Part shown: in pieces, positions 1 to 64,000 of the stretch | Layout of the letters: each line of letters starts with the position of its first letter | How positions within the stretch are numbered: position 1 is the first letter of the stretch | Source: Holothuria scabra | Taxonomy: Eukaryota > Echinodermata > Holothuroidea > Aspidochirotida > Holothuriidae | DNA length: 64,000 nt | NCBI GenBank assembly: GCA_037179385.1 | Contig: CM074179.1 | Coordinates: 70,265,806-70,329,805, forward strand | Reading direction: 5' to 3' | The notes under the pieces: generated by a model | What the model was told of the DNA's origin: nothing | Database searches by the model: none | What the model saw: the letters and a program-made list of their open reading frames with translations, nothing else | Translations under genes and position numbers: made by a program

Positions 1-44
<44 letters not shown>
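1..44. repeat. (AT)n microsatellite at window edge
   Basis: Perfect AT dinucleotide run from the first base; it probably continues outside the window. Confidence 0.95.
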
Positions 45-46
<2 letters not shown>

Positions 47-262
47 TTCTGTGTATGTATAAGTGGTACCTTATTTAGTTCCGGTCTAGTAATTTTCTAT
101 TCCTCTTTTATTCCTTGCTTTTTATGTCTATTTCGTTAGAGAGTGTTGGAGTCTTCTTGTCATTTTGGGTTGTTTTCTTGAGAAAGGCACTGTGTTGCTT
201 AAAATTTGAAATAGATTCCTGAAACTGAAACTACAAGTTGTCTTGTTTCTTCATTTATGGTT

Positions 263-264
<2 letters not shown>

Positions 265-294
<30 letters not shown>

Positions 295-440
295 GTATAT
301 ACATATATATTTATATATATATATACATATATATATATATGTATATATATATATCGGTCGAAAGTGTTGTAGTAATAAATTCGAACATGAATTTTATACC
401 GACCTACTATATACACATATATATATATATATATGAATGT
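265..440. repeat. interrupted (TA)n microsatellites
   Basis: Three blocks of TA/TATG repeats separated by about 50 bp of ordinary sequence. An open reading frame runs through them only because TA repeats lack stops in that frame; no gene is called. The surrounding stretch 45-1040 shows nothing else I recognise. Confidence 0.9.
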
Positions 441-1059
441 ATATCTGGATTATACCTTTGGTCAGCAGTCCATGTTATTAAAATCTGCATTAGGTGGTCA
501 TTTACAATAAGCGCTTATTTTCGTGAAGACCGATTGTTTAGGAGCCTGTTACAACCATCTATGCATGTGTTTTTAGTAAAGTTATACCCAAATATGATGT
601 CTTTCCTGCGCCCTCTTTATAGTCACTTTTTGTGGAGATTGTACTTATGAAATATGTATTAGAACGTGTAATATGCCGTTGCGTTCTCTAAAAATGTACC
701 TTAAGGAGGCACCAAATTGTTGCCCAGTACCTTTTAATAAATTAAATATATAATTAAAACAAACGGCATACATCTTAAGTATACCTTATACATTGTTGCG
801 GGTGTTGTTTGAGCTTATCATGATAGTTTCTTCTGAATTTTCCAGTGGCCCTATGGAGAGCTACATAAAAGTTTGTGACTGTCGACGAAATGATCATTAC
901 AAATCCATGGCACAGCCATGGGACCCAAGAATGCATGAAGTTATGCTGACATAGCCATGACTAACATAGACAAGTTAGCTACTGCAGAGGGCCTCCTTTA
1001 AGCCACAAAGCTGGTGGCTTTTGAGGGACGACATTTTATTAACTCTATATACCCCACTT

Positions 1060-1680
1060 TCAATGTGCTAGTTAGGTTCTCTGAATCTAAGCTCGAATTT
1101 CTGGATGTTTGGTTGTGTTAAATAATGGCATTATTTCCAGTGACGTGTTCTCTAAACCTACTGATGGTCATCTTTATTGATTACCATCTAGCTCTCATCC
1201 TAAACATCAGGTGACGAGTGTACCCTATAGCATCGCATTGAGGCTGAAACGTATTTGTTCCACCCCTGAATTATTACGCAATCGTTTTATTGAATATAAG
1301 AATTATTTAATAGCTAGAGGCTATGACCCCAGCTGGTAGAGGACCAATTCTACGAGGCGAGCGTATTACCAAGATCTGCCTTACTTAATCCTGTCAAAAA
1401 GAATAACTCTAGTCGAAAATACCCCCTAGTCCTCTATTTCAATCCAGCATTACCTAATGCTCATTCTACCATACGGAAACATATCCACATCCTTCATAGT
1501 TCGCCCCTTGTGACCAATATTTTCCCACACAACTCATTCTTTACTGCATATAGAAGAGGTAAATCCCTTAAGGATCTACTGAAAAAAACCGCAACCCTCT
1601 TATCGTACCTATGGAGAGGGCACTATTTCCAAACTGGGGTGTTTTGAATGTGAACGGAAAGAAATCCTTTATATCAAACT
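1060..1680 (+). pseudogene. Penelope-like element fragment (RT C-terminal part)
   Basis: Conceptual translation, with frame changes and a stop, gives the linker typical of Penelope-like reverse transcriptases: SKLEFLDVWLC, then a frame change, SSSHPKHQVTSVPYSIALRL followed by KRIC, then FNPALPNAHSTIRKHIHIL and YRRGKSLKDLLKK. Further on, a C-F-x-C remnant precedes where the GIY-YIG domain would lie. No open frame survives. It is more decayed than, and a different subfamily from, the copy at 20.5 kb. Its 3' continuation at 1730-2000 resembles a second region at 10.2 kb. Confidence 0.7.
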
Positions 1681-1729
1681 ACATTATTACACATTTGTGG
1701 GGCTACTTTGAAAGAAAAAAAAAACACTA

Positions 1730-2000
1730 CGATTTTATTTTGCTATTCTTTACAGTAAGATTCCCTTTTTCTGCTAATTTCTTCTTTGGTACCTTTTGTT
1801 TGAGGGGGGGGGGGGGATAAAGGCGATTTTCAATTTCCATTCCCATTTCTTTCCATTCTGGCAGACTTGCATATTTCGTGCACGATTTAAAATAATTGAA
1901 GAAGGCTACTTCATTGAAAGAACTTTAAAAGAAAACAAGACGTACGTCTAGACCAGTTGCGGTGCCGCAACAAAGCTTGACGTCATCCATTATTTTGGCA
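1730..2000 (+). repeat. dispersed repeat, copy 1 (possible Penelope-like tail)
   Basis: Shares an ordered series of words with 10190-10560: ATTTTATTT, CTTTAAAGTAAGATTC-like, GGTACCTTTT, GCGATTT, then TGGCAGAC and GTGCA. A GTTGCGG/CCGCAAC inverted repeat sits at its end (about 1956-1971), and a longer hairpin with the same arms occurs near the other copy. Because it follows the Penelope-like fragment directly it may be that element's 3' region; this is inference. Confidence 0.45.
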
Positions 2001-2109
2001 TGCAAAATGACCGTGAGATAGTGCCAATTGTAGTGATCTGTTTGATGGATTTTAAGCATGACATTGTTATTATAAGTCGTTAAGTTTTTTTTCATTCTAA
2101 ATACAGAGA

Positions 2110-2560
2110 AATATAGCCTGTCGAGTAGCCAGTGAAAAGGGTATAACAGTTCGAGAACAATGATCTTAACATTAAATGTTATCGTTCGAACATCGGATAA
2201 TGTAGTTTGAAAGAGACCAAGAAAACAAACTATTCAGATATTTCTGCAGCAGTAAGGCATCTTCTAAAATGCTTATCTTCATATAAAGCTTTTTATCATC
2301 TGCAAACTTACTTATAAGATACAATATGTAAGAGAGCAATCGATATCATTGATGAAAATTAAGGAGAGAATTAAGTTACTATTGATTGCAACTCTTTGAG
2401 ATCTACCATGAAGCCATGAATTTATCCAATCAGCACAATTGCCCTGAACCCCTACCGACGCAGTTAAACCATCAGTGTACCTAATGGAACTTTATCCAAG
2501 GTCTTTGAAAGGTCAAGGTAAATGACATCAACCAGAGGCTGCGGAGTCAATTTTGAAGGG
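2110..2560 (-). pseudogene. LINE reverse transcriptase relic (CR1/L2-like)
   Basis: The minus strand translates, with gaps and stops, to consecutive non-LTR retrotransposon RT motifs: VDVIYLDLSKTLDKVP (the LDFSKAFD box), DWINSWLHGRSQRVAIN, FINDIDCSL, and a degraded FADDTKLY box read as FADDKKLY. The GVPQGS motif is missing through an internal deletion. No intact frame remains. Assignment to the CR1/L2 group rests on motif wording only. Confidence 0.7.
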
Positions 2561-2714
2561 CAGGGGCTAATCATCTAAGTAGCCCAATATGTCCAATAAA
2601 ATGAATGCAGTTTAGTCTAAAATACCTGCACCACTCGGCTAAAAGGTAACGTGCACACACGCAGAGACGGCGGCATCAGCTTTGCGGCAAACACAATCCA
2701 CAGGCTTATTTCAA

Positions 2715-2965
2715 CCCTTTACCGTTGTTTGGATTCTTTTGGAGCCATACGGAGAGCTCAGAGTCACCCAATTGTATTGTTTCACGCGGAGCTCGAAACT
2801 GCGAGTAGCTACACGAAAATTCGGCCACAACAACGAGGGAGACAATTGTTTAAGGTCACGGGGTCAATGGCCTACGGAATCCGATGCGGGGCGGGCTACG
2901 TCCGCTTTTCCGCCCACTTCAGAGGCGCGCAAATATGCCCCCGATCGGAGCACAACCGCGAAGAG
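2715..2965. mobile_element. piggyBac-like MITE copy 1
   Basis: 251 bp. Left side reads TCAA then CCCTTTACCGTTG; right inverted repeat is decayed (CAACCGCGAAGAG) and followed by TTAA. Confidence 0.7.
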
Positions 2966-3069
2966 TTAATCTAATTTTATCTGCACCACTAGGCTAAAGG
3001 GTGAGGTGCACTCACGAAGAGACGGTGGCATCGGCTTTGCAGAAAACACAATCCACAGGCTTATTTCAA

Positions 3070-3317
3070 CACTTTACCGTTGTTTGGGTCCTTTTGGACC
3101 ATGCGGAGATCTCGGCTCTCACCCATCTCTACTGTTTCACGCGGAGCTCGAATGCAAGTAGCAACCCGAAGATTCGGCCACAACAACGAGAGAGACAATA
3201 GTTTAAGGTCACGGGGTGAATGACCTACGGAATCCGATGCGGGGCGGGCTACGTCCGCTTTTCCGGACACCCACGAGGCGCGCAAAGATGTCCCGATCGG
3301 AGCAAAACGGTAAACTG
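3070..3317. mobile_element. piggyBac-like MITE copy 2
   Basis: 248 bp, degenerate ends (left CACTTTACCGTTG after TCAA; right ACGGTAAACTG followed by CTAA). Confidence 0.65.
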
Positions 3318-3420
3318 CTAATCTTATTTTATCTGCACCACCCGGCTAAAGGGTTACGTGCACACACGCGGAGATGGTGCATCGGCTTTGCAGTAAACGC
3401 AGTGCACATGCTTACTTTAA

Positions 3421-3671
3421 CCCTTTACCGTTGTTTGGGTCCTTTTGGACCGATGCGGAGAGCTCGGCTGTCACCCATCTCTAATGTTTCACGCGGAGCT
3501 CGAAACTGCGAGTAGGTAACCGAAGATTCGGCAACAACAACGAGAGAGACAATAGTTTAATGTCACGGGGTCAATGGCCTACGGAAGCCGATGCGGGGCG
3601 GGCTACCTCCGCTCTTCCGCCCGCTCCCGAGGTGCGCAAATATGCCCCGATCGGAGTTCAACGGTAAAGGG
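3421..3671. mobile_element. piggyBac-like MITE copy 3
   Basis: 251 bp with TTAA on both sides. The inverted ends are CCCTTTACCGTTG and CAACGGTAAAGGG. It shows no transposase coding capacity. Confidence 0.8.
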
Positions 3672-3775
3672 TTAATCTAATTTAATCTGCAGCATCCGGC
3701 TAAAGGGTTACGTGGACACACGCATAGACGGTGGCATCGGCTTTGCAGTGAACGCACTGCACAGGCTTATTTTAA

Positions 3776-4026
3776 CCCTTTACCGTTGTTTGGGTGCTTT
3801 TGGACCCATGGGGGAGAGCTCGGCTGTCACCCATCTCTAATGTTTCACGCGGAGCTCGAAACTGCGAGTAGCTATCCGAAAATTCGGCAAAAACAACGAG
3901 AGAAGCAATAGTTGAAGGTCACGGGGTCAATGGCCTACGCAAGCCGATGGGGGCGGGCCACGTCCGCTTTTCCGCCCACTCCCGAGGTGCGCAAATATGC
4001 CCCGATCGGAGTTCAACGGTAAAGGG
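3776..4026. mobile_element. piggyBac-like MITE copy 4
   Basis: 251 bp, intact 13-bp inverted ends, TTAA on both sides; nearly identical to copy 5. Confidence 0.8.
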
Positions 4027-4130
4027 TTAATCTAATTTAATCTGCAGCATCCGGCTAAAGGGTTACGTGGACACACGCATAGACGGTGGCATCGGCTTTG
4101 CAGTGAACGCACTGCACAGGCTTATTTTAA

Positions 4131-4381
4131 CCCTTTACCGTTGTTTGGGTGCTTTTGGACCCATGGGGGAGAGCTCGGCTGTCACCCATCTCTAATGTTT
4201 CACGCGGAGCTCGAAACTGCGAGTAGCTATCCGAAAATTCGGCAACAACAACGAGAGAAGCAATAGTTGAAGGTCACGGGGTCAATGGCCTACGCAAGCC
4301 GATGGGGGCGGGCCACGTCCGCTTTTCCGCCCACTCCCGAGGCGCGCAAATATGCCCCGATCGGAGGAAAACGGTTGAGGG
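4131..4381. mobile_element. piggyBac-like MITE copy 5
   Basis: 251 bp, TTAA on both sides; the right end carries substitutions (AACGGTTGAGGG). Confidence 0.78.
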
Positions 4382-4397
4382 TTAATCTCATTTTATC

Positions 4398-4494
4398 TCA
4401 CCACCCGGGTAAAGGGTTACGTGCACACACGCAGAGACTGTGGCATCGGCTTTGCGGTAACACACTCCACAGACTTATTTTAGTCTAATTTTGT
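4398..4494. repeat. 97-bp monomer lacking the MITE (empty site 1)
   Basis: Same sequence as the non-MITE part of the full units, uninterrupted. At the insertion point it reads TTATTTTAGTCTAATTTTG, i.e. TTAA has become TTAG (4480-4483). Confidence 0.85.
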
Positions 4495-4583
4495 CTGCAC
4501 CACCCGGCTAATGCGTTACGTGCACTCACGCAGGGATAGTGTCATCGGCTTTGCAGTAAACGCACTCCGCAGGCTTATGTTAA

Positions 4584-4841
4584 CCCTTTACCGTTGTTTG
4601 GGTCCTTTTGGACCAATGCGGAGAGCTCGGCTGTCACCTATCTCTACTCTTCCACGCGGAGCTCGAAACTGCGAGTAGCTACCCGAAGATTCGGCCACAA
4701 CAACGAGAGAGACAATAGTTTAAGGTTACGCGGTCAATGGCCTACGGAAGCTGATGGGGGAGGGGGGTCGGGCTACGTCCGCTTTTCCACCCACTTTCGA
4801 GGCGCGCAAATATGCCCCGATCGGAGCACAACGGTAAAGGG
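4584..4841. mobile_element. piggyBac-like MITE copy 6
   Basis: 258 bp, TTAA on both sides, intact inverted ends; a short G-rich expansion near 4755-4768 explains the extra length. Confidence 0.78.
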
Positions 4842-4856
4842 TTAATCTTATTTAAT

Positions 4857-4956
4857 CTGCTCCACCCGACTGGAGGGTTACGTGCACACACGCAGAGACT
4901 GTGGCATCGGCTTTGCGGTAAACACACTCCACAGACTTATTTTAATCTAATTTTGT
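4857..4956. repeat. 100-bp monomer lacking the MITE (empty site 2)
   Basis: Uninterrupted monomer with a single intact TTAA at 4942-4945 exactly where the full units carry TTAA-MITE-TTAA. Confidence 0.88.
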
Positions 4957-5045
4957 CTGCATCACCCGGCTAATGGGTTACGTGCACACACGCAGAGACG
5001 GTGGTATAGGATTTGCAGTAAACGCACTCCACATGCTTATTTTAA

Positions 5046-5305
5046 CCCTTTACCGTTGTTTGGGTTCTTTTGGACCCATGCGGAGAGCTCGGCTGTCACC
5101 CAACTCTACTGTTTCATTCGGAGCTCGAAACTGCGAGTATCTATTCGAAAATTCGGCAACAACAACGAGAGAGACAATAGTTTAATGTAACGTGGTCAAT
5201 ACCCTACGGAAGACGATGGGAGGGGGGGGGGGCGGCTACGTCCGCTTTTCCGCCCACTCCCGAGGCGCGCAAATATGCCCCGATCGGAGCAAAACATTGA
5301 TAGGG
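5046..5305. mobile_element. piggyBac-like MITE copy 7
   Basis: 260 bp, TTAA on both sides; right end mutated (ACATTGATAGGG); contains a G homopolymer near 5221-5232. Confidence 0.75.
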
Positions 5306-5409
5306 TTAATTTAATTTTATCTGCACCACTCGGCTAAAGGGTCACGTGCACACACGCAGAGACGGTGGCATTGGCTTTGCAGTAAACACACTCCACTGGC
5401 TTATTTTAA

Positions 5410-5494
5410 CCCTTAACCGTTGTTTGGGTTCTTTTGGACCTATACGGAGAGCTCGGCTGTCACCCATGTCTACTCTTTCACGCGCAGCTCGAAA
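5410..5494. mobile_element. piggyBac-like MITE copy 8, truncated
   Basis: Starts after TTAA with CCCTTAACCGTTG and ends abruptly after CTCGAAACTG, where the tandem array ends and unrelated sequence begins. Confidence 0.7.
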
Positions 5495-5685
5495 CTGTCT
5501 TGGAGGAGATAGCAGACAAAGCCAAATTTCAGACTTTCCTGTTAAACTTATAAGCTGTGACTGCCTGCCTTTTTAGTACGCTATATCTGGAACAGGCGTT
5601 CTAGACACTATTCATATCCTAGCTTACACGCTAAATATACAAAGCTTCCCAGGGCTGTAACTATGTGATCTGGGTGGATCAATAG

Positions 5686-7113
5686 TAGGGATGCACCGGA
5701 TCCAAAATTTTGGATCCGGCCGGAACCGGATTTTGCCGGAACCAACTTGAAATCCGCCCTGACTTTTTCCGTCCGGAACCGGATTTTTTGCAATGCAGAT
5801 GAATGAAGTGAAATTCAGAAAAGCAGAGAAAATCTGGGATAGGAGTTTAATACTGCTTTGTAACGTGATGTTTTTGTGAAGGACAAATGGGAAATGTCTA
5901 TAAATTTGTCTTCAAGTATTGTACAAGTGTATTTTACCTAATTTTTTAACCACAATTTGCAGTATAATAGAAAAAGGGCATGAAAAACTACTGTAGCGGG
6001 GGGGGGGGGGGGGCAGGGGAGTAAGAGCTCTTTGTATTTTCCCTCCCTAAGTGAGTATTTGTAGAGAAAACACCTGAGGAAATATTGATAGTTGTTTTGC
6101 ATATATCAGTTTGTTCTTTTTGAACTATAGTACATCATAACTTTTTCAAAACATTGTACAAATTATGTAGAACAGTAATACTTGGCAAAGAGAGTCCTTG
6201 GATAGTGATTACTGAATGTACTGCTCATATGTACTATAAAAAGACTCTAGGGGTCAGGTTTTTAACTATGCACAGCACCATTGTTTTATACACCATTTCT
6301 AGTATTAAAACATGCCATGGTATCTAAAAACTGAAGCACATTTGTCATCAATAATTTTTTTGGGCAGAGATGTATCACAATTTCTGACATTACGAATTAT
6401 GTTCATAACATCATATTGTGTGTACTTAAGTGTGTGTGATTAATTATTAGGGACAGAAAACATTGATAGTGACCCCATCGGCAACTTTAATTTGTAATGA
6501 GTAATGTCTTTTGAAATTCAAGATGAAACTCATTTCCTGCTTGTACTACACAACTTTAATGGGCAAGTGTGTGCTAAGAAGTAAAGAAAAGTGTAAGTGT
6601 GTATATGTAGACAACCGAATACAATTAAACAGTTAACTGAAACACTGCCTTGAATGATGTGACTCAAGTACAACTATAATATGGATTATCTATTTTGTAC
6701 AGTACTACTGTGCACTGCAGTAGACTTATTTAAATTGCATGAAAAGTCTTTTCATCCATTCAGATTACTTCACACAGTTGGAGGAATTTGAAGTCATATT
6801 TGTTACAGTACATGTACATATAAATTGTTACAAGTACATGTAAATCAGTTACTTTTATAACTTTGTTGCCTTTTTGGTCAGTCATTTTTAAGGGCTTAAA
6901 AAGGTGTTCAAATGTAATATAACATGCACTGATAAGCTACCATTTATGAACTTTAAATAAAGTCTGTGACAGGTTTGTTTTAACTTAGATTATGTACATA
7001 ATGCTACCCAAGTTTACAGAAAAATCTTGCCGAATTTAACAAAAAATCCGGCCGGAACCAGAACCGGATATTTTTTCACTATCTGGCCGGACCGGATATC
7101 CGGTGCACCCCTA
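5686..7113. mobile_element. hAT-type non-autonomous DNA transposon, 1.43 kb
   Basis: Ends are TAGGGATGCACCGGA and TCCGGTGCACCCCTA, inverted repeats differing at one position. They are flanked on both sides by the identical 8-bp duplication ATCAATAG (5678-5685 and 7114-7121). An 8-bp target duplication and a TAGGG-GTGCACCGG end are typical of hAT elements. The subterminal 100 bp at each end are rich in CCGGAACCGGA words. The interior is AT-rich, carries a G homopolymer near 5998-6014, and shows no transposase frame, so it would need a transposase in trans. Confidence 0.88.
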
Positions 7114-7734
7114 ATCAATAGTAGTCCATCAATGGTCACTTCTCGGTGCTTGCTATCACAAAACAAGGAACAATTGATACTCTGTGCAGCTTTACACGAT
7201 AACTGGCAAAATCCTCGTAACCAATTGTCATAAATAATAAGCTCATTAACAATTGATAAGAAAAAAGGTTCAAGCATTCACTTCTCTTTGAACTGGTATA
7301 TTTTGCTACTACCTTTTATTTTTATATTTACAAAAGTAACTGTAACTTATTTTCGAACAAAAAAAAAAAAAAAATGATGCTATCCTTTGCACAAAAGCCC
7401 AACGCCATACCTGAATGAAAAGGCTAACACACTGATCTTTATTACTGGATTGCACAACCCATTGTGTAAGCATGGGTCTATGTTATTGAAGCTCACAGTT
7501 GTCAGCTGGCACCACATTTCTAGGACCCACATAGCACAACAAAAAATTGATGTAATTGGATTCCGCAAAAGGCGAAAGTGTATTCACAACTTGTACTGGG
7601 AATTGTTAGCAACTATCAATATAAATCCAAATGAATAAGAGGGTCTAGAATTTCCATAATAAGAAAAAAATGCTATGCAACTTCAAGAAAAAACATCTTG
7701 CCTGCTTTTGCTGCCTGTCTGCTATGATGATGTT

Positions 7735-7998
7735 TGTTAGATGGAGTTTTACAGCCCAGTTTCTAACCAATTGGTTTAGTCGAACAGGCCACAGTTTTCT
7801 ATGAAAGCTATGTTGATGCTACAAATTCACAAGTCATGTGGAAATATGTCACCCAAGAAGAGTGCGCTGAAACCATGGTCACTGAATGGCAGGATAACTT
7901 GTTGTGATGTATGTTGACTTGGACTAACAATGTCTCTGCTACACACAGAGCAGATTCAAACAACGCTCTCTGTATAGCAGTATAGCCTAAAAGCAAAC
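7735..7998 (-). repeat. dispersed repeat family X, copy 1
   Basis: Begins TTAGATGGAGTTTTACAGCC and ends TATAGCCTAAA. It is similar in order and spacing to 62205-62510, and its head recurs at 47988-48040. Minus-strand frames of copies 1 and 3 share LGYT near the start and similar residue spacing, which may be chance in a shared repeat. Confidence 0.5.
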
Positions 7999-10129
7999 AC
8001 TTGTAGCCTAGTCTGTTTCTTTATCCAACCATTTGCATTCCTTGAAGCTAGTTAGGTTGTTAAAGTAGGCTCCTGATGTTACGAAGTGTGAAGACTTGTC
8101 TCTTCAAAGAATAGCCTTTGGTACTGGCTGGATTTTACATAGCTTTCCTCCTTGACGAGAGCCATCGTGGGATTCTTAAATTGGTGTCCCTTCTGTCATA
8201 CCAACTTCAAACTCTCTTCAGTGTTTCAAGAGCTTAGTACCCCCATGTTCGACTCGGGATAGATGAGAATCATGTTTTTCTTCTAAGAAAATGACCAGGT
8301 ATAGGGTTAGGATTATGAACACTTAGCAATATGTAAGGTAAGGGTCACATACTAGGCCCGCAGACGGGGGGGGGGGGGTCGGAGCGTTCGAACAATCCAC
8401 CCCAACTTGAGAGAGGTCAATTTGTCCAGCCCTCAGTGTGTTTAAAGGGTCTGCTATGAAATTTTTTTCTTGACATATTGAGGACCAATTTCCGTTTACT
8501 TCTTCAAAAGTGGTGTACTCACTGTACTGTGTGGAGTTCCTGGGAAAAAAGAACTTCTGTTATGTTCAAAAGCCCCCTGAAATGCTCCAGATTGCAGGAA
8601 CGCAGATTTCAAACTTTTCCGAGGAAACATGTATCAGACCCCTAGCAGCTGCATGCTTAAATGGAACATTCTGGGCATATTTGAACCGTGTACTGTAGGC
8701 TTCGAAGTTTCAGAATAATTTGATTTTACCATGTAACATATCAACTACATATTATTATTTCTGCATTACAATCAGTATCACTCACTACGTACTGTACTGA
8801 ATTTTTTTTCCCCCTTTGTGATAAGCTAATCGAGACTAATCGCTAAACGATCGCAAATTTTTGAGATTAAACGTTTAGGCCTAGTCCTTTTGCTAAACGT
8901 TCAAAGCCCTAGTATGAAATCTATATACATCGAAAGTCGATTCACTCGTGGTGTATCAGATATATCTGGGTGTGTGTTAATACGGCAATGATTTCTTACA
9001 AATTACCTATGTATCTACAACATAAAACTCTTTTAGATGTTTCAGCTGATACATTAACTAAGACAGTTACAGGCTACAACCTACAAATATTTGCAAGCTT
9101 TTACCCAGGCCTAAGTTAGGCAAGGCTAAATGATAACTCATTTCTTTATTAGTATTAGCCTAAAGTTAGGCCTAGGCTAGCCTATAACATTAAATATCCT
9201 AGCCTAGGCCTACGCCTGTCTCCACGTGAACACAAAACAATATTTTATTTGGTAAATCCTTGAAAATATACTGCAATAACTCATTACTACTACTTCTTCT
9301 TATTACTTACTAGACCTACTTATGACATCTTTCTATCAAATACTACTAGTACTAGCTATATAAAATACTAACACTGTTCCCACTACCACACTTACCGACA
9401 CATGGCACAGTTACTATAGTAATAACTAACGTTAAGCCTAACGTTAGGCTTGGCCTAAACCTTACGATAAACATACACCCCACACCGTACCGAATCAGAA
9501 ACAAAAGTCTACCAATTTTCGTTGAACTAAAACCCCCACTTTCTTTAATACTTAACAAAAAAAAAATTACCTATCCTTGCCTCACTTCTTTAGACCAACA
9601 GTGAAAACTAGTGTTAAACCAGTGTTATCACATTCTATCGCACCAAGTTCTCTCCACAGTGACAACACTATATAACTCGACCCATACATTACTACATGCA
9701 CAATACGACTCAGTCCTGCATTCCTTTTGCACTATAGAACATGTATTACATAGAAGCGCCTTACTACCAATAACATGCTCCAAATCGTCATATCTCCAAT
9801 TCAACAAATACACGAAACGCGTACATATACTTCCTACCATTTACGTACAACGTTACTGTTAGGATTACTTCCTTGAACCCCATGCAAAACACATTGTCAA
9901 CCAATAAAAAACCAGTTCTTGATAACACACCTCTGTGGTCCTTGTTTTAAAAATAGACACCGCCCAAGCGATTTTTTAATCAAAATTAACCATTTTAACA
10001 CCCTTGCCAAAGGTAAACGACCTTCAATAAATGATATACATTATGAAACAACATTCCCTACAACTTACACCATATCACATACCCATAGAACCGCCCGTCT
10101 CGGAGGAGTTAGTGGTAATTCCTAATTTT
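7999..10129. other. non-coding stretch, AGGCCTA-rich part near 9.1-9.5 kb
   Basis: No gene recognised. A G homopolymer lies at about 8365-8378. Between 9100 and 9460 the sequence is full of AGGCCTA/TAGCCTA words, low-complexity non-coding sequence. The short open frames at 9352-9862 overlap on both strands and match nothing I know. Confidence 0.6.
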
Positions 10130-10560
10130 CGGCTCTTGTGTCGACTGCTATGGTTGCGGCTGCCTGCGTGGCAGGCACCGCAACTGAAAACTCTACCATT
10201 TTATTTTTCCGTTCTTTAAAGTAAGATTCTTTTTCTTTGTTGTTTCCTTCTAATTTCTCCTTCGGTACCTTTTTGTTTTTGGATAAGAGCGATTTCGAAT
10301 CGATCCTACTTGATTCAGTCCTGCTTAATCCCTCTACCCACGCAGTGTATCAATTCAGTAGTTAAGAGAACATACATGATTACGTTTTTGGCTTCCCACT
10401 TTCCATTGTGGCAGACACGCTAGTAATTTGTGCAAGGTGTACAGGGAGCTTCATGAACCTGTAGCAGGTTAAAATGATTTGAGGAAGGAGAATTCAGGTA
10501 AAGTGTACGACGAACAGTTTATCACCAAGGAGCTCTAGTGTTCCTTAACGTCGACCTGAC
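10130..10560 (+). repeat. dispersed repeat, copy 2, with a 13-bp-stem hairpin
   Basis: Counterpart of 1730-2000. At 10132-10165 GTTGCGG-c-TGCCTG and CAGGCA-CCGCAAC form a near-perfect hairpin with a 5-nt loop; copy 1 has a shorter version of the same arms. It then follows copy 1 word by word (TTTAAAGTAAGATTC, GGTACCTTTT, GCGATTTC, TGGCAGAC). Confidence 0.45.
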
Positions 10561-10785
10561 CATATGCCAAGATGCCAAGTAGAAAGAATTTCTTCTTCCT
10601 AATTGGTGCAAGAAGTGTATTAATCCTAGCCTAACTGATCGAAGGGAGTATAGAAGAACATTATGTTAAGTGGCCTTGTTGCTTACCATATTGAAACTAC
10701 GTACTATATCAGAACGGTTACTTGTATGAGTAAAAGATGCAAAAATTCAAATGTCCATTAACTTCGGATTGCAGCTCCATCAGTA

Positions 10786-11110
10786 GTATGGCGAGCAATC
10801 GGTATCATACCATTGGGAAAGGAAATACACTTATTTACTCCGACATACACGGATTTAAAGTATTCAATATTAAATAAAATTGACATGTACCAATTTAAAT
10901 CGACAAATACTATTTTAATCGACATTTACCAACTAAATTCAACATATACCAAATAAATCTACATTTTACCAATTGAAATCGACAAACACCAATATAAAGT
11001 GACAAAAACCAATTTACGTTGAGATATACCAATTTAAGTTGACGTATACATTGACACCTACCGGTTTGCCTCATTAGGTTATTTGATATCACGATTTCTC
11101 AACCGCCACA
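10786..11110 (+). repeat. 20-bp minisatellite element, copy 1
   Basis: Starts GTATGGCGAGCAATCGGTAT at 10786, followed by about eight imperfect 19-21-bp units of the form TATACCAATTTAAATCGACA (10880-11050). An inverted copy with the same terminal word lies at 26590-26885. The far end (11070-11105) is only a weak match to an inverted terminal repeat. Confidence 0.7.
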
Positions 11111-11160
11111 AAGGACATGGTCGATGTAATCCGCCAAAGTTTTACCACTTTGTACGCATT

Positions 11161-11500
11161 TAGCTCCCAGGAGAAATTCCCATTGAAACCCTTTGACTCC
11201 CATTAGAACATTCAATGGGACCTAATTGGTTTGAATGGGATTTAATGGGAATCAATGGGACTCCATCAATGTAATGGGTTCTCCATACGATCCCATTGGA
11301 TGATAGCAATTGTGCAGAATGGGTTATAATGGGCCCAATGGGTTTTAACAAGATCCAATGGGACATGTGTTTGGTCCCATTGAAATCAATGGGGTCCAAG
11401 TAAAATCAACAAGAACCCATTGATTCCAGGTAAGTTTACCCATTGGATGCAATGGGGATAAATACTGCATCCTTGTTGAATCTAGTTGGAATTAAATGAG
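11161..11500. repeat. CCCATTG foldback array, copy 1
   Basis: Head CCCAGGAGAAATTCCCATTG, then a dense series of CCCATTG and CAATGGG words in both orientations, so the strand can fold on itself in many registers. A counterpart on the other strand lies at 25640-26208. No coding content. Confidence 0.75.
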
Positions 11501-11620
11501 ACCCACTAGATGTTTAAGTTGATAAGAAGCACGCATACTGGGTGTCATTTTATTGGGGTAGAATTGGTTATAATTGCCACTCAGTGAATCTCGTCGAAAC
11601 CGTTCATTTTATCATGTTTA

Positions 11621-11790
11621 CATGTCCCAGGAGAAAGTTCCAGTTAACACCAGTTCAAAATTTAACTAGTTCCAACTTGTATGAACTGGCCCTCAACAGG
11701 TAACAATTACAGTACATGTGTGGCAAACACCAGTTAAAACCTGATCATTTAACCAGTTGCTTACTGGTATTAAAAGCTGACGTCAACAGG
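11621..11790. repeat. CCAGTT array with the same head word
   Basis: Starts TCCCAGGAGAAAGTTCCAGT, nearly the same head as the CCCATTG array, but the internal repeated word is CCAGTT/AACTGG instead of CCCATTG/CAATGGG. Confidence 0.6.
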
Positions 11791-13606
11791 GACCATCCCC
11801 ATTCAGTGAAGGGAGTTGAAAATGGTTTAACAGCATCACTGGATCAACAGAGATCTCAGGGTAGGCGTAGTTTGCTAACAAGTAGATGTAGTCATAGGGC
11901 TAATGAAACCTACAAACTTGTGTATTCTATCAAGCAAAATATAGTAGCTGGGCTCAGACTGGAGGCGATTAGCTATCAATTTAGTAAAAGTCTTAGCAGC
12001 CGGATGGGGAGGGGGGGGGGCGGTCTGGATTGTGTGTGGGGGGTAAGTGGTGACTACAGGGAAGGAACTGCTTAGTATTCGAACCTTCTAAAAACAAAAT
12101 TGGACCTAAGAGATCTTTGAAACCTTGAAACGGTATTTAAACTTGACATTGTTATCTGGTTAATATGACATTATATAACACATTAGTGTTGGTGTGTCTA
12201 AAATCTCATCTAACTAACCCATCAATACGGTATAATTAATGATAAAAACCACCAGTACTGAGGAACTTGACTAGTCATGCACCGACGATTTTGTATATAA
12301 ATTTTCCAAACAATTACATACACAAATGCAATGAGACAGAAAGCAGAATCTATTCTTTAGCATCATGCATTACTCAAGGATGAAACTCTTTCCCGCATTA
12401 TACAGAATCAATTAATTAAAGTGAATGCTCATGACCAATAAAAAAAAAATGAAAAAAAAAACTTATTCTGATCTACCGATGAGAAAATATCCATGTTTGA
12501 GCAGACACATGAGGAAAAATGACTTGAGTATTGACAATTTGTTGGCTAGTATAGAGGGATATTGCATTTGGGTGAACAAATTGAGTCTAAGCAACAAATG
12601 ACTAAGTTGCTTGCCATGAGAACCTTAATTTTGGGAAAGAAAGTGATGGTGCTGGATTATTTTGAATTACCTATCCTTTTGTATCCATAAATATTTGTTT
12701 TAAAAATATGGCAATTTCCTGTACAACAAATGCAATTCTGCCCTTTAAAGGTTAAGATATAGGCCTACACCATCAAAATAAAAAGGGGTCAAATACCTTA
12801 TTTCCAACATGGTTCAGTGTCATCAAAATAGAAAACAGTAGCAGGTCTCTCTCATGCACACTTCTAAGAGGAGACATGAAATACACGACCTTTTCTACCG
12901 CCCCATACAAATTGGGCGTAAAGGCATAATTTGCATTCACAAAATTCAGAACAAACCTTTGAAGAACTATTATGTTATTATGGCTGTTTTCAATGGGTGA
13001 TGAACTGTCATCATTGTTCTTGTGATTGGTTTCCACTGATTTTAGTAGCAAAACACAAACGTTTTCAGCTAAAGGTCTTGTTCGTAAGTAAAACAAGTGT
13101 CCAGAGGATGAACACCGAATGAGGGAGAAAACATTCATGGAAGAGTAAGAATTACTGGTTTAATAAGAGAGGGAGTGAAGTTTAATTTGGTAAAACACTA
13201 TCCCAGCAGATTGTGCAGAGTCTATCATAAAAGATGCTCTGGCATGTCCGAAGTTTCAGTTTTTACCCTCAAGCATGCAAACTACATAATCACCTAGTTT
13301 GGGGGGAAACATGTGATGGGCATTACCAACCTTTACAAAAATACAACTGCCATTGATGACAGAAGCTGATGATACATGAATAGTGTCTGTAACTTCAGTA
13401 AGGGTTTTAATGTGTGCCACAGCACAGTCAACAGCTTCATCGGCAAAATGATTAACACTAGAAATCCTAACCTTCTTGAACAATATGAAGCATTCTTTGT
13501 TATGTAAAACAATCTTTTGAAGCTAACCAACACTTCCTCTTAATGGTACATATGATGAGATGCTTTTATAGATTCATACTTACTATTCCTTTGATATTTG
13601 TTATAG
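11791..13606. other. non-coding stretch upstream of the BEN-domain exons
   Basis: No gene I can support. It has a G homopolymer near 12008 and poly-A tracts near 12440. Minus-strand open stretches at 12773-13138 and 13256-13483 read like protein in part but match no family I recognise; see rejected items. Further 5' exons of the BEN-domain gene probably lie here or beyond, because the first exon seen starts in mid-codon. Confidence 0.5.
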
Positions 13607-13734
13607 CTACTGAGAAAGAATTGGATCAGAAAATCTCATGTACAAGAGTCAGGGTTCCAAAAATACTGGATACAAGTGTGGAATCCTCTTCAGAAGATGA
13701 GATTCCTGCACAGAGTGCTGTTTTCAAAGATAGG
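13607..13734 (+). CDS. BEN-domain gene, exon a (acidic segment)
   Basis: Acceptor TTTGTTATAG before 13607 and donor AGG|GTAGGT after 13734. Begins with the last two bases of a codon and ends on a codon boundary. It encodes a short segment with the acidic patch ESSSEDEIPAQS. No domain recognised in it. Confidence 0.55.
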
Positions 13735-16320
13735 GTAGGTATTCTTTTTCCGTGGCTTTAATTGCTTCCCAAATACAGGACTGTGGCTTTGGGACAAATG
13801 AATTGATTGATGTTTTCCTTTGTTTGAATCATTCTGCAATGATCAGCTTGAAAAATTATATCAACCAATCATTATCTTGCCCACTGCCCAAGTACATGAT
13901 CCCTGATATTGTAACTGGAGAGGAGTATTTATCATGGTCCTGATAGTCATGGCTGGAAAAAACTAGCAATTGGGAAAGCTCATTGCAGAGAAAGTTTGGT
14001 ATTTTGAGGGAAATTTGACTGGTTTTGAATATGTAATTATGGGCATGTGACGATGAGGATGCTTTTCAGACTCCGTATGTTTGGGGAGCACGTATCGTTT
14101 TGAGGGGGTAATCTGTTAATATTGGATAGATGCGGCTCGACTTCTTAGTGTGGACAAACACTGCGTGTTACGTGACAGAGCCATTACGGCATCGATGAAA
14201 GTTTGCATATGAACAGGTAGCACATTTGAGGAATGCGTTCCAGGGACGTGCTGTTCTTTGCTGGGTGTGGACTGGCTTGCTTACTGCTGCCCAGGTCGTT
14301 GATAAGTTAACATCACTGTACTGTAAGGGTTAGGCCTACAATGGCTAGATAACCGAGGCTACCAAGTATCTTTGGAGGCAGGGTGTTATGTTGGGCTTTT
14401 TCGCAGCTGAAATTCAGTTTGTACATCGTTTTGAGAGGTGCTCCGATGTTATGGTGCGAAAGAGAAGAGTCCTTCGGGCAACGCCGGTAGGGGGCAGTCA
14501 GTCATTTAAGTTCACGTTAGTAACTGCTCTTTCATTGTATTTGCACTAAAAGGGAAGATGGGTCCCAAAATTAGTTGGGGTTCTTTAGTTGAACTTTTCT
14601 CGTTACAGAAAGGGTCAGGAATGGGTGGTTGGAGTGAATTGGAGTTTCCAGAACTCACCCCCCCCCCATCGCTTTTAAACGGATTGTTGTTCATTTTTGT
14701 TTATTGATGTTTGATAAGTTTGGGGAGAAAAAGATAGTTGTAGAGTGTTTTGTTAATCTTCATTGTAAGTATGCAACCGGGAATTTGAAGTAAGTGGATG
14801 AGAAATGTTATTTATCCCAGTACGAGCTCAATATTTCGAAAAATTTAGGGTGTCCATGTTTGGGCTGTGGGGAGGATGCATACTCAACTGTATATCAAAA
14901 GTCGTTGCTATAGTCCTTTAAAGGGGTGATGCGGTATGATATGCCATGTGTAATTATTGCGTCATGTAATCCTGCATGCTCACTACAAAATTATCAAATT
15001 ACTGAATTACTGTGGATCAAATTGCCGTTTGTTGTTAATAATAGAAGTCGGAATGTTTTGATGTGTAGTATGTCTTGGGTGTGGTCTTGTGACATGGTTT
15101 GTTGTTACTTATGTGCAAGGGAAGTGAGATGAAAAGAGTGGTGTATAAAGCATACAAATGCTTTAGTACACAGTTTACTGGGACTATTTCTGTATAATAC
15201 CTTACATAGGGTGTACCATTTTACGTTGTACCTGAGTTGGGGGATTGTCAGGGGAATTTCCACGCCTGCGTTTCGTCTCATAATTTCGAAAGACGCCAGA
15301 GCGGGTGACAGACCACGTGGAGCGAAGACACGTTATGCTTTGTATCGCTGAATGCATTTTTGAACTTTTACTTTTACCAGTGGTCCAATTCAGACAGTTT
15401 GTTGCTTCTGTCAAAACTGGGAAAACGGAAAACAATAGGGCGTTTGTTTTGTCTGTTGGTCGTTTAGTCAAAGATTCAAAAGCATGGTAAAGCGGTGACA
15501 GTCTGAACCCCCGTTACGAATTCTTTTTTTAGTTTACAGACCCCATGGCGAGACAAAAGCCGATATTGTGATATGGGTCAGTTGAGTTAGGGAGTAATTG
15601 AACCGGCCGACTTTTTTTTTCTGTATTGAATTCTTAAGAGTTGTTTCCTTAGTTACTGCATGTTTATCTAGATGAGGTCAATCAAGAAAGACTTGTATCA
15701 TTTAGTTCAATAAGTATAATATATTTTTTCTTTCTAACACGGATAAATCCACTTTGGCTATTTTGTTTTTTTTTTTTTGTGTACAATTTGACAAGTAGTA
15801 CTGAACCCGGATATCCTTAGAAAAATCGTTACATTTGAAACCCGCTTGTTACAGTGCAGTCTTCGGGAAATTTTGATTTGCTTGCTGGGAAATTTGATTT
15901 GTTTGCAGGTAAATATACATTTTTTTCCCAGCCCTGCTGATAGTAATACATAAGTCTGATTGCATGAGAGTAACCTGTGCCCATCTACTGTAACAGGTAA
16001 AAATCAGACTTTGAGATGTTTTTACTGATTAATGAGTGTTTGGGGCAAAATTCAAATGCTTTTTAGGGTTCAACTTCATCTTTTGATCACTTAAGAACCA
16101 CATATTTTGACGGAAATGTCACCAGGTTGCTACGAATAAATAAAATTATTACAGATATATCAAAGCTTGATTTGTGCTTAGACAACTCATTTAAAGAACA
16201 AACCATACTGCATTCCTGTATAGTATAAACCATACGATTGTACTCCTGTTTTGTCTTACGTAGACTTTCCGTGTGAAGAGAGTTGTCTCTCTCAGTTTGT
16301 GGTCTTTTTTTAATTTTCAG
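13735..16320. other. intron of the BEN-domain gene
   Basis: No repeat family identified with confidence. Contains a CCCCCCCC tract near 14659 and AT-rich stretches; open frames at 14926-15490 occur on both strands and match nothing I know. Confidence 0.5.
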
Positions 16321-16623
16321 AAAGAAAAAAAGAAGGTCAAGCAGTCATCTTTAAGTAGAAGCCTTGAAGGTATACTGGCAGAAAAGGTGGCCAAGAAAAA
16401 ATTATCGCCATTCTTTCAACAACCTTGCAGCGGCATTTCTGAAGCTTCTAAAACATGTTCATGTGGAACACAGGCCAAATATGAAGCTGCCAAAAGCGGT
16501 ACAGGGATTCTGAAGCAGAAAATGCTGAACTCAAATCTTCATTGAAGGAAATGAAGGAGCAGAAGGCGACCTACCTACATCTCAACAAAGAAGAACTTTA
16601 ACAGCTGCTCGAGAAGCTGAAAG
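16321..16623 (+). pseudogene. BEN-domain gene, exon b (coiled coil, frameshift and stop)
   Basis: Acceptor TTTAATTTTCAG, donor AAAG|GTGTTT. The first part reads KEKKKVKQSSLSRSLEGIL and so on to QAKYEAAK. The frame then shifts: from AAAA at 16492-16495 the sequence makes sense only one frame over (KRYRDSEAENAELKSSLKEM, then KEQKATYLHLNKEEL), a clear coiled coil. In that frame TAA stands at 16599-16601 where CAA would give Gln, followed by QLLEKLKG and a phase that fits the next exon exactly. Confidence 0.62.
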
Positions 16624-18100
16624 GTGTTTTATAACAACTAAAATAATCTTTCCTTTATTTCAGTTTAATCTGGAACTTTTGAAGTTGGCAGCTACAGGCG
16701 GTACCAGATATTTACTGGTATCTGACTCTTCCAGCACTATGGTTGTTAAGTATGGTACTATAGGTTCTATGTCTACAGATTTTCATAACCAGACTTAAAA
16801 CCGCTTTTTTGTGTCCCCTGAACTATGGTTTGTTTAGAGACTACTGTGAGTGGCTGTTCTTCTGGATACAGTAGGTTCTATGTATCATTGACTGCAAAAA
16901 TCAAATTGAAGGGAGAAGGGTGGCTAATCATTGGATCAGTCTAGCATGTTCATGGAAATAACCCCATATTCATTTGGACCAAAATGCCCACAAAAAACGG
17001 GGGTGATATAGACGCTAAAGCTCCCCCCCTCCCAGCTCTTCACTGTCCCTACGTACTGTACATGCTCGTCCATATAAGCCTGGTACCCTTTTGATCATTA
17101 GACAACCATCCAAACTGAAAGTTCCTGTATGCTTTGTAAAACATCTTAATGTGACAGGAATGTAATGTAAGTGCACTTAGGTCCACATGCTAGAGGTTGG
17201 TGACAATGTAGGACTTCTTGGCAAAATTTAAAGTGAGGAATTCCCCCTGCCTATTATGGTACGTTTATGTATGCTGATGTACTGTAAATTTTGATGTCAT
17301 ACTGAAAGTTGAAATTGATTGAGTTCAAGGTTGTTTGAAATACCCAAACAAAATATCCTAGGTAAATCCCTGTGCCATATTGGACCTGAACATAGAAATC
17401 TGTCATTCAAAATTTAGCAAGCAATTGTGATTAGCATAATCATTACCATTTTTGTCACTGTGTGTATTGGTTAGTTAGATGAAATTTAATGACACACCGA
17501 CACTAATGTGTTATATCAACTTGGTAAATATATCAGGTTTAAATACAATTGCAAGGTTTCAAAGATCATAAAACCCAATTCTGGCCTCAAAAAATTGAAA
17601 TGCGAAGCAAGCACCCCTTTTAGTGGCCTCTTACGACAGTTGGGAATAACCATGGGCATATTCTACAACCCGCAACCCACAAGGGGTCCATCTATGGAGG
17701 AAAATAATCGCTTTTGTGGAGCCGACAGCCCGCCAGTCATAAAATGAGTAAACGGTCTTAGGTGTGCATTTCATGGGTGGGCAGTCGAAGACAAACTGCC
17801 CAATACACACGACCACCTCATCCTACCTGGATGCAGTTTAACTAATACCCAGAACGTCCTTTGTCTGTAAACCCAGATGATCATGAACCCATGGGGCAAT
17901 GTAGTTGATGGCCCTGAATTCTATTTTATTTGGAGGTAATTTAAACTGCTGTATTGAGAGATGATATCAGCTTACTAACACTGCAGAGCGGAAGCTATTT
18001 TTAGACCCTGGAACAGTGTGTTTAGTTTGAGAAATTTTAATATTAATTTTACTAGTTTTGATTGGTATAGTACAATATTAATTTCAATTGATTGTTGCAG
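16624..18100. other. intron of the BEN-domain gene, with a possible repeat at 17.6 kb
   Basis: Around 17605-17690 the words TTTTAGTGGCCTCTTACGAC and GGGCATATTCTAC look like a dispersed invertebrate repeat, but I cannot name it. The rest is AT-rich non-coding sequence. Confidence 0.4.
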
Positions 18101-18228
18101 GGAAAGCTTCTATGAAGCCAAAAGGAGAGAAGAAAGAGGCAATTACATCTGCCTTTGTCGTAGATTCAGAACCAGAAATAATGGAGGACCAGTGTAGCAG
18201 TGTGAAGTATGATGCAGTTGATGGCAAG
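18101..18228 (+). CDS. BEN-domain gene, exon c (linker)
   Basis: Acceptor TTGATTGTTGCAG, donor GGCAAG|GTAAAG. Starts with two bases completing the codon begun by the single G that ends exon b, then 42 codons, open throughout: Lys-rich at first (KASMKPKGEKKEAITSAF), then acidic. It ends on a codon boundary. Confidence 0.6.
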
Positions 18229-19542
18229 GTAAAGATTTCTAAAGTAAATTAAATTTAGTTTTGGTACGGTACAGCATGATTATGAAAGCATTACTTTTAT
18301 CATCCTATTTCAGTACTGTGTCCAGATGTCATGTGTTATGTACATTTCCAACACTCTTAAGGGTTGGTTTTAGGTTTGTTGTCATCCCACACAATTCCAA
18401 TAAAATAAAGATGGTATTTACAGTGGATAGTTTTAATCTTGAGGCACTGCGCTGTGCAAATAAATTGAATGTGTTATTATGGGACCCAAGTAAGCTGCAA
18501 TAATTTAGTTCAAAGGGAAGATGTGCCTACAGTAGTGGTAAAGGATTCTGGTGTAGTGGTGTACTACAAACTGCATTCTGTCTGTCAAATATAGTTTCCT
18601 GAAGACGGTTTAATTCGGAAGATGACCACTTACCCCTTGGCTTGTGTTGCAAATCAGTTAATAAATTGTGGGCCACACTGCCCCTTACCAAAAATTGTCA
18701 CATGCTGTTGAATGAAGAAATTGTAAGCAAATCTGGTCTCCAGTGAGCTTGAGCAACATACAAGCTATGGAATTTAGAATTGGACTGAGGTATTCCCAGC
18801 CTGTTATAAGAAACTTGTTACTGTACTTACAAATTGACAACAAGTGTGTAAAGTAACACCTATATGTTGATGTGTTTTGGTAAACATTTAAAAACAGAGC
18901 TTGGAGATGGCAAAGAATGCTACTGCTGTAGGAACATTACTATGTAGGATTCAGTTTAACACAACATGTTCAAACTTGCTGGTGAATCTTGACAATAAAT
19001 GTTATAACTATATCAATAACTCTATCTATAACTGTCTATATATCTTTTTTAAATGGGTTGGAATATTCAGCAACTTCAATAACTTCAAAAAAGGGAAAGA
19101 ATCATCTTTCCTCCCCTACAATATTACTGCCCTTTGATCTTTTGTGCCCGTGCCATTAATGTTGTTGCATGTGAAATTTTTGTTGTCGATACCGGGAAGT
19201 AAATTTCTTCAACGGCCAAATGATATTGCGATATCGTGAGAGTATAATCTTTCATTACAACCTCCTTATAAGATCCTTTTCTTCTCTTTTGTCTATTCAA
19301 GTGTAAAAGGAGTGATAGCTTCTTAAAAATTGTATGCCAAGTCTCATGAAGTTTTTGCTCAAGTTTGCCAGGCAGTTATGTTCATGAATTTTAACGATAT
19401 TATTCGTGCCATTTCATAAACGATATCACCACCAAGGTAACATGTCGATAGTTTTTGCCAAAATCGTTATATCGTGACAACATTAATTGCCATAAATGCA
19501 AGGAGACTGATTTGACCTAATTGTAAATAATTCTTCCTGTAG
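18229..19542. other. intron of the BEN-domain gene
   Basis: AT-rich sequence without recognised repeats or exons. Confidence 0.5.
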
Positions 19543-19731
19543 GTTTGCATTGGGAGGGACATCTTCATCTCTGAGTTGCAATGGAATATTGCAGAGGCCC
19601 AGAAAACTAAGTCCCTCTTAGCGAAGAACTTGGCGGTGAGTGTTCGGGGGACGACTGTTTTGAAGGATAGGTCTGTAAAAGGAAGAGTGTATCCTCGTTT
19701 CAAGGATCAAAGAGAAGCACGATCTCTCTGA
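19543..19731 (+). CDS. BEN-domain gene, terminal exon (BEN domain)
   Basis: Acceptor TTCTTCCTGTAG, then VCIGRDIFISELQWNIAEAQ, KTKSLLAKNLAVSVRG, TTVLKDRSVKGR. This is the BEN signature: an I-x-R/K start, a helix, a KL-A-V-W/R-G-like segment, and L-x-x-R-S-V-x-G. The frame stops at TGA 19729-19731, sooner than a BEN domain normally ends. One frame over, DLSEPQLAECNQSL continues with the spacing of the usual last helix (L-S/T-P-x-K-L-x-x), so the ending is probably frame-shifted. The domain call is from motif memory, not a search. Confidence 0.65.
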   Translation, partial: VCIGRDIFISELQWNIAEAQKTKSLLAKNLAVSVRGTTVLKDRSVKGRVYPRFKDQREARSL

Positions 19732-20391
19732 GCCCCAGTTAGCTGAATGCAATCAAAGCTTAGTACCCATTCCATCATGACAAGATTTCAATAAGAATCT
19801 TGAAAAAACTTTTTATCTAAGTTCAGTTACGGCTCAGTCATGCACACAATGCTCTGATCCATCTGCAACATAACAAGACTTCCTGACTCTTCATTCAAAG
19901 ATCACAGTCATGCGGTGAGGACACTCTCTCACCCAACACATTGCACCAGTCTCCTACTTTATTCAGGTGAGATGACATGGTTTCATGCAAGTTTCAAAAA
20001 AGTAGCTGGATTCCCTCGTTTGCAATATTTTCTGAAGTTGGGCTGATGGTGACTACAAGCACTCACCTAACTTTTAAAATAACAATTGGTACTTTTCAAG
20101 CTTTTCTTTACAGATTTTCTTGACCTAAACTAATAGATTTAGGAAAAGCAAGCAATATTTTCGGAGTGACATATAACTGGTTTCAGGAAAAATGAAAATG
20201 TTTGCAATTGTCTGTTCTTTTTTTGCATTTTATGAAATTAACTGTTTGTGCATTTCATTCCAAGCAATCCAGTGTACTAACTTCTCTGTGCCAAAATGTC
20301 AACCGTAATGGAAATAAAGTACATGAAATAATCAAACCTGAACATTTCCCATTTTACAATAAGTGTGTTCATGAATGCAAAATATTTCTTC
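19732..20391. other. sequence between BEN-domain gene and Penelope-like element
   Basis: No gene or repeat recognised; it would contain any 3' UTR of the BEN-domain gene. Confidence 0.5.
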
Positions 20392-20501
20392 CCCGTCGAA
20401 ACTACCCATGGTGACATCGAATGAAGATTCGGTACGCTTGCACCATGGTGTTCAACGTTGAACAGCATAGTTTTCTTTGTGTGGAAGATAATATGCCTTT
20501 C
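20392..20501 (-). repeat. 110-bp inverted duplication of RT sequence
   Basis: Reverse complement of 20722-20831 with few mismatches. The minus strand reads ERHIIFHTKKTMLFNVE, as in the element's own RT (ERHIIFYRKKTMLFNVE). It directly abuts the point where the element's forward coding sequence starts. Confidence 0.88.
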
Positions 20502-21030
20502 TAGTATACTAGAACGGATAAATTCAAAAATCAAACAATCTATAGGTTACAAGCAATGGAAGAACACAAGTGAAGTCATAGACTGGTTTAGTGAAATACA
20601 CGACAAAAACCAACAATCGTTCATTGCTTTTGACGTTTGTGAGTTTTACCACTCAATTACTGCCGACCTCCTCAACGAGGCTTTAGACTTTGCATCAAAC
20701 TACACAGACATACCAGCATTCGAAAGGCATATTATCTTCTATAGAAAGAAAACTATGCTGTTCAACGTTGAAACACCATGGTGCAAGCGTACCGAATCTT
20801 TATTCGATGTCACCATGGGTAGTTTCGACGGTGCTGAAACTTGTGAACTAATAGGATTGTACCTCCTATCACAACTTCAGCATATTAACATGGATGTCGG
20901 CCTATACAGAGACGACGGTTTGGCTGTTTGCAAAGCAGCACCAAGGCAGAAAGAAAAATTAAAGAAAGAAATATGCAAGAAATTCTCAAAAAACAAGCTT
21001 AAAATAGAAATTGAAGCAAACAAAAAATAG
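20502..21030 (+). pseudogene. Penelope-like RT, C-terminal half
   Basis: Reads SILERINSKIKQSIGYKQW at the start, then AFDVCEFYHSITADLLNEAL (RT motif A type), FDVTMGSFDGAETCELIGLY, and LYRDDGLAV, the catalytic DD box in its Penelope form. It ends KIEIEANKK and a stop. In related elements the frame continues directly as NFLD, so a one-base loss at the A run near 21023-21028 splits the ORF. The upstream RT fingers are absent. The element is therefore incapable of encoding a full RT. Confidence 0.9.
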
Positions 21031-22004
21031 TGAACTTCTTAGACCTTACCCCTGATCTTAGCACAAGCACATACAAGCCATACATGAAGCCAAACAACAC
21101 CCCTCTCTATGTGCACAAACAGAGCAACCACCCCTCACTTATCATAAAGAACATCCCAGAAAGCATCAACAGGAGACTATCCAACATTTCTTCCGACGAA
21201 AACACATTCAACGCATCATCGCCCGTATACCAAGAAGCATTACAAAGAAGCGGCTATGGGTACAACCTAAAGTACGAGACCCAACCCCCTAGCACCAGTC
21301 ATTCCAAGGGAGCCCCGAAACGAAGACGAAATAGGAACATATGCTGGTTCAACCCCCCGTTTAGTGACAGTGTCACAACCAACATTGGCAAGAAATTCTT
21401 TAACCTCTTGGACAGCTGCTTCCCACCTGGGCACAAACTACATACTTTACTCAACAGGAACACGGTGAAACTGAGTTACAGCTGCATGGCAATCATAGAC
21501 CAAATCATATCATCGCACAAAAAATACATACTGGCGAAACAGGAAGTACAACCAGCAACGCGAAGCAACTGCAATTGCAGAAAGCAAAGTGAGTGCCCAT
21601 TGGAAGGCAACTGCCCCACGAACGACATTGTGTACCAAGCAACTGTAACACGCCACGACAACAACAACGAAGAAACATACATTGGTCTAACAGAGAACAC
21701 ATTCAAAACAAGATACACCGCCCACAAGTCTAGCTTTAAACACAAAGACAAAAGAAACGCAACTACACTCAGTGAATACATCTGGAAACTAAAGGATACA
21801 AATGTAGAACACTCCGTTAAATGGAAACTAATGAACAAAGCTCGAGCATACTCCACTTCATCTAAAACTTGTAATCTCTGTCTGGAAGAAAAGTTCTTCA
21901 TTATACTCAAACATTCCTTAGCAACTCTTAATAAAAGAAACGAACTGGTTAGCTCTTGTAGACACAGGAACAAACATCTACTGTGTAATTATTCTAATAG
22001 GTAA
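21030..22004 (+). pseudogene. Penelope-like linker and GIY-YIG endonuclease
   Basis: Continues the same element in a shifted frame: NFLDLTPDLSTSTYKPY (end of RT), then a conserved linker (NICWFNPPFSDSVTTNIGKK, KLSYSCM). A Cys motif C-x-C-x5-C-x5-C (CNCRKQSECPLEGNC) precedes the GIY-YIG domain: IVYQATV, TYIGLTENTFKTRYTAHKSS with the catalytic-type Tyr and Arg, and the C-terminal CNLCLEEKFFI and LNKRNELVSSCRH. In Penelope-like elements this endonuclease nicks the target for priming. This half is intact to its stop. Confidence 0.9.
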
Positions 22005-22133
22005 TGTATCTTGGCTCGCTGTACACCGTTCGTGCCTGTTCACATCGAACACGGAACGAACACGTGCTTAAAAACGGACACGTTCAAAAGCAGCGAACAT
22101 ATACGTATTTAACGTTATTGACATCATTCTACT

Positions 22134-22200
22134 TCAGGCTTCTGAGGAGTGAGGACCTACACTATTCGCCCTTACGAAACAGTTCTGTAAATCTATGTTG
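22134..22200 (+). ncRNA. hammerhead ribozyme-like fold in the element's 3' region
   Basis: Core boxes are in the right order: CTGAGGA (22142-22148), stem II GTGAGG (22149-22154) pairing with CCTTAC (22170-22175), GAA (22176-22178), and stem III ACAG/CTGT (22179-22182 with 22185-22188) closed by TT. GTA ends at 22189, the expected cleavage position. Stem I (GGCTT with AATCT) has one mismatch and is the weakest part. Hammerhead ribozymes with very short stem III are a known feature of Penelope-like elements. Activity is not shown by sequence. Confidence 0.68.
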
Positions 22201-22303
22201 TAAGAACTTATTGCAACCTTTCCAATATTACAGCTCCCTTCACAGGGTTGAGCACTTTACCATTGCCTGGTTGACATTACTAATTAATTTTTACTGAAAC
22301 GGT

Positions 22304-22492
<189 letters not shown>

Positions 22493-22499
22493 ATACCAT

Positions 22500-25400
22500 A
22501 CTATCCGTCTTGTAAGATCTACAAGCCAGAATAAATGCAATTACCAACTGGCAAGGGGTGAGGGGACAGGTCCTGCTCTATGAAGTTTGTACTTGACATT
22601 TAAGATTCGTGCAACTTTTTTGTAAGAAGCCATTTATGCAATATGCCTCGATAATTGGATATCATCCTTTCTTCACTGTCACGTGGGTTGTTCCTTTAAT
22701 TGGGGGAAATCTTTTATATACAACATTCGGTTTAAATTTATACTGAGAGCGGAATGTAACATTGGTCCATCGGTTGCTTTGTAACTTTGCTCAGCTATGA
22801 ATGTTTGAAAAGCCTTCTGATGTACCTAACATCAGTAAAAAATAAATCACACAGTTTACCGTATCAGCTCATGAGAGCCATTATGTACTCGCCTTCAATT
22901 GTCAAATGTAAATGTCTGCCTGAGTTGAGAAGAAGATTAAATTCTTTCAATGAAAGAAATTATATATGCTGTTGCACAAATGAAAGGCATAACTTGTTTT
23001 ATATAACACCCAAACTCCTATAAATCTTGGTCAAAATATGATTGTACCTACTGCAGTCCGAGTGACACTGTTTCATCAACATTTGTGTTATCTACTGCTA
23101 ATTGCGTGTACTGCACCTATAGTATTACATACGTATTATACGCAATTTGTACGCTCACTAATGTTGCAGTGACATATGTAAATCATACCATGCATGTGTT
23201 CTTTCTTTTTCCTTACTCAACTGTAAGCAATCAGTGCCTATTCTTACTATGCTTTTTTGTACTTCTTTCCGAAGACGGAGCGTAGTATAAGGGAGCTTAG
23301 TGTCACTGGTTACTGATTAAGCAGTAAGGCCAATGTTAACTGATATCAAGTTCTACACTATCATACTCTTGAACTGAGGCAGAATGTGCGCTTGGATGAT
23401 TGAAGGCTTATTTCACTTAGCTCTAGAGGCTTCTCAAATCAGCTGGTAGGTGCAGCTCCCATTTTTATAGCTATACTGTGTTTGCAATCAAAATGAATTT
23501 GTGAATGTCTCCAATGCTTCTTTACATATGTACAAGTGTGCATATGTACATATGAGGATTCCCAAAGTGTTTACTGATTAAGAACACTTATACTCATGGT
23601 TTTCTCAGGTGCTCTTCTTTTTCATCCCATCTTTGCTGTGTTCTTGTGAAAAAATTTATTTCTTTGGCATTTACTGTATATGGTCCTCCATCAAGGATTA
23701 TTTTTCATACCAAAGGTTTAAACATTGGAACATTAAAACATCTCAGTGTGGTTCACTATTTATTGATTTACTTTTATTTCAGTTTTCTTAGATTTGTCTT
23801 ATCAGTTGTGATGTTTTACTCTCTGAATTTTTTTATTCATCAAGGGTTTAACAGTAAATGTATGATAGTAAAGATCTGCACGACTTTTTACTGTATTGCT
23901 CACTTCAATTTTATTTATCTCATCAAAAGTTATGTGCTATGTGCCTTGATAATTGTTTACATTACTCCACCGTGACTGTCGCACGGTTGTTGAAAAAACA
24001 AATTATCGGAAATCTTTCATGTACAACATAGCATTAATTTATAGCCACTGATTGTGGAATGTTGTACCATCAGTCCATGGGTTGCTTACAATATGTCTGA
24101 ACTTTTCTCATAGGTTGTTCACTTTTTGCAAAAATATGCTTAACAGGCCTTGAGTTTCATACTTTCCAAATGTGCCTCAAATCAGACTTCTAAGCAAAGA
24201 GGTGTGGTATGTGAGCTGTTTTACCAAACATCAACAGATTATCTAGGTGAGCAAAAAAATCCCATTCCTGACAGTGATTTGAGGTAAAAGACAATGTGCA
24301 ATTACACTTACATACCTTATATTCACGGCCTCAATAAACATGGAAGTAATTTCTAATTCATAATTCCCCCATTGTCAAAATTGATCTGGAAACATAATTT
24401 TGTCATAGCTAGCTCTGATGTTAAGAGCACTTCATTTATGGTTTTTAGTTTGTACTTCTTCTTTTCCGTCCAGACTTAATTGTGTGCTTGTAAAATACTG
24501 ATTAGGCACATACTGGGTATTGTTTGTACCAGAGGCAGTCTTTCATACAATGTTAAAAATTATAACATAACATCTCACTTTTATTCATTTTATTTTATTT
24601 CAGTATTCTTGGATTTGTCTTACTGTTGCAATGATCACATTTTACTAGGAAATAGTTAATAGCCAAAAGTTTTGCAACTTACAATTTTGAGTGCCATCCA
24701 TACTTGCCTTTACCCTCCATAGCCAGTGCCAGCTGTAATCTGTATGTTCAGTTAAATCATCTAAGTGAATTGTGTATGACGGTTATTTGCCTTAATCCTT
24801 CATAGCCAGGGCATTGTGTATGAGGGTTCTGTGCCTTTATCCTTCATAGCTAGTGCAAGCTTTGATTTCATGTTCAAATTGAGATTTTGTAATGACAATT
24901 TTATGAGGTGGATAGTAGCAACTTTTATGCTGGCACCACTTTTTCGTAATTGCTCTGAATTCTGATTCCTATATTCGTTTTCAACAAAATATTGCCAGAT
25001 CGTTGGCCAAAAGCTTTATTGATTTGATTATTGACAAAAATTTGCAAATGTGTTGCAATCACTCCCCAAAAATGTCACCCTTCTACTATTTCATGAAAAA
25101 GACGAGTCCGCGTTGCCCTAGTGTACTATGTGAACGTTGTTTGAAGTATGAAAATGCAATTATCAGAATGTTTTTCACAATAATGATGTGTGAAGCAGAA
25201 CAAAGATATTTTTTACAAAAACAATCCTTTGGGCTGTGTGATATTTTCTCTTCTGCAGTTGTGACATTTTTAATCCGCAGAAGTATTTATAAATACATCA
25301 GTTTGTACAAATTCCTCCTAACGTTGCACAATATAACGACCCGGTAGACATGTTTCACCTATTTTTGCTTTGAAGCAAAAGATGAAATCAATTTTAGAAT

Positions 25401-25639
25401 ATAAAGATGTAAATTTGACAAAACCACAAAATGTAATTCCTTGAAAGTCTTTGTAACGGTGTAACTATTTTTTTCATTCTTTTACATATTGAATAGTTTG
25501 CCATTATATTGCTCTTGATGCCAAACAGTTTTGAATTCACTTATCATTTATGAAATTTGACAATAAATAAGCATTCAAAATATGTACCCACTTGTCACAA
25601 TTTGTTATGTGCTTGGTTTAAAGGGGGCTGGTTGAGGAT
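22500..25639. other. non-coding stretch
   Basis: AT-rich. No gene recognised; an open frame at 25003-25347 has no family features I know. The words CTTTATCCTTCATAGC and CCTTAATCCTTCATAGC recur at about 24712, 24790 and 24834 as a weak local repeat. Confidence 0.5.
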
Positions 25640-26208
25640 TAACTGTTGCGAACTGGATGGAATGCATTGAACATGTGGACAGAGTCCAACGGATACCTGT
25701 AATTAAGGATGCATTGGAAGGAACCTGCAGTTCAAAGGGTCCTGCTTGGAAACTATTCAAAAGGGTCTCAAAGACCAGTTAAAAGAGACCAATGGGGAAA
25801 CGCTGTGATGGTGCTGTTGGATGTGTAAGAAACCCTTTTGAGGCAAGCCATTGCATCCTGCTGGAAGTGGACTGATGTGTCCTGCTGGAAGCAATCCGTT
25901 GGGCCTCCTGCTGAAAGCGACCCATTGGGGTCCTGTTGGTAGGAACCCATTACATCCATCTGACTAGGCCCATTGGAAGAGACCCATTTGTGGGACCCAT
26001 TGGGATTGACCCATTAGAAGGGACCCATTGGAACGTACCAGAAGGGACCCATTGGAACCTATTATAATAGGATGTGCTGTGACCCATTGGATACCCATTG
26101 GATAGACGTACCCATTTCAGTAGCATCTCCTGGGATTTAATGGGATCCCACGGGATCCCATTAAATGGAACCTAATGGGTTTTAATGAAAATATTCTCCT
26201 GGGCTATT
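25640..26208. repeat. CCCATTG foldback array, copy 2 (inverted relative to copy 1)
   Basis: Dense CCCATTGG/CCAATGGG words. On the reverse strand its head (26208 downward) reads GCCCAGGAGAATATTTTCAT, matching the head of the array at 11161; a second head word lies near 26128-26136. Confidence 0.75.
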
Positions 26209-26264
26209 ATTTAAAAGCATTGCTATCATGTTTTGAGTATAGCTACTTGCTTGATTTGTTTAAT

Positions 26265-26440
26265 TCGGGTCGTTCTCTGCCTTCTTTGCAGTTGTGGCTC
26301 ACTGGCTTGTTTTCCCTATTCCAGTCCGTATGTTGAGCACGAAGCGCAAAGGCAGTAGATTTCATTTTAAAAGTCTTCGGTGTGACCCGGCCACGTTGAG
26401 TCGAACTACAGGTTGGCAGCTGCAAACAGCCGTACATTAG
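26265..26440 (-). mobile_element. tRNA-derived SINE, copy 1
   Basis: Reverse strand keeps a B-box-like GTTCGACTC, then CCGGGTCACACCGAAGACT and the family tail AACAAGCCAGTGAGCCACAA. The 5' tRNA-like half is decayed. Confidence 0.7.
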
Positions 26441-26589
26441 CTAGTGCACCAGATTTCTGTAACATGCTTTAAACCTTTTAGCGTAATTCAGTCAGGTGAC
26501 TCATTGAACGACCCTAACAGAAAAATGATAGTAAACGATTTATTACCTAACCGGAACCAAGAGTGCATTAAAATTGGAGAGATTTCGAA

Positions 26590-26885
26590 ATTTATATGTT
26601 AAGTAAATCGGTATGTGTCCGCATAAACTGGTATATGTCGATTTTAAATGGTATATGTCAATTCAAATCGGTACATATCAATTTAAATCGGTGTAATATT
26701 ATGTCAACTTAAATTGGTATGTGCAAAATTAAATTGGTATCTGATAGGTTAAATCGGTGTATGTCAATTTAAACTGGGATGTGTCGATTTAACTGGTACG
26801 GTATGTGTCATTTTAAATCGAAATATGTCGGACTAAACTGGTACGTATCGATTCTTAATAATGTGATACCGATTGCCCGCCATAC
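26590..26885 (-). repeat. 20-bp minisatellite element, copy 2 (inverted)
   Basis: About ten imperfect units of TATGTCAATTTAAATCGG, the reverse complement of the units at 10880-11050. Terminal word TGATACCGATTGCCCGCCAT at 26864-26883 matches copy 1's start with one difference. Confidence 0.7.
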
Positions 26886-26889
26886 AGTG

Positions 26890-28470
26890 AGTGTGGGGCC
26901 AAAGGGCGAATACCCCGACTGATATGGTTAGGTGTCTACGGAGAGCTGGAACACAGAAAAGTTTTCTCCATCGAAACGGGCGAAAAGTAAAATTGACCGT
27001 AGAAGTGATACTTATGAACGTACGATGATGTCCGTGGGATGTCAGGACGTGTTGTTGTGTAGGAATTACTAGATGGAAGGGAAATGTTGTTTTTTAACCT
27101 GGAGAGATGAGGTACAAAATCACATAATGCAAATCGCATTTTTAACTCATGAAGACCAATAAAAGGTGCTTTTTTGTTGTTTGTCTCGTTAGGAGTCGCA
27201 AAGAAATAAAAGAGAAAACCAAGTCTATCTGCTCATTTTATTTGCTTACACTTAAAGCAGAATATTGCATTTTGGGTTTTGCGAAAACAGTTTTTTTTTT
27301 CGCAGTTTATGGCAGTGAAAGTTGGTGTTACTTCTAAAATACAGTCTTTTCTTTAAGGAATAATAAACACGCATGACGGCAAAACATGCCGCTCTTGCTT
27401 GTTCAGACTCAATGCAATACTACTTCCGAGTGATTGCCCGAGAAGCTGACTTCCCCCAACTACTTACCCCAACCACAAATTAAAAGAGAGGCATGACTGC
27501 CTTGCAATGATTGACGATGCATAAAGTTTGGGCTTTATTTATCTCACAGCATCATCAGATTCCTTTTACTCTCTGAGTATATTGCTGTATTACTAATATA
27601 TATTTTAAACAAATTATCGTCCTTGTCACCTTGATTATTACATGCTGCTATGCTACTTATCCATTAATAACCTTCATCGAAATCATTCATAGTTAAATTT
27701 GAGACAGACTCTGTAGAGAAATTTGTATAATATGTTAAAGGAGGAAGTACATTAAGAACAGTTTTACACACGGCGAAAATTTAGACGTCTTTAACAACAT
27801 AGACCGACTGTCTCGTGGTATTCCTTGCATTCCGTTCTCCCTCTCTTTTATCAAAAATTTACAATTACTTTCCCTTTAACTTTGCAAACAACGCAGTAAC
27901 GTACCCATCGCGTAGAAAGACTTCGCACCTCACTGTAAACATACCCTTTGACCTGGCTGTAAAACAGCCGTGCAATACTTTTCTTTCTTCTTGCACATGT
28001 AATACTGATGCAAGCAACTTTTCTACCACACGAAAGTATGGAAAGCTGGGAAAGTGTCCTACGGTGCTGTCAATAAAGAGTTACATAAAATTACATTATT
28101 GTTTTGTAAAAAAAAAAAAAAATGTTATAATAAAATAATGAAAAACGTACATACCGTGCACAATAAAAACAGTTGCGTAAAATAATAACTAGCTCATTAC
28201 AAGTATGTGAAAACACTGAAATTTGGCAGTACTTGTCCAAATTATTGAATTTGTAAGATATGTGGTTAAAAAAGTAAAAGAAAGAAAAAGGCCGAGGGTA
28301 CCCCTCCACTTTAACGACTGTCCTACGGCAGTGGTCAATTAGACCTTATGCTCACCTTTTTTAAAGACTGAAAGGTAACTTACTTCCTTTGGTCACTTAG
28401 GAGGCACCTTTTTGAATATTAGCCTTTATAACATAGAGAATTTCCAATATTCGTACTGTCATTCAGGGTC
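26890..28470. other. non-coding stretch
   Basis: No gene or named repeat recognised. Poly-A and poly-T tracts occur near 27290 and 28109. Short open frames lie on both strands without family features. Confidence 0.5.
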
Positions 28471-28671
28471 ACTGGTTGAGGGAGCGGTAGAGCATCGGCC
28501 TCTCACGTGGAAAGCCCGGGTTTTCCCCACGTCGAGCCATACCAAAGACTCTAGAAATGGATCCTACTGTTATTGTGCGTGCTGCTCCGCATAAACAATA
28601 AAGTAGGAAAAACAACCCAGTGAGCCATAACTGGAAAAAAGGTCGTGACCGGCTCGACTTGAACCAAAACT
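28471..28671 (+). mobile_element. tRNA-derived SINE, copy 2
   Basis: Begins with a tRNA-like part (GAGCGGTAGAGCATCGGCCT, then AAGCCCGGGTTTTCC), followed by the body AGCCATACCAAAGACTCTAG, GCTCCGCATAAAC, CAGTGAGCCATAACTGG and the end CTCGACTTGAACCAA. Same order as the copy at 46696. Confidence 0.82.
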
Positions 28672-28679
28672 CCATCAAA

Positions 28680-29555
28680 TTAAATAACCACAAAAATTTT
28701 TCGTCCAACAGTATAGTAGAAAAAATTATTTGCTATGTAGCAAACTTTGTAGTTAACTTTAGGTTGTGTAAATAATTTTAGTTTAAGGACTTGGAATAAA
28801 GTCACTGTCTCCGAGGTTTGAGCGAGGCACGAGAAAATCTCGAGACCTGGAAAATAATTCCTTCCAGAAAAGCTGGATTTTGTTTTGATATGAAACATTT
28901 ACAATCTTTAGACTGACTTGGTGAGTCAGAAGAATAGTTCGAACACAATGAAAAAAGTGCAACAGAACGAGGAAATATTATTTTCATTTTTATGCCATTG
29001 AGTTTCGACTTCGAAAAGGAGAAAATTGTCCCTATGTCCCTCCTCCTACGGTATTTCGATTTAAGTCACTTTGTATTCAAAGGATGTTGTGTAATGGCAA
29101 GAAATACCATCCATAGGATAAGAGCATGTCCAATTTTTTTTCAAACAGACATTGCTTCAGTTTATAAATGTTTAAAAAACATGTAGCCCTATGGTAACAA
29201 ATATGTGGCACAATAACGATTCCAATTGCGCAAATGTAAAATTCCACCTCCGTAAAATATTTTAAGAACCATAAAACGCCTTCTTTGTACAGGGTCTATT
29301 AGGCTTTATTTGCTGTTTTGAAAACTTCATTGTGCTCTGCAATTAGAAGGCTTGGGCAATGAACTGACTGTAAGAAGTAAAAATTGTTTCATGTTGTAAT
29401 GCCTACAACCCCTATTTAAAAACATAAAACGCTAGATACAACGTTTGAAAAAAAAACTACTCCCAAACGGACCGCTTCTTGCAAGGGTGAACTTCACTGA
29501 GAGTAAATTAAAAAAAAACGGTTTCTCCGTGAAAAGCGGTATTTCATTCCAAGTA
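28680..29555. other. non-coding stretch
   Basis: No gene or named repeat recognised. Confidence 0.5.
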
Positions 29556-29563
29556 TGTGGAAT

Positions 29564-29805
29564 CAGTGGCGGAGCTACCATATAGTCAGAGGGGGTGGTC
29601 CCCCCCCCCTTGATGTACTGAAATTGCCTGTCGGCGCCCTCATCACATTTTTTTACCGTATTGAGGTATATGTATCTACCTACGTTAAAGCACCCCTTCA
29701 GCCTATTTTTCGCCCCTCTGACCAAATGTTTTTGCCCTATAAACTTTGAAGCGCCCCTACAGGTCATTCTTGCCCTTTCTGGCTGTATTCCATTTTTTGC
29801 CACTG
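29564..29805. mobile_element. hAT-like MITE, 242 bp
   Basis: Starts CAGTGGCGGAGCTAC and ends TTTTTTGCCACTG. It is flanked on both sides by the identical 8-bp sequence TGTGGAAT (29556-29563 and 29806-29813). An 8-bp duplication plus CAGTGGCG ends fits the hAT superfamily. The inverted ends agree over only about 7 bp. Contains a C homopolymer near 29600 and no coding sequence. Confidence 0.8.
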
Positions 29806-29813
29806 TGTGGAAT

Positions 29814-31228
29814 ACAGCAACTTTTGGAATTGTCATTCCATGATTCCCGGTGACATTTACTAGAGGCGTGGTACTTCAATAAGGTCTTTCAAGAGTGATT
29901 TAAATTCTTTTGTTTTTAGACTGCCGCAGACAGATAACCAAAGTGTCAGAACATCAGATTTGTCTGGCACATCCTTCCTTAATTAATAAACAGAAAATGC
30001 ATGTAACTTTTTCCTCTGACATAAGTAAGCCTACATGAAACTCATATACAGAATATCTTGTAGCTTTAAGGGACTAATCTTTAAATTTTAAAGGGGTGAT
30101 GTAACAAGCACAACCTATCTCCCTTACGAAATTAAACATAGGTAAACTAAATAGAATAGAATAGAAGAAAGCTTCGTTATATTAATTAGTTAAGTTTTTT
30201 CATGTGCTTCATTTAAGTTCAGATAACTCATGCTTCCCTTTGCAAATATTATTGGCACTGTGGAAATGAGAGGTCAACAAAAGGAATACATGGACTAAGA
30301 TTCCGGAGTCCATTTCCCTCATGAGATTTCAAAACATTACAAAAACTTTTGTCTCCTTTCCCTATACATGCGTGCGATACCGAATCTGAACTGCAAATCC
30401 GTTTGCACTAGCAGTCAACGAGGAACCACATTTTGTCACAGATATTTCTAAACCTGTTGCTTGAATCACAAAAGTACATTCATATTTCTCGAGATAAACA
30501 TGTTCTCTTTCGTTTCGTTTGACATTCTGCACAGAAAATTAAAACATTTCCACCGGCAAAGCCGATTTTCTTAAGAAATGTAGCGTCTATCGCTTACTGT
30601 AAGGTCAATCACTATTGTGACGTCACATTCGCTTCTTTCCTTTCTGAACTGAGGTACACACACTTTTCGCAAAAAGTACAGTTTGTACCTGAAAGAAGAG
30701 ACTCGCTAGTGGAGGGGTTTTTGTAATGATCCTAAATAGATCACAGAATGTGAACTGTCCCCAGACTTTTTGCCGCACTGTCTACTACCCTTGGAAATGC
30801 AAATTCCTTGGAACCCGTAAAAAAAAATCATTCAGACATCTTAGAGATAAGTTCTACTCTTTAAATAAGACACGTAGATTTTTCTCACTTTTATCACGAT
30901 ATCAAGACTATAAACTTATAAAGAAGGAGAAAGAGGGGCGGGGGGGGGGGGGTGAGAAATCGCACCTTCTTGCTACTAATGAAGCGATGTCATGTCTCTC
31001 ATGGAATATGCAATCTAGACGAGGAAGATCAAATGGCGCTAATGAGCAATGCTTTGATGTAAAAAGACCACACAGAGAAAACAGAACTGGTCTAAAGAGC
31101 AAGAATGATATACACGAAATTTTGTTAATCAGACTGAACAGAGCGCGCATATCTATGAAAGCTCCCCTAAATGATTTTATTGCCTTGAAACAAGGCCAAG
31201 GAATTTCTCAATAAAGTTATGTATTCAC
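29814..31228. other. 3' flank of DED/B-box gene A
   Basis: No plus-strand gene I can support. A 162-codon open frame at 30726-31214 crosses a G homopolymer (about 30938-30952), has no family features and ends 14 bp from gene A's stop on the other strand, so it is probably antisense to gene A's 3' UTR. Confidence 0.5.
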
Positions 31229-32841
31229 TTAATACTTAAAGGCCTTGACACTACTGTCTGAAAAACTGATAAAACCGGTATTCGCCCATCGAGTGATGCT
31301 CACTGGAACGCCTTTGTATCCAGGGGAGGTCCCTTGTACACATACTTTCAGGAGCTCCCCTGCTTCGTCATAGCACGAAATCATCCAGTCTAGCTTATCA
31401 CGTGTATTACTAACAAAGAGAACCATCCATCCAGCGTCACCGGTCCATATGACGGAGACCGGCAACAGTCGACCTGAATCTGACACTGGATGCAAAATAC
31501 TACTTTGCTGCGTCGCAGCATCCGTTCTAAAGATTGATACCACGTTTTGACTTCCACGAACAGCAAACATATTTTCTACATATGAAATACTTGAAAACGA
31601 AGGTGCTTGACATGTGGTGCCTATTCTTCTCAACGGTCTACCCGATATTTGGTATTCCCGAAGTACAGTGCTACCACTGATGGAGATGAGGAATTCATCA
31701 CATTCATAGTGTAAACGGTGAGCTGCAATGCTAGTAATGAATGACCTTTCGCCTACTTCATCAATTGAAATTGAAGCAACTGATTGAACAGCGTCATACA
31801 TGCCACTCTTTCTCCGAGGGTGTAATATAAAGACCATATTACCAACAGCGAACAGAACGTGATTTATTCCGCCGTATTTCATCTCCTTATGTGACATAAC
31901 GACTGGGGATATTTGGTTGTCATTCACAGCGACTAAATATCTCCAGTATTCAATGTGGGTGTCATTTGGATCAATGCAAAGAAATAACACCCCACTTCGT
32001 CTTTGAATTTCGTTATAAACGTGAACTAGTTGATTTTCACGGATCATAACCCCTCCAACGAAGCATCTCACACTGGGTGTTCCAAACGTATTTTCTCTGC
32101 ATAATTCCCGGTACCCATCCCCGTCTTTGCTAGCTCCGCAAGAACTATCTCTAGACACCTCAGCGTACCATTCTTTCGAGTCCCCGACATTTCTTAAACC
32201 ACAATTGCTTTCTTTGGACAATTCTGCATACCATTCGATGTCCCCGTCTTTGCTTAGTCCACATAAATTATCTCTAGACAATTCTTCGTACCATTCAGCA
32301 GTAGTATCGCGGACTTTTGCCTCGACAGCTTCATTCACTTTAACACCTTCTTGATCCTGTTGAAATGTTCCTCCTCGACCATTGATCTCCGAATTCCTTG
32401 ATTTACTCTGATGATCAATTGTGGGTTCCCTTAAATCTTGAGACTCATTTCCTCCCTTAGGAGTTTCGCTTTCATCGGAAACAGGCTGCAATGAATATTT
32501 TGGTTGCTTCCAATGATGAAGACCTTTGATAAGGTTAAGGGCCAGTTTTCCTGGGTTTGTAAACGCCGCTATTTTGCCCGCAGATTCTCTGTGTCCGGTG
32601 TGCATGCTTCGAGTCAAATTTTCAGAGGTGTCACTAAGCTTTTGAAGTAACTCCAAATCCTTCTTAAGCTTTGCTTTGCAGGATTCCATCTCCCGAGGAA
32701 GTTTGTCAAGTTCAATTACTTTGCAGGAGAAATTGTGGGAGCGGTTGTAACATTTTTGGCATAGTTTACTGTTGCATGTGATACAAAATGTTGTTAGTTT
32801 CTCTCCGTGTGTAAAACATTTCTGTGTAACTTCGAGATTAT
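31229..32841 (-). CDS. DED/B-box gene A, exon 2 (B-box, coiled coil, propeller-like)
   Basis: Acceptor TTTTGCCCCGCAG precedes 32841. The first two bases complete the Asp codon begun by exon 1, and the frame is open to TAA at 31229, giving a protein of about 630 residues with exon 1. Visible parts: a B-box type zinc finger C-x2-H-x7-C-x2-C-x4-C-x2-C-x4-H-x3-C, whose last ligand is Cys where His is usual; a short Lys/Glu/Leu coiled coil (ESCKAKLKKDLELLQKL); a Ser/Glu-rich linker; four ~20-residue repeats; and a ~280-residue C-terminal region homologous to gene B with NHL-like blade endings (SGRPLRRIGT, AGELLKVCVQG). There is no RING. An adaptor or sensor role in immune or death signalling is inferred from domain order only. 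Confidence 0.87.
32078..32296 (-). repeat. in-frame repeat in gene A linker (EWYxELS units)
   Basis: Four tandem units of 20-21 codons between coiled coil and propeller-like region: EWYEELSRDNLCGLSKDGD, EWYAELSKESNCGLRNVGD, EWYAEVSRDSSCGASKDGD, and a shorter YRELCRENTFGTPS. Each holds a Tyr in an acidic setting followed by a Cys-Gly. Gene B lacks this block, so it arose or was lost after the duplication. Function unknown; repeated short binding motifs are one possibility. Confidence 0.85.
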
Positions 32842-34008
32842 CTGCGGGGCAAAACAAATAATAACTATCATGCGACCAATGAATCATTCAAGCTTTACAT
32901 ATGGATGTAAAAATACAAAATGTACCATAAACTAATCTAAACTTTGACAGCAGCGTGCACGAATCTTTGTCTTCGCCCTTCATGTATATTCGAAGAACGC
33001 GCATTCAATTGGTAGAAGAATATCGAGGGCGTGCATAAGGCAACCTTACTAAAGGCAATCTATTCTCCAGACTGAGAATTTTTTTCTAGTAGCCCTCAAT
33101 AATTTGGGTTTGCATAACTCTTGGATTGACAGTAAATCAAAAGAAAAATATCAAAGTATTAAGGCTGTGTTGCGAAGAATGAACTGTACTGAGAGTGTTC
33201 TGATTACACATAAGGGCCTCGTATAGTCACGGAATCAAAACTTGGAATACGTCTGGACTAGGATAATGTCTAGAATGTGTGGAAGGGATTAACATCAGGA
33301 CTTTAGGAAAACTGGATTTGTCTGGGTTGTAATAAATGACCTTTTAATCGAATGAATGCAGTTCTCCCAGTAGTACCGGGAAATGGGTTTTGTTAATGCG
33401 CAGGGATTGGCTACCGACACAAACATATTGAGAGGGAGAGAGGCAACGCCGATGCTGAGCTATACTGGACATATTGCTACTAAAGCCAAAAGGACTGTGT
33501 AAATGTAACAACCATAAAGAGAGTAAAAGTGCTTCGGGTCCCAATAATTCATTCGATGTGTACTCGCCGGAGGTGAAATTACTATCGCTAATCATCAATA
33601 TAAAAATATTGACCAATCCACCGGTCTAGGTAAGGTTTTTACAGCGCTATAATTAATACACTTCAGAAAGATTGTTCGATCAATTACATCCATTACATAA
33701 ATTTTCAACCCGGAGATTGGCACGAAAGTCTGTCTTACGTTGTAATTTAGTTAGAAAAGGTTTATGACTCAATTTGTAGTCAATTGGTTTAAGTATGTTC
33801 GGTCACGACGTAATTCCACTTGTGTCTGACTGGTTTCTTTTTCCCCCTATTTTCTCTTTTCAGTGCTGAGCGCCAAACACATGGACAGAAGCTATGTTCC
33901 ATATACTAAGTAATTGGGCAAGGAAGCGAAATACAGATCAACCCCGGTGCAAGTTGGATGCTGTAACCATTTGACCATGAGGAAGCATACTGGGTTTTTC
34001 TTTCTTAC
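32842..34008 (-). other. intron of DED/B-box gene A
   Basis: 1167 bp between donor GACG|GTAAGA and acceptor CCCCGCAG|AT. No repeat or extra exon recognised in it. Confidence 0.8.
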
Positions 34009-34288
34009 CGTCTAGATGTACATGCTTGTAGGTCATAAGAGGCTTTAACGCCTGCTGAAGCTGTAGCTCATCCAACCATTCAATCAGAATACTGACGTTC
34101 TTCTCATGAAGCACTCCGTGTTCCTCTAATTGGTCGAAAAGATCCATAGCATCTTTCAACTCACGGCGTTTACTCGGTGGGATTTGCACACACAAAAATG
34201 CTAATTGTTGCACATTCTCGTATGTCATATGACGTGCAACCCTTAAGAGAGCAACTCGGAAATGATTTGATAGTGGGGATGACGTCAT
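34009..34288 (-). CDS. DED/B-box gene A, exon 1 (death effector domain)
   Basis: Encodes a single death effector domain of about 85 residues: FRVALLRVARHMTYENVQQL then AFLCVQIPPSKRREL (the DED helix 2-3 pattern L-x-F-L-C), LFDQLEEHGVLHEKNVSILI and EWLDELQLQQAL. DEDs bind other DEDs in caspase-8/FADD-type assemblies. I start it at the Met of MTSSPLS because gene B starts at the same place relative to the domain; an upstream in-frame Met at 34348 follows a possible acceptor and is less likely. The exon ends at 34009 with donor GTAAGA after the first base of a codon, as in gene B. The acidic RxDLL motif of classical DEDs is not clearly present. Confidence 0.85.
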
Positions 34289-34289
34289 C

Positions 34290-37200
34290 GTTGAGTCTTT
34301 TAAATTGTACACTTCATTAGAACACCACCGAAGGACTAAATGACGCAAAAAGTGTACCGTACCTGTTTAATAGAAAGGAGATTGCTAAAAATGTATACTT
34401 AAAGCAAAGCCAAGTAGCAGAAATATCTTAATATAGTTCTATTTCGTCCTTATGGTAGAAGGCCTACACCGACATTTTCAATGTAATTTGAAGGTAATTT
34501 TTCTTGCAAAGTTGCGAAATATTGATAATTATATTTGCGTCTAAATTAACGTTCACAGTGGATAAAATATCATTTTTGCAGTCCCCCCCCCCCTTGTAGT
34601 TTGTACTCGTGCCATAAATCACGATAAAGAGGTAGAACAGAGTCTTAAGAAATCGTTAGGTCGTATGCGTTTACTTTGGTTGGCGGCGTTGAGCTGGGAT
34701 CACAGAAGTATACGGCAGATGAAGAAAACAAACATGCAACAGTTGGCAGATGGATGTGAGGATAGCTTAATGAAAAACAGGAAAAGAGATGTTTAGACTA
34801 CACGAGACTCGCGTGACAACGTCTAATTAAAACACTCGGCTGCATTCTTTCAAAACCCGATTAAGTGAAAACTTAAACCCATTTAAATTACTTCGTAACG
34901 GATCGCACAAGAAATAAATTACTTAAAAGAGAATACAATAGTAACCACTGAATAATAGTCAACATCTCTGTCATTTGTTGAAGTATATTGCGCGTCTCCA
35001 AAGAAATACCACAGTATCCACTATTGCGTTTAAAAGGCAAGAGCACTCTCCCCAAACTCACTTTGAAGGAACAGCTAAATATCACCATTTCCTTCTTATT
35101 TCTCTTCAAAGTCTCTTTCATAAATTTTACAACTTCAAGAACGCAAGAACTAAAAGGAATGGGTAACACTTACAGTTTCAGTAAGCCCACAAAAACTTGC
35201 CCAAAGATGAATGCTGCTAAGTCGATGAAAGAGGACCGTGGCATCGGCATGTAAGATGTGCTTAAGAAATAACATCTGCTGGTCAAGGTTACTCCGAAAA
35301 TGGAGAAGGGACTTGATTTGTAAATCGAACATTACATTAACTTGCAAAAGTAGTGTGCCTTATTGCACTGGCTATTTCCTTATTATGCTTCAATGGCGTA
35401 TTACACCGTTCAGATCGAAAATGAGCAACCCAGGGTGTCGTTCCATACACAGTAACATTAAATGCATACATCCTATTCCATTCAACCCCATAGACAAATA
35501 CAAAATATGACCTAAACTACTGAAGCATAACAAATGAGAACCGTGTTTGCAAACGTATTATGATTATATGTAATGATTTATGTAGAATAGATGACTAATA
35601 TTTACACCGAGGAGCTGTTACATGGACAGCCCACTTGCTTTAGATGTGCGGTTGCCAAGTATTTTCGGAAACCAATCCTTGATACTGTTCGAGGAGATTC
35701 CCAGTGGTTGAAATAGGCCTATACCTTAACAACGTCGCACAACCCAATGGTGGAGGCAGTCTGTAAGCCGTAAGCAAGAGCACATTGATCCTCAATGAAA
35801 TAACGCCGTCATTGAAAACTTTTTCACTGAACTTGAGAGACAACCTGTTACATGTTGGAACCTTAGTCGGCTTTGAGGCTTCATGTTGTTTCATTTTAGG
35901 GCAGAAATTATATGATTTACCAACACTTGGCATAAGATTTTATGTGAACTGAGGGATTGATCGAGTCAGTCCAAGATACTAAATTTCCTCTCCGAAGTCC
36001 GACATTGCAATAATTACTCGACACCTGTAATTCTCAAAGCTGATTACACAATTGTGTACAATTTATTAGGGATATGGACGCCATAGCGATATTCATATAC
36101 TGGTTTCTATAGGATGCAGAAAACCTTTATGATTTCATGAAATGCACTAATTTGAAGAAATGATTTGATTGAGATAGACATTATAAACTGCCCATGCAGT
36201 TTCCGATCTCTTCTATCACAGGATATGTCTAAATATATGTGTAAACCACACGAACAGAATGAACCAGCACCTCACAATGGTACCAAGCCAAACAGCATGA
36301 AAATTGCTAAACAAGCATAGCCCTGTTTTTTACTAGCAGTTCGATTTGCACTTTGAAATTTTCTTAAAGGGGAAAATTACGCAAAATATAGATTACACAT
36401 GAAAAAAGGGACATGAATGCACACAGTTTGTTTAAACCTTAACTCAGTTTTGACATGTATTTCTCTGGATACCAACGAATGTAGTTACCAGACTTGTGGT
36501 CCAAATTGAGCGTGAAGGAAGCAGAGGTTATATCACTTCCTTACATTGTTTAAAAATGCTCTGTTTTTTCTAAATTCCCTGTATACTTTATTTCGCCACC
36601 GTCCTGTAAAAAATGAACAACAAATAGGCAACAGATGACCAAAGAATTTAAAAGTGCTAAACACCGTGTATATATGGGCTAGTGCTATTTTGAAAATAAC
36701 ACGTCATTTAAACTAGTACCCGTACCCATACATTTTAAAGGGATCCGAGCTTTTCATTTTTGTTCTTCCATAAAAGGATTCAAAGTTAACTGCTACATAG
36801 TAAATACATTGAAACATTTCATAGAGTTAACCAGCTATAAGAATACAGTGTTGTGTACAATAATATACATCACATACATGTATACCTCAGGTAGAATACG
36901 ATAGACTCTAAGTTTTGTCCTTGGAGGTTTCCACGATCCTTTAGACTTTCAGTGATGGATGCTTTATTTAACAGAGAGTGAACAGAAGGCAGTCGTGTTT
37001 ATCTCCGTGACCTTGACCCGTACAAATAACTTATCTCAGAAGGATGCAGTAGAATGCATGACCACAATTTTTAACTTTATATACATGTCGCTACTCAATT
37101 TAAGAGAATCAAAATAGGGAACAAGAAAAAAGCAAATTAGGTTGACGGTATTCTTCTTGCATTCCATCATCCAACTCTGTAGTTTACACAGATACACTTG

Positions 37201-39840
37201 CGTACACCTTATAAATAATTAATTTCCGCAAGAAGTCATTTACAATCATAAGAGAACATTAACGAAATTTGTTTAAAAAAAATAAAAAGAAAAACGGGTC
37301 TTTTTTAGACGATGCGAGAAAGAGGCACGTTACACTTGTGCACATAAATCTAATAAGACAGTCATGTACCTTGCTTTTGTTGAGCAGCTGTACGTGGACA
37401 AATGGTAACTGCCATTTTCTTTTCAAAATTTGTCCTCTAGTGATATTGGAGGAATTTTGAAATACCGATCAACGTTACTACAAATCTTGTGATAAAGCAC
37501 ATACAGCAGCGACGCAGAATTTAACAGGTGGATAGGTATTGATTTTATATCAAGGTGATAATTTTTGCATCAATCGTGTTGCAACTGAACCGTATTCTCA
37601 TTTATACTACAAACCATCATTTGAAAGATAACTCGCAAAACCACATATGTGTTGATCAAGGCCTAAGTTGTATTACTGGAATTTAAATAATTCCAGGACT
37701 GATAACCCTAGAAGGATATCACTACTTATACTACATGTTACTTATGATCAAATGAAAACCACGTTTAGTGCGCCATTAATTTACGGTGACACAAGGAAAA
37801 ACTGATTCTAAAGAGTTACGACAGCAAAGAAAATCACTGTAGCAAATACACGAGCCTTACTGTTCTAAAGATATTTGCCATCTTAGTTTTTCTCAAATAC
37901 TTCATGCTGTGGCAGCACAACTAGTTCAGAAGTGTTGGTAGAGCAAATGGATGGCATGAGAAACTGTTTCGGACAACCAATTCCTAGTGAAGCGCGAGTC
38001 TTTGCGAAGGGAGTCCATGGACACGATTTAAGGCCCCTGGTGGGGTCCATGGTCCCAATCACCCGCCCCCCACACAAACACACATTTTACGGAAGAATTT
38101 CATGTTGAAGTTGGTACTAGGATCATTTTGTTATCATTGATCAATAAATAACATAACTGTGCAACGAAGACGGAGAAGAAGAACAAGAAGAAGGTTAACT
38201 AAGAATTGTTGGTTCTAGGAGTTAACCTGCGACGAAACACAGAAATTTAAGATATTTATTTCATTCTTTTCATTTTTCAAAGGTTCTAACTTCCAGTGTG
38301 AAAGGAACAAAATGTTACAAGGGTTAGCGTTTTTTTTTTTCTGAATATTTACGAATTACACCATCTGAACTCGATACAAGATACTTTATAGTGTGTAAAA
38401 ATAATATTTTCCAAGAAGACAATTTGACATTTTCAACGCTGCCACTAGCTATAGAACTCACTACAGAAGGTTAATATGGCACTACTTGCATTGCAGGTTG
38501 TGTAAACAAATGGCACAGTAGGTTAAACTTTGCGATTGTCGAGAATGGAAGGGGTTTTATTCTCGTTTCGTCATATGGTCATTAAACATACCTCTTCGGA
38601 GTCCTTTTTGGTTCATTGCATTTACAAACCATGAATTACGAATTTGAAATTAGGTGGAAAAATCCTCCGTAGAAAGTAATAAAGCCTGATTGGTATTATA
38701 AACAGTCAGATACCCCTGTTACTATTGGCGTTAATTAAATTTTATTTCAATTTATTCTGAGCCACAGACAGTACGAAATCTTTATCAATGGAACCAACGT
38801 CTCTGCATCTCCAACTTTCTGAATGATTATTAAAATCCCTTTTATCATTAACGATAATGGAAAAGTCGATTTGCATTCTCGGGTAATGGAATGTATGAAC
38901 AATGCAGATTGTCTAAGCTCCCGGTTAACTATTTTCTCTCATTACAATAGATGGGTGTTTAGAGAACCTTGTACATATTTTATGCTGTGCGGCTGAAGTT
39001 ATCATCAGATCTCGAGAGTTATATGCCTTAAATTGATCGCGTGGTTTAATAAAACTACAGGGAAAATATTTTGCTGGTAGCAAAATAAAATGCATTGGCA
39101 GCTACTGTTGATAGTGTATATTGCACAAAGTTGTATCGTAGCATATGAATAGCTATACAGTGTTCGTCCCCACCAAGCACAGCACATGCTCACAGTAAGA
39201 TTATGCGTAGTATCCGGTACTGAAGTGAATAGTTGCAATGCTTATTACTAGTACAATGAATCGCTGAACTTCAAAAGGTTGACTTCGTTTTGTTCAATGC
39301 TTGAAACTTTCAACATGCGTCGCTAAAGAAGTAAATACTTCAAGCCATCCTCTAATAAAAATAGTACAACTTCCGTACATTGTGTAATGTTGCATGTGTG
39401 GATGAGAGTAAGCATTCGCTTGGTTTGCTATTCACACATGATATCAATGAATACCGCGGTGATGAATTTAAGCACATTTTTCAGTTCAAAGTAAAAAAAA
39501 AAGTATAAAAAACACTTAATTGCGAACTATCTGCGCGTAAGAAATAACAGCTGACGCACACTGTTTGACAAGGGACTTCTCAATTGGTTGTTGTCTCCGT
39601 ATTGTATAGATGTAATTCTTTGTTAAGGGTAGAAAATACGGGACGTGACAGGAAATTTCTGGTTAAACGGTGCGTATAGGCCCCAAAATAAGGTGCACGC
39701 TGGTATAAACCTTACATCTTTCATTGACCTTTTACTTCAATATTGTGCTTGAGAGAAGACGTTTGGTTTCAAATGTTATCTACTTAAATCGGTTCGCTCA
39801 ACAGTATTGCTGTGTATTTCTGAATTGCTTGAAACTAAGG
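34290..39840. other. 5.5 kb without recognised genes
   Basis: Upstream region of gene A. AT-rich, with C tracts near 34583 and 38066. Short open frames at 34888-35933 occur on both strands without family features. No transposon ends with duplications were noticed. Confidence 0.5.
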
Positions 39841-39849
39841 CACATCTGA

Positions 39850-40870
39850 TTTTTTTTTAACTTTTTTGGTACATACAAAACACAAAACATAAACAAATAT
39901 AAACAGTACACAAAAAAGAAAGTTACAGACAAAAACCGAAATAAAAGACAAAGTACGAGTGAAAGGAGTTACAAACAGTGTACCAGGGACAACCCAACAA
40001 GCCTTAAAAAGGGGGCGATGCGCACTGTTTAACAACTAAATTTCCTAACTGGCTAACGATAACTCTAATCTCTTACCTAATCTCAAACCCGAACAAAGAA
40101 TACAATCGACATAATACAATGGAAACAGCCAATCAAGAAACACCTTGTTTAACCGTACCCATCTACCCTAGAAAAGCTCATTTCCATTGGGGTCCCTAAG
40201 GACGAAACAAGAAACAATTGCACAAGGAAGTGGGAGGAAGTTTGAGTATTGCACTGGATGAAAGACACCGGCTGACAGTAATAAAGGCGATTCTCCCTAG
40301 AGACATTGTTGTGCTTAAAGTGATTTGTTGGAAAGATTATTCTTTATGCATAATTTAAAACGGGAAAGATTTTTAATTTGCTTTAATGTGTTAGGAAGTG
40401 ATTTCCGAAGTTTAAAACCTGTAAAGAAAAAGGTGCGATCAGAGGATTCTTTTATTCTGGGGACAAGGAAGTTTAATGGACTATCTCTGGTACTGTGTTG
40501 ATGGATATCTTTTAATCTAGTAAAACTGAAATTAAGATACTGGGGGCAGGTGTCATTAAAAATCTTTAAAACCAGATCAAGTTCAAGTTGTCGCACCGTG
40601 TCGCAAACAGATAAAACACCGACTTTGTTCAATTCACTTTGACCGATATGGGTACGCGAACCTACATCTAAAACGAACCTAACAATTTTATTTTGCATGG
40701 TTTGTAACTTACTGTTATACTCCTAACAGAGAGAGGAGAGAACTAGGGAGAGCAAGAGTAATCAAAGTAACATTGAATAAGAGCGGCGCAAAGGATATTT
40801 CTTGTGCGACTCTGCATAGAGTTAGACTGCCTATATAAAAATTTAAAACGTGAACCAGTTTTTTCTTCAT
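39850..40870 (-). pseudogene. LINE 3' part (RT C-terminal region and 3' UTR)
   Basis: The minus strand reads the typical C-terminal end of a non-LTR retrotransposon: FLYRQSNSMQSRTRNILCAA, LIQCYFDYSCSP, a frame change, then KLQTMQNKIVRFVLDVGSRT and LELDLVLKIFNDTCPQYLNF, and a GFKLRKSLPNTLKQIKNLSR ending at 40315. About 460 bp of 3' UTR-like sequence follow, ending near an A-rich tail at about 39850. The catalytic RT core is absent. The lineage is uncertain (CR1, L2 or RTE-like). Confidence 0.75.
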
Positions 40871-41299
40871 TCGAAATACATAATTTTTGACGACTTCAAA
40901 ATTTTGTGACGTCATAGCTTAGGAGGATTTTCCCCAAATAATGCGTCATGTCATGTCACACAAACGAAGTTTACGACAAAACTATAGATCCAAATAAAAC
41001 CAACTCTTTTTCTCCTGCTACATATGACATGCAGCTACCAGAAACGGGTTTAACCATTTCGATATATTTGTGGCTAGAAGGAAGCATTAATCCTTTAAAT
41101 TTTGTAAAAAGCACACCTTTGCTTATAGACATCAATTCCCATAAATTAATGATTTACGACAAAATTAAAGGGTGTGCCCAATAAAAAAGTATGCACTGGA
41201 TGTGTTATAGTACGAACATTACAAATCCAATTTAGCCAGACCTTCACAACCCCGAGAACTACATTAAGCAAAAACCGAACAATACAGCATGCACCCACA

Positions 41300-41560
41300 C
41301 ATCGCATTTGTGAGGTTTATGATCGAAACTTTTCGATATTTTCGAATTTTAGATGCTGCCACAGCTTCTTGGGGTTATTTTTGTTCTCAGCTATTTCGTC
41401 GAGGGCTTTAGCATGATTGATGTCCCTTTAAATCCTGTTCCTAACTTTAAAGTAACTAGAGTAATGGTCGGGGTCCTGATGTTTTTCTTTGAATTTGTGA
41501 AAAAGCTGATCTAGAGAACATATCTCTTTCTCATACAAAGTTTCAGTCTGTCATCTTGGA
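41300..41560 (-). pseudogene. LINE linker fragment, same strand as the copy at 40 kb
   Basis: Minus-strand translation gives SLDQLFHKFKEKHQDPDHYS, a stop, then AEITENKNNPKKLW-like wording (DEIAENKNNPKKLWQHLK), the segment between endonuclease and RT in many LINEs. With the fragment at 39850-40870 it suggests one LINE copy that lost its RT core. Confidence 0.6.
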
Positions 41561-42607
41561 CCCCCAAAGCATCTGACCCACCTTTTTTTTAAAGGAGAAG
41601 GTGACGCTAACGCATTTGCTCCCACGCTTTTTGTGACGCAAAACTTGAAATGGAGGTAGTTATAAGCCAGTACGTTTTGCACCAATTCTTCCTAAAACTT
41701 CAAAAAATTTCACACGCTGAGCTCCCATCCATCTGAAGTTTTATCTAGCTGTGACGCCTGCAATTCAAACAATTGGGTTAACTCAACTTTTATAGTTTCT
41801 CAACTTACGTTTATGTGATTCTAGAAAGCACGGAAATGAAACGTTAAGATGTAACCTCATTTTCCTATATCTTCGAAGATCCAGTCTTCAAATTCCCATG
41901 GTGGCAAATATATGAAGACTATTTTGTAACTGAAAAAACCTTGTTAAATTTTGCATGGCAGCCTTGAAAGGTAATATAAAGAGTGTGCTATCCGACGCAG
42001 ACTATAAAGACGCACCATCAACTTTCTCGGGTTGCCCTAAGGTGGGGCAGATTCATTAAAAACAGTATCTTTTTGTTTTCGATCTTTCTCAATGAAAACA
42101 AAAGACGAAATCTTTTGCTCTCAAAACCTGGTTTTGTTGGTGCGTTTATAGTTTGAGTTCTGCACGATGTCGGCAACCCATTGCATCTTTAGAGGCTTGA
42201 GAGTAGTCTGGTTGTCCGCCAGTCAAGTTGCTTGGTCCACAAGTCGACAAATCCAAGCAGCATCCCTAGCTGAGCCTACATGCTCTTCCTTTGGACAATG
42301 GAGTATACCCAAATTTTAATAGTACCTAAAATATTGTTAAATTTTGCACTATATTGCATTTTGACCCAATCCTCCTAGACTCCTCAATAGGACAGCAGAA
42401 AGGTTGCAAGACAGATCCCCTCCCCCACTTTCAACACTAAATCGACGTCCCTGTTTCTGCGTACTTTAAATGTTGTAAGTTGACCTCTTCTTCCGTACTA
42501 TGTGAGGATTTACAATTAAGGATTTCATTTAAAAAATACGAGACAACTTTCTAGTAACAGACTATACTGGATAATCCTAGAGATTATACCACAGGAAGAA
42601 ACTTTCT
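41561..42607. other. 3' flank of DED/B-box gene B
   Basis: No gene recognised; it would contain gene B's 3' UTR. Confidence 0.5.
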
Positions 42608-44064
42608 CTAATATTCAAACGCTTCGACTGTATTATTTGCAAAGCTGACAAACCCTGTACTTTGCCAGCGGGTAAGACTAATAGCAACATCGACTTCATT
42701 ACAAGTTCCTTCGGCGCAGATCTTATCTAACGTCCCCGCCTTATCATACAGATCAACTTCCCATCTCTCGTTGTTACCACTGACGACTAATACCATCCAT
42801 TTAGCACCAGTCCAGATGACACGAACAGGTCGAAGATTGGGGGACGATGAAGATGGTGCAAGAAATCCATTTTGTTTCATATCAGCCTCAGTGGTGACGA
42901 GGATGACGTCATCGCTCCCACGACCAATAATTGCTGCGAGGTTATTTACATATGCAATGCAAAATATTGAAGATACCAGACTCTGAGTTCCAATTTCTCT
43001 CTTCAATTCACCGGAAAGTTTGAGAAATTTTAAGAGTCCGTTGTCGCTAATTGAAATTACGAACTCGTCCAATTCTCCAGTTTGCGATTCGTATGAACTT
43101 ATACTGGTGATCCAAGCGCTTTCACTCAAGCCGTGTATCTTTTGCAATGAGTTGGATTCTACTTCGTCGTAAATGGAATTATTCCATCGAGGGCTAACGA
43201 CATGGACTGTTCTTCCAACAGCAAATAGCAATTGTCTTCCGTTTTCGAACCATGCACCTATGTTAGACATCACGACAGGAGATTGGTGGTCAGTTGTCGT
43301 CAAGACGTGCTTCCAATACACCCTGCTGGAATCTTTAGGATCGAAGCACAGAAGAAAAATGGTCCCATTTATTTGTCTTTCATCAAAAAGATGTACTATT
43401 TGGTTGTCTTGAAGTATGACGGAACCAATTAATGACGATAATGCAAGAATACCAAAACTACCATCATTGACTATCCTCCGGTAGCACATGGTGATTGGTC
43501 TTTTTGTAACTTCGACCTCTTGCATTCGTATTCGATCTTCGATCTGTGCACACTTTCCTCTTATTTTGCATATTTGTTGCAGTTCGGATAAAACGTCACT
43601 GTAGCGTTCATTGATATGCCTCTCTACATGACCAACAGTTGTGAACACTTGTTCAATATCTTCTCTTTCCGTGAATAATTTTTCAAAGTCTAACATTTCT
43701 TTTTCATCGAGTTTCTCTAACAAAGCCACTTTGTTTTTCTCGGCCCTTTGTTGGATGGAAAGGTTATCTCTAAGAACCTGTTGTCTAACGCTCTGCTGAC
43801 GTTTTGAAAAGAATAACTTCTTTGCTTCCCAACGTTCCTTGACGGCTTCACTACGCCTGCTCAATGATTCGATTTCCTTTTGAAGTTTATTGCGACGTCT
43901 GGACACTTCATTATTCACCTCATCGAGTTTAATTATGTCGTGCGTGCTTTTATCATGCAAGTTGAAAGCACATTCTGAACAAACTTTAGAGTCACAAGAA
44001 GCACAGAAATATTTTAGTTCTAGATTTTCATGTTCGATGCACCTCTCCATATGTTGTATGGCAT
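42608..44064 (-). CDS. DED/B-box gene B, exon 2 (B-box, coiled coil, propeller-like)
   Basis: Acceptor TTGTTTTACAG precedes 44064. The first two bases complete a codon started in exon 1, and the frame is open to the stop at 42608, giving about 577 residues in all. B-box: C-x2-H-x8-C-x2-C-x4-C-x2-C-x4-H-x4-H, a canonical ligand set. A long charged coiled coil follows (NEVSRRRNKLQKEIESLSRR through KVALLEKLDEKEMLDFEKLF), longer than in gene A. The C-terminal ~280 residues align with gene A throughout: DNQIVHLFDE, SPVVMS, LLFAVG, SWITSIS-like, SGELKREIGT, VRVIWTG, LYDKAGTLDKIC, TRWQSTGFVSFANNTVEAFE. It has no RING and no repeat block. Confidence 0.87.
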
Positions 44065-44504
44065 CTGTAAAACAAATAAATTTTTTTTTTTTTAAAAACA
44101 TGTTGGGTTCAATAAAACAATATAACTGAAATCGCTGAAACAGCATTAGTGTTATATATTCAAGAGGGAGTAGGGACTTGCGGTATGCCCACATGACCAT
44201 AGACTAAAGGAAGGAGTCTGGTCCCTTTACCGGTAATGTGCAAGACATCCACATTAAGATGGTGAATCATTTGTAATTGTAGGAATAGGATGAAATCTAC
44301 TGGAAAGTTTACAGCTAATTCAAATTTCTTACAGCTTCCATCCAATAATACGACCAAACTCTAGCGCCTATTCATCAAATGAGTTGAAGAATGTTTTGTA
44401 AAGAGCGTGGAAATTTATGACAATTTTGGCGTTTTAAAAAAGGCGTTGACGGTAATGTGCAGTGCATAAACATTAATTTTAAGAGATCCTGAAAATAAAC
44501 TTAC
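44065..44504 (-). other. intron of DED/B-box gene B
   Basis: 440 bp, donor AAA|GTAAGT, acceptor TTTTACAG|AT. Same position and phase as gene A's intron but much shorter. Confidence 0.8.
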
Positions 44505-44781
44505 TTTGGAGATACATTTGGGAATAATCTTTAAGGTACTTTGAAGCCTCTAAAAGCCGAAGCTCATCCAACCAGCCAGTGAGGACATTAACATTTCGTT
44601 CATTAAGTAAGCCGTGCCCTTGGAGTTCTACAAAGAGCTGAATGGCATTTCGAAGTAACTCTCTTCTGGCAGGTTTAATATCCTCGCAGAGAAACGCTAA
44701 GTCTTGGACGTTCTTCTCAGTTAAGCATTCACCGACTTTCAGGAGAGTAATTCTAAATGGACTTATTGACAGACGAGCCAT
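44505..44781 (-). CDS. DED/B-box gene B, exon 1 (death effector domain)
   Basis: Starts at the Met of MARLSISPFRITLLKVGECL. The DED follows: NVQDLAFLCEDIKPARREL, LFVELQGHGLLNERNVNVLT and GWLDELRLLEASKYLKDY. It is clearly the same domain as gene A's exon 1 (shared N-V-Q-x-L-A-F-L-C, G-x-L-x-E-x-N-V, W-L-D-E-L). The exon ends in phase 1 at 44505 with donor GTAAGT. A 5' non-coding exon is possible but not seen. Confidence 0.86.
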
Positions 44782-44784
44782 GAC

Positions 44785-46690
44785 GGAAACGTAGGATTAC
44801 AAAAATATTTCCTTAAACGTTTAAAAACTTTATGCGTAGAACTGTTTGTCAAAGAATATCACACTAAGGAAGTAGATGAGAAAATGGAAGTAGAATTTCG
44901 GTTTCCATTATCTAGATTTCTAATCTGAAAGTGGTAACACCGGCGATAAAACGTGCGTGTACGTAAACCGTCACATATGACAATCAAAACCAATCTTGTG
45001 TAGGCTATACTATATCGCAGCAACTAGCCTTAAATCCCAACACCATAAGCCTTGTGTAGTCTCTTTAAAGTATCGATTTTTCAAGCAGCGCACAGCTTTA
45101 CTGTCGCTCAGATACCAAATTTTAACATATGTCGGTGTGATCTGCAACACCCAGTCTTACACACAATATTGTTGTCCAATCAGCGAGCTTGTGCTCTTTT
45201 ACCAAAACGTGGTGCAATTGTATCTAAGACCAACCTGCAACTTTTAAAAACGTTGGCAAAACCAACCTTCACATCTGTTCTAAGGCAAATGGTAGATATC
45301 TACGGTCTTTTGTTCTTAGTACGGTACACTCCCGTTTGAATTAGTGAAGTTGGTTGTCAAAAGCAGCAGATTGCTCGGTGAAGTGGACTACCGATGGGGC
45401 TGCAATGACAGCACATTTAAAAGAGGGTTTCTCTTCGTCATGAATTTTGTGCAAGCAGTCCGTTCTCAAATTGCTCTTCAAAGGCAAACTATAAATTAGT
45501 GCGTTGTAATTAGTGCCGCAGTGTACAAAAAAGGCCTGTAAATTTGTAATGACTGGCAGTCGCGAAATTGCAGCCAATGACATTATTGATTACGTTTGAC
45601 AAGTTAGGTACCTATCTGTGGGTACGGACACACTAAAGTGACCATACATTGACAATTCCCCAAATTGTGCAACGTTAGTATCGACTTGATGTTATCCGTG
45701 CGTTATTAAACGACCCAGCATGAAACTTTGAACATTGAAATTACAATGCGCATTTAAAATTCAGCTCTCTCTCGAAACGAAATCTATGCATAAATGGCTA
45801 CCGTAATGACACTCTGAATCACGAGAGCAGGGGGGGGGGGGGAGGCGTTTGCTGGAGTTATCTTTTTTGAATTATAATGTATTACACCGTCTACAAGGTC
45901 AAAGCAGTCCCCAAAATTTATTTTGGGACAGCAGCTACAATTCAAAAATTTCTCACCCGACTAGCTCTAATAATATTTCAGAACTACAATCCTTTCACCC
46001 CAAACTACACTTCTTGTACGGGGTACAGAAACTCTCCATTGGCTCAGCTTTTTGATTGTCTGTTAATTTTTTAAGTAAACCAAACACCTATTTTTGGATA
46101 ACTTCACAATTGAAGAGAGGAACTATTGCCTCATAACTTGCAAAAGCTTTTCATGAAACAGAACGGTATACAATTGGATAAATGCAATTCCCTTTAGAGC
46201 GATCATCCCTTTTACAAATTTAAATATTAGTACGTTACAACTATTTTCGTGTAACACTCAAACATGAGCAACAACATTTTTTTTTAAATGACTACTAGTT
46301 TCAGTATGCTCAGTTCATGTTAAGTATCCAACAAGTGGCTTATTAATAAGAAGAAGACAACAAAATAATCTACTTTAAGAAAAGTGCATACCGCGAGTAT
46401 AGATTTTTATAAAGACAACATTATCGGGGCTTCCTTGCAAGGAGCTGCACTCCAAGGCTACTCAAATGTGAGACACATGCATCATTTAATATGAAGAGTA
46501 AAATTAGATGTATTGGCAAACAAAGGCTGGTCTAAGCTTATTGACAAATATAACACGCCAATGATGACAGAGGGTTTCGTATATTTTACTGCAGGTTTAT
46601 TCCATTATGTACGAAATAAGATAAAATTGTTGTTTCCAGTGCATTAAAATAGTGACCTGTGCAAAATTCAACTTTGGTACTTTACCTTTC
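44785..46690. other. upstream region of gene B
   Basis: No gene recognised. G homopolymer at about 45831-45842. Short open frames on both strands lack family features. Confidence 0.5.
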
Positions 46691-46695
46691 CAAAG

Positions 46696-46900
46696 CGTGT
46701 TTGGTCTAACGGTAAGAGTATCCGCCTCCCACGCGGAAGGCCCGGGTTCGCTTCCTAGGTCGGGTCATACCAAAGACTCTAAAAAAGGAACCTACTGAAA
46801 AAGGAACCGTGATGCTCCGCATAAGCATTGAGCAATGAAGTAGGGAAAAAAAGCCAGTGAGCCACAACTGGAAAAAAGGCCGGATCGACTTGAACCAATA
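46696..46900 (+). mobile_element. tRNA-Gly-derived SINE, copy 3 (best preserved)
   Basis: The 5' 70 bp mirror tRNA-Gly(CCC): A box around TGGTCTAACGGTAAGAG, anticodon arm TCCGC-CTCCCAC-GCGGA with anticodon CCC, and B box GGGTTCGCTTCC. The acceptor stem does not pair, so this is not a tRNA gene. The body follows: GTCATACCAAAGACTCTAAA, GATGCTCCGCATAAGC, CAGTGAGCCACAACTGG, and the end CGACTTGAACCAATAGG. Confidence 0.85.
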
Positions 46901-46904
46901 GGTT

Positions 46905-47985
46905 GTAAACTGGGCTGTAAAACTACATGTAACTAACTTTACCTTTCCAATAAAGGCTAAGTCGGAATAAAATATGGTTGTGCATTAAAAGTTCAAAAAA
47001 AAAAAAAAAACAAATAAACCGACCACAAAGTAAGAACAAAGGCTTATATCATGAAGAAAAAATCGGTTCATTGAAAAGAAATTAAACGAGTTAAAATAAT
47101 GCAAGACCACGTCACGTTTAATATCAGTGATATTATTAATTTAACCTTTACTTAGTTAACCGTGTAAATCACAATAAACTGTTCACCCAATTTATTGTAC
47201 TGCAGATCACCTCTAACGTCCACACAAATAACGGTAAAAACCCGGCATCTTTTCAAACCTCCAAGAAGTAAGCAAACATAAACATGTAAGTAACATAGAC
47301 GTCTGACATAGAGTACCTGGTACATCCGCAGTATTTTGTTCAATTCAACCATATAAAATGATAAAGAGACAACATCGAACTTAAATGTAACAATTTTAGA
47401 AGATAATCAAGCAGGAGAACATGTTCGTCTATTTTTGCAATCAAGAGGAAGTTGTTATACAAACAGTTTAATCACATTATTATTTTTTGCCAAATATGTA
47501 CAATATACCAAGATCACCAATTAATGCTATTTAGATAGGCTGCACTTGAAATTCAAATTCATATGGAAGCTTACACATATGAATTAAAATGACGATCAGT
47601 ACGGTTCTAAACAGAAGTGGAACGGGATCAGAGGAAATCATGGAACAATTACATCTTCTTTAAACTCAAAGATTTCAGCTGGTTCAGTTTTGATCGTAAC
47701 ATCAAAACTAACTGGGGGGGGGGGGGGGGTGGGGTCGGTGCTTCTTGATTAAATGATGAAAAGGGCCGATTTCATCACATACGTATTGTCGGTAACCTCT
47801 TTCATTCTTACGTTACTTTCCTTCCTTCTAAAGCACCTTGAACATGCTCTGAATTGGATGTGTGGCACCGATCAACCGGCTGACGACTCAAAGCTTCTGA
47901 TGTCGTTCGTAAACTCTTAAATACTCGAATAAATATCAACGAAGTTGCAGCAAACGAGTATGGATATCAATAGTTACTTAGAGAT
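46905..47985. other. non-coding stretch
   Basis: Poly-A at about 46993-47010 and a G homopolymer at 47713-47730. No gene recognised. Confidence 0.5.
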
Positions 47986-47987
47986 AA

Positions 47988-48040
47988 GAAGTTAGATGAA
48001 GTTTCACAGCCCAGTTTCCAACCACAGTGATAAGGATGCC
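47988..48040 (-). repeat. dispersed repeat family X, head fragment
   Basis: TTAGATGAAGTTTCACAGCC and CAGTTTCCAACCA match the start of the copies at 7735 and 62205; the rest is not recognisable. Confidence 0.45.
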
Positions 48041-48469
48041 ATTAAGGTTGTTTGAAAGTAACAGTACTTTTGTAATCCATTTCATGGTTGGTTAGCTTAT
48101 GCTGTCCAAGTTACAGATAAACATAATCTCCCCACGTTACGGCTCACATTGTTTGGGAAAATGTATGTTATACTGTTAAAACACCTAACGATCTAAATAT
48201 GAACCCTGCCTGAGAACTGTGTCAAGCCATGCGATTTGCTAAAAGAAAGGAAACACTTTATAGAGATTTTACAAACCATTTACTTTGTTGAAAATGGTAG
48301 ATGTTACGAACACGTGTAGATATAGGGAAGCAACTTTCACTGTGGACCTTGGGGAAATTTTAGTTGATGATGTGGTGCAAACATGTCTGTTCCTATTTTC
48401 TATTCAAATCACAATGCACCCAAAGGTTACATTTTCCAAACTTTGTAGAGATGCTCCCTTTAAAGACAG

Positions 48470-48487
48470 CAATAATAATAATAATAA

Positions 48488-48518
<31 letters not shown>

Positions 48519-48545
48519 AACAACAACAACAACAACAACGACAAC

Positions 48546-48641
<96 letters not shown>
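48470..48641. repeat. (AAT)n/(AAC)n/(GAC)n microsatellite
   Basis: Trinucleotide tract changing from AAT to AAC and GAC and back to AAT. Its end coincides with the 5' limit of the plus-strand LINE. Poly-Asn, poly-Ile and poly-Leu frames here are artefacts. Confidence 0.95.
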
Positions 48642-49355
48642 CTCACAATGGGCATATGGTTGTATAGTCAAAGAAATTTTTAGCCCTCCAACAGCTTTAC
48701 AGAAATGGGATTATAACTTCGATCAGGGTAAATGGTCAACTATTTTTTCTAATGTCTGGTTTTCGGTGAGGGACGTTAAATTACAGTACTTTCAATTTCG
48801 TTTTTTACATAGAATTTTGGGAATCAATAGTCGTTTAAATCTAATGAATCGAACTGTAAGTCCGTTGTGCTCTTTTTGTAAAATTCATGAGGAGACTTTC
48901 GATCATTTATTTTGGAGTTGTCATTTTGTGTCCGCCTTTTTGCTGGATGCTGAGAGTCTGTTTCTTGGCAGATGTTTTGTTTTTTCGAAGGAAGATGTCT
49001 TCTTTGGTTTCAACCAGTTGCTAAAGCATCCCTACAACTTCCTAATTTATAATTTGAAGTATTTCATTTTTCATTGTAAGCAAAATAATAAACTGCCAAC
49101 ATTATACGAATTTGAGCATAAATTTAAATTTGCTTTGGAGGTCGAAAAGCATATTTCAATGAGAAATTTCAGTAAAAGATACTTCACTTATTATGAATTA
49201 AAGGATACATTTTGTAATATCTAGACGAAATCCATGTATTAAGTATGTGCTGAAAGATTTTCTTTTTATGTTTAAGATAATGGAAGTTTTTGTTTTGTAT
49301 AATAGTTTTTCTTTACATGCAAAATGAGCAAAAGTTGAAATAAATTATGGATGAA
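48642..49355 (+). mobile_element. LINE 3' end, L1/Tx1-like, 5' truncated
   Basis: Open frame to 49224 with the C-terminal region after the RT: YFQFRFLHRILGINSRLNLM, then the zinc-knuckle-like C-x2-C-x7-H-x4-C (LCSFCKIHEETFDHLFWSC), and a conserved tail (HPYNFLIYNLKYFIFHCKQN). About 130 bp of 3' UTR end in A8 followed by AAT/AAC repeats. It is related to, but clearly diverged from, the LINE on the other strand at 49.9-52 kb. Confidence 0.82.
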
Positions 49356-49359
49356 AAAA

Positions 49360-49369
49360 AAATAATAAT

Positions 49370-49417
<48 letters not shown>

Positions 49418-49455
49418 AACAATAATAATAATAATAATAATAATAATAATTTTTT
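49360..49455. repeat. (AAT)n/(AAC)n microsatellite between two LINE tails
   Basis: About 90 bp of AAT and AAC units. The plus-strand LINE's A-rich tail enters it from the left and the minus-strand LINE's tail (T9 on the plus strand, 49450-49459) from the right. Confidence 0.92.
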
Positions 49456-52048
49456 TTTTCCTTCTCCTTTATTTCATCTCATTTATCAAATGGTATATTT
49501 AAACATATTGCAAATGAATTATATTAATTGGTACACAAATTGCAAAAGAGTACAATGGAGAATAAATACCAAGAGGCAATGTAAACACATAATCGAGGAA
49601 AATTCTTTAAAGAAAGGATAAAGTTAGCTTTCATACTTGAGAAGAGCAATGGTGTTCGGATTTAGAACGACTTTGAGCTTCAAAAAAAAAAGATAATAAA
49701 AATAATAACATAGCACTAATCATTTAAATGTCTTGCATTCCTCAAAGAAATGAACACTCTGCAAAATAGAGTATATATATTCATAGATTCAAAATGGAAG
49801 ATATTGATTAGCGTCATTACAAAAATACGGGAAAAGTACCATCGTAGAACCCAGAGAAACAAAGGGAGGAAAACGGTGTATCCATGAATCAATTAAAAAG
49901 GTTTGGACATAAAGCAAAAGCTCTTTCAAGATCACTAAAATTTACTTTCGATTTTACTTGAAATCTTTTTCGTTGCTCAACTTTAACAACAAATTTAAAT
50001 TTATAGAAGAAATCATTAATCAACGGTTTTTCGTTTCTTAGTTTACAATCAAAAATAAATTTCTTCATGTGCATAGTTAAAAAATTATAAGGATGCGAAG
50101 GACGGACATAACAAAAATAATAATCTCGCTTTGAAAAGAAAAATTGCTCACTCAAAAACATATTTTCTACATCCAAAATGAAACTAGACGTAAATCTACA
50201 GTCCCAAAATAAATGGTCTATACTTTCCACTTCAGTCTCACAAAAAGTACAAAGGGGGTTTTCTGATTTACCCATTAAAGAAAGGAGTCTATTAGTAGGC
50301 AGGATTCTATGGAGGAATCTAAATTGAAAATATCGGATGGTTGGGTCCGAAGTGGAGCTCCAAGGAGTACGGAAGAAACGTGACCAATCGTCAGTATTAA
50401 TGTTGTTAAAAGTAGCTTGCCATTTAACACACGCAGTAGGTATTTCTATAACTTTCTTAAGTATAATACTATAAATAAATTGCGAACTGCTCTTTGTACC
50501 CAACATCTTGTCAAATAATTCTTCGTTAGCATTCCTTTCGTTACGAATATGAATAGACTCACGCCAGTTGAGGGGAATACTATGCACTAGACCCCAATAC
50601 AGAGTAAAAGGTAATGTATCAACGTTTTATTTACTGATAAAAGCTTCAAAAACTTAACGGTCTACCAGTGTCGTGAAAGAAATCACTTACATACTGAACA
50701 TTCTTTCCCAAAAGCCTAGGATAAAATACAATTTTACCATTCACACGGATATTTGAATTATTCCAGATATGCTGGATACCGAAATCCCCTCGGGGGTTTG
50801 TAAAGGAGGCACGACACCAAGCCTCTATGACTTGCCTAATAAAATTGTTTTTAATACTTTTAAAGTCACGTGGACTACAGTTACAATTAAAAAAGTATTT
50901 CTTACCATACACACTTAAACTGGAGTCAAAGAAAAATTTCCATGGTTCATTCAACTCATCTACATAACGGCGAACCCAAGTACATTTAAGACTATCAATA
51001 AAAGTACTAATATGAGTAACCTTTAAGCCACCATCACTCATTGGATTAATAATTGAGGTACGCTTAATCTTATCCGGATTCCCTGCCCAAATGAAATTAT
51101 AAATAGTGTTTTCTACTTCTTTAATGAACGAACTCGGGGGATTTGGAAGGACTAGGAAAAGATACACTAATTGTGAGAGTCCAAAGCTTTTAACAATAAT
51201 ATTTCGGCCAATCGGAGTTAAGTCACGACTAGCCCATATGCGGAGAGTGTTTTTTAGACGAGATAATTTAGGCTGGTAGTTAAGACGAAATAAATCATCT
51301 CCCTTATTCAAAAACAATACCTAACATGTTGACAGGGCCCAATGTTACCTCGAAATTAAAGTCATTTAAGTATAGTGGCCTTCTCTTAATAAAAGAGCCT
51401 AGTGGAAAAAGTTTAGACTTAGCTCTATTAATTTTAAGACCAGAAGCTTCTCTAAGGCATTCAAGAATATCAATAATTACGCGAAGGGAACTTTTCATGT
51501 GGTCTAAAATAAAAGTAGTATCGTCTGCATATTGGAGAATCCTACTTTCATCGGCTCCAGTAACAATCCCGTGAATTTCATTACACTGATTTACCTTGAG
51601 AGCAAGGGTTTCAACACAGAGAATAAATAAATAGGGGCTTAGGGGCAACCCTAACGCACACCTCTTTAATGGGGAAAAACCTGTTGAAAAACTGTTGTTC
51701 AGCACACAAGCGTGCATTCTTATAAAAAGTGCTAATCCAAGTTTTAATACTGTTCCCAAAATTAAAAAAAGAAAGCGTCGCCTCAATAAAATTCCATTCC
51801 AATGTATCAAATGCCTTTTCAAAATCTACCAAAAAGAGAAAACCAGGTATATTATTAGTTGAAGTGTAGTCAATCAAATCAAGAATAAATCTAATATTTT
51901 CACCAATAAATTTTCCTTTCAAAAAACCAGTTTGTTGAGGACCTAATAACGATTTAATAACACGTTGAAATCTATTAGGAACTGCCTTTGCACCTATCTT
52001 GTAATCCACATTCAAAAGCGAAATTGGACGATAGTTTTGAAGGAGCGT
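49456..52048 (-). mobile_element. LINE, L1/Tx1-like, 5' truncated and frame-broken
   Basis: Minus-strand pieces in order: QNYRPISLLNVDYKIGAK, LVDFEKAFDTLEWNFIEATL (RT palm, first Asp), a frame change near 51640-51660, PLSPYLFILCVETLALKV, ILQYADDTTFIL (catalytic YADD), KINRAKSKLF, a frame change near 51310, then the thumb/connection region (IWASRDLTPIGRNIIVKSFG to 50646). After a further break comes the C-terminal zinc-knuckle region LCTFCETEVESIDHLFWDC, ending at 49889. The 3' UTR runs to about 49456. The element starts at NYRPIS, where it abuts the (AAG)n tract; the endonuclease half is missing. Confidence 0.88.
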
Positions 52049-53492
52049 AGAAGAAGAAGAAGAAGAAGAAGAAGAAGAAGAAGAAGAAGAAGAAGAAGAA
52101 GAAGAAGAAGAAGAAGGAGAAGGAGTAGGAGAAGGAGGAGAAGGAGAAGGAGAAGAAGAAGAAGAAGAAGAAGAAGAAGAAGAAGAAGAAGAAGAAGAAG
52201 AAGAAGAAGAAGAAGAAGAAGAAGAAGAAGAAGAAGAAGAAGAAGAAGAAGAAGAAGAAGAAGAAGAAGAAGAAGAAGAAGAAGAAGAAGAAGAAGAAGA
52301 AGAAGAAGAAGAAGAAGAAGAAGAAGAAGAAGAAGAAGAAGAAGAAGAAGAAGAAGAAGAAGAAGAAGAAGAAGAAGAAGAAGAAGAAGAAGAAGAAGAA
52401 GAAGAAGAAGAAGAAGAAGAAGAAGAAGAAGAAGAAGAAGAAGAAGAAGAAGAAGAAGAAGAAGAAGAAGAAGAAGAAGAAGAAGAAGAAGAAGAAGAAG
52501 AAGAAGAAGAAGAAGAAGAAGAAGAAGAAGAAGAAGAAGAAGAAGAAGAAGAAGAAGAAGAAGAAGAAGAAGAAGAAGAAGAAGAAGAAGAAGAAGAAGA
52601 AGAAGAAGAAGAAGAAGAAGAAGAAGAAGAAGAAGAAGAAGAAGAAGAAGAAGAAGAAGAAGAAGAAGAAGAAGAAGAAGAAGAAGAAGAAGAAGAAGAA
52701 GAAGAAGAAGAAGAAGAAGAAGAAGAAGAAGAAGAAGAAGAAGAAGAAGAAGAAGAAGAAGAAGAAGAAGAAGAAGAAGAAGAAGAAGAAGAAGAAGAAG
52801 AAGAAGAAGAAGAAGAAGAAGAAGAAGAAGAAGAAGAAGAAGAAGAAGAAGAAGAAGAAGAAGAAGAAGAAGAAGAAGAAGAAGAAGAAGAAGAAGAAGA
52901 AGAAGAAGAAGAAGAAGAAGAAGAAGAAGAAGAAGAAGAAGAAGAAGAAGAAGAAGAAGAAGAAGAAGAAGAAGAAGAAGAAGAAGAAGAAGAAGAAGAA
53001 GAAGAAGAAGAAGAAGAAGAAGAAGAAGAAGAAGAAGAAGAAGAAGAAGAAGAAGAAGAAGAAGAAGAAGAAGAAGAAGAAGAAGAAGAAGAAGAAGAAG
53101 AAGAAGAAGAAGAAGAAGAAGAAGAAGAAGAAGAAGAAGAAGAAGAAGAAGAAGAAGAAGAAGAAGAAGAAGAAGAAGAAGAAGAAGAAGAAGAAGAAGA
53201 AGAAGAAGAAGAAGAAGAAGAAGAAGAAGAAGAAGAAGAAGAAGAAGAAGAAGAAGAAGAAGAAGAAGAAGAAGAAGAAGAAGAAGAAGAAGAAGAAGAA
53301 GAAGAAGAAGAAGAAGAAGAAGAAGAAGAAGAAGAAGAAGAAGAAGAAGAAGAAGAAGAAGAAGAAGAAGAAGAAGAAGAAGAAGAAGAAGAAGAAGAAG
53401 AAGAAGAAGAAGAAGAAGAAGAAGAAGAAGAAGAAGAAGAAGAAGAAGAAGAAGAAGAAGAAGAAGAAGAAGAAGAAGAAGAAGAAGAAGAA
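52049..53492. repeat. (AAG)n microsatellite, 1.44 kb
   Basis: About 480 AAG units. It is pure except for a GGA-rich interrupted patch at about 52114-52156, close to the LINE junction. Homopolymeric Ser, Leu and Arg frames through it are artefacts. Real length is uncertain because such tracts assemble poorly. Confidence 0.97.
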
Positions 53493-56400
53493 CGACCATG
53501 GGTAGCCACTAAGAGTAACTCATACCAAAACTTTGGATCATTAACACGATTTCACAATGATCACAGCGAAGAACGAAAAGAAAAGTACCCAGCTCTTACA
53601 TTGTTCAAAAGGTTACAAGCGGATTCAAGCACAACAATCATATCGCACATACAAAAGAAGACATACTTGTTCAAAAGTACAGAAATCACAAAAGCCAATA
53701 GGCAGTTGAAAATGGGGGTTAGATTATGTTAATAAGGGCAAAAGCAGTCACCCCAAAATTATTTGAAGCAGCATTTGAAACTGACATTTCTCTTCCTATC
53801 TCTCTTCAAAGTATGTTTAATAATGTTAAGGACTTCAGTTTTGCCTTTTCAAGACAAACCAGGCAGTTACACCTAGTAAATTTTACTTTTGAGGAGGAAA
53901 AATATTTTCACATGACTCTCAAGAGCTGCTAATCATGAAAGAGGACAGTCTACAACACCACTTCATTTTTTAGGGGGGTGGGGGCTGCTCTTATCCTTTG
54001 AAGGTGCTCATGGAGTTGATATCGATACCTTACTGAGAATGTTGAAGGGTCACTACCACATGACACTGCTTGCAGTAAGCATAATAAGCCAAGCTCCATA
54101 TCCAATATTTACGCATAAGTTAAAAGGGTAAGTTTAAATTTTTGGTGTCCTGACTTGTTACGTTTTTGTGCATCAGTCATCATTTTTTGAAAACTTAATT
54201 GAACTATCAAGTACTCGCTCATATAACAGTTAATTACATGAAGAACATGGGGATTGCCTAAGTTTGGCCATTTGTCATTGGTATGTGAGGAAATCTAGCA
54301 GGTTTTCAATAATTTGTTTAATTTTATGAACCAACTCAATGAACCGCTTTAAAGAAAGATGGCAGTTATGGAAACAAAGGTCACGACCTTAACACCAATT
54401 TTTAAATCGAGTGATTATAAAGAGAAATGGGAGGGTCTTCCCCAGCACCCACATACAGTCCGGTACCACAACCTAATGAAAGCAACAGTAGGGATAGCAT
54501 CACAGTCTCCACACTTTAAACAAAACAATGGACCACAATGAAGATCTGCTTAACCCTTCCAAGCATGTTGCTGGAAAACAGACGGAAATCCTAGAAAGGA
54601 CATTATTCATAATTTCAATGCACTAATGAAGGAGCTCATGCTACCATTAGAGAGTGACCATCAGAAGAGTTTCCATCCAAAGGGTACAAAGAGGGCAAAG
54701 TATTTTCTCAGAAGAGACAACACCAAGCTCTACTGCAGCTGCTGCTAATCATTTTGATGCTGAAAACTGGGAAAGAATTGTTTCAGAAGTAACAGCTGCC
54801 CAGGAAGACTTTTTTCATTTTGCAGGGCCCAGAAATTGTCCATTGCAATGCAACAGCAATGGATAAATCTGTAGATTCTCATCCAACAGACTAATTGTAC
54901 TGTATTGGTACAAGTATAATGCCCAACCCTAGAAGACAGGGTACCCATGGAGGATAAGAAAGCAAGACTTGCAGCTAGAATTTAAACGACCAGAGGCAAT
55001 TCAAATTGATGGGTCTTGGGTGAACTACAGACAGGCTATACCACACAGCCTCTGTGCATCATTAAGGAGGATGTCCTAGATGCACATAATATTTTAATGT
55101 CCAGAGCACGAGATTGTTTAATTGATGAAAGGGCAGTTAAATGGAAAGATTGGATTTGGTTTAGAGTAAAAGTTCATTCTCTAAATAAATATACGTTTTG
55201 ACATATGATTGATAGATCATTAAACATACTACAGTGAGGTTGCCTTCCACCCAACTCAGACGTTTTCCATATACAGAAATTCAGCTATGCCTTGCTTAAA
55301 AATAGTTTCATTATCACCTTAACTCTCAAAATCTCAAATGATGCAACTTCTATAACTCTTGGTTTGTACAATATTTTGGGAAAATGAAGCTATAACTAGC
55401 TTTTATAGTTACGACTGAATGATTCCATAACTACAGCTATTTTTGCGTGCTATGTGGGAACATTACAAATGCAATATTTCCCTTTAACCTAAATTCATTT
55501 ACTGTCTCCAACTTAATAACGAAGAAAGACCCCTTTCTTACAGTTGCTTGTACTTGACAATCATCACGTACCAGCGGTTTCAGTAATAGTAAAGACAAAC
55601 ATCCATGTGGTCTACATGAGGAAGAACCTTTAGCAATCACCAGCCCACAGAGATTGCGATGAAATACTGGACTAACTACTAGGCTGTAGACTACATAAAG
55701 TAAACTTTTAGAAATGTAGGTACTTCAAGAACTGTAGATGATGTTAATAGCAGTGTCCCACATTCTGCATTGGAGGACAGTTGCTTTAGAACTCCATTAA
55801 CCACAAACCAAGCCAATCAGGCATTAAGGGACAGGGGTATTGGTTTACCCAGTGCAGATGACAGTCACCCAAAATAAGGAAATTAAATGTTCTGCCAGCA
55901 GAAGAGGAACAAATCTTCCTGTCCACTGTTGATTGCAAGGGACTGTAGTTTGCATTGTGGGTTTGAAACCTGGTTACCCACAGTCTATAAACTTTATAAA
56001 AAAAAATGTCCATCATTCAGAACTACCATTCGAAAATTGAGTACGTAAGGGAAGAGTCATTTATCTAGCTGGCAGTAATTGCCAGGTAACTTTTGTATTT
56101 CCTGTACCCAAAGGCCCATACTGTATGGTTAAATAAGTGACTCTCCCATTATTGAAAACTAGTTCATGCTAACAGGCTAGTCCACATTTGGCTAAAAAAA
56201 ATAAAATTGCTATTCTATACCACAACAATATAAATCAATTTTTGGTTATTGTAGATACAGCCTTTGTTGCTGATGCAAATATACTTGACACTTCTACATT
56301 CTAATCTTCCAAACACAAGTTCAAGAGGCAACTATAAAGAGATTCCAAGCAAAACCTCCTCTACAACTGCAGTTTGACACAATTTCAATAACTGTGAATA

Positions 56401-58150
56401 AAAAAAATATTTTTATACAGTATGTGATAGAGATATGTCATATGAATGGGATGCACATTACAATGAAAGAGAGCCTTACACAAAGTAGCATCAGAACAAA
56501 AAAAAAGGTTTTAAAAGGAAAGAAAATTGTCATAGGTTTCTCTATGGTTCATTTCAGATTAATATATTCAATAAGTTTACACACAGGCAGAGAAACAGGA
56601 GGACTTTTCCCTTGTAAACAGTACTCAACTGCTTCATTGCAGTTATCAACCCTTGCATAACTCCAATAGGATTTGCCAAATTCTTCATATAGAGAATTAG
56701 TCAACAGTCAACCAAAGTCAACTAACACTGAATTATCACTACAGTTTTGCAAAGCATAAAAAGGTACATTATACTTTATATAAAGAAGAGGTCCTAGTCC
56801 ATAATACAATGCAAAACCACTTAATTTGAAGTGAATAGAGTTTTCATCTATAGCCAGGGGGGTTGTTAACAATCTCTTACCTGATTATTGTTACAGATAG
56901 CCTGAAAGGTCTCATAGAAATGATAACAACACTAGTCTGATTGACATTCATGCAAACAACACAGCTTTACTCTGGTTGGTCAGCAATAAATTAAGCAACC
57001 AGCTGTATTTCAAGTTATGATAATGTATAGAGGTACTTATGTACGGTGCAATGTTACTCCAAGTATACTATCCTTGGAACAGGCTAAATAACGTGCTATG
57101 TACTAAAGTCAGATTATTTGTGGGTGAAGAGATTTAAGTTTGTCGGTAGAATTATTTTGCCTTTGTTAAGATCAGGGAGTATTTAAGTTTTATTTCTGGA
57201 TGAATACCCTTACTCCTTCATACTTGCGATAAAAATCCAAGTAATCTTCTATGCAAACTTTACAAATGACTCTCATCTCTCCAATCTTGATACAGTACAT
57301 ACTATGAAAAAAATATCTTTTGGATAATCTCATAGTGCTGTAATAGGTTCTCCTCTGTCAGGCTACGGTATGATGAAATTATACACTATCACAGTATTAT
57401 ACAAGATATGCAAACTGTACAAAATTTGTATGGGAGATAATAACACAATGACATAATTTTGTTTCATAAAGTTCACAAAATTTCCAGTATTCAAATTATA
57501 CAAAATATATGCTCTCCCCTTTTTTTCTTCAAAAACACTTGGTCAAAAATATTGCAAATTGCACAAAGTTTAATAGAAAGACTCAAGTATGTCATGATAC
57601 CCCAACAAAGACTTGGAAAATTCAGTAGATATTGGAAGCAATTAACTCAAACCATGATATGGTACTTGAAATGAGTTGTGATGCCCTTTTTTCATGTTAA
57701 AAAAGTCAATTTAAAGCAGTTATGATACCTTAAGTCCCTACTGTAACCCCCAACCAGGGATAGAGTGTTGAAAATTTCCAGAGTTGGAAGACCAGCTAAA
57801 ATAACATGGCTGCATTGGCTGAGTATACTCTAGAACTTGTAACAGTGAATAATAGCCTTTTTACTGGTGTGGTTAAAGTTTGCAGTAGCTACACTACTTG
57901 CAGTTTTGAGTTCTACTGTACATCACATGCTAAAGATGTGTTGGTCTCAGAACTTCTGCCTTTATCACACATGACAATGACAAAATTTGGCAGTGGAAGT
58001 TTAAGTATGTATGTCTGGGTTATCCCGTAAGTCTAACATCTAAGATACAGTAACAGTGTACCAAAGAGACACATATGCAGCTGCCCAATTTGTCTTTGTT
58101 CTACCAGCAGATTTCACTAAGTAGCCTACATGGACCTACTATAAGATGCT
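53493..58150. other. 4.7 kb without recognised genes
   Basis: Several short plus-strand frames (53726-55201) occur but do not join into any family I know; they could be relics of a transposon. A 3' UTR of the DUSP3-like gene would extend into its right end. Confidence 0.5.
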
Positions 58151-58362
58151 TCACAATGTACTCTTAGTCTGCTTTGCACGCTGTAGTTTGACATTCAGTT
58201 GACATAGTTGCTCCAAAAAGTTGTTGTTTGGTCCAATTTTCCGTCTAGCTCTAACGAACCTGGTTGCCTTTTGTGCAGTCATTCCCCTCTTGATCATGAA
58301 GTATGCAATGACAAGTGTAGATGAACGGCTAAATCCCTTCATACAATTAACAAGAATCTTGC
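58151..58362 (-). CDS. DUSP3-like phosphatase, terminal exon (signature motif)
   Basis: Acceptor TTTTAATTTGTAG precedes 58362. The first two bases complete the Gly codon begun by the previous exon, giving GKILVNCMKGFSRSSTLVIA. That is the dual-specificity phosphatase signature C-x-x-G-x-S-R-S with catalytic Cys and Arg, but the His normally before the Cys is Asn. It then reads KIGPNNNFLEQLCQLN, which matches the DUSP3/VHR-type ending I-G-P-N-x-x-F-L-x-Q-L-C-x-L-N, and stops at 58151. The family dephosphorylates Tyr/Thr of MAP kinases and other targets; the substrate here is unknown. Confidence 0.85.
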
Positions 58363-59401
58363 CTACAAATTAAAAGAAAGAATAAATCCAACTGTAGAAG
58401 GGATGCAGGAGTTACTGAAAAAATGCTGCAGTAAAATATCTGTTAGGCCTACACTGAAAAGTCCTAGTCCCCTCCCCCCAAAAAGAAAAAAAACCAATAG
58501 TGGCAAGAAAGACTTTTTTCAATTTAATGATAATAACAATGGCGATCTTTAATAAATCCAGCTGATATAACCAGAATGCAAAAATACATTGAGGTTTCGA
58601 TGATACACAAATGTTCCATTTCAAAGAGTGCCATCATGCACCACTATCTTCTCATTCAAATGTTATGATAGCATGTTCAAAATATAATGTTGTCATTCCA
58701 GATGACCTTTTGACCTACATAAAAGCCATACATAGCAAGTCATACAAACAACACACAGACAAATGAACAAACAGCTATCTTGAAAGATCATATTTAAAAC
58801 GGTTTCCTGGCTTTGACCCCTGGAGACCGCAGATGATCTTTCATATCTACCAAAAACAATGGGGACCATCCTCTGACCATAATGCATCCACATATCCCCT
58901 CTTCAAGCTTCCTACCTTGAGATATCATGTTAACGAGGTTTTCAGACTGACTCCGGGTGACCACAGATGACCTTTGTCCTCGGAAAAAACAATAGGGACC
59001 ATCTCCTGATTATAACGCATCCACATACGAAATATGAAATCTATCCAAGCTCCCTACCTTGAGATATTGTGTTAACGAAATTTTCAGACTTTGACCCCCC
59101 ATGACCCAAGATGACCTTTGACTTCTGCCAAAAACAATAGGGACCATCTCCTGACCATAACGCATCCACACACCAAACATGAAATATATCCAAGCTTCCA
59201 AACTTGAGATATTGTGTTAGTGAGATTTTCATACTTTGACCCCCCAGGACCCCAGATGACCTTTACCCTCCACCAAAAATATTAGGGACCATCTTCTGAC
59301 TTTAACCCATCCACATACTAAATATGAAATCTATACAAGTTTCCTACCATGAGGTATTGTGTTAACGAGATTTTCAGACTTTGACCCCCAGTGACCCCAG
59401 A

Positions 59402-59414
59402 TGACCTTTGACCT
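59402..59414 (-). promoter_or_regulatory. DR1 nuclear-receptor-type site, array unit 5
   Basis: Reverse strand reads AGGTCAAAGGTCA, a perfect direct repeat of AGGTCA with 1-bp spacing, with a further GGGTCA half-site 4 bp beyond. Binding is not shown. Confidence 0.5.
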
Positions 59415-59546
59415 CTGCCAAAAACAATAGGGACCATCTTCTGACTATAATGCATCTACATATCAAATATGAAATCTATCCAAGTTTCCTACCTTGAGAT
59501 ATCGTGTTAACAAGATTTTCAGACTTTGACCCCCGGTGACCCCAGA

Positions 59547-59559
59547 TGACCTTTGACCT
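59547..59559 (-). promoter_or_regulatory. DR1 nuclear-receptor-type site, array unit 6
   Basis: Perfect AGGTCAAAGGTCA on the reverse strand, exactly 145 bp from the previous one, with the same GGGTCA neighbour. Confidence 0.5.
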
Positions 59560-59691
59560 CCGCTAAAAACAATAGGGACCATTTGCTGACCATAACACTT
59601 GTACATTTCAAATATGAAATCTATCCAAGTTTCTTACCTTGAGATATTGCATTAACAAGGTTTTCAAACTTTGACCCCTGGTGACCCCAAA

Positions 59692-59704
59692 TGACCTTTG
59701 ACCT
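59692..59704 (-). promoter_or_regulatory. DR1 nuclear-receptor-type site, array unit 7
   Basis: Perfect AGGTCAAAGGTCA on the reverse strand, again at 145 bp spacing. Confidence 0.5.
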
Positions 59705-59814
59705 CCACCAAAAACAATATGGTTCTTCCTCTCAATATGGCTCATCTATGTACCAAGTTTGGAAACTGTCATATTTCCTAACTTGAGATATTGTGTTAAT
59801 GAGCAAAGTGTCAC

Positions 59815-59860
59815 AAACACACAAACACACACACACACACCCTCACATACATACACATGC
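59815..59860. repeat. (CA)n microsatellite
   Basis: Short CACA tract at the end of the 145-bp array. Confidence 0.85.
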
Positions 59861-60417
59861 CATCATGAATGCATAGGTTTCTCTTATCATCAAAACCAAA
59901 AGAAATAGTTTAAATGTATAAAAACGAATCAGTAGTCTCCTCTGCACACGAGTGCTTCTTATTTCAAACACAAAAGAACAATATTTCCTGGGGTGATGAT
60001 AATAAGGATAAGGTACTACTGTATCAGAGCAAAAGCACCTAAAACTTAGCATTTGTGATATTGTCTGATATGGGTAGAAAATGTCTCAGATCTCTTTTTG
60101 GTTGTCCGATGTACTTTTATTTGTAATTGACTACAGCATGTTTCTAGAGCTGCAGGAGAAAATGTTACAAAATTCTCTAGAGAAGTAGTATTGAGACAGT
60201 GGTATGGCCTATTGTTCATCAGTGGACCTGATGGACTACTACAAAATAAAAATCTAATCTTTGTTTTCTATAGCAGGGTTATCAATTACAAAATGCAAGT
60301 TGCATGGATAGAATTCTTTTTCCAATCTCTAAAATGTATATTTTTTTCAATTCTAGGCTCGAGGTACACTTTAATTCATCCCCATGTTACCTGTTAAATC
60401 AATTGTAATGAACTGTT

Positions 60418-60470
60418 GGTCGGTCGGTCGGTCGGTCGGTCGGTCGGTCGGTCGGTCAGTTAGTTAGTTA
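60418..60470. repeat. (GGTC)n followed by (AGTT)n
   Basis: About ten GGTC units, then three AGTT units. Confidence 0.95.
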
Positions 60471-60502
60471 CATAGCCTGGAGTTTTACTGTCCTGCATCC
60501 TA

Positions 60503-60665
60503 TTGGTTCAAGTCTTGCTGGCCACAGCCTTTTTCCAATTGTGGCTCACTGGCTTGTTTTCTCTGCTCCATTGCTTATGCGGAGCGTCACGCACAAGGGT
60601 AGTAGGTTCTGCGTGAGAGGTGGATGCTTTTACCGGTAGACCAACCCCACGGCAAGATTTGTAAG
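60503..60665 (-). mobile_element. tRNA-derived SINE, copy 4
   Basis: Reverse strand: GTTGGTCTACCGGTAAAAGC, CACCTCTCACGCAGAACC, with the B-box region deleted, then GACGCTCCGCATAAGC, CAAGCCAGTGAGCCACAATT and the end GACTTGAACCAATAGG. Same family and tail as the copy at 46696. Confidence 0.8.
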
Positions 60666-60714
60666 GTAGTCTGATGGGGTTAAATAAGCTCACTGTCTAA
60701 TGAGTCTGCCTAAG

Positions 60715-60830
60715 TAGGGCCAGCAATCTTTTCACCAGTTGTGGCTCACTACCTTGGTTTCCCTACTCCATTGTTTATGCTGACTACCAAGTGCAATAGT
60801 AGAAAGTTCCATGTTTGAAGGACTAACACA
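60715..60830 (-). mobile_element. tRNA-derived SINE, copy 5 (decayed)
   Basis: Reverse strand retains ATAAACAATGGAGTAGGGAA and AGTGAGCCACAACTGG in the family order; the tRNA-like part is lost. Confidence 0.6.
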
Positions 60831-60834
60831 TGAA

Positions 60835-61560
60835 CCAGCAGTATTGGAGAGAACCCAAATTGAGTATCTCTTGGGCAAGCCAGAACTGAATTCTAGATGT
60901 AGGTTTCGGACTTACCCCACTCAATGTGACAACAAGCAATAAGTATGATAAAGATTCAACACAAGGTTAGTACAGTCTTCTTGAGTTGCCCTGTAGAATG
61001 TCTTGGTATGTAAAACTCTCATTTCATGACAAATGCCTAAATTTTCATCAAATGTCCGTCAAGTGGGTTTCCTGCTTCCACACTACATGTTTTACTTTTT
61101 TTGAACACTAACAGTGGTCTGGCTATAAAAGTAAGAAATACTTTCTTACAACCAATGCTCATTGGTAGTTTGGCATCAAATAAGCTTCTAACAAACATCA
61201 ACTTCCATCAGTGGATGAGTTGTTAGAGTGAATATGCGGTTTACAGCACAGCAGAACCTTTAACTTTGGCCAAAAAGGTGATATTGAAGCATAAGATTGT
61301 TCAAATTTAATATAATTTGAAAAAAGTTAAGATGTCACCCCCACCCCAAATCCAATACCAAACCCCTCACCCCCTATGCAAACAAGATTAATATGGCACC
61401 GCTGAAGACTTCCATTATCCTGTTAGGAGGCAGGGGCAGCATACGTTCCATTAATCACCCAAAATTCTTCCCTAAAAAGAGAACTCGAATTTTTTTAAAA
61501 ATAACCATTAAACTAATAAAATTTAAGAAAAAAATTAAGACCTGCAAATTGCCGGCTTAC
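60835..61560. other. part of the DUSP3-like gene intron
   Basis: No exon or named repeat recognised here. The whole intron runs from 58363 to 61560 and contains the tandem array, microsatellites and two SINEs listed above. Confidence 0.6.
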
Positions 61561-61672
61561 CTCCACTAGTCACAGCTTCATCGATGAACTCTGAAGCAGT
61601 GTCAAAATATTCAGCTATTTTGGTAGTCACATCATCGCTGCAAGCAACGCCAAAATACTTGATATTCATATC
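61561..61672 (-). CDS. DUSP3-like phosphatase, penultimate exon
   Basis: Acceptor TTTTTCATCAG, donor GGAG|GTAAGC. Reads DMNIKYFGVACSDDVTTKI then AEYFDTASEFIDEAVTSG, matching the DUSP3-type segment before the signature loop (I-x-Y-x-G-I-x-A-x-D and Y-F-x-x-A-x-x-F-I-D-x-A). The Asp expected to act as general acid is present within SDD. The phase joins exactly to the exon at 58362. Upstream exons with the N-terminal part were not found in 61673-64000 and probably lie beyond the window. Confidence 0.82.
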
Positions 61673-62204
61673 CTGATGAAAAATAAGTTACAAGCCAAAA
61701 TAGTGGAAATCATATTAGCACACCAGACCATTGTTTATTCATGTATGGTTTAAAAACTGAGAACATTGTAGATGCGTTACTTTAAGAAAATGAAAACATT
61801 GAGCACACAATTTTTTACAAACACAGATGACCAGCCACTATTTTCAAACTTGAAATAAATTTACAGCATGCAGTAAAAGCATTGGGTTCAATACAGTACT
61901 TAGGGGAAAGTCATTTATCTAACCGGCCAGTATAGGCAGGTGGTAAAAGGACATACAGTACCTAAGTGACTTCACCATAAGGCTAGTTAGACAAGAGCAT
62001 CAATGATGCTGAAGCTCAACTGCGACTGAGTCTCCAACACATTTATTGTTAAGCAGTTTCAATAGAGACCAAAACTGAGAGCAAAGAGTTATGATAGTGT
62101 CTGGAATATTGTGCATGTTTTGAGCTACAGAATGAGAGTAAGAGACTGCAAAGCTTGAAATTTTTGTTTATATTTGTAGGCTCAATTCTATAGGTTAGTT
62201 AGTT

Positions 62205-62510
62205 AGTTAGATGAGGTTTAATGGCCCAGTTTCCAATCAATTAGTTCAATTCAAGACAACCACAGCTTTTGAATTTCCCTGAAAGTGACTCCCTTATATG
62301 CCATACTCAAAAGTTCATATGATGTATCTACAAAACTGCACCAAATTATTTCTTGCAAAGAGGGACCATGAGGATGGATGCCATGACATCTTAACAACAG
62401 CCTAGTCTCAGACAGAATCAGTGTAAGGGCGTAGAGTGCATTACTGTTTAGTGTTTGTTGGTTACAGCAGGTGAGCTGTGCATTGGTGTAGCCTAGAGTG
62501 AAGGCCATCC
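62205..62510 (-). repeat. dispersed repeat family X, copy 3
   Basis: Starts TTAGATGAGGTTTAATGGCC, CAGTTTCCAATCAATTAGTT; ends GTAGCCTAGAG. Same order and about the same length as 7735-7998. An 85-codon minus-strand frame lies inside it, probably by chance. Confidence 0.5.
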
Positions 62511-62514
62511 TAGT

Positions 62515-64000
62515 GTTATGCCATGATGATATTGTCTTTGTGCTTCATGTCACTACAGCAAAGTTAATCAAATGTTACAATTACGCCATATGCTGTAAAG
62601 TCAGGTACGGAGTTTGATACACCACAAATCTGCATGAAAACTGTTCAAGTTTGTACTATGGCTCGTACTCACTATAATTTGTTTAGTAATACCATTGTAC
62701 CACCATTGCTACTATATGTAGTATGCCTAGGCTAGGCTAAGGAATTTTAGTATGTACTGATTGGACTAGGTTAGGCCTAGTTGTCAGTAAAGGTGTGTAG
62801 TTGGTTGCAGATAGCTTCCCTATAGGCCTGCACGCTTCTTTTTATTCGTAGAAGGTCTAACGTTAGGGAACAATTGATTTTTCAAAATCTTTAAATTTGT
62901 TCCAAAATCGAGGTTAGGCCTAGGCTTAAAAAAATGGTTTAGTATAGGTAAAATGCACAATTTAAGTGTAGCCTGGATCTGACCTGTTCTTTTAGAATCT
63001 GGTGTCAGATTAACAAAAAAAAAAAAGGAGTCAGAAAGCTGTTACTTTGAGGTTGGGGGTGTGGCTAATTTTCAAGAAACTGAATGGTCCATTGGCATGA
63101 AAGTTCTCTAGCCTAATGTTCAGCCTTCCCCAAAAATTTTTGGTCTGCAATCCTTACTACAACTTGGCTAGGCATACTTGCAAGCATTCTAGGCTATAGT
63201 GAGGTGACAAATTATTAATGTCGTCTAGCTCATCAGCATACTCTATGTACCCCTTAACAAAGTTCTTTAGTCCCACAGTAAATAGGTGAGGCCTAATGTT
63301 AGTATTGGGCACAATGGCAATTCAAACAATAAAGGCAATTAGTCTGATGGGTATAGGAGAAAACCCACAAAATTCATGATGTTTACTAAGTCAATAAATA
63401 AAATTTGTTCAACTTTGAAAGGAGGATCAACTTCGCCTTTTACCAGTTGTATCTTATTACACAGCATAGGCTTGATGTAGCCTAGCCTAGGCCTAATATG
63501 TTAAAGAAATAAATGACTGTTACAAGGCTAAGTTGCTTGACAGTGCTTTCCAAGTAAGACACATGAAAGGGAAAAAGCGATCAGAAATCATCTTATTTTC
63601 AGTCCAGTTATATATTATGTTAAATATTGTGCTTTTTGGAGTAATCTCGACAGTTTTGTGACTAGCAAGGTTTCTGCCAAGGTGGGGAAAGGGAGGAATG
63701 AGATTAAGGGGATAATCCTCCCTTCATTTTGCAAAGCTTGAGTTTTCTAAGGTACATTTTGGAGATCATCTTGCAAATAAGTTCCTTAGATATCATATTG
63801 GAACAAAACATAGGTGAGTTATCAAAACTTAAAATGGAATATTGCAGAATTACAACCTGGCATAGGCCCCTTGACACCACATGGGTTACGTGACGATCAC
63901 TTCATTAATCGCGGATGTTGCTTCGCAACATGCGGTCCTCCCCCCCCTTATTTGCAATCCTGGCAGAAACCCTGACTAGGAAGTACATATCAGCAGGATT
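62515..64000. other. non-coding stretch, AGGCCTA-rich
   Basis: Many TAGGCCTAG-type words at 62720-62960 and 63465-63500. No gene recognised; an upstream exon of the DUSP3-like gene was looked for and not seen. Confidence 0.5.

Follow-up and report, generated by a model that had tools for sequence, protein, structure and literature searches.

Two adjacent genes on the minus strand of a sea cucumber contig, gene A (31229-34288) and gene B (42608-44781 of the window, the whole stretch of 64,000 nucleotides analysed), belong to a family of RING-less, TRIM-NHL-like proteins that plausibly act as sensor-like nucleators of death effector domain (DED) assemblies. In both genes a DED exon is followed by a phase-1 intron and by an exon running from a B-box through a propeller (Table 1). 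A single GT-AG intron, of equal place and phase in the two genes as the first-pass annotation had proposed, separates the exons, and the reading frames are intact in the window. Predicted splicing gives proteins of 630 (A) and 577 (B) amino acids, which are 39% identical both across the DED-B-box region (E 2e-33) and across the C-terminus (E 4e-65). The two genes had been described as a pair; they are indeed paralogues but form part of a cluster, with at least six DED copies found between 69.98 and 70.43 Mb on the same contig. A phase-1 acceptor lies 5' of the B-box in all six copies and a clear phase-1 donor is present in five of them.

Table 1. Coordinates of the features of genes A and B in the window
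Feature	Position	Strand	Remarks
Gene A exon 1 (coding), DED	34009..34288	-	PF01335 52.5 bits; donor GTAAGA at 34008, phase 1
Gene A DED Pfam match	34025-34261	-	PF01335
Gene A intron	32842..34008	-	1167 bp, GT-AG, phase 1; exon 2 from 32841
Gene A exon 2	31229..32841	-	B-box, short helical stub, repeat-rich linker, propeller, stop
Gene A B-box	32732..32824	-	PF00643 21.3 bits (below cut-off of 24.1); ligand columns invariant
Gene A repeat linker	32080..32296 (bounds approximate)	-	about 3.5 copies of a repeat of about 22 residues, by eye
Gene A NHL-like propeller (putative)	31232..32113	-	39% identity to gene B propeller, itself modelled
Gene B exon 1 (coding), DED	44505..44781	-	PF01335 46.1 bits; donor GTAAGT at 44504, phase 1
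Gene B DED Pfam match	44524-44757	-	PF01335
Gene B intron	44065..44504	-	440 bp, GT-AG, phase 1; exon 2 from 44064
Gene B exon 2	42608..44064	-	B-box, probable coiled coil, propeller, stop
Gene B B-box	43925..44050	-	PF00643 27.3 bits, above cut-off
Gene B probable coiled coil / central helices	43499..43924	-	H. leucospilota model helices; TRIM28 profile match
Gene B NHL-like six-bladed propeller (predicted)	42611..43486	-	predicted structure, pLDDT 89

Database relatives with the DED-B-box-propeller order comprise 14 Apostichopus japonicus proteins, one from Holothuria leucospilota and three encoded by transcript-sized contigs; the A. japonicus and H. leucospilota entries are so far uncharacterised. 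Coverage of gene B is at least 94% in 17 of these 18 proteins. Precomputed Pfam domains include both DED and B-box in 14 and one of the two in the other 4. The three contigs (2236, 2523 and 3672 bases) each contain a frame of 571-580 amino acids, and the copy nearest here to the protein of the 2236-base contig, at 70.00 Mb, carries an intron of 2.3 kb. Since the relatives show this order within single proteins, the DED and B-box exons of A and of B make up one gene at the level of sequence comparison, with predicted junctions; the joining of the two exons in the first-pass annotation is thus matched in two other sea cucumbers, where its suggested search for further paralogues and orthologues also succeeded, as it did in the cluster described above. 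An alignment (A1) was built from 19 rows, namely A, B and 17 of the 18 database proteins (P0018 was left out), and both DED and B-box were matched at E <= 1 in every row. More than one assembly contributed to the A. japonicus entries, so that their count does not fix the number of genes. However, 13 of them were taken as different genes because no pair exceeds 83.5% identity across the C-terminus. A search confined largely to open-access papers found none on the DED-B-box-NHL architecture.

The N-terminal domain, previously called a DED, scores above the curated PF01335 cut-off of 35.9 bits in both genes, and the family profile matches caspase-8 in the PDB (E 7e-9). No PYD match was obtained at E <= 1 in the exons of A and B or in the 19 family proteins. 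A full-length model of the H. leucospilota relative places six helices at 7-95, with low pLDDT in this region (38-60). The RxDL motif is part of the DED charge triad and is typical for signalling DEDs. It is found in none of the 19 family DEDs, where an invariant Leu (L76 in B) takes the arginine position, whereas a count by eye finds the motif in 6 of 18 further DEDs from the same genome. The alpha-2 Phe-Leu pair (F30 and L31 in B), which we take to be a DED contact, is almost invariant in the family alignment. The absence of RxDL from all 19 suggests that the usual DED partners may fail to bind, and binding to FADD or caspase-8 is therefore not to be assumed.

The B-box exceeds the PF00643 cut-off in gene B. 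That of gene A falls below it, yet keeps all seven ligand columns, which are invariant across the 19 rows, and matches the family profile with E 8e-16 (A itself being among the profile rows); the assignment made from the sequence is thus retained for both genes. The profile of B-box plus helices matches TRIM28 in the PDB (E 1.7e-6), and the H. leucospilota model shows long helices at the place matching the gene B coiled coil. A coiled coil had been proposed in both genes. It probably holds for B, whereas most of it is missing from A, whose coil region includes only a 33-residue stretch free of Pro and Gly. The linker of A contains 23 Gly and Pro in 195 residues, compared with 3 in 144 in B, and about 3.5 copies of the repeat of about 22 residues recognised by eye. 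A simple heptad score was matched by 6/200 shuffles for A and by 150/200 for B, and so gives no guidance on the coil. The four exon frames of A and B contain no RING match at E <= 1, in agreement with the earlier description, and the only RING-like match at this threshold among the 19 family proteins was an IBR (E 0.49) in a single protein. These 19 proteins gave no real-looking match to an effector domain at E <= 1, and neither TRADD-N nor B30.2/SPRY is among the families listed for them. There would be no room for TRADD-N in B because the B-box match, from residue 98, follows so soon on the DED match, which stops at 86.

The C-terminus of gene B is confidently predicted (pLDDT 89) to be an NHL-like six-bladed propeller. 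In a structure comparison of this model with the PDB, TRIM-NHL domains occupy ranks 1-14 and RNA-bound Brat is among the closest NHL structures, at 8-12% identity to solved NHL domains. The predicted structure of gene B therefore supports the NHL/propeller-like region that had been proposed. The suggested HMM check recovered the DED and the B-box (that of A below cut-off) but not NHL, for which no Pfam match was found at E <= 1 in 10 family C-termini. Searched by sequence with E up to 1, the PDB yielded only the NHL of Brat, in three rows at E 0.09, and a single G-beta chain at E 0.6.

In a set of 10 A. japonicus paralogues, the entropy of the a-b loops of the propeller is 1.41 bits, while the remaining loop classes have 0.52, 0.69 and 0.46; the a-b value is reached by 0/274 circular shifts (these ranks, here and below, are descriptive and not formal probabilities). 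P0006, P0008, P0016 and P0018 were left out of alignment A3 and hence of this 10-row set; in an earlier 13-row A. japonicus set that included P0006, P0008 and P0016, the a-b loops ranked 0/278. The loop test was framed after the variable A. japonicus positions had already been seen. Afterwards the Holothuria-type sequences were scored with these loops, and the test was repeated using strands taken from the confident model. In four Holothuria-type sequences the a-b loops reach 1.01 bits (0/274 shifts, or 2/274 with loops widened by one). The variability of close paralogues sits in one loop set and not in the whole face in every set, since the c-d loops, which share a face with a-b, are unremarkable (74/274 and 59/274 shifts) and since among five DED genes of this genome that have diverged deeply, variation extends to the d-a loops on the opposite face (4/274; a-b 2/274). 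Such loop-centred variability matches the expectation for a binding face and fits a sensor.

Relatives carrying other N-terminal domains occur in the same genome. Two genes on contig 21 (27.02 and 12.46 Mb) have the order RING-B-box-coil-propeller; their C-termini, homologous to those of the family, were found by the family profile (E 1e-7 and 3e-5; reversed decoys gave 0 matches in 7). Unlike A and B, they have an N-terminal RING and run from RING through C-terminus in a single open frame. A Death exon, judged solely by position and phase, precedes the same propeller chassis at 50.58 Mb and perhaps also at 50.79 Mb on the contig of A and B. Because the same propeller follows a RING or, by position, a Death exon elsewhere in the genome, sequence places the death-fold exon where relatives have the RING, as the PYD is placed in pyrin. 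The RING-bearing relatives of the chassis thus substantiate the parallel with pyrin drawn in the first-pass annotation. Pyrin (TRIM20) is special among TRIM proteins in that its RING is replaced by a death-superfamily domain, followed by B-box, coiled coil and recognition domain (PMC4455283), an order that the family probably shares. However, it has a PYD and B30.2 in place of the DED and NHL propeller of the family, and its B-box comes after a linker 60 or 280 residues long (PMC4455283). The family DED nearly abuts the B-box. The likeness is probably convergent and not orthologous. With TRIM-NHL proteins (Brat, Mei-P26, TRIM2/3/71) the family shares B-box and six-bladed NHL propeller and probably, most of gene A's being absent, the coiled coil; it differs from them in possessing a DED, in having no RING and in escaping the Pfam NHL profile.

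DED-TRADD-N proteins have undergone lineage-specific expansion in marine invertebrates, including echinoderms, and are proposed to recognise invaders; they carry C-terminal WD40 propellers in Branchiostoma, their C-terminal domains include a B-box in Crassostrea, and fusions with TRIM ligase domains occur in the DEDD2 clade (PMC8195603). That paper names sea cucumbers, but the terms 'Apostichopus', 'holothur' and 'NHL' do not occur in its main text. The family resembles these expansions in its N-terminal DED and lineage-specific copies, but differs in having no TRADD-N, the DED directly preceding B-box, coil and NHL-type propeller, and in the one domain order of the members seen.

On the reading that we judge plausible, the NHL propeller would bind a ligand (RNA or protein) through the variable loop set. 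B-box and coiled coil would dimerise the protein, as TRIM biology suggests, and allow it to cluster on a multivalent ligand. Clustering would gather the DEDs and nucleate a DED assembly, which might recruit a DED-bearing adaptor or caspase. The coupling to caspase-8/FADD and the damage- or pathogen-sensing role earlier suggested for A and B are hypothetical. The absence of RxDL, the low pLDDT of the DED, the lack of most of the coil in gene A and the restriction of the variability to one loop set among close paralogues weigh against this reading. Alternatively, the proteins might be regulatory decoys that, in the manner of c-FLIP or DEDD2, use the DED as a brake, capping DED assemblies or diverting them, with NHL and B-box providing target placement. 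One DED surface may persist (the alpha-2 pair) while another is lost (RxDL), and the lack of a real-looking effector domain would suit such a role; however, decoys poorly explain the at least six copies here, the 14 A. japonicus entries and the variability centred in the propeller loops, and this explanation appears unlikely.

It is likewise improbable that the proteins are RNA-binding regulators of the TRIM-NHL type, comparable to Brat or Mei-P26, in which the DED would serve oligomerisation only, with no part in death or defence. NHL domains, RNA-bound Brat included, are the closest solved folds, but a fold match at such low identity is uninformative on RNA contacts. TRIM-NHL regulators are conserved and present in few copies, unlike the several lineage-specific copies with variable loops seen here. 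That the DED and B-box exons belong to separate genes, or that the copies are pseudogenes, is very improbable: although the junctions of A and B are predicted, the same order recurs in two other species, the transcript-sized contigs hold the complete frame where the copy nearest to the first has an intron, and splice phases and frames are preserved.

Returning to DED nucleators, we tentatively propose a modular receptor family of sea cucumbers, built on one TRIM-NHL-like exon, in which DED or Death exons can take the place of the RING by way of the phase-1 intron that precedes the B-box, while NHL loops diversify among the copies, producing pyrin-like sensors independently of vertebrates. A second pyrin-like swap, made in a different phylum with another death fold and another recognition domain, would mean that turning TRIM ligases into sensors of the death-fold type is repeatable. 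NHL propellers, some of which are known to bind RNA, would here vary in a single loop set, and the family offers receptor candidates that can be tested, in a group of animals with a farmed species among them. Candidate partners can be named by position in this genome: on contigs 21 and 23 two DEDs precede caspase domains, and contig 19 has two places where a DED scoring below the Pfam cut-off precedes Death.

The window lies on contig 1 (70.27-70.33 Mb) of the 1.19 Gb genome and carries two minus-strand genes, A and B (see table). Both introns are GT-AG and of phase 1; the single intron of identical phase noticed in the first-pass annotation is present in both genes. The spliced proteins are 630 (A) and 577 (B) residues long and align with 39% identity in each of two regions, DED-B-box (E 2e-33) and C-terminus (E 4e-65). 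The layout read from the raw sequence is real and unusual.

Coordinates of the features of the window
Feature	Position	Strand	Remark
Gene A, exon 1	34288-34009	minus	
Gene A, exon 2	32841-31229	minus	
Gene B, exon 1	44781-44505	minus	
Gene B, exon 2	44064-42608	minus	
Tandem repeats	2626-5409		355/462 bp units
329-residue frame	21015-22001	+	weak GIY-YIG match (18.1 bits, cut-off 22.6)
Reverse-transcriptase fragment	48364-49221	+	zf-RVT, RVT_1 matches in this region pair
Reverse-transcriptase fragment	49892-51825	-	zf-RVT, RVT_1 matches in this region pair
AGA triplet repeat	52049-53492		about 481 units, 99% matches
Tandem repeats	58904-59719		145 bp units

A protein search found at least 18 relatives (40-51% identity), covering at least 94% of gene B in 17 cases and 66% in the remaining one; a profile search of proteins returned the identical 18, with 8000 candidates scored in each search. 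One relative comes from Holothuria leucospilota and 14 are Apostichopus japonicus entries, of which 13 have 562-653 residues and the remaining one 391; 11 of the 14 are on contigs given one size, 46 Mb. The other three come from contigs of 2236, 2523 and 3672 bases, tagged 'lgn', which we take to denote Logan assemblies. These contigs look like transcripts because each holds the whole frame within so few bases. The relatives fit a single gene spanning both exons, and a gene family. Where the relatives have database names, these are hypothetical or uncharacterised.

The domain profiles proposed from the sequence fared unequally. The DED exceeds the Pfam cut-off (35.9 bits) in both A (52.5) and B (46.1), while the B-box exceeds its own (24.1 bits) in B (27.3) and falls below it in A (21.3). 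Both domains are matched at E <= 1 in all 19 proteins of an alignment of A, B and 17 relatives (P0001-P0017), in which seven B-box ligand positions are invariant. Against solved structures, the profile built from this alignment matches caspase-8 (E 7e-9) as well as TRIM28 over its B-box and helices (E 1.7e-6). Pfam recognises nothing convincing in the propeller-like C-terminus; the top hint, WD40 (E 0.009, 3 of 19 proteins), disappears when 10 C-termini are scanned alone.

Exon 2 of gene B, used as a genome-wide query, gave 28 matches ranging from strong to marginal. Six are joined to a DED exon, at 69.98, 70.00, 70.21, 70.30 (A), 70.31 (B) and 70.43 Mb, and form a cluster. The DED at 70.43 Mb is missed by the Pfam scan at E <= 0.001 and matched by the family profile (E 6e-14). 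All six have a phase-1 acceptor ahead of the B-box, and the phase-1 donor after the DED is clear in five, the sixth being unsure. This exon follows the DED, within the sequence read, at 3 of the 21 DED places read outside the window (out of 33). No DED occurs within 3.7 kb upstream of the copy at 70.40 Mb, 2.4 kb of that at 47.85 Mb or 2.9 kb of that on contig 22, and neither DED nor Death is adjacent to the 78.56 Mb copy in the genome-wide domain lists. At this last locus (L034, contig 1:78555353) the propeller matches at E 9e-50; the B-box region, in which Pfam finds nothing at E <= 0.01, looks degenerate.

The chassis of B-box, coil and C-terminus also occurs with a RING, since two of the genome matches, contig 21 genes encoding RING, B-box, coil and C-terminus in a single open frame, share a homologous C-terminus (family profile E 1e-7 and 3e-5; 0 of 7 reversed decoys matched). 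Death domains provide a further combination, judged from position and phase only. At 50.585 Mb of contig 1 a family exon with a phase-1 acceptor has a same-strand Death exon (61.8 bits) 3.2 kb upstream, whose donor phase was read by eye; at 50.788 Mb the C-terminus behind a second Death exon (47.5 bits) is broken or split. In the latter (L037, contig 1:50785341-50788606) the propeller spans two overlapping frames, perhaps because the copy is broken or an intron went unrecognised.

A tree of 27 C-termini groups the ten A. japonicus genes in one clade (99/99) and the four Holothuria-type proteins with two genes of this genome in another (100/99). The Death-linked gene branches apart from the DED genes, without a resolved position. 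The free tree places the DED-less 70.40 Mb copy and the protein P0019 among the DED genes; the AU test does not reject a constraint that groups the DED genes (p-AU 0.16). Read most simply, a DED was captured once and duplication followed, much of it separately in A. japonicus. The family is an exchange of a RING for a death-fold domain, already known from pyrin, the human RING-less TRIM with a PYD, and found here on a TRIM-NHL-like chassis in sea cucumbers.

Mean identities among 13 A. japonicus paralogues (DED 87%, B-box 70%, coil 59%, C-terminus 76%) designate the coil, rather than the propeller, as the most variable whole domain. Within the propeller, the a-b loops, which join the first two strands of each blade, are exceptional: in 10 A. 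japonicus sequences they reach an entropy of 1.41 bits, attained by 0 of 274 circular shifts (descriptive ranks), compared with 0.52 (b-c), 0.69 (c-d), 0.46 (d-a) and 0.49 bits (strands). Four Holothuria-type sequences give 1.01 bits (0/274 shifts; 2/274 with loops one residue wider). The c-d loops share the a-b face yet are ordinary (74/274 and 59/274). In the genome studied here, the five DED genes that have diverged deeply vary in the loops of both faces (a-b 2/274, d-a 4/274) and that set therefore marks out no single face. The a-b pattern is what a diversifying binding surface would show; alternatively, the variable turns may reflect relaxed constraint at exposed sites.

Candidate signalling partners, by position, are two DEDs that lie 14-24 kb upstream of caspase domains (contig 21, 25.67-25.69 Mb; contig 23, 25.75-25.78 Mb) and two contig 19 loci (37.03 and 26.75 Mb) where a DED below the cut-off (35.5 and 32.1 bits) precedes a Death domain. 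The RxDL arginine of caspase-8 is a leucine in the family DED and the motif is found in 0 of 19 proteins; of 18 non-family DEDs in the genome, 6 retain it (counted by eye), including the three read on contig 12 (42.9-43.2 Mb). The family shows almost no change at the alpha-2 Phe-Leu pair. This DED may well assemble, with partners that need not be FADD or caspase-8.

At three loci of contig 1 a Death exon precedes a DED exon by about 1 kb (47778462/47779456, 47917638/47918690 and 50267718/50268775), the opposite order to FADD. The two DEDs read there (L021 and L027) score 44-45 bits with the family DED profile, the other non-family DEDs read scoring at most 35; both have phase-1 donors, and neither is followed by the family exon 2 over roughly the next 8.5 kb. 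The Death domain (PF00531) has 111 matches in the whole genome at E <= 0.001, raw hits including any pseudogenes, with groups at 72.03-72.10 Mb of contig 1 and on contig 11. A second DED cluster (contig 12, 42.88-43.32 Mb; L009, L012 and L028) has four Pfam DED hits. In two of the three loci read there a frame of ~580 residues with TPRs follows the DED, and at one locus a STAND-like P-loop is weakly matched as well (23.2 bits, cut-off 27.2), for which reason it is probably an NLR-like DED family.

Elsewhere in the window, the reverse-transcriptase fragments probably derive from LINE-like elements, and the open frames of 458-646 residues at the AGA repeat are products of that repeat.
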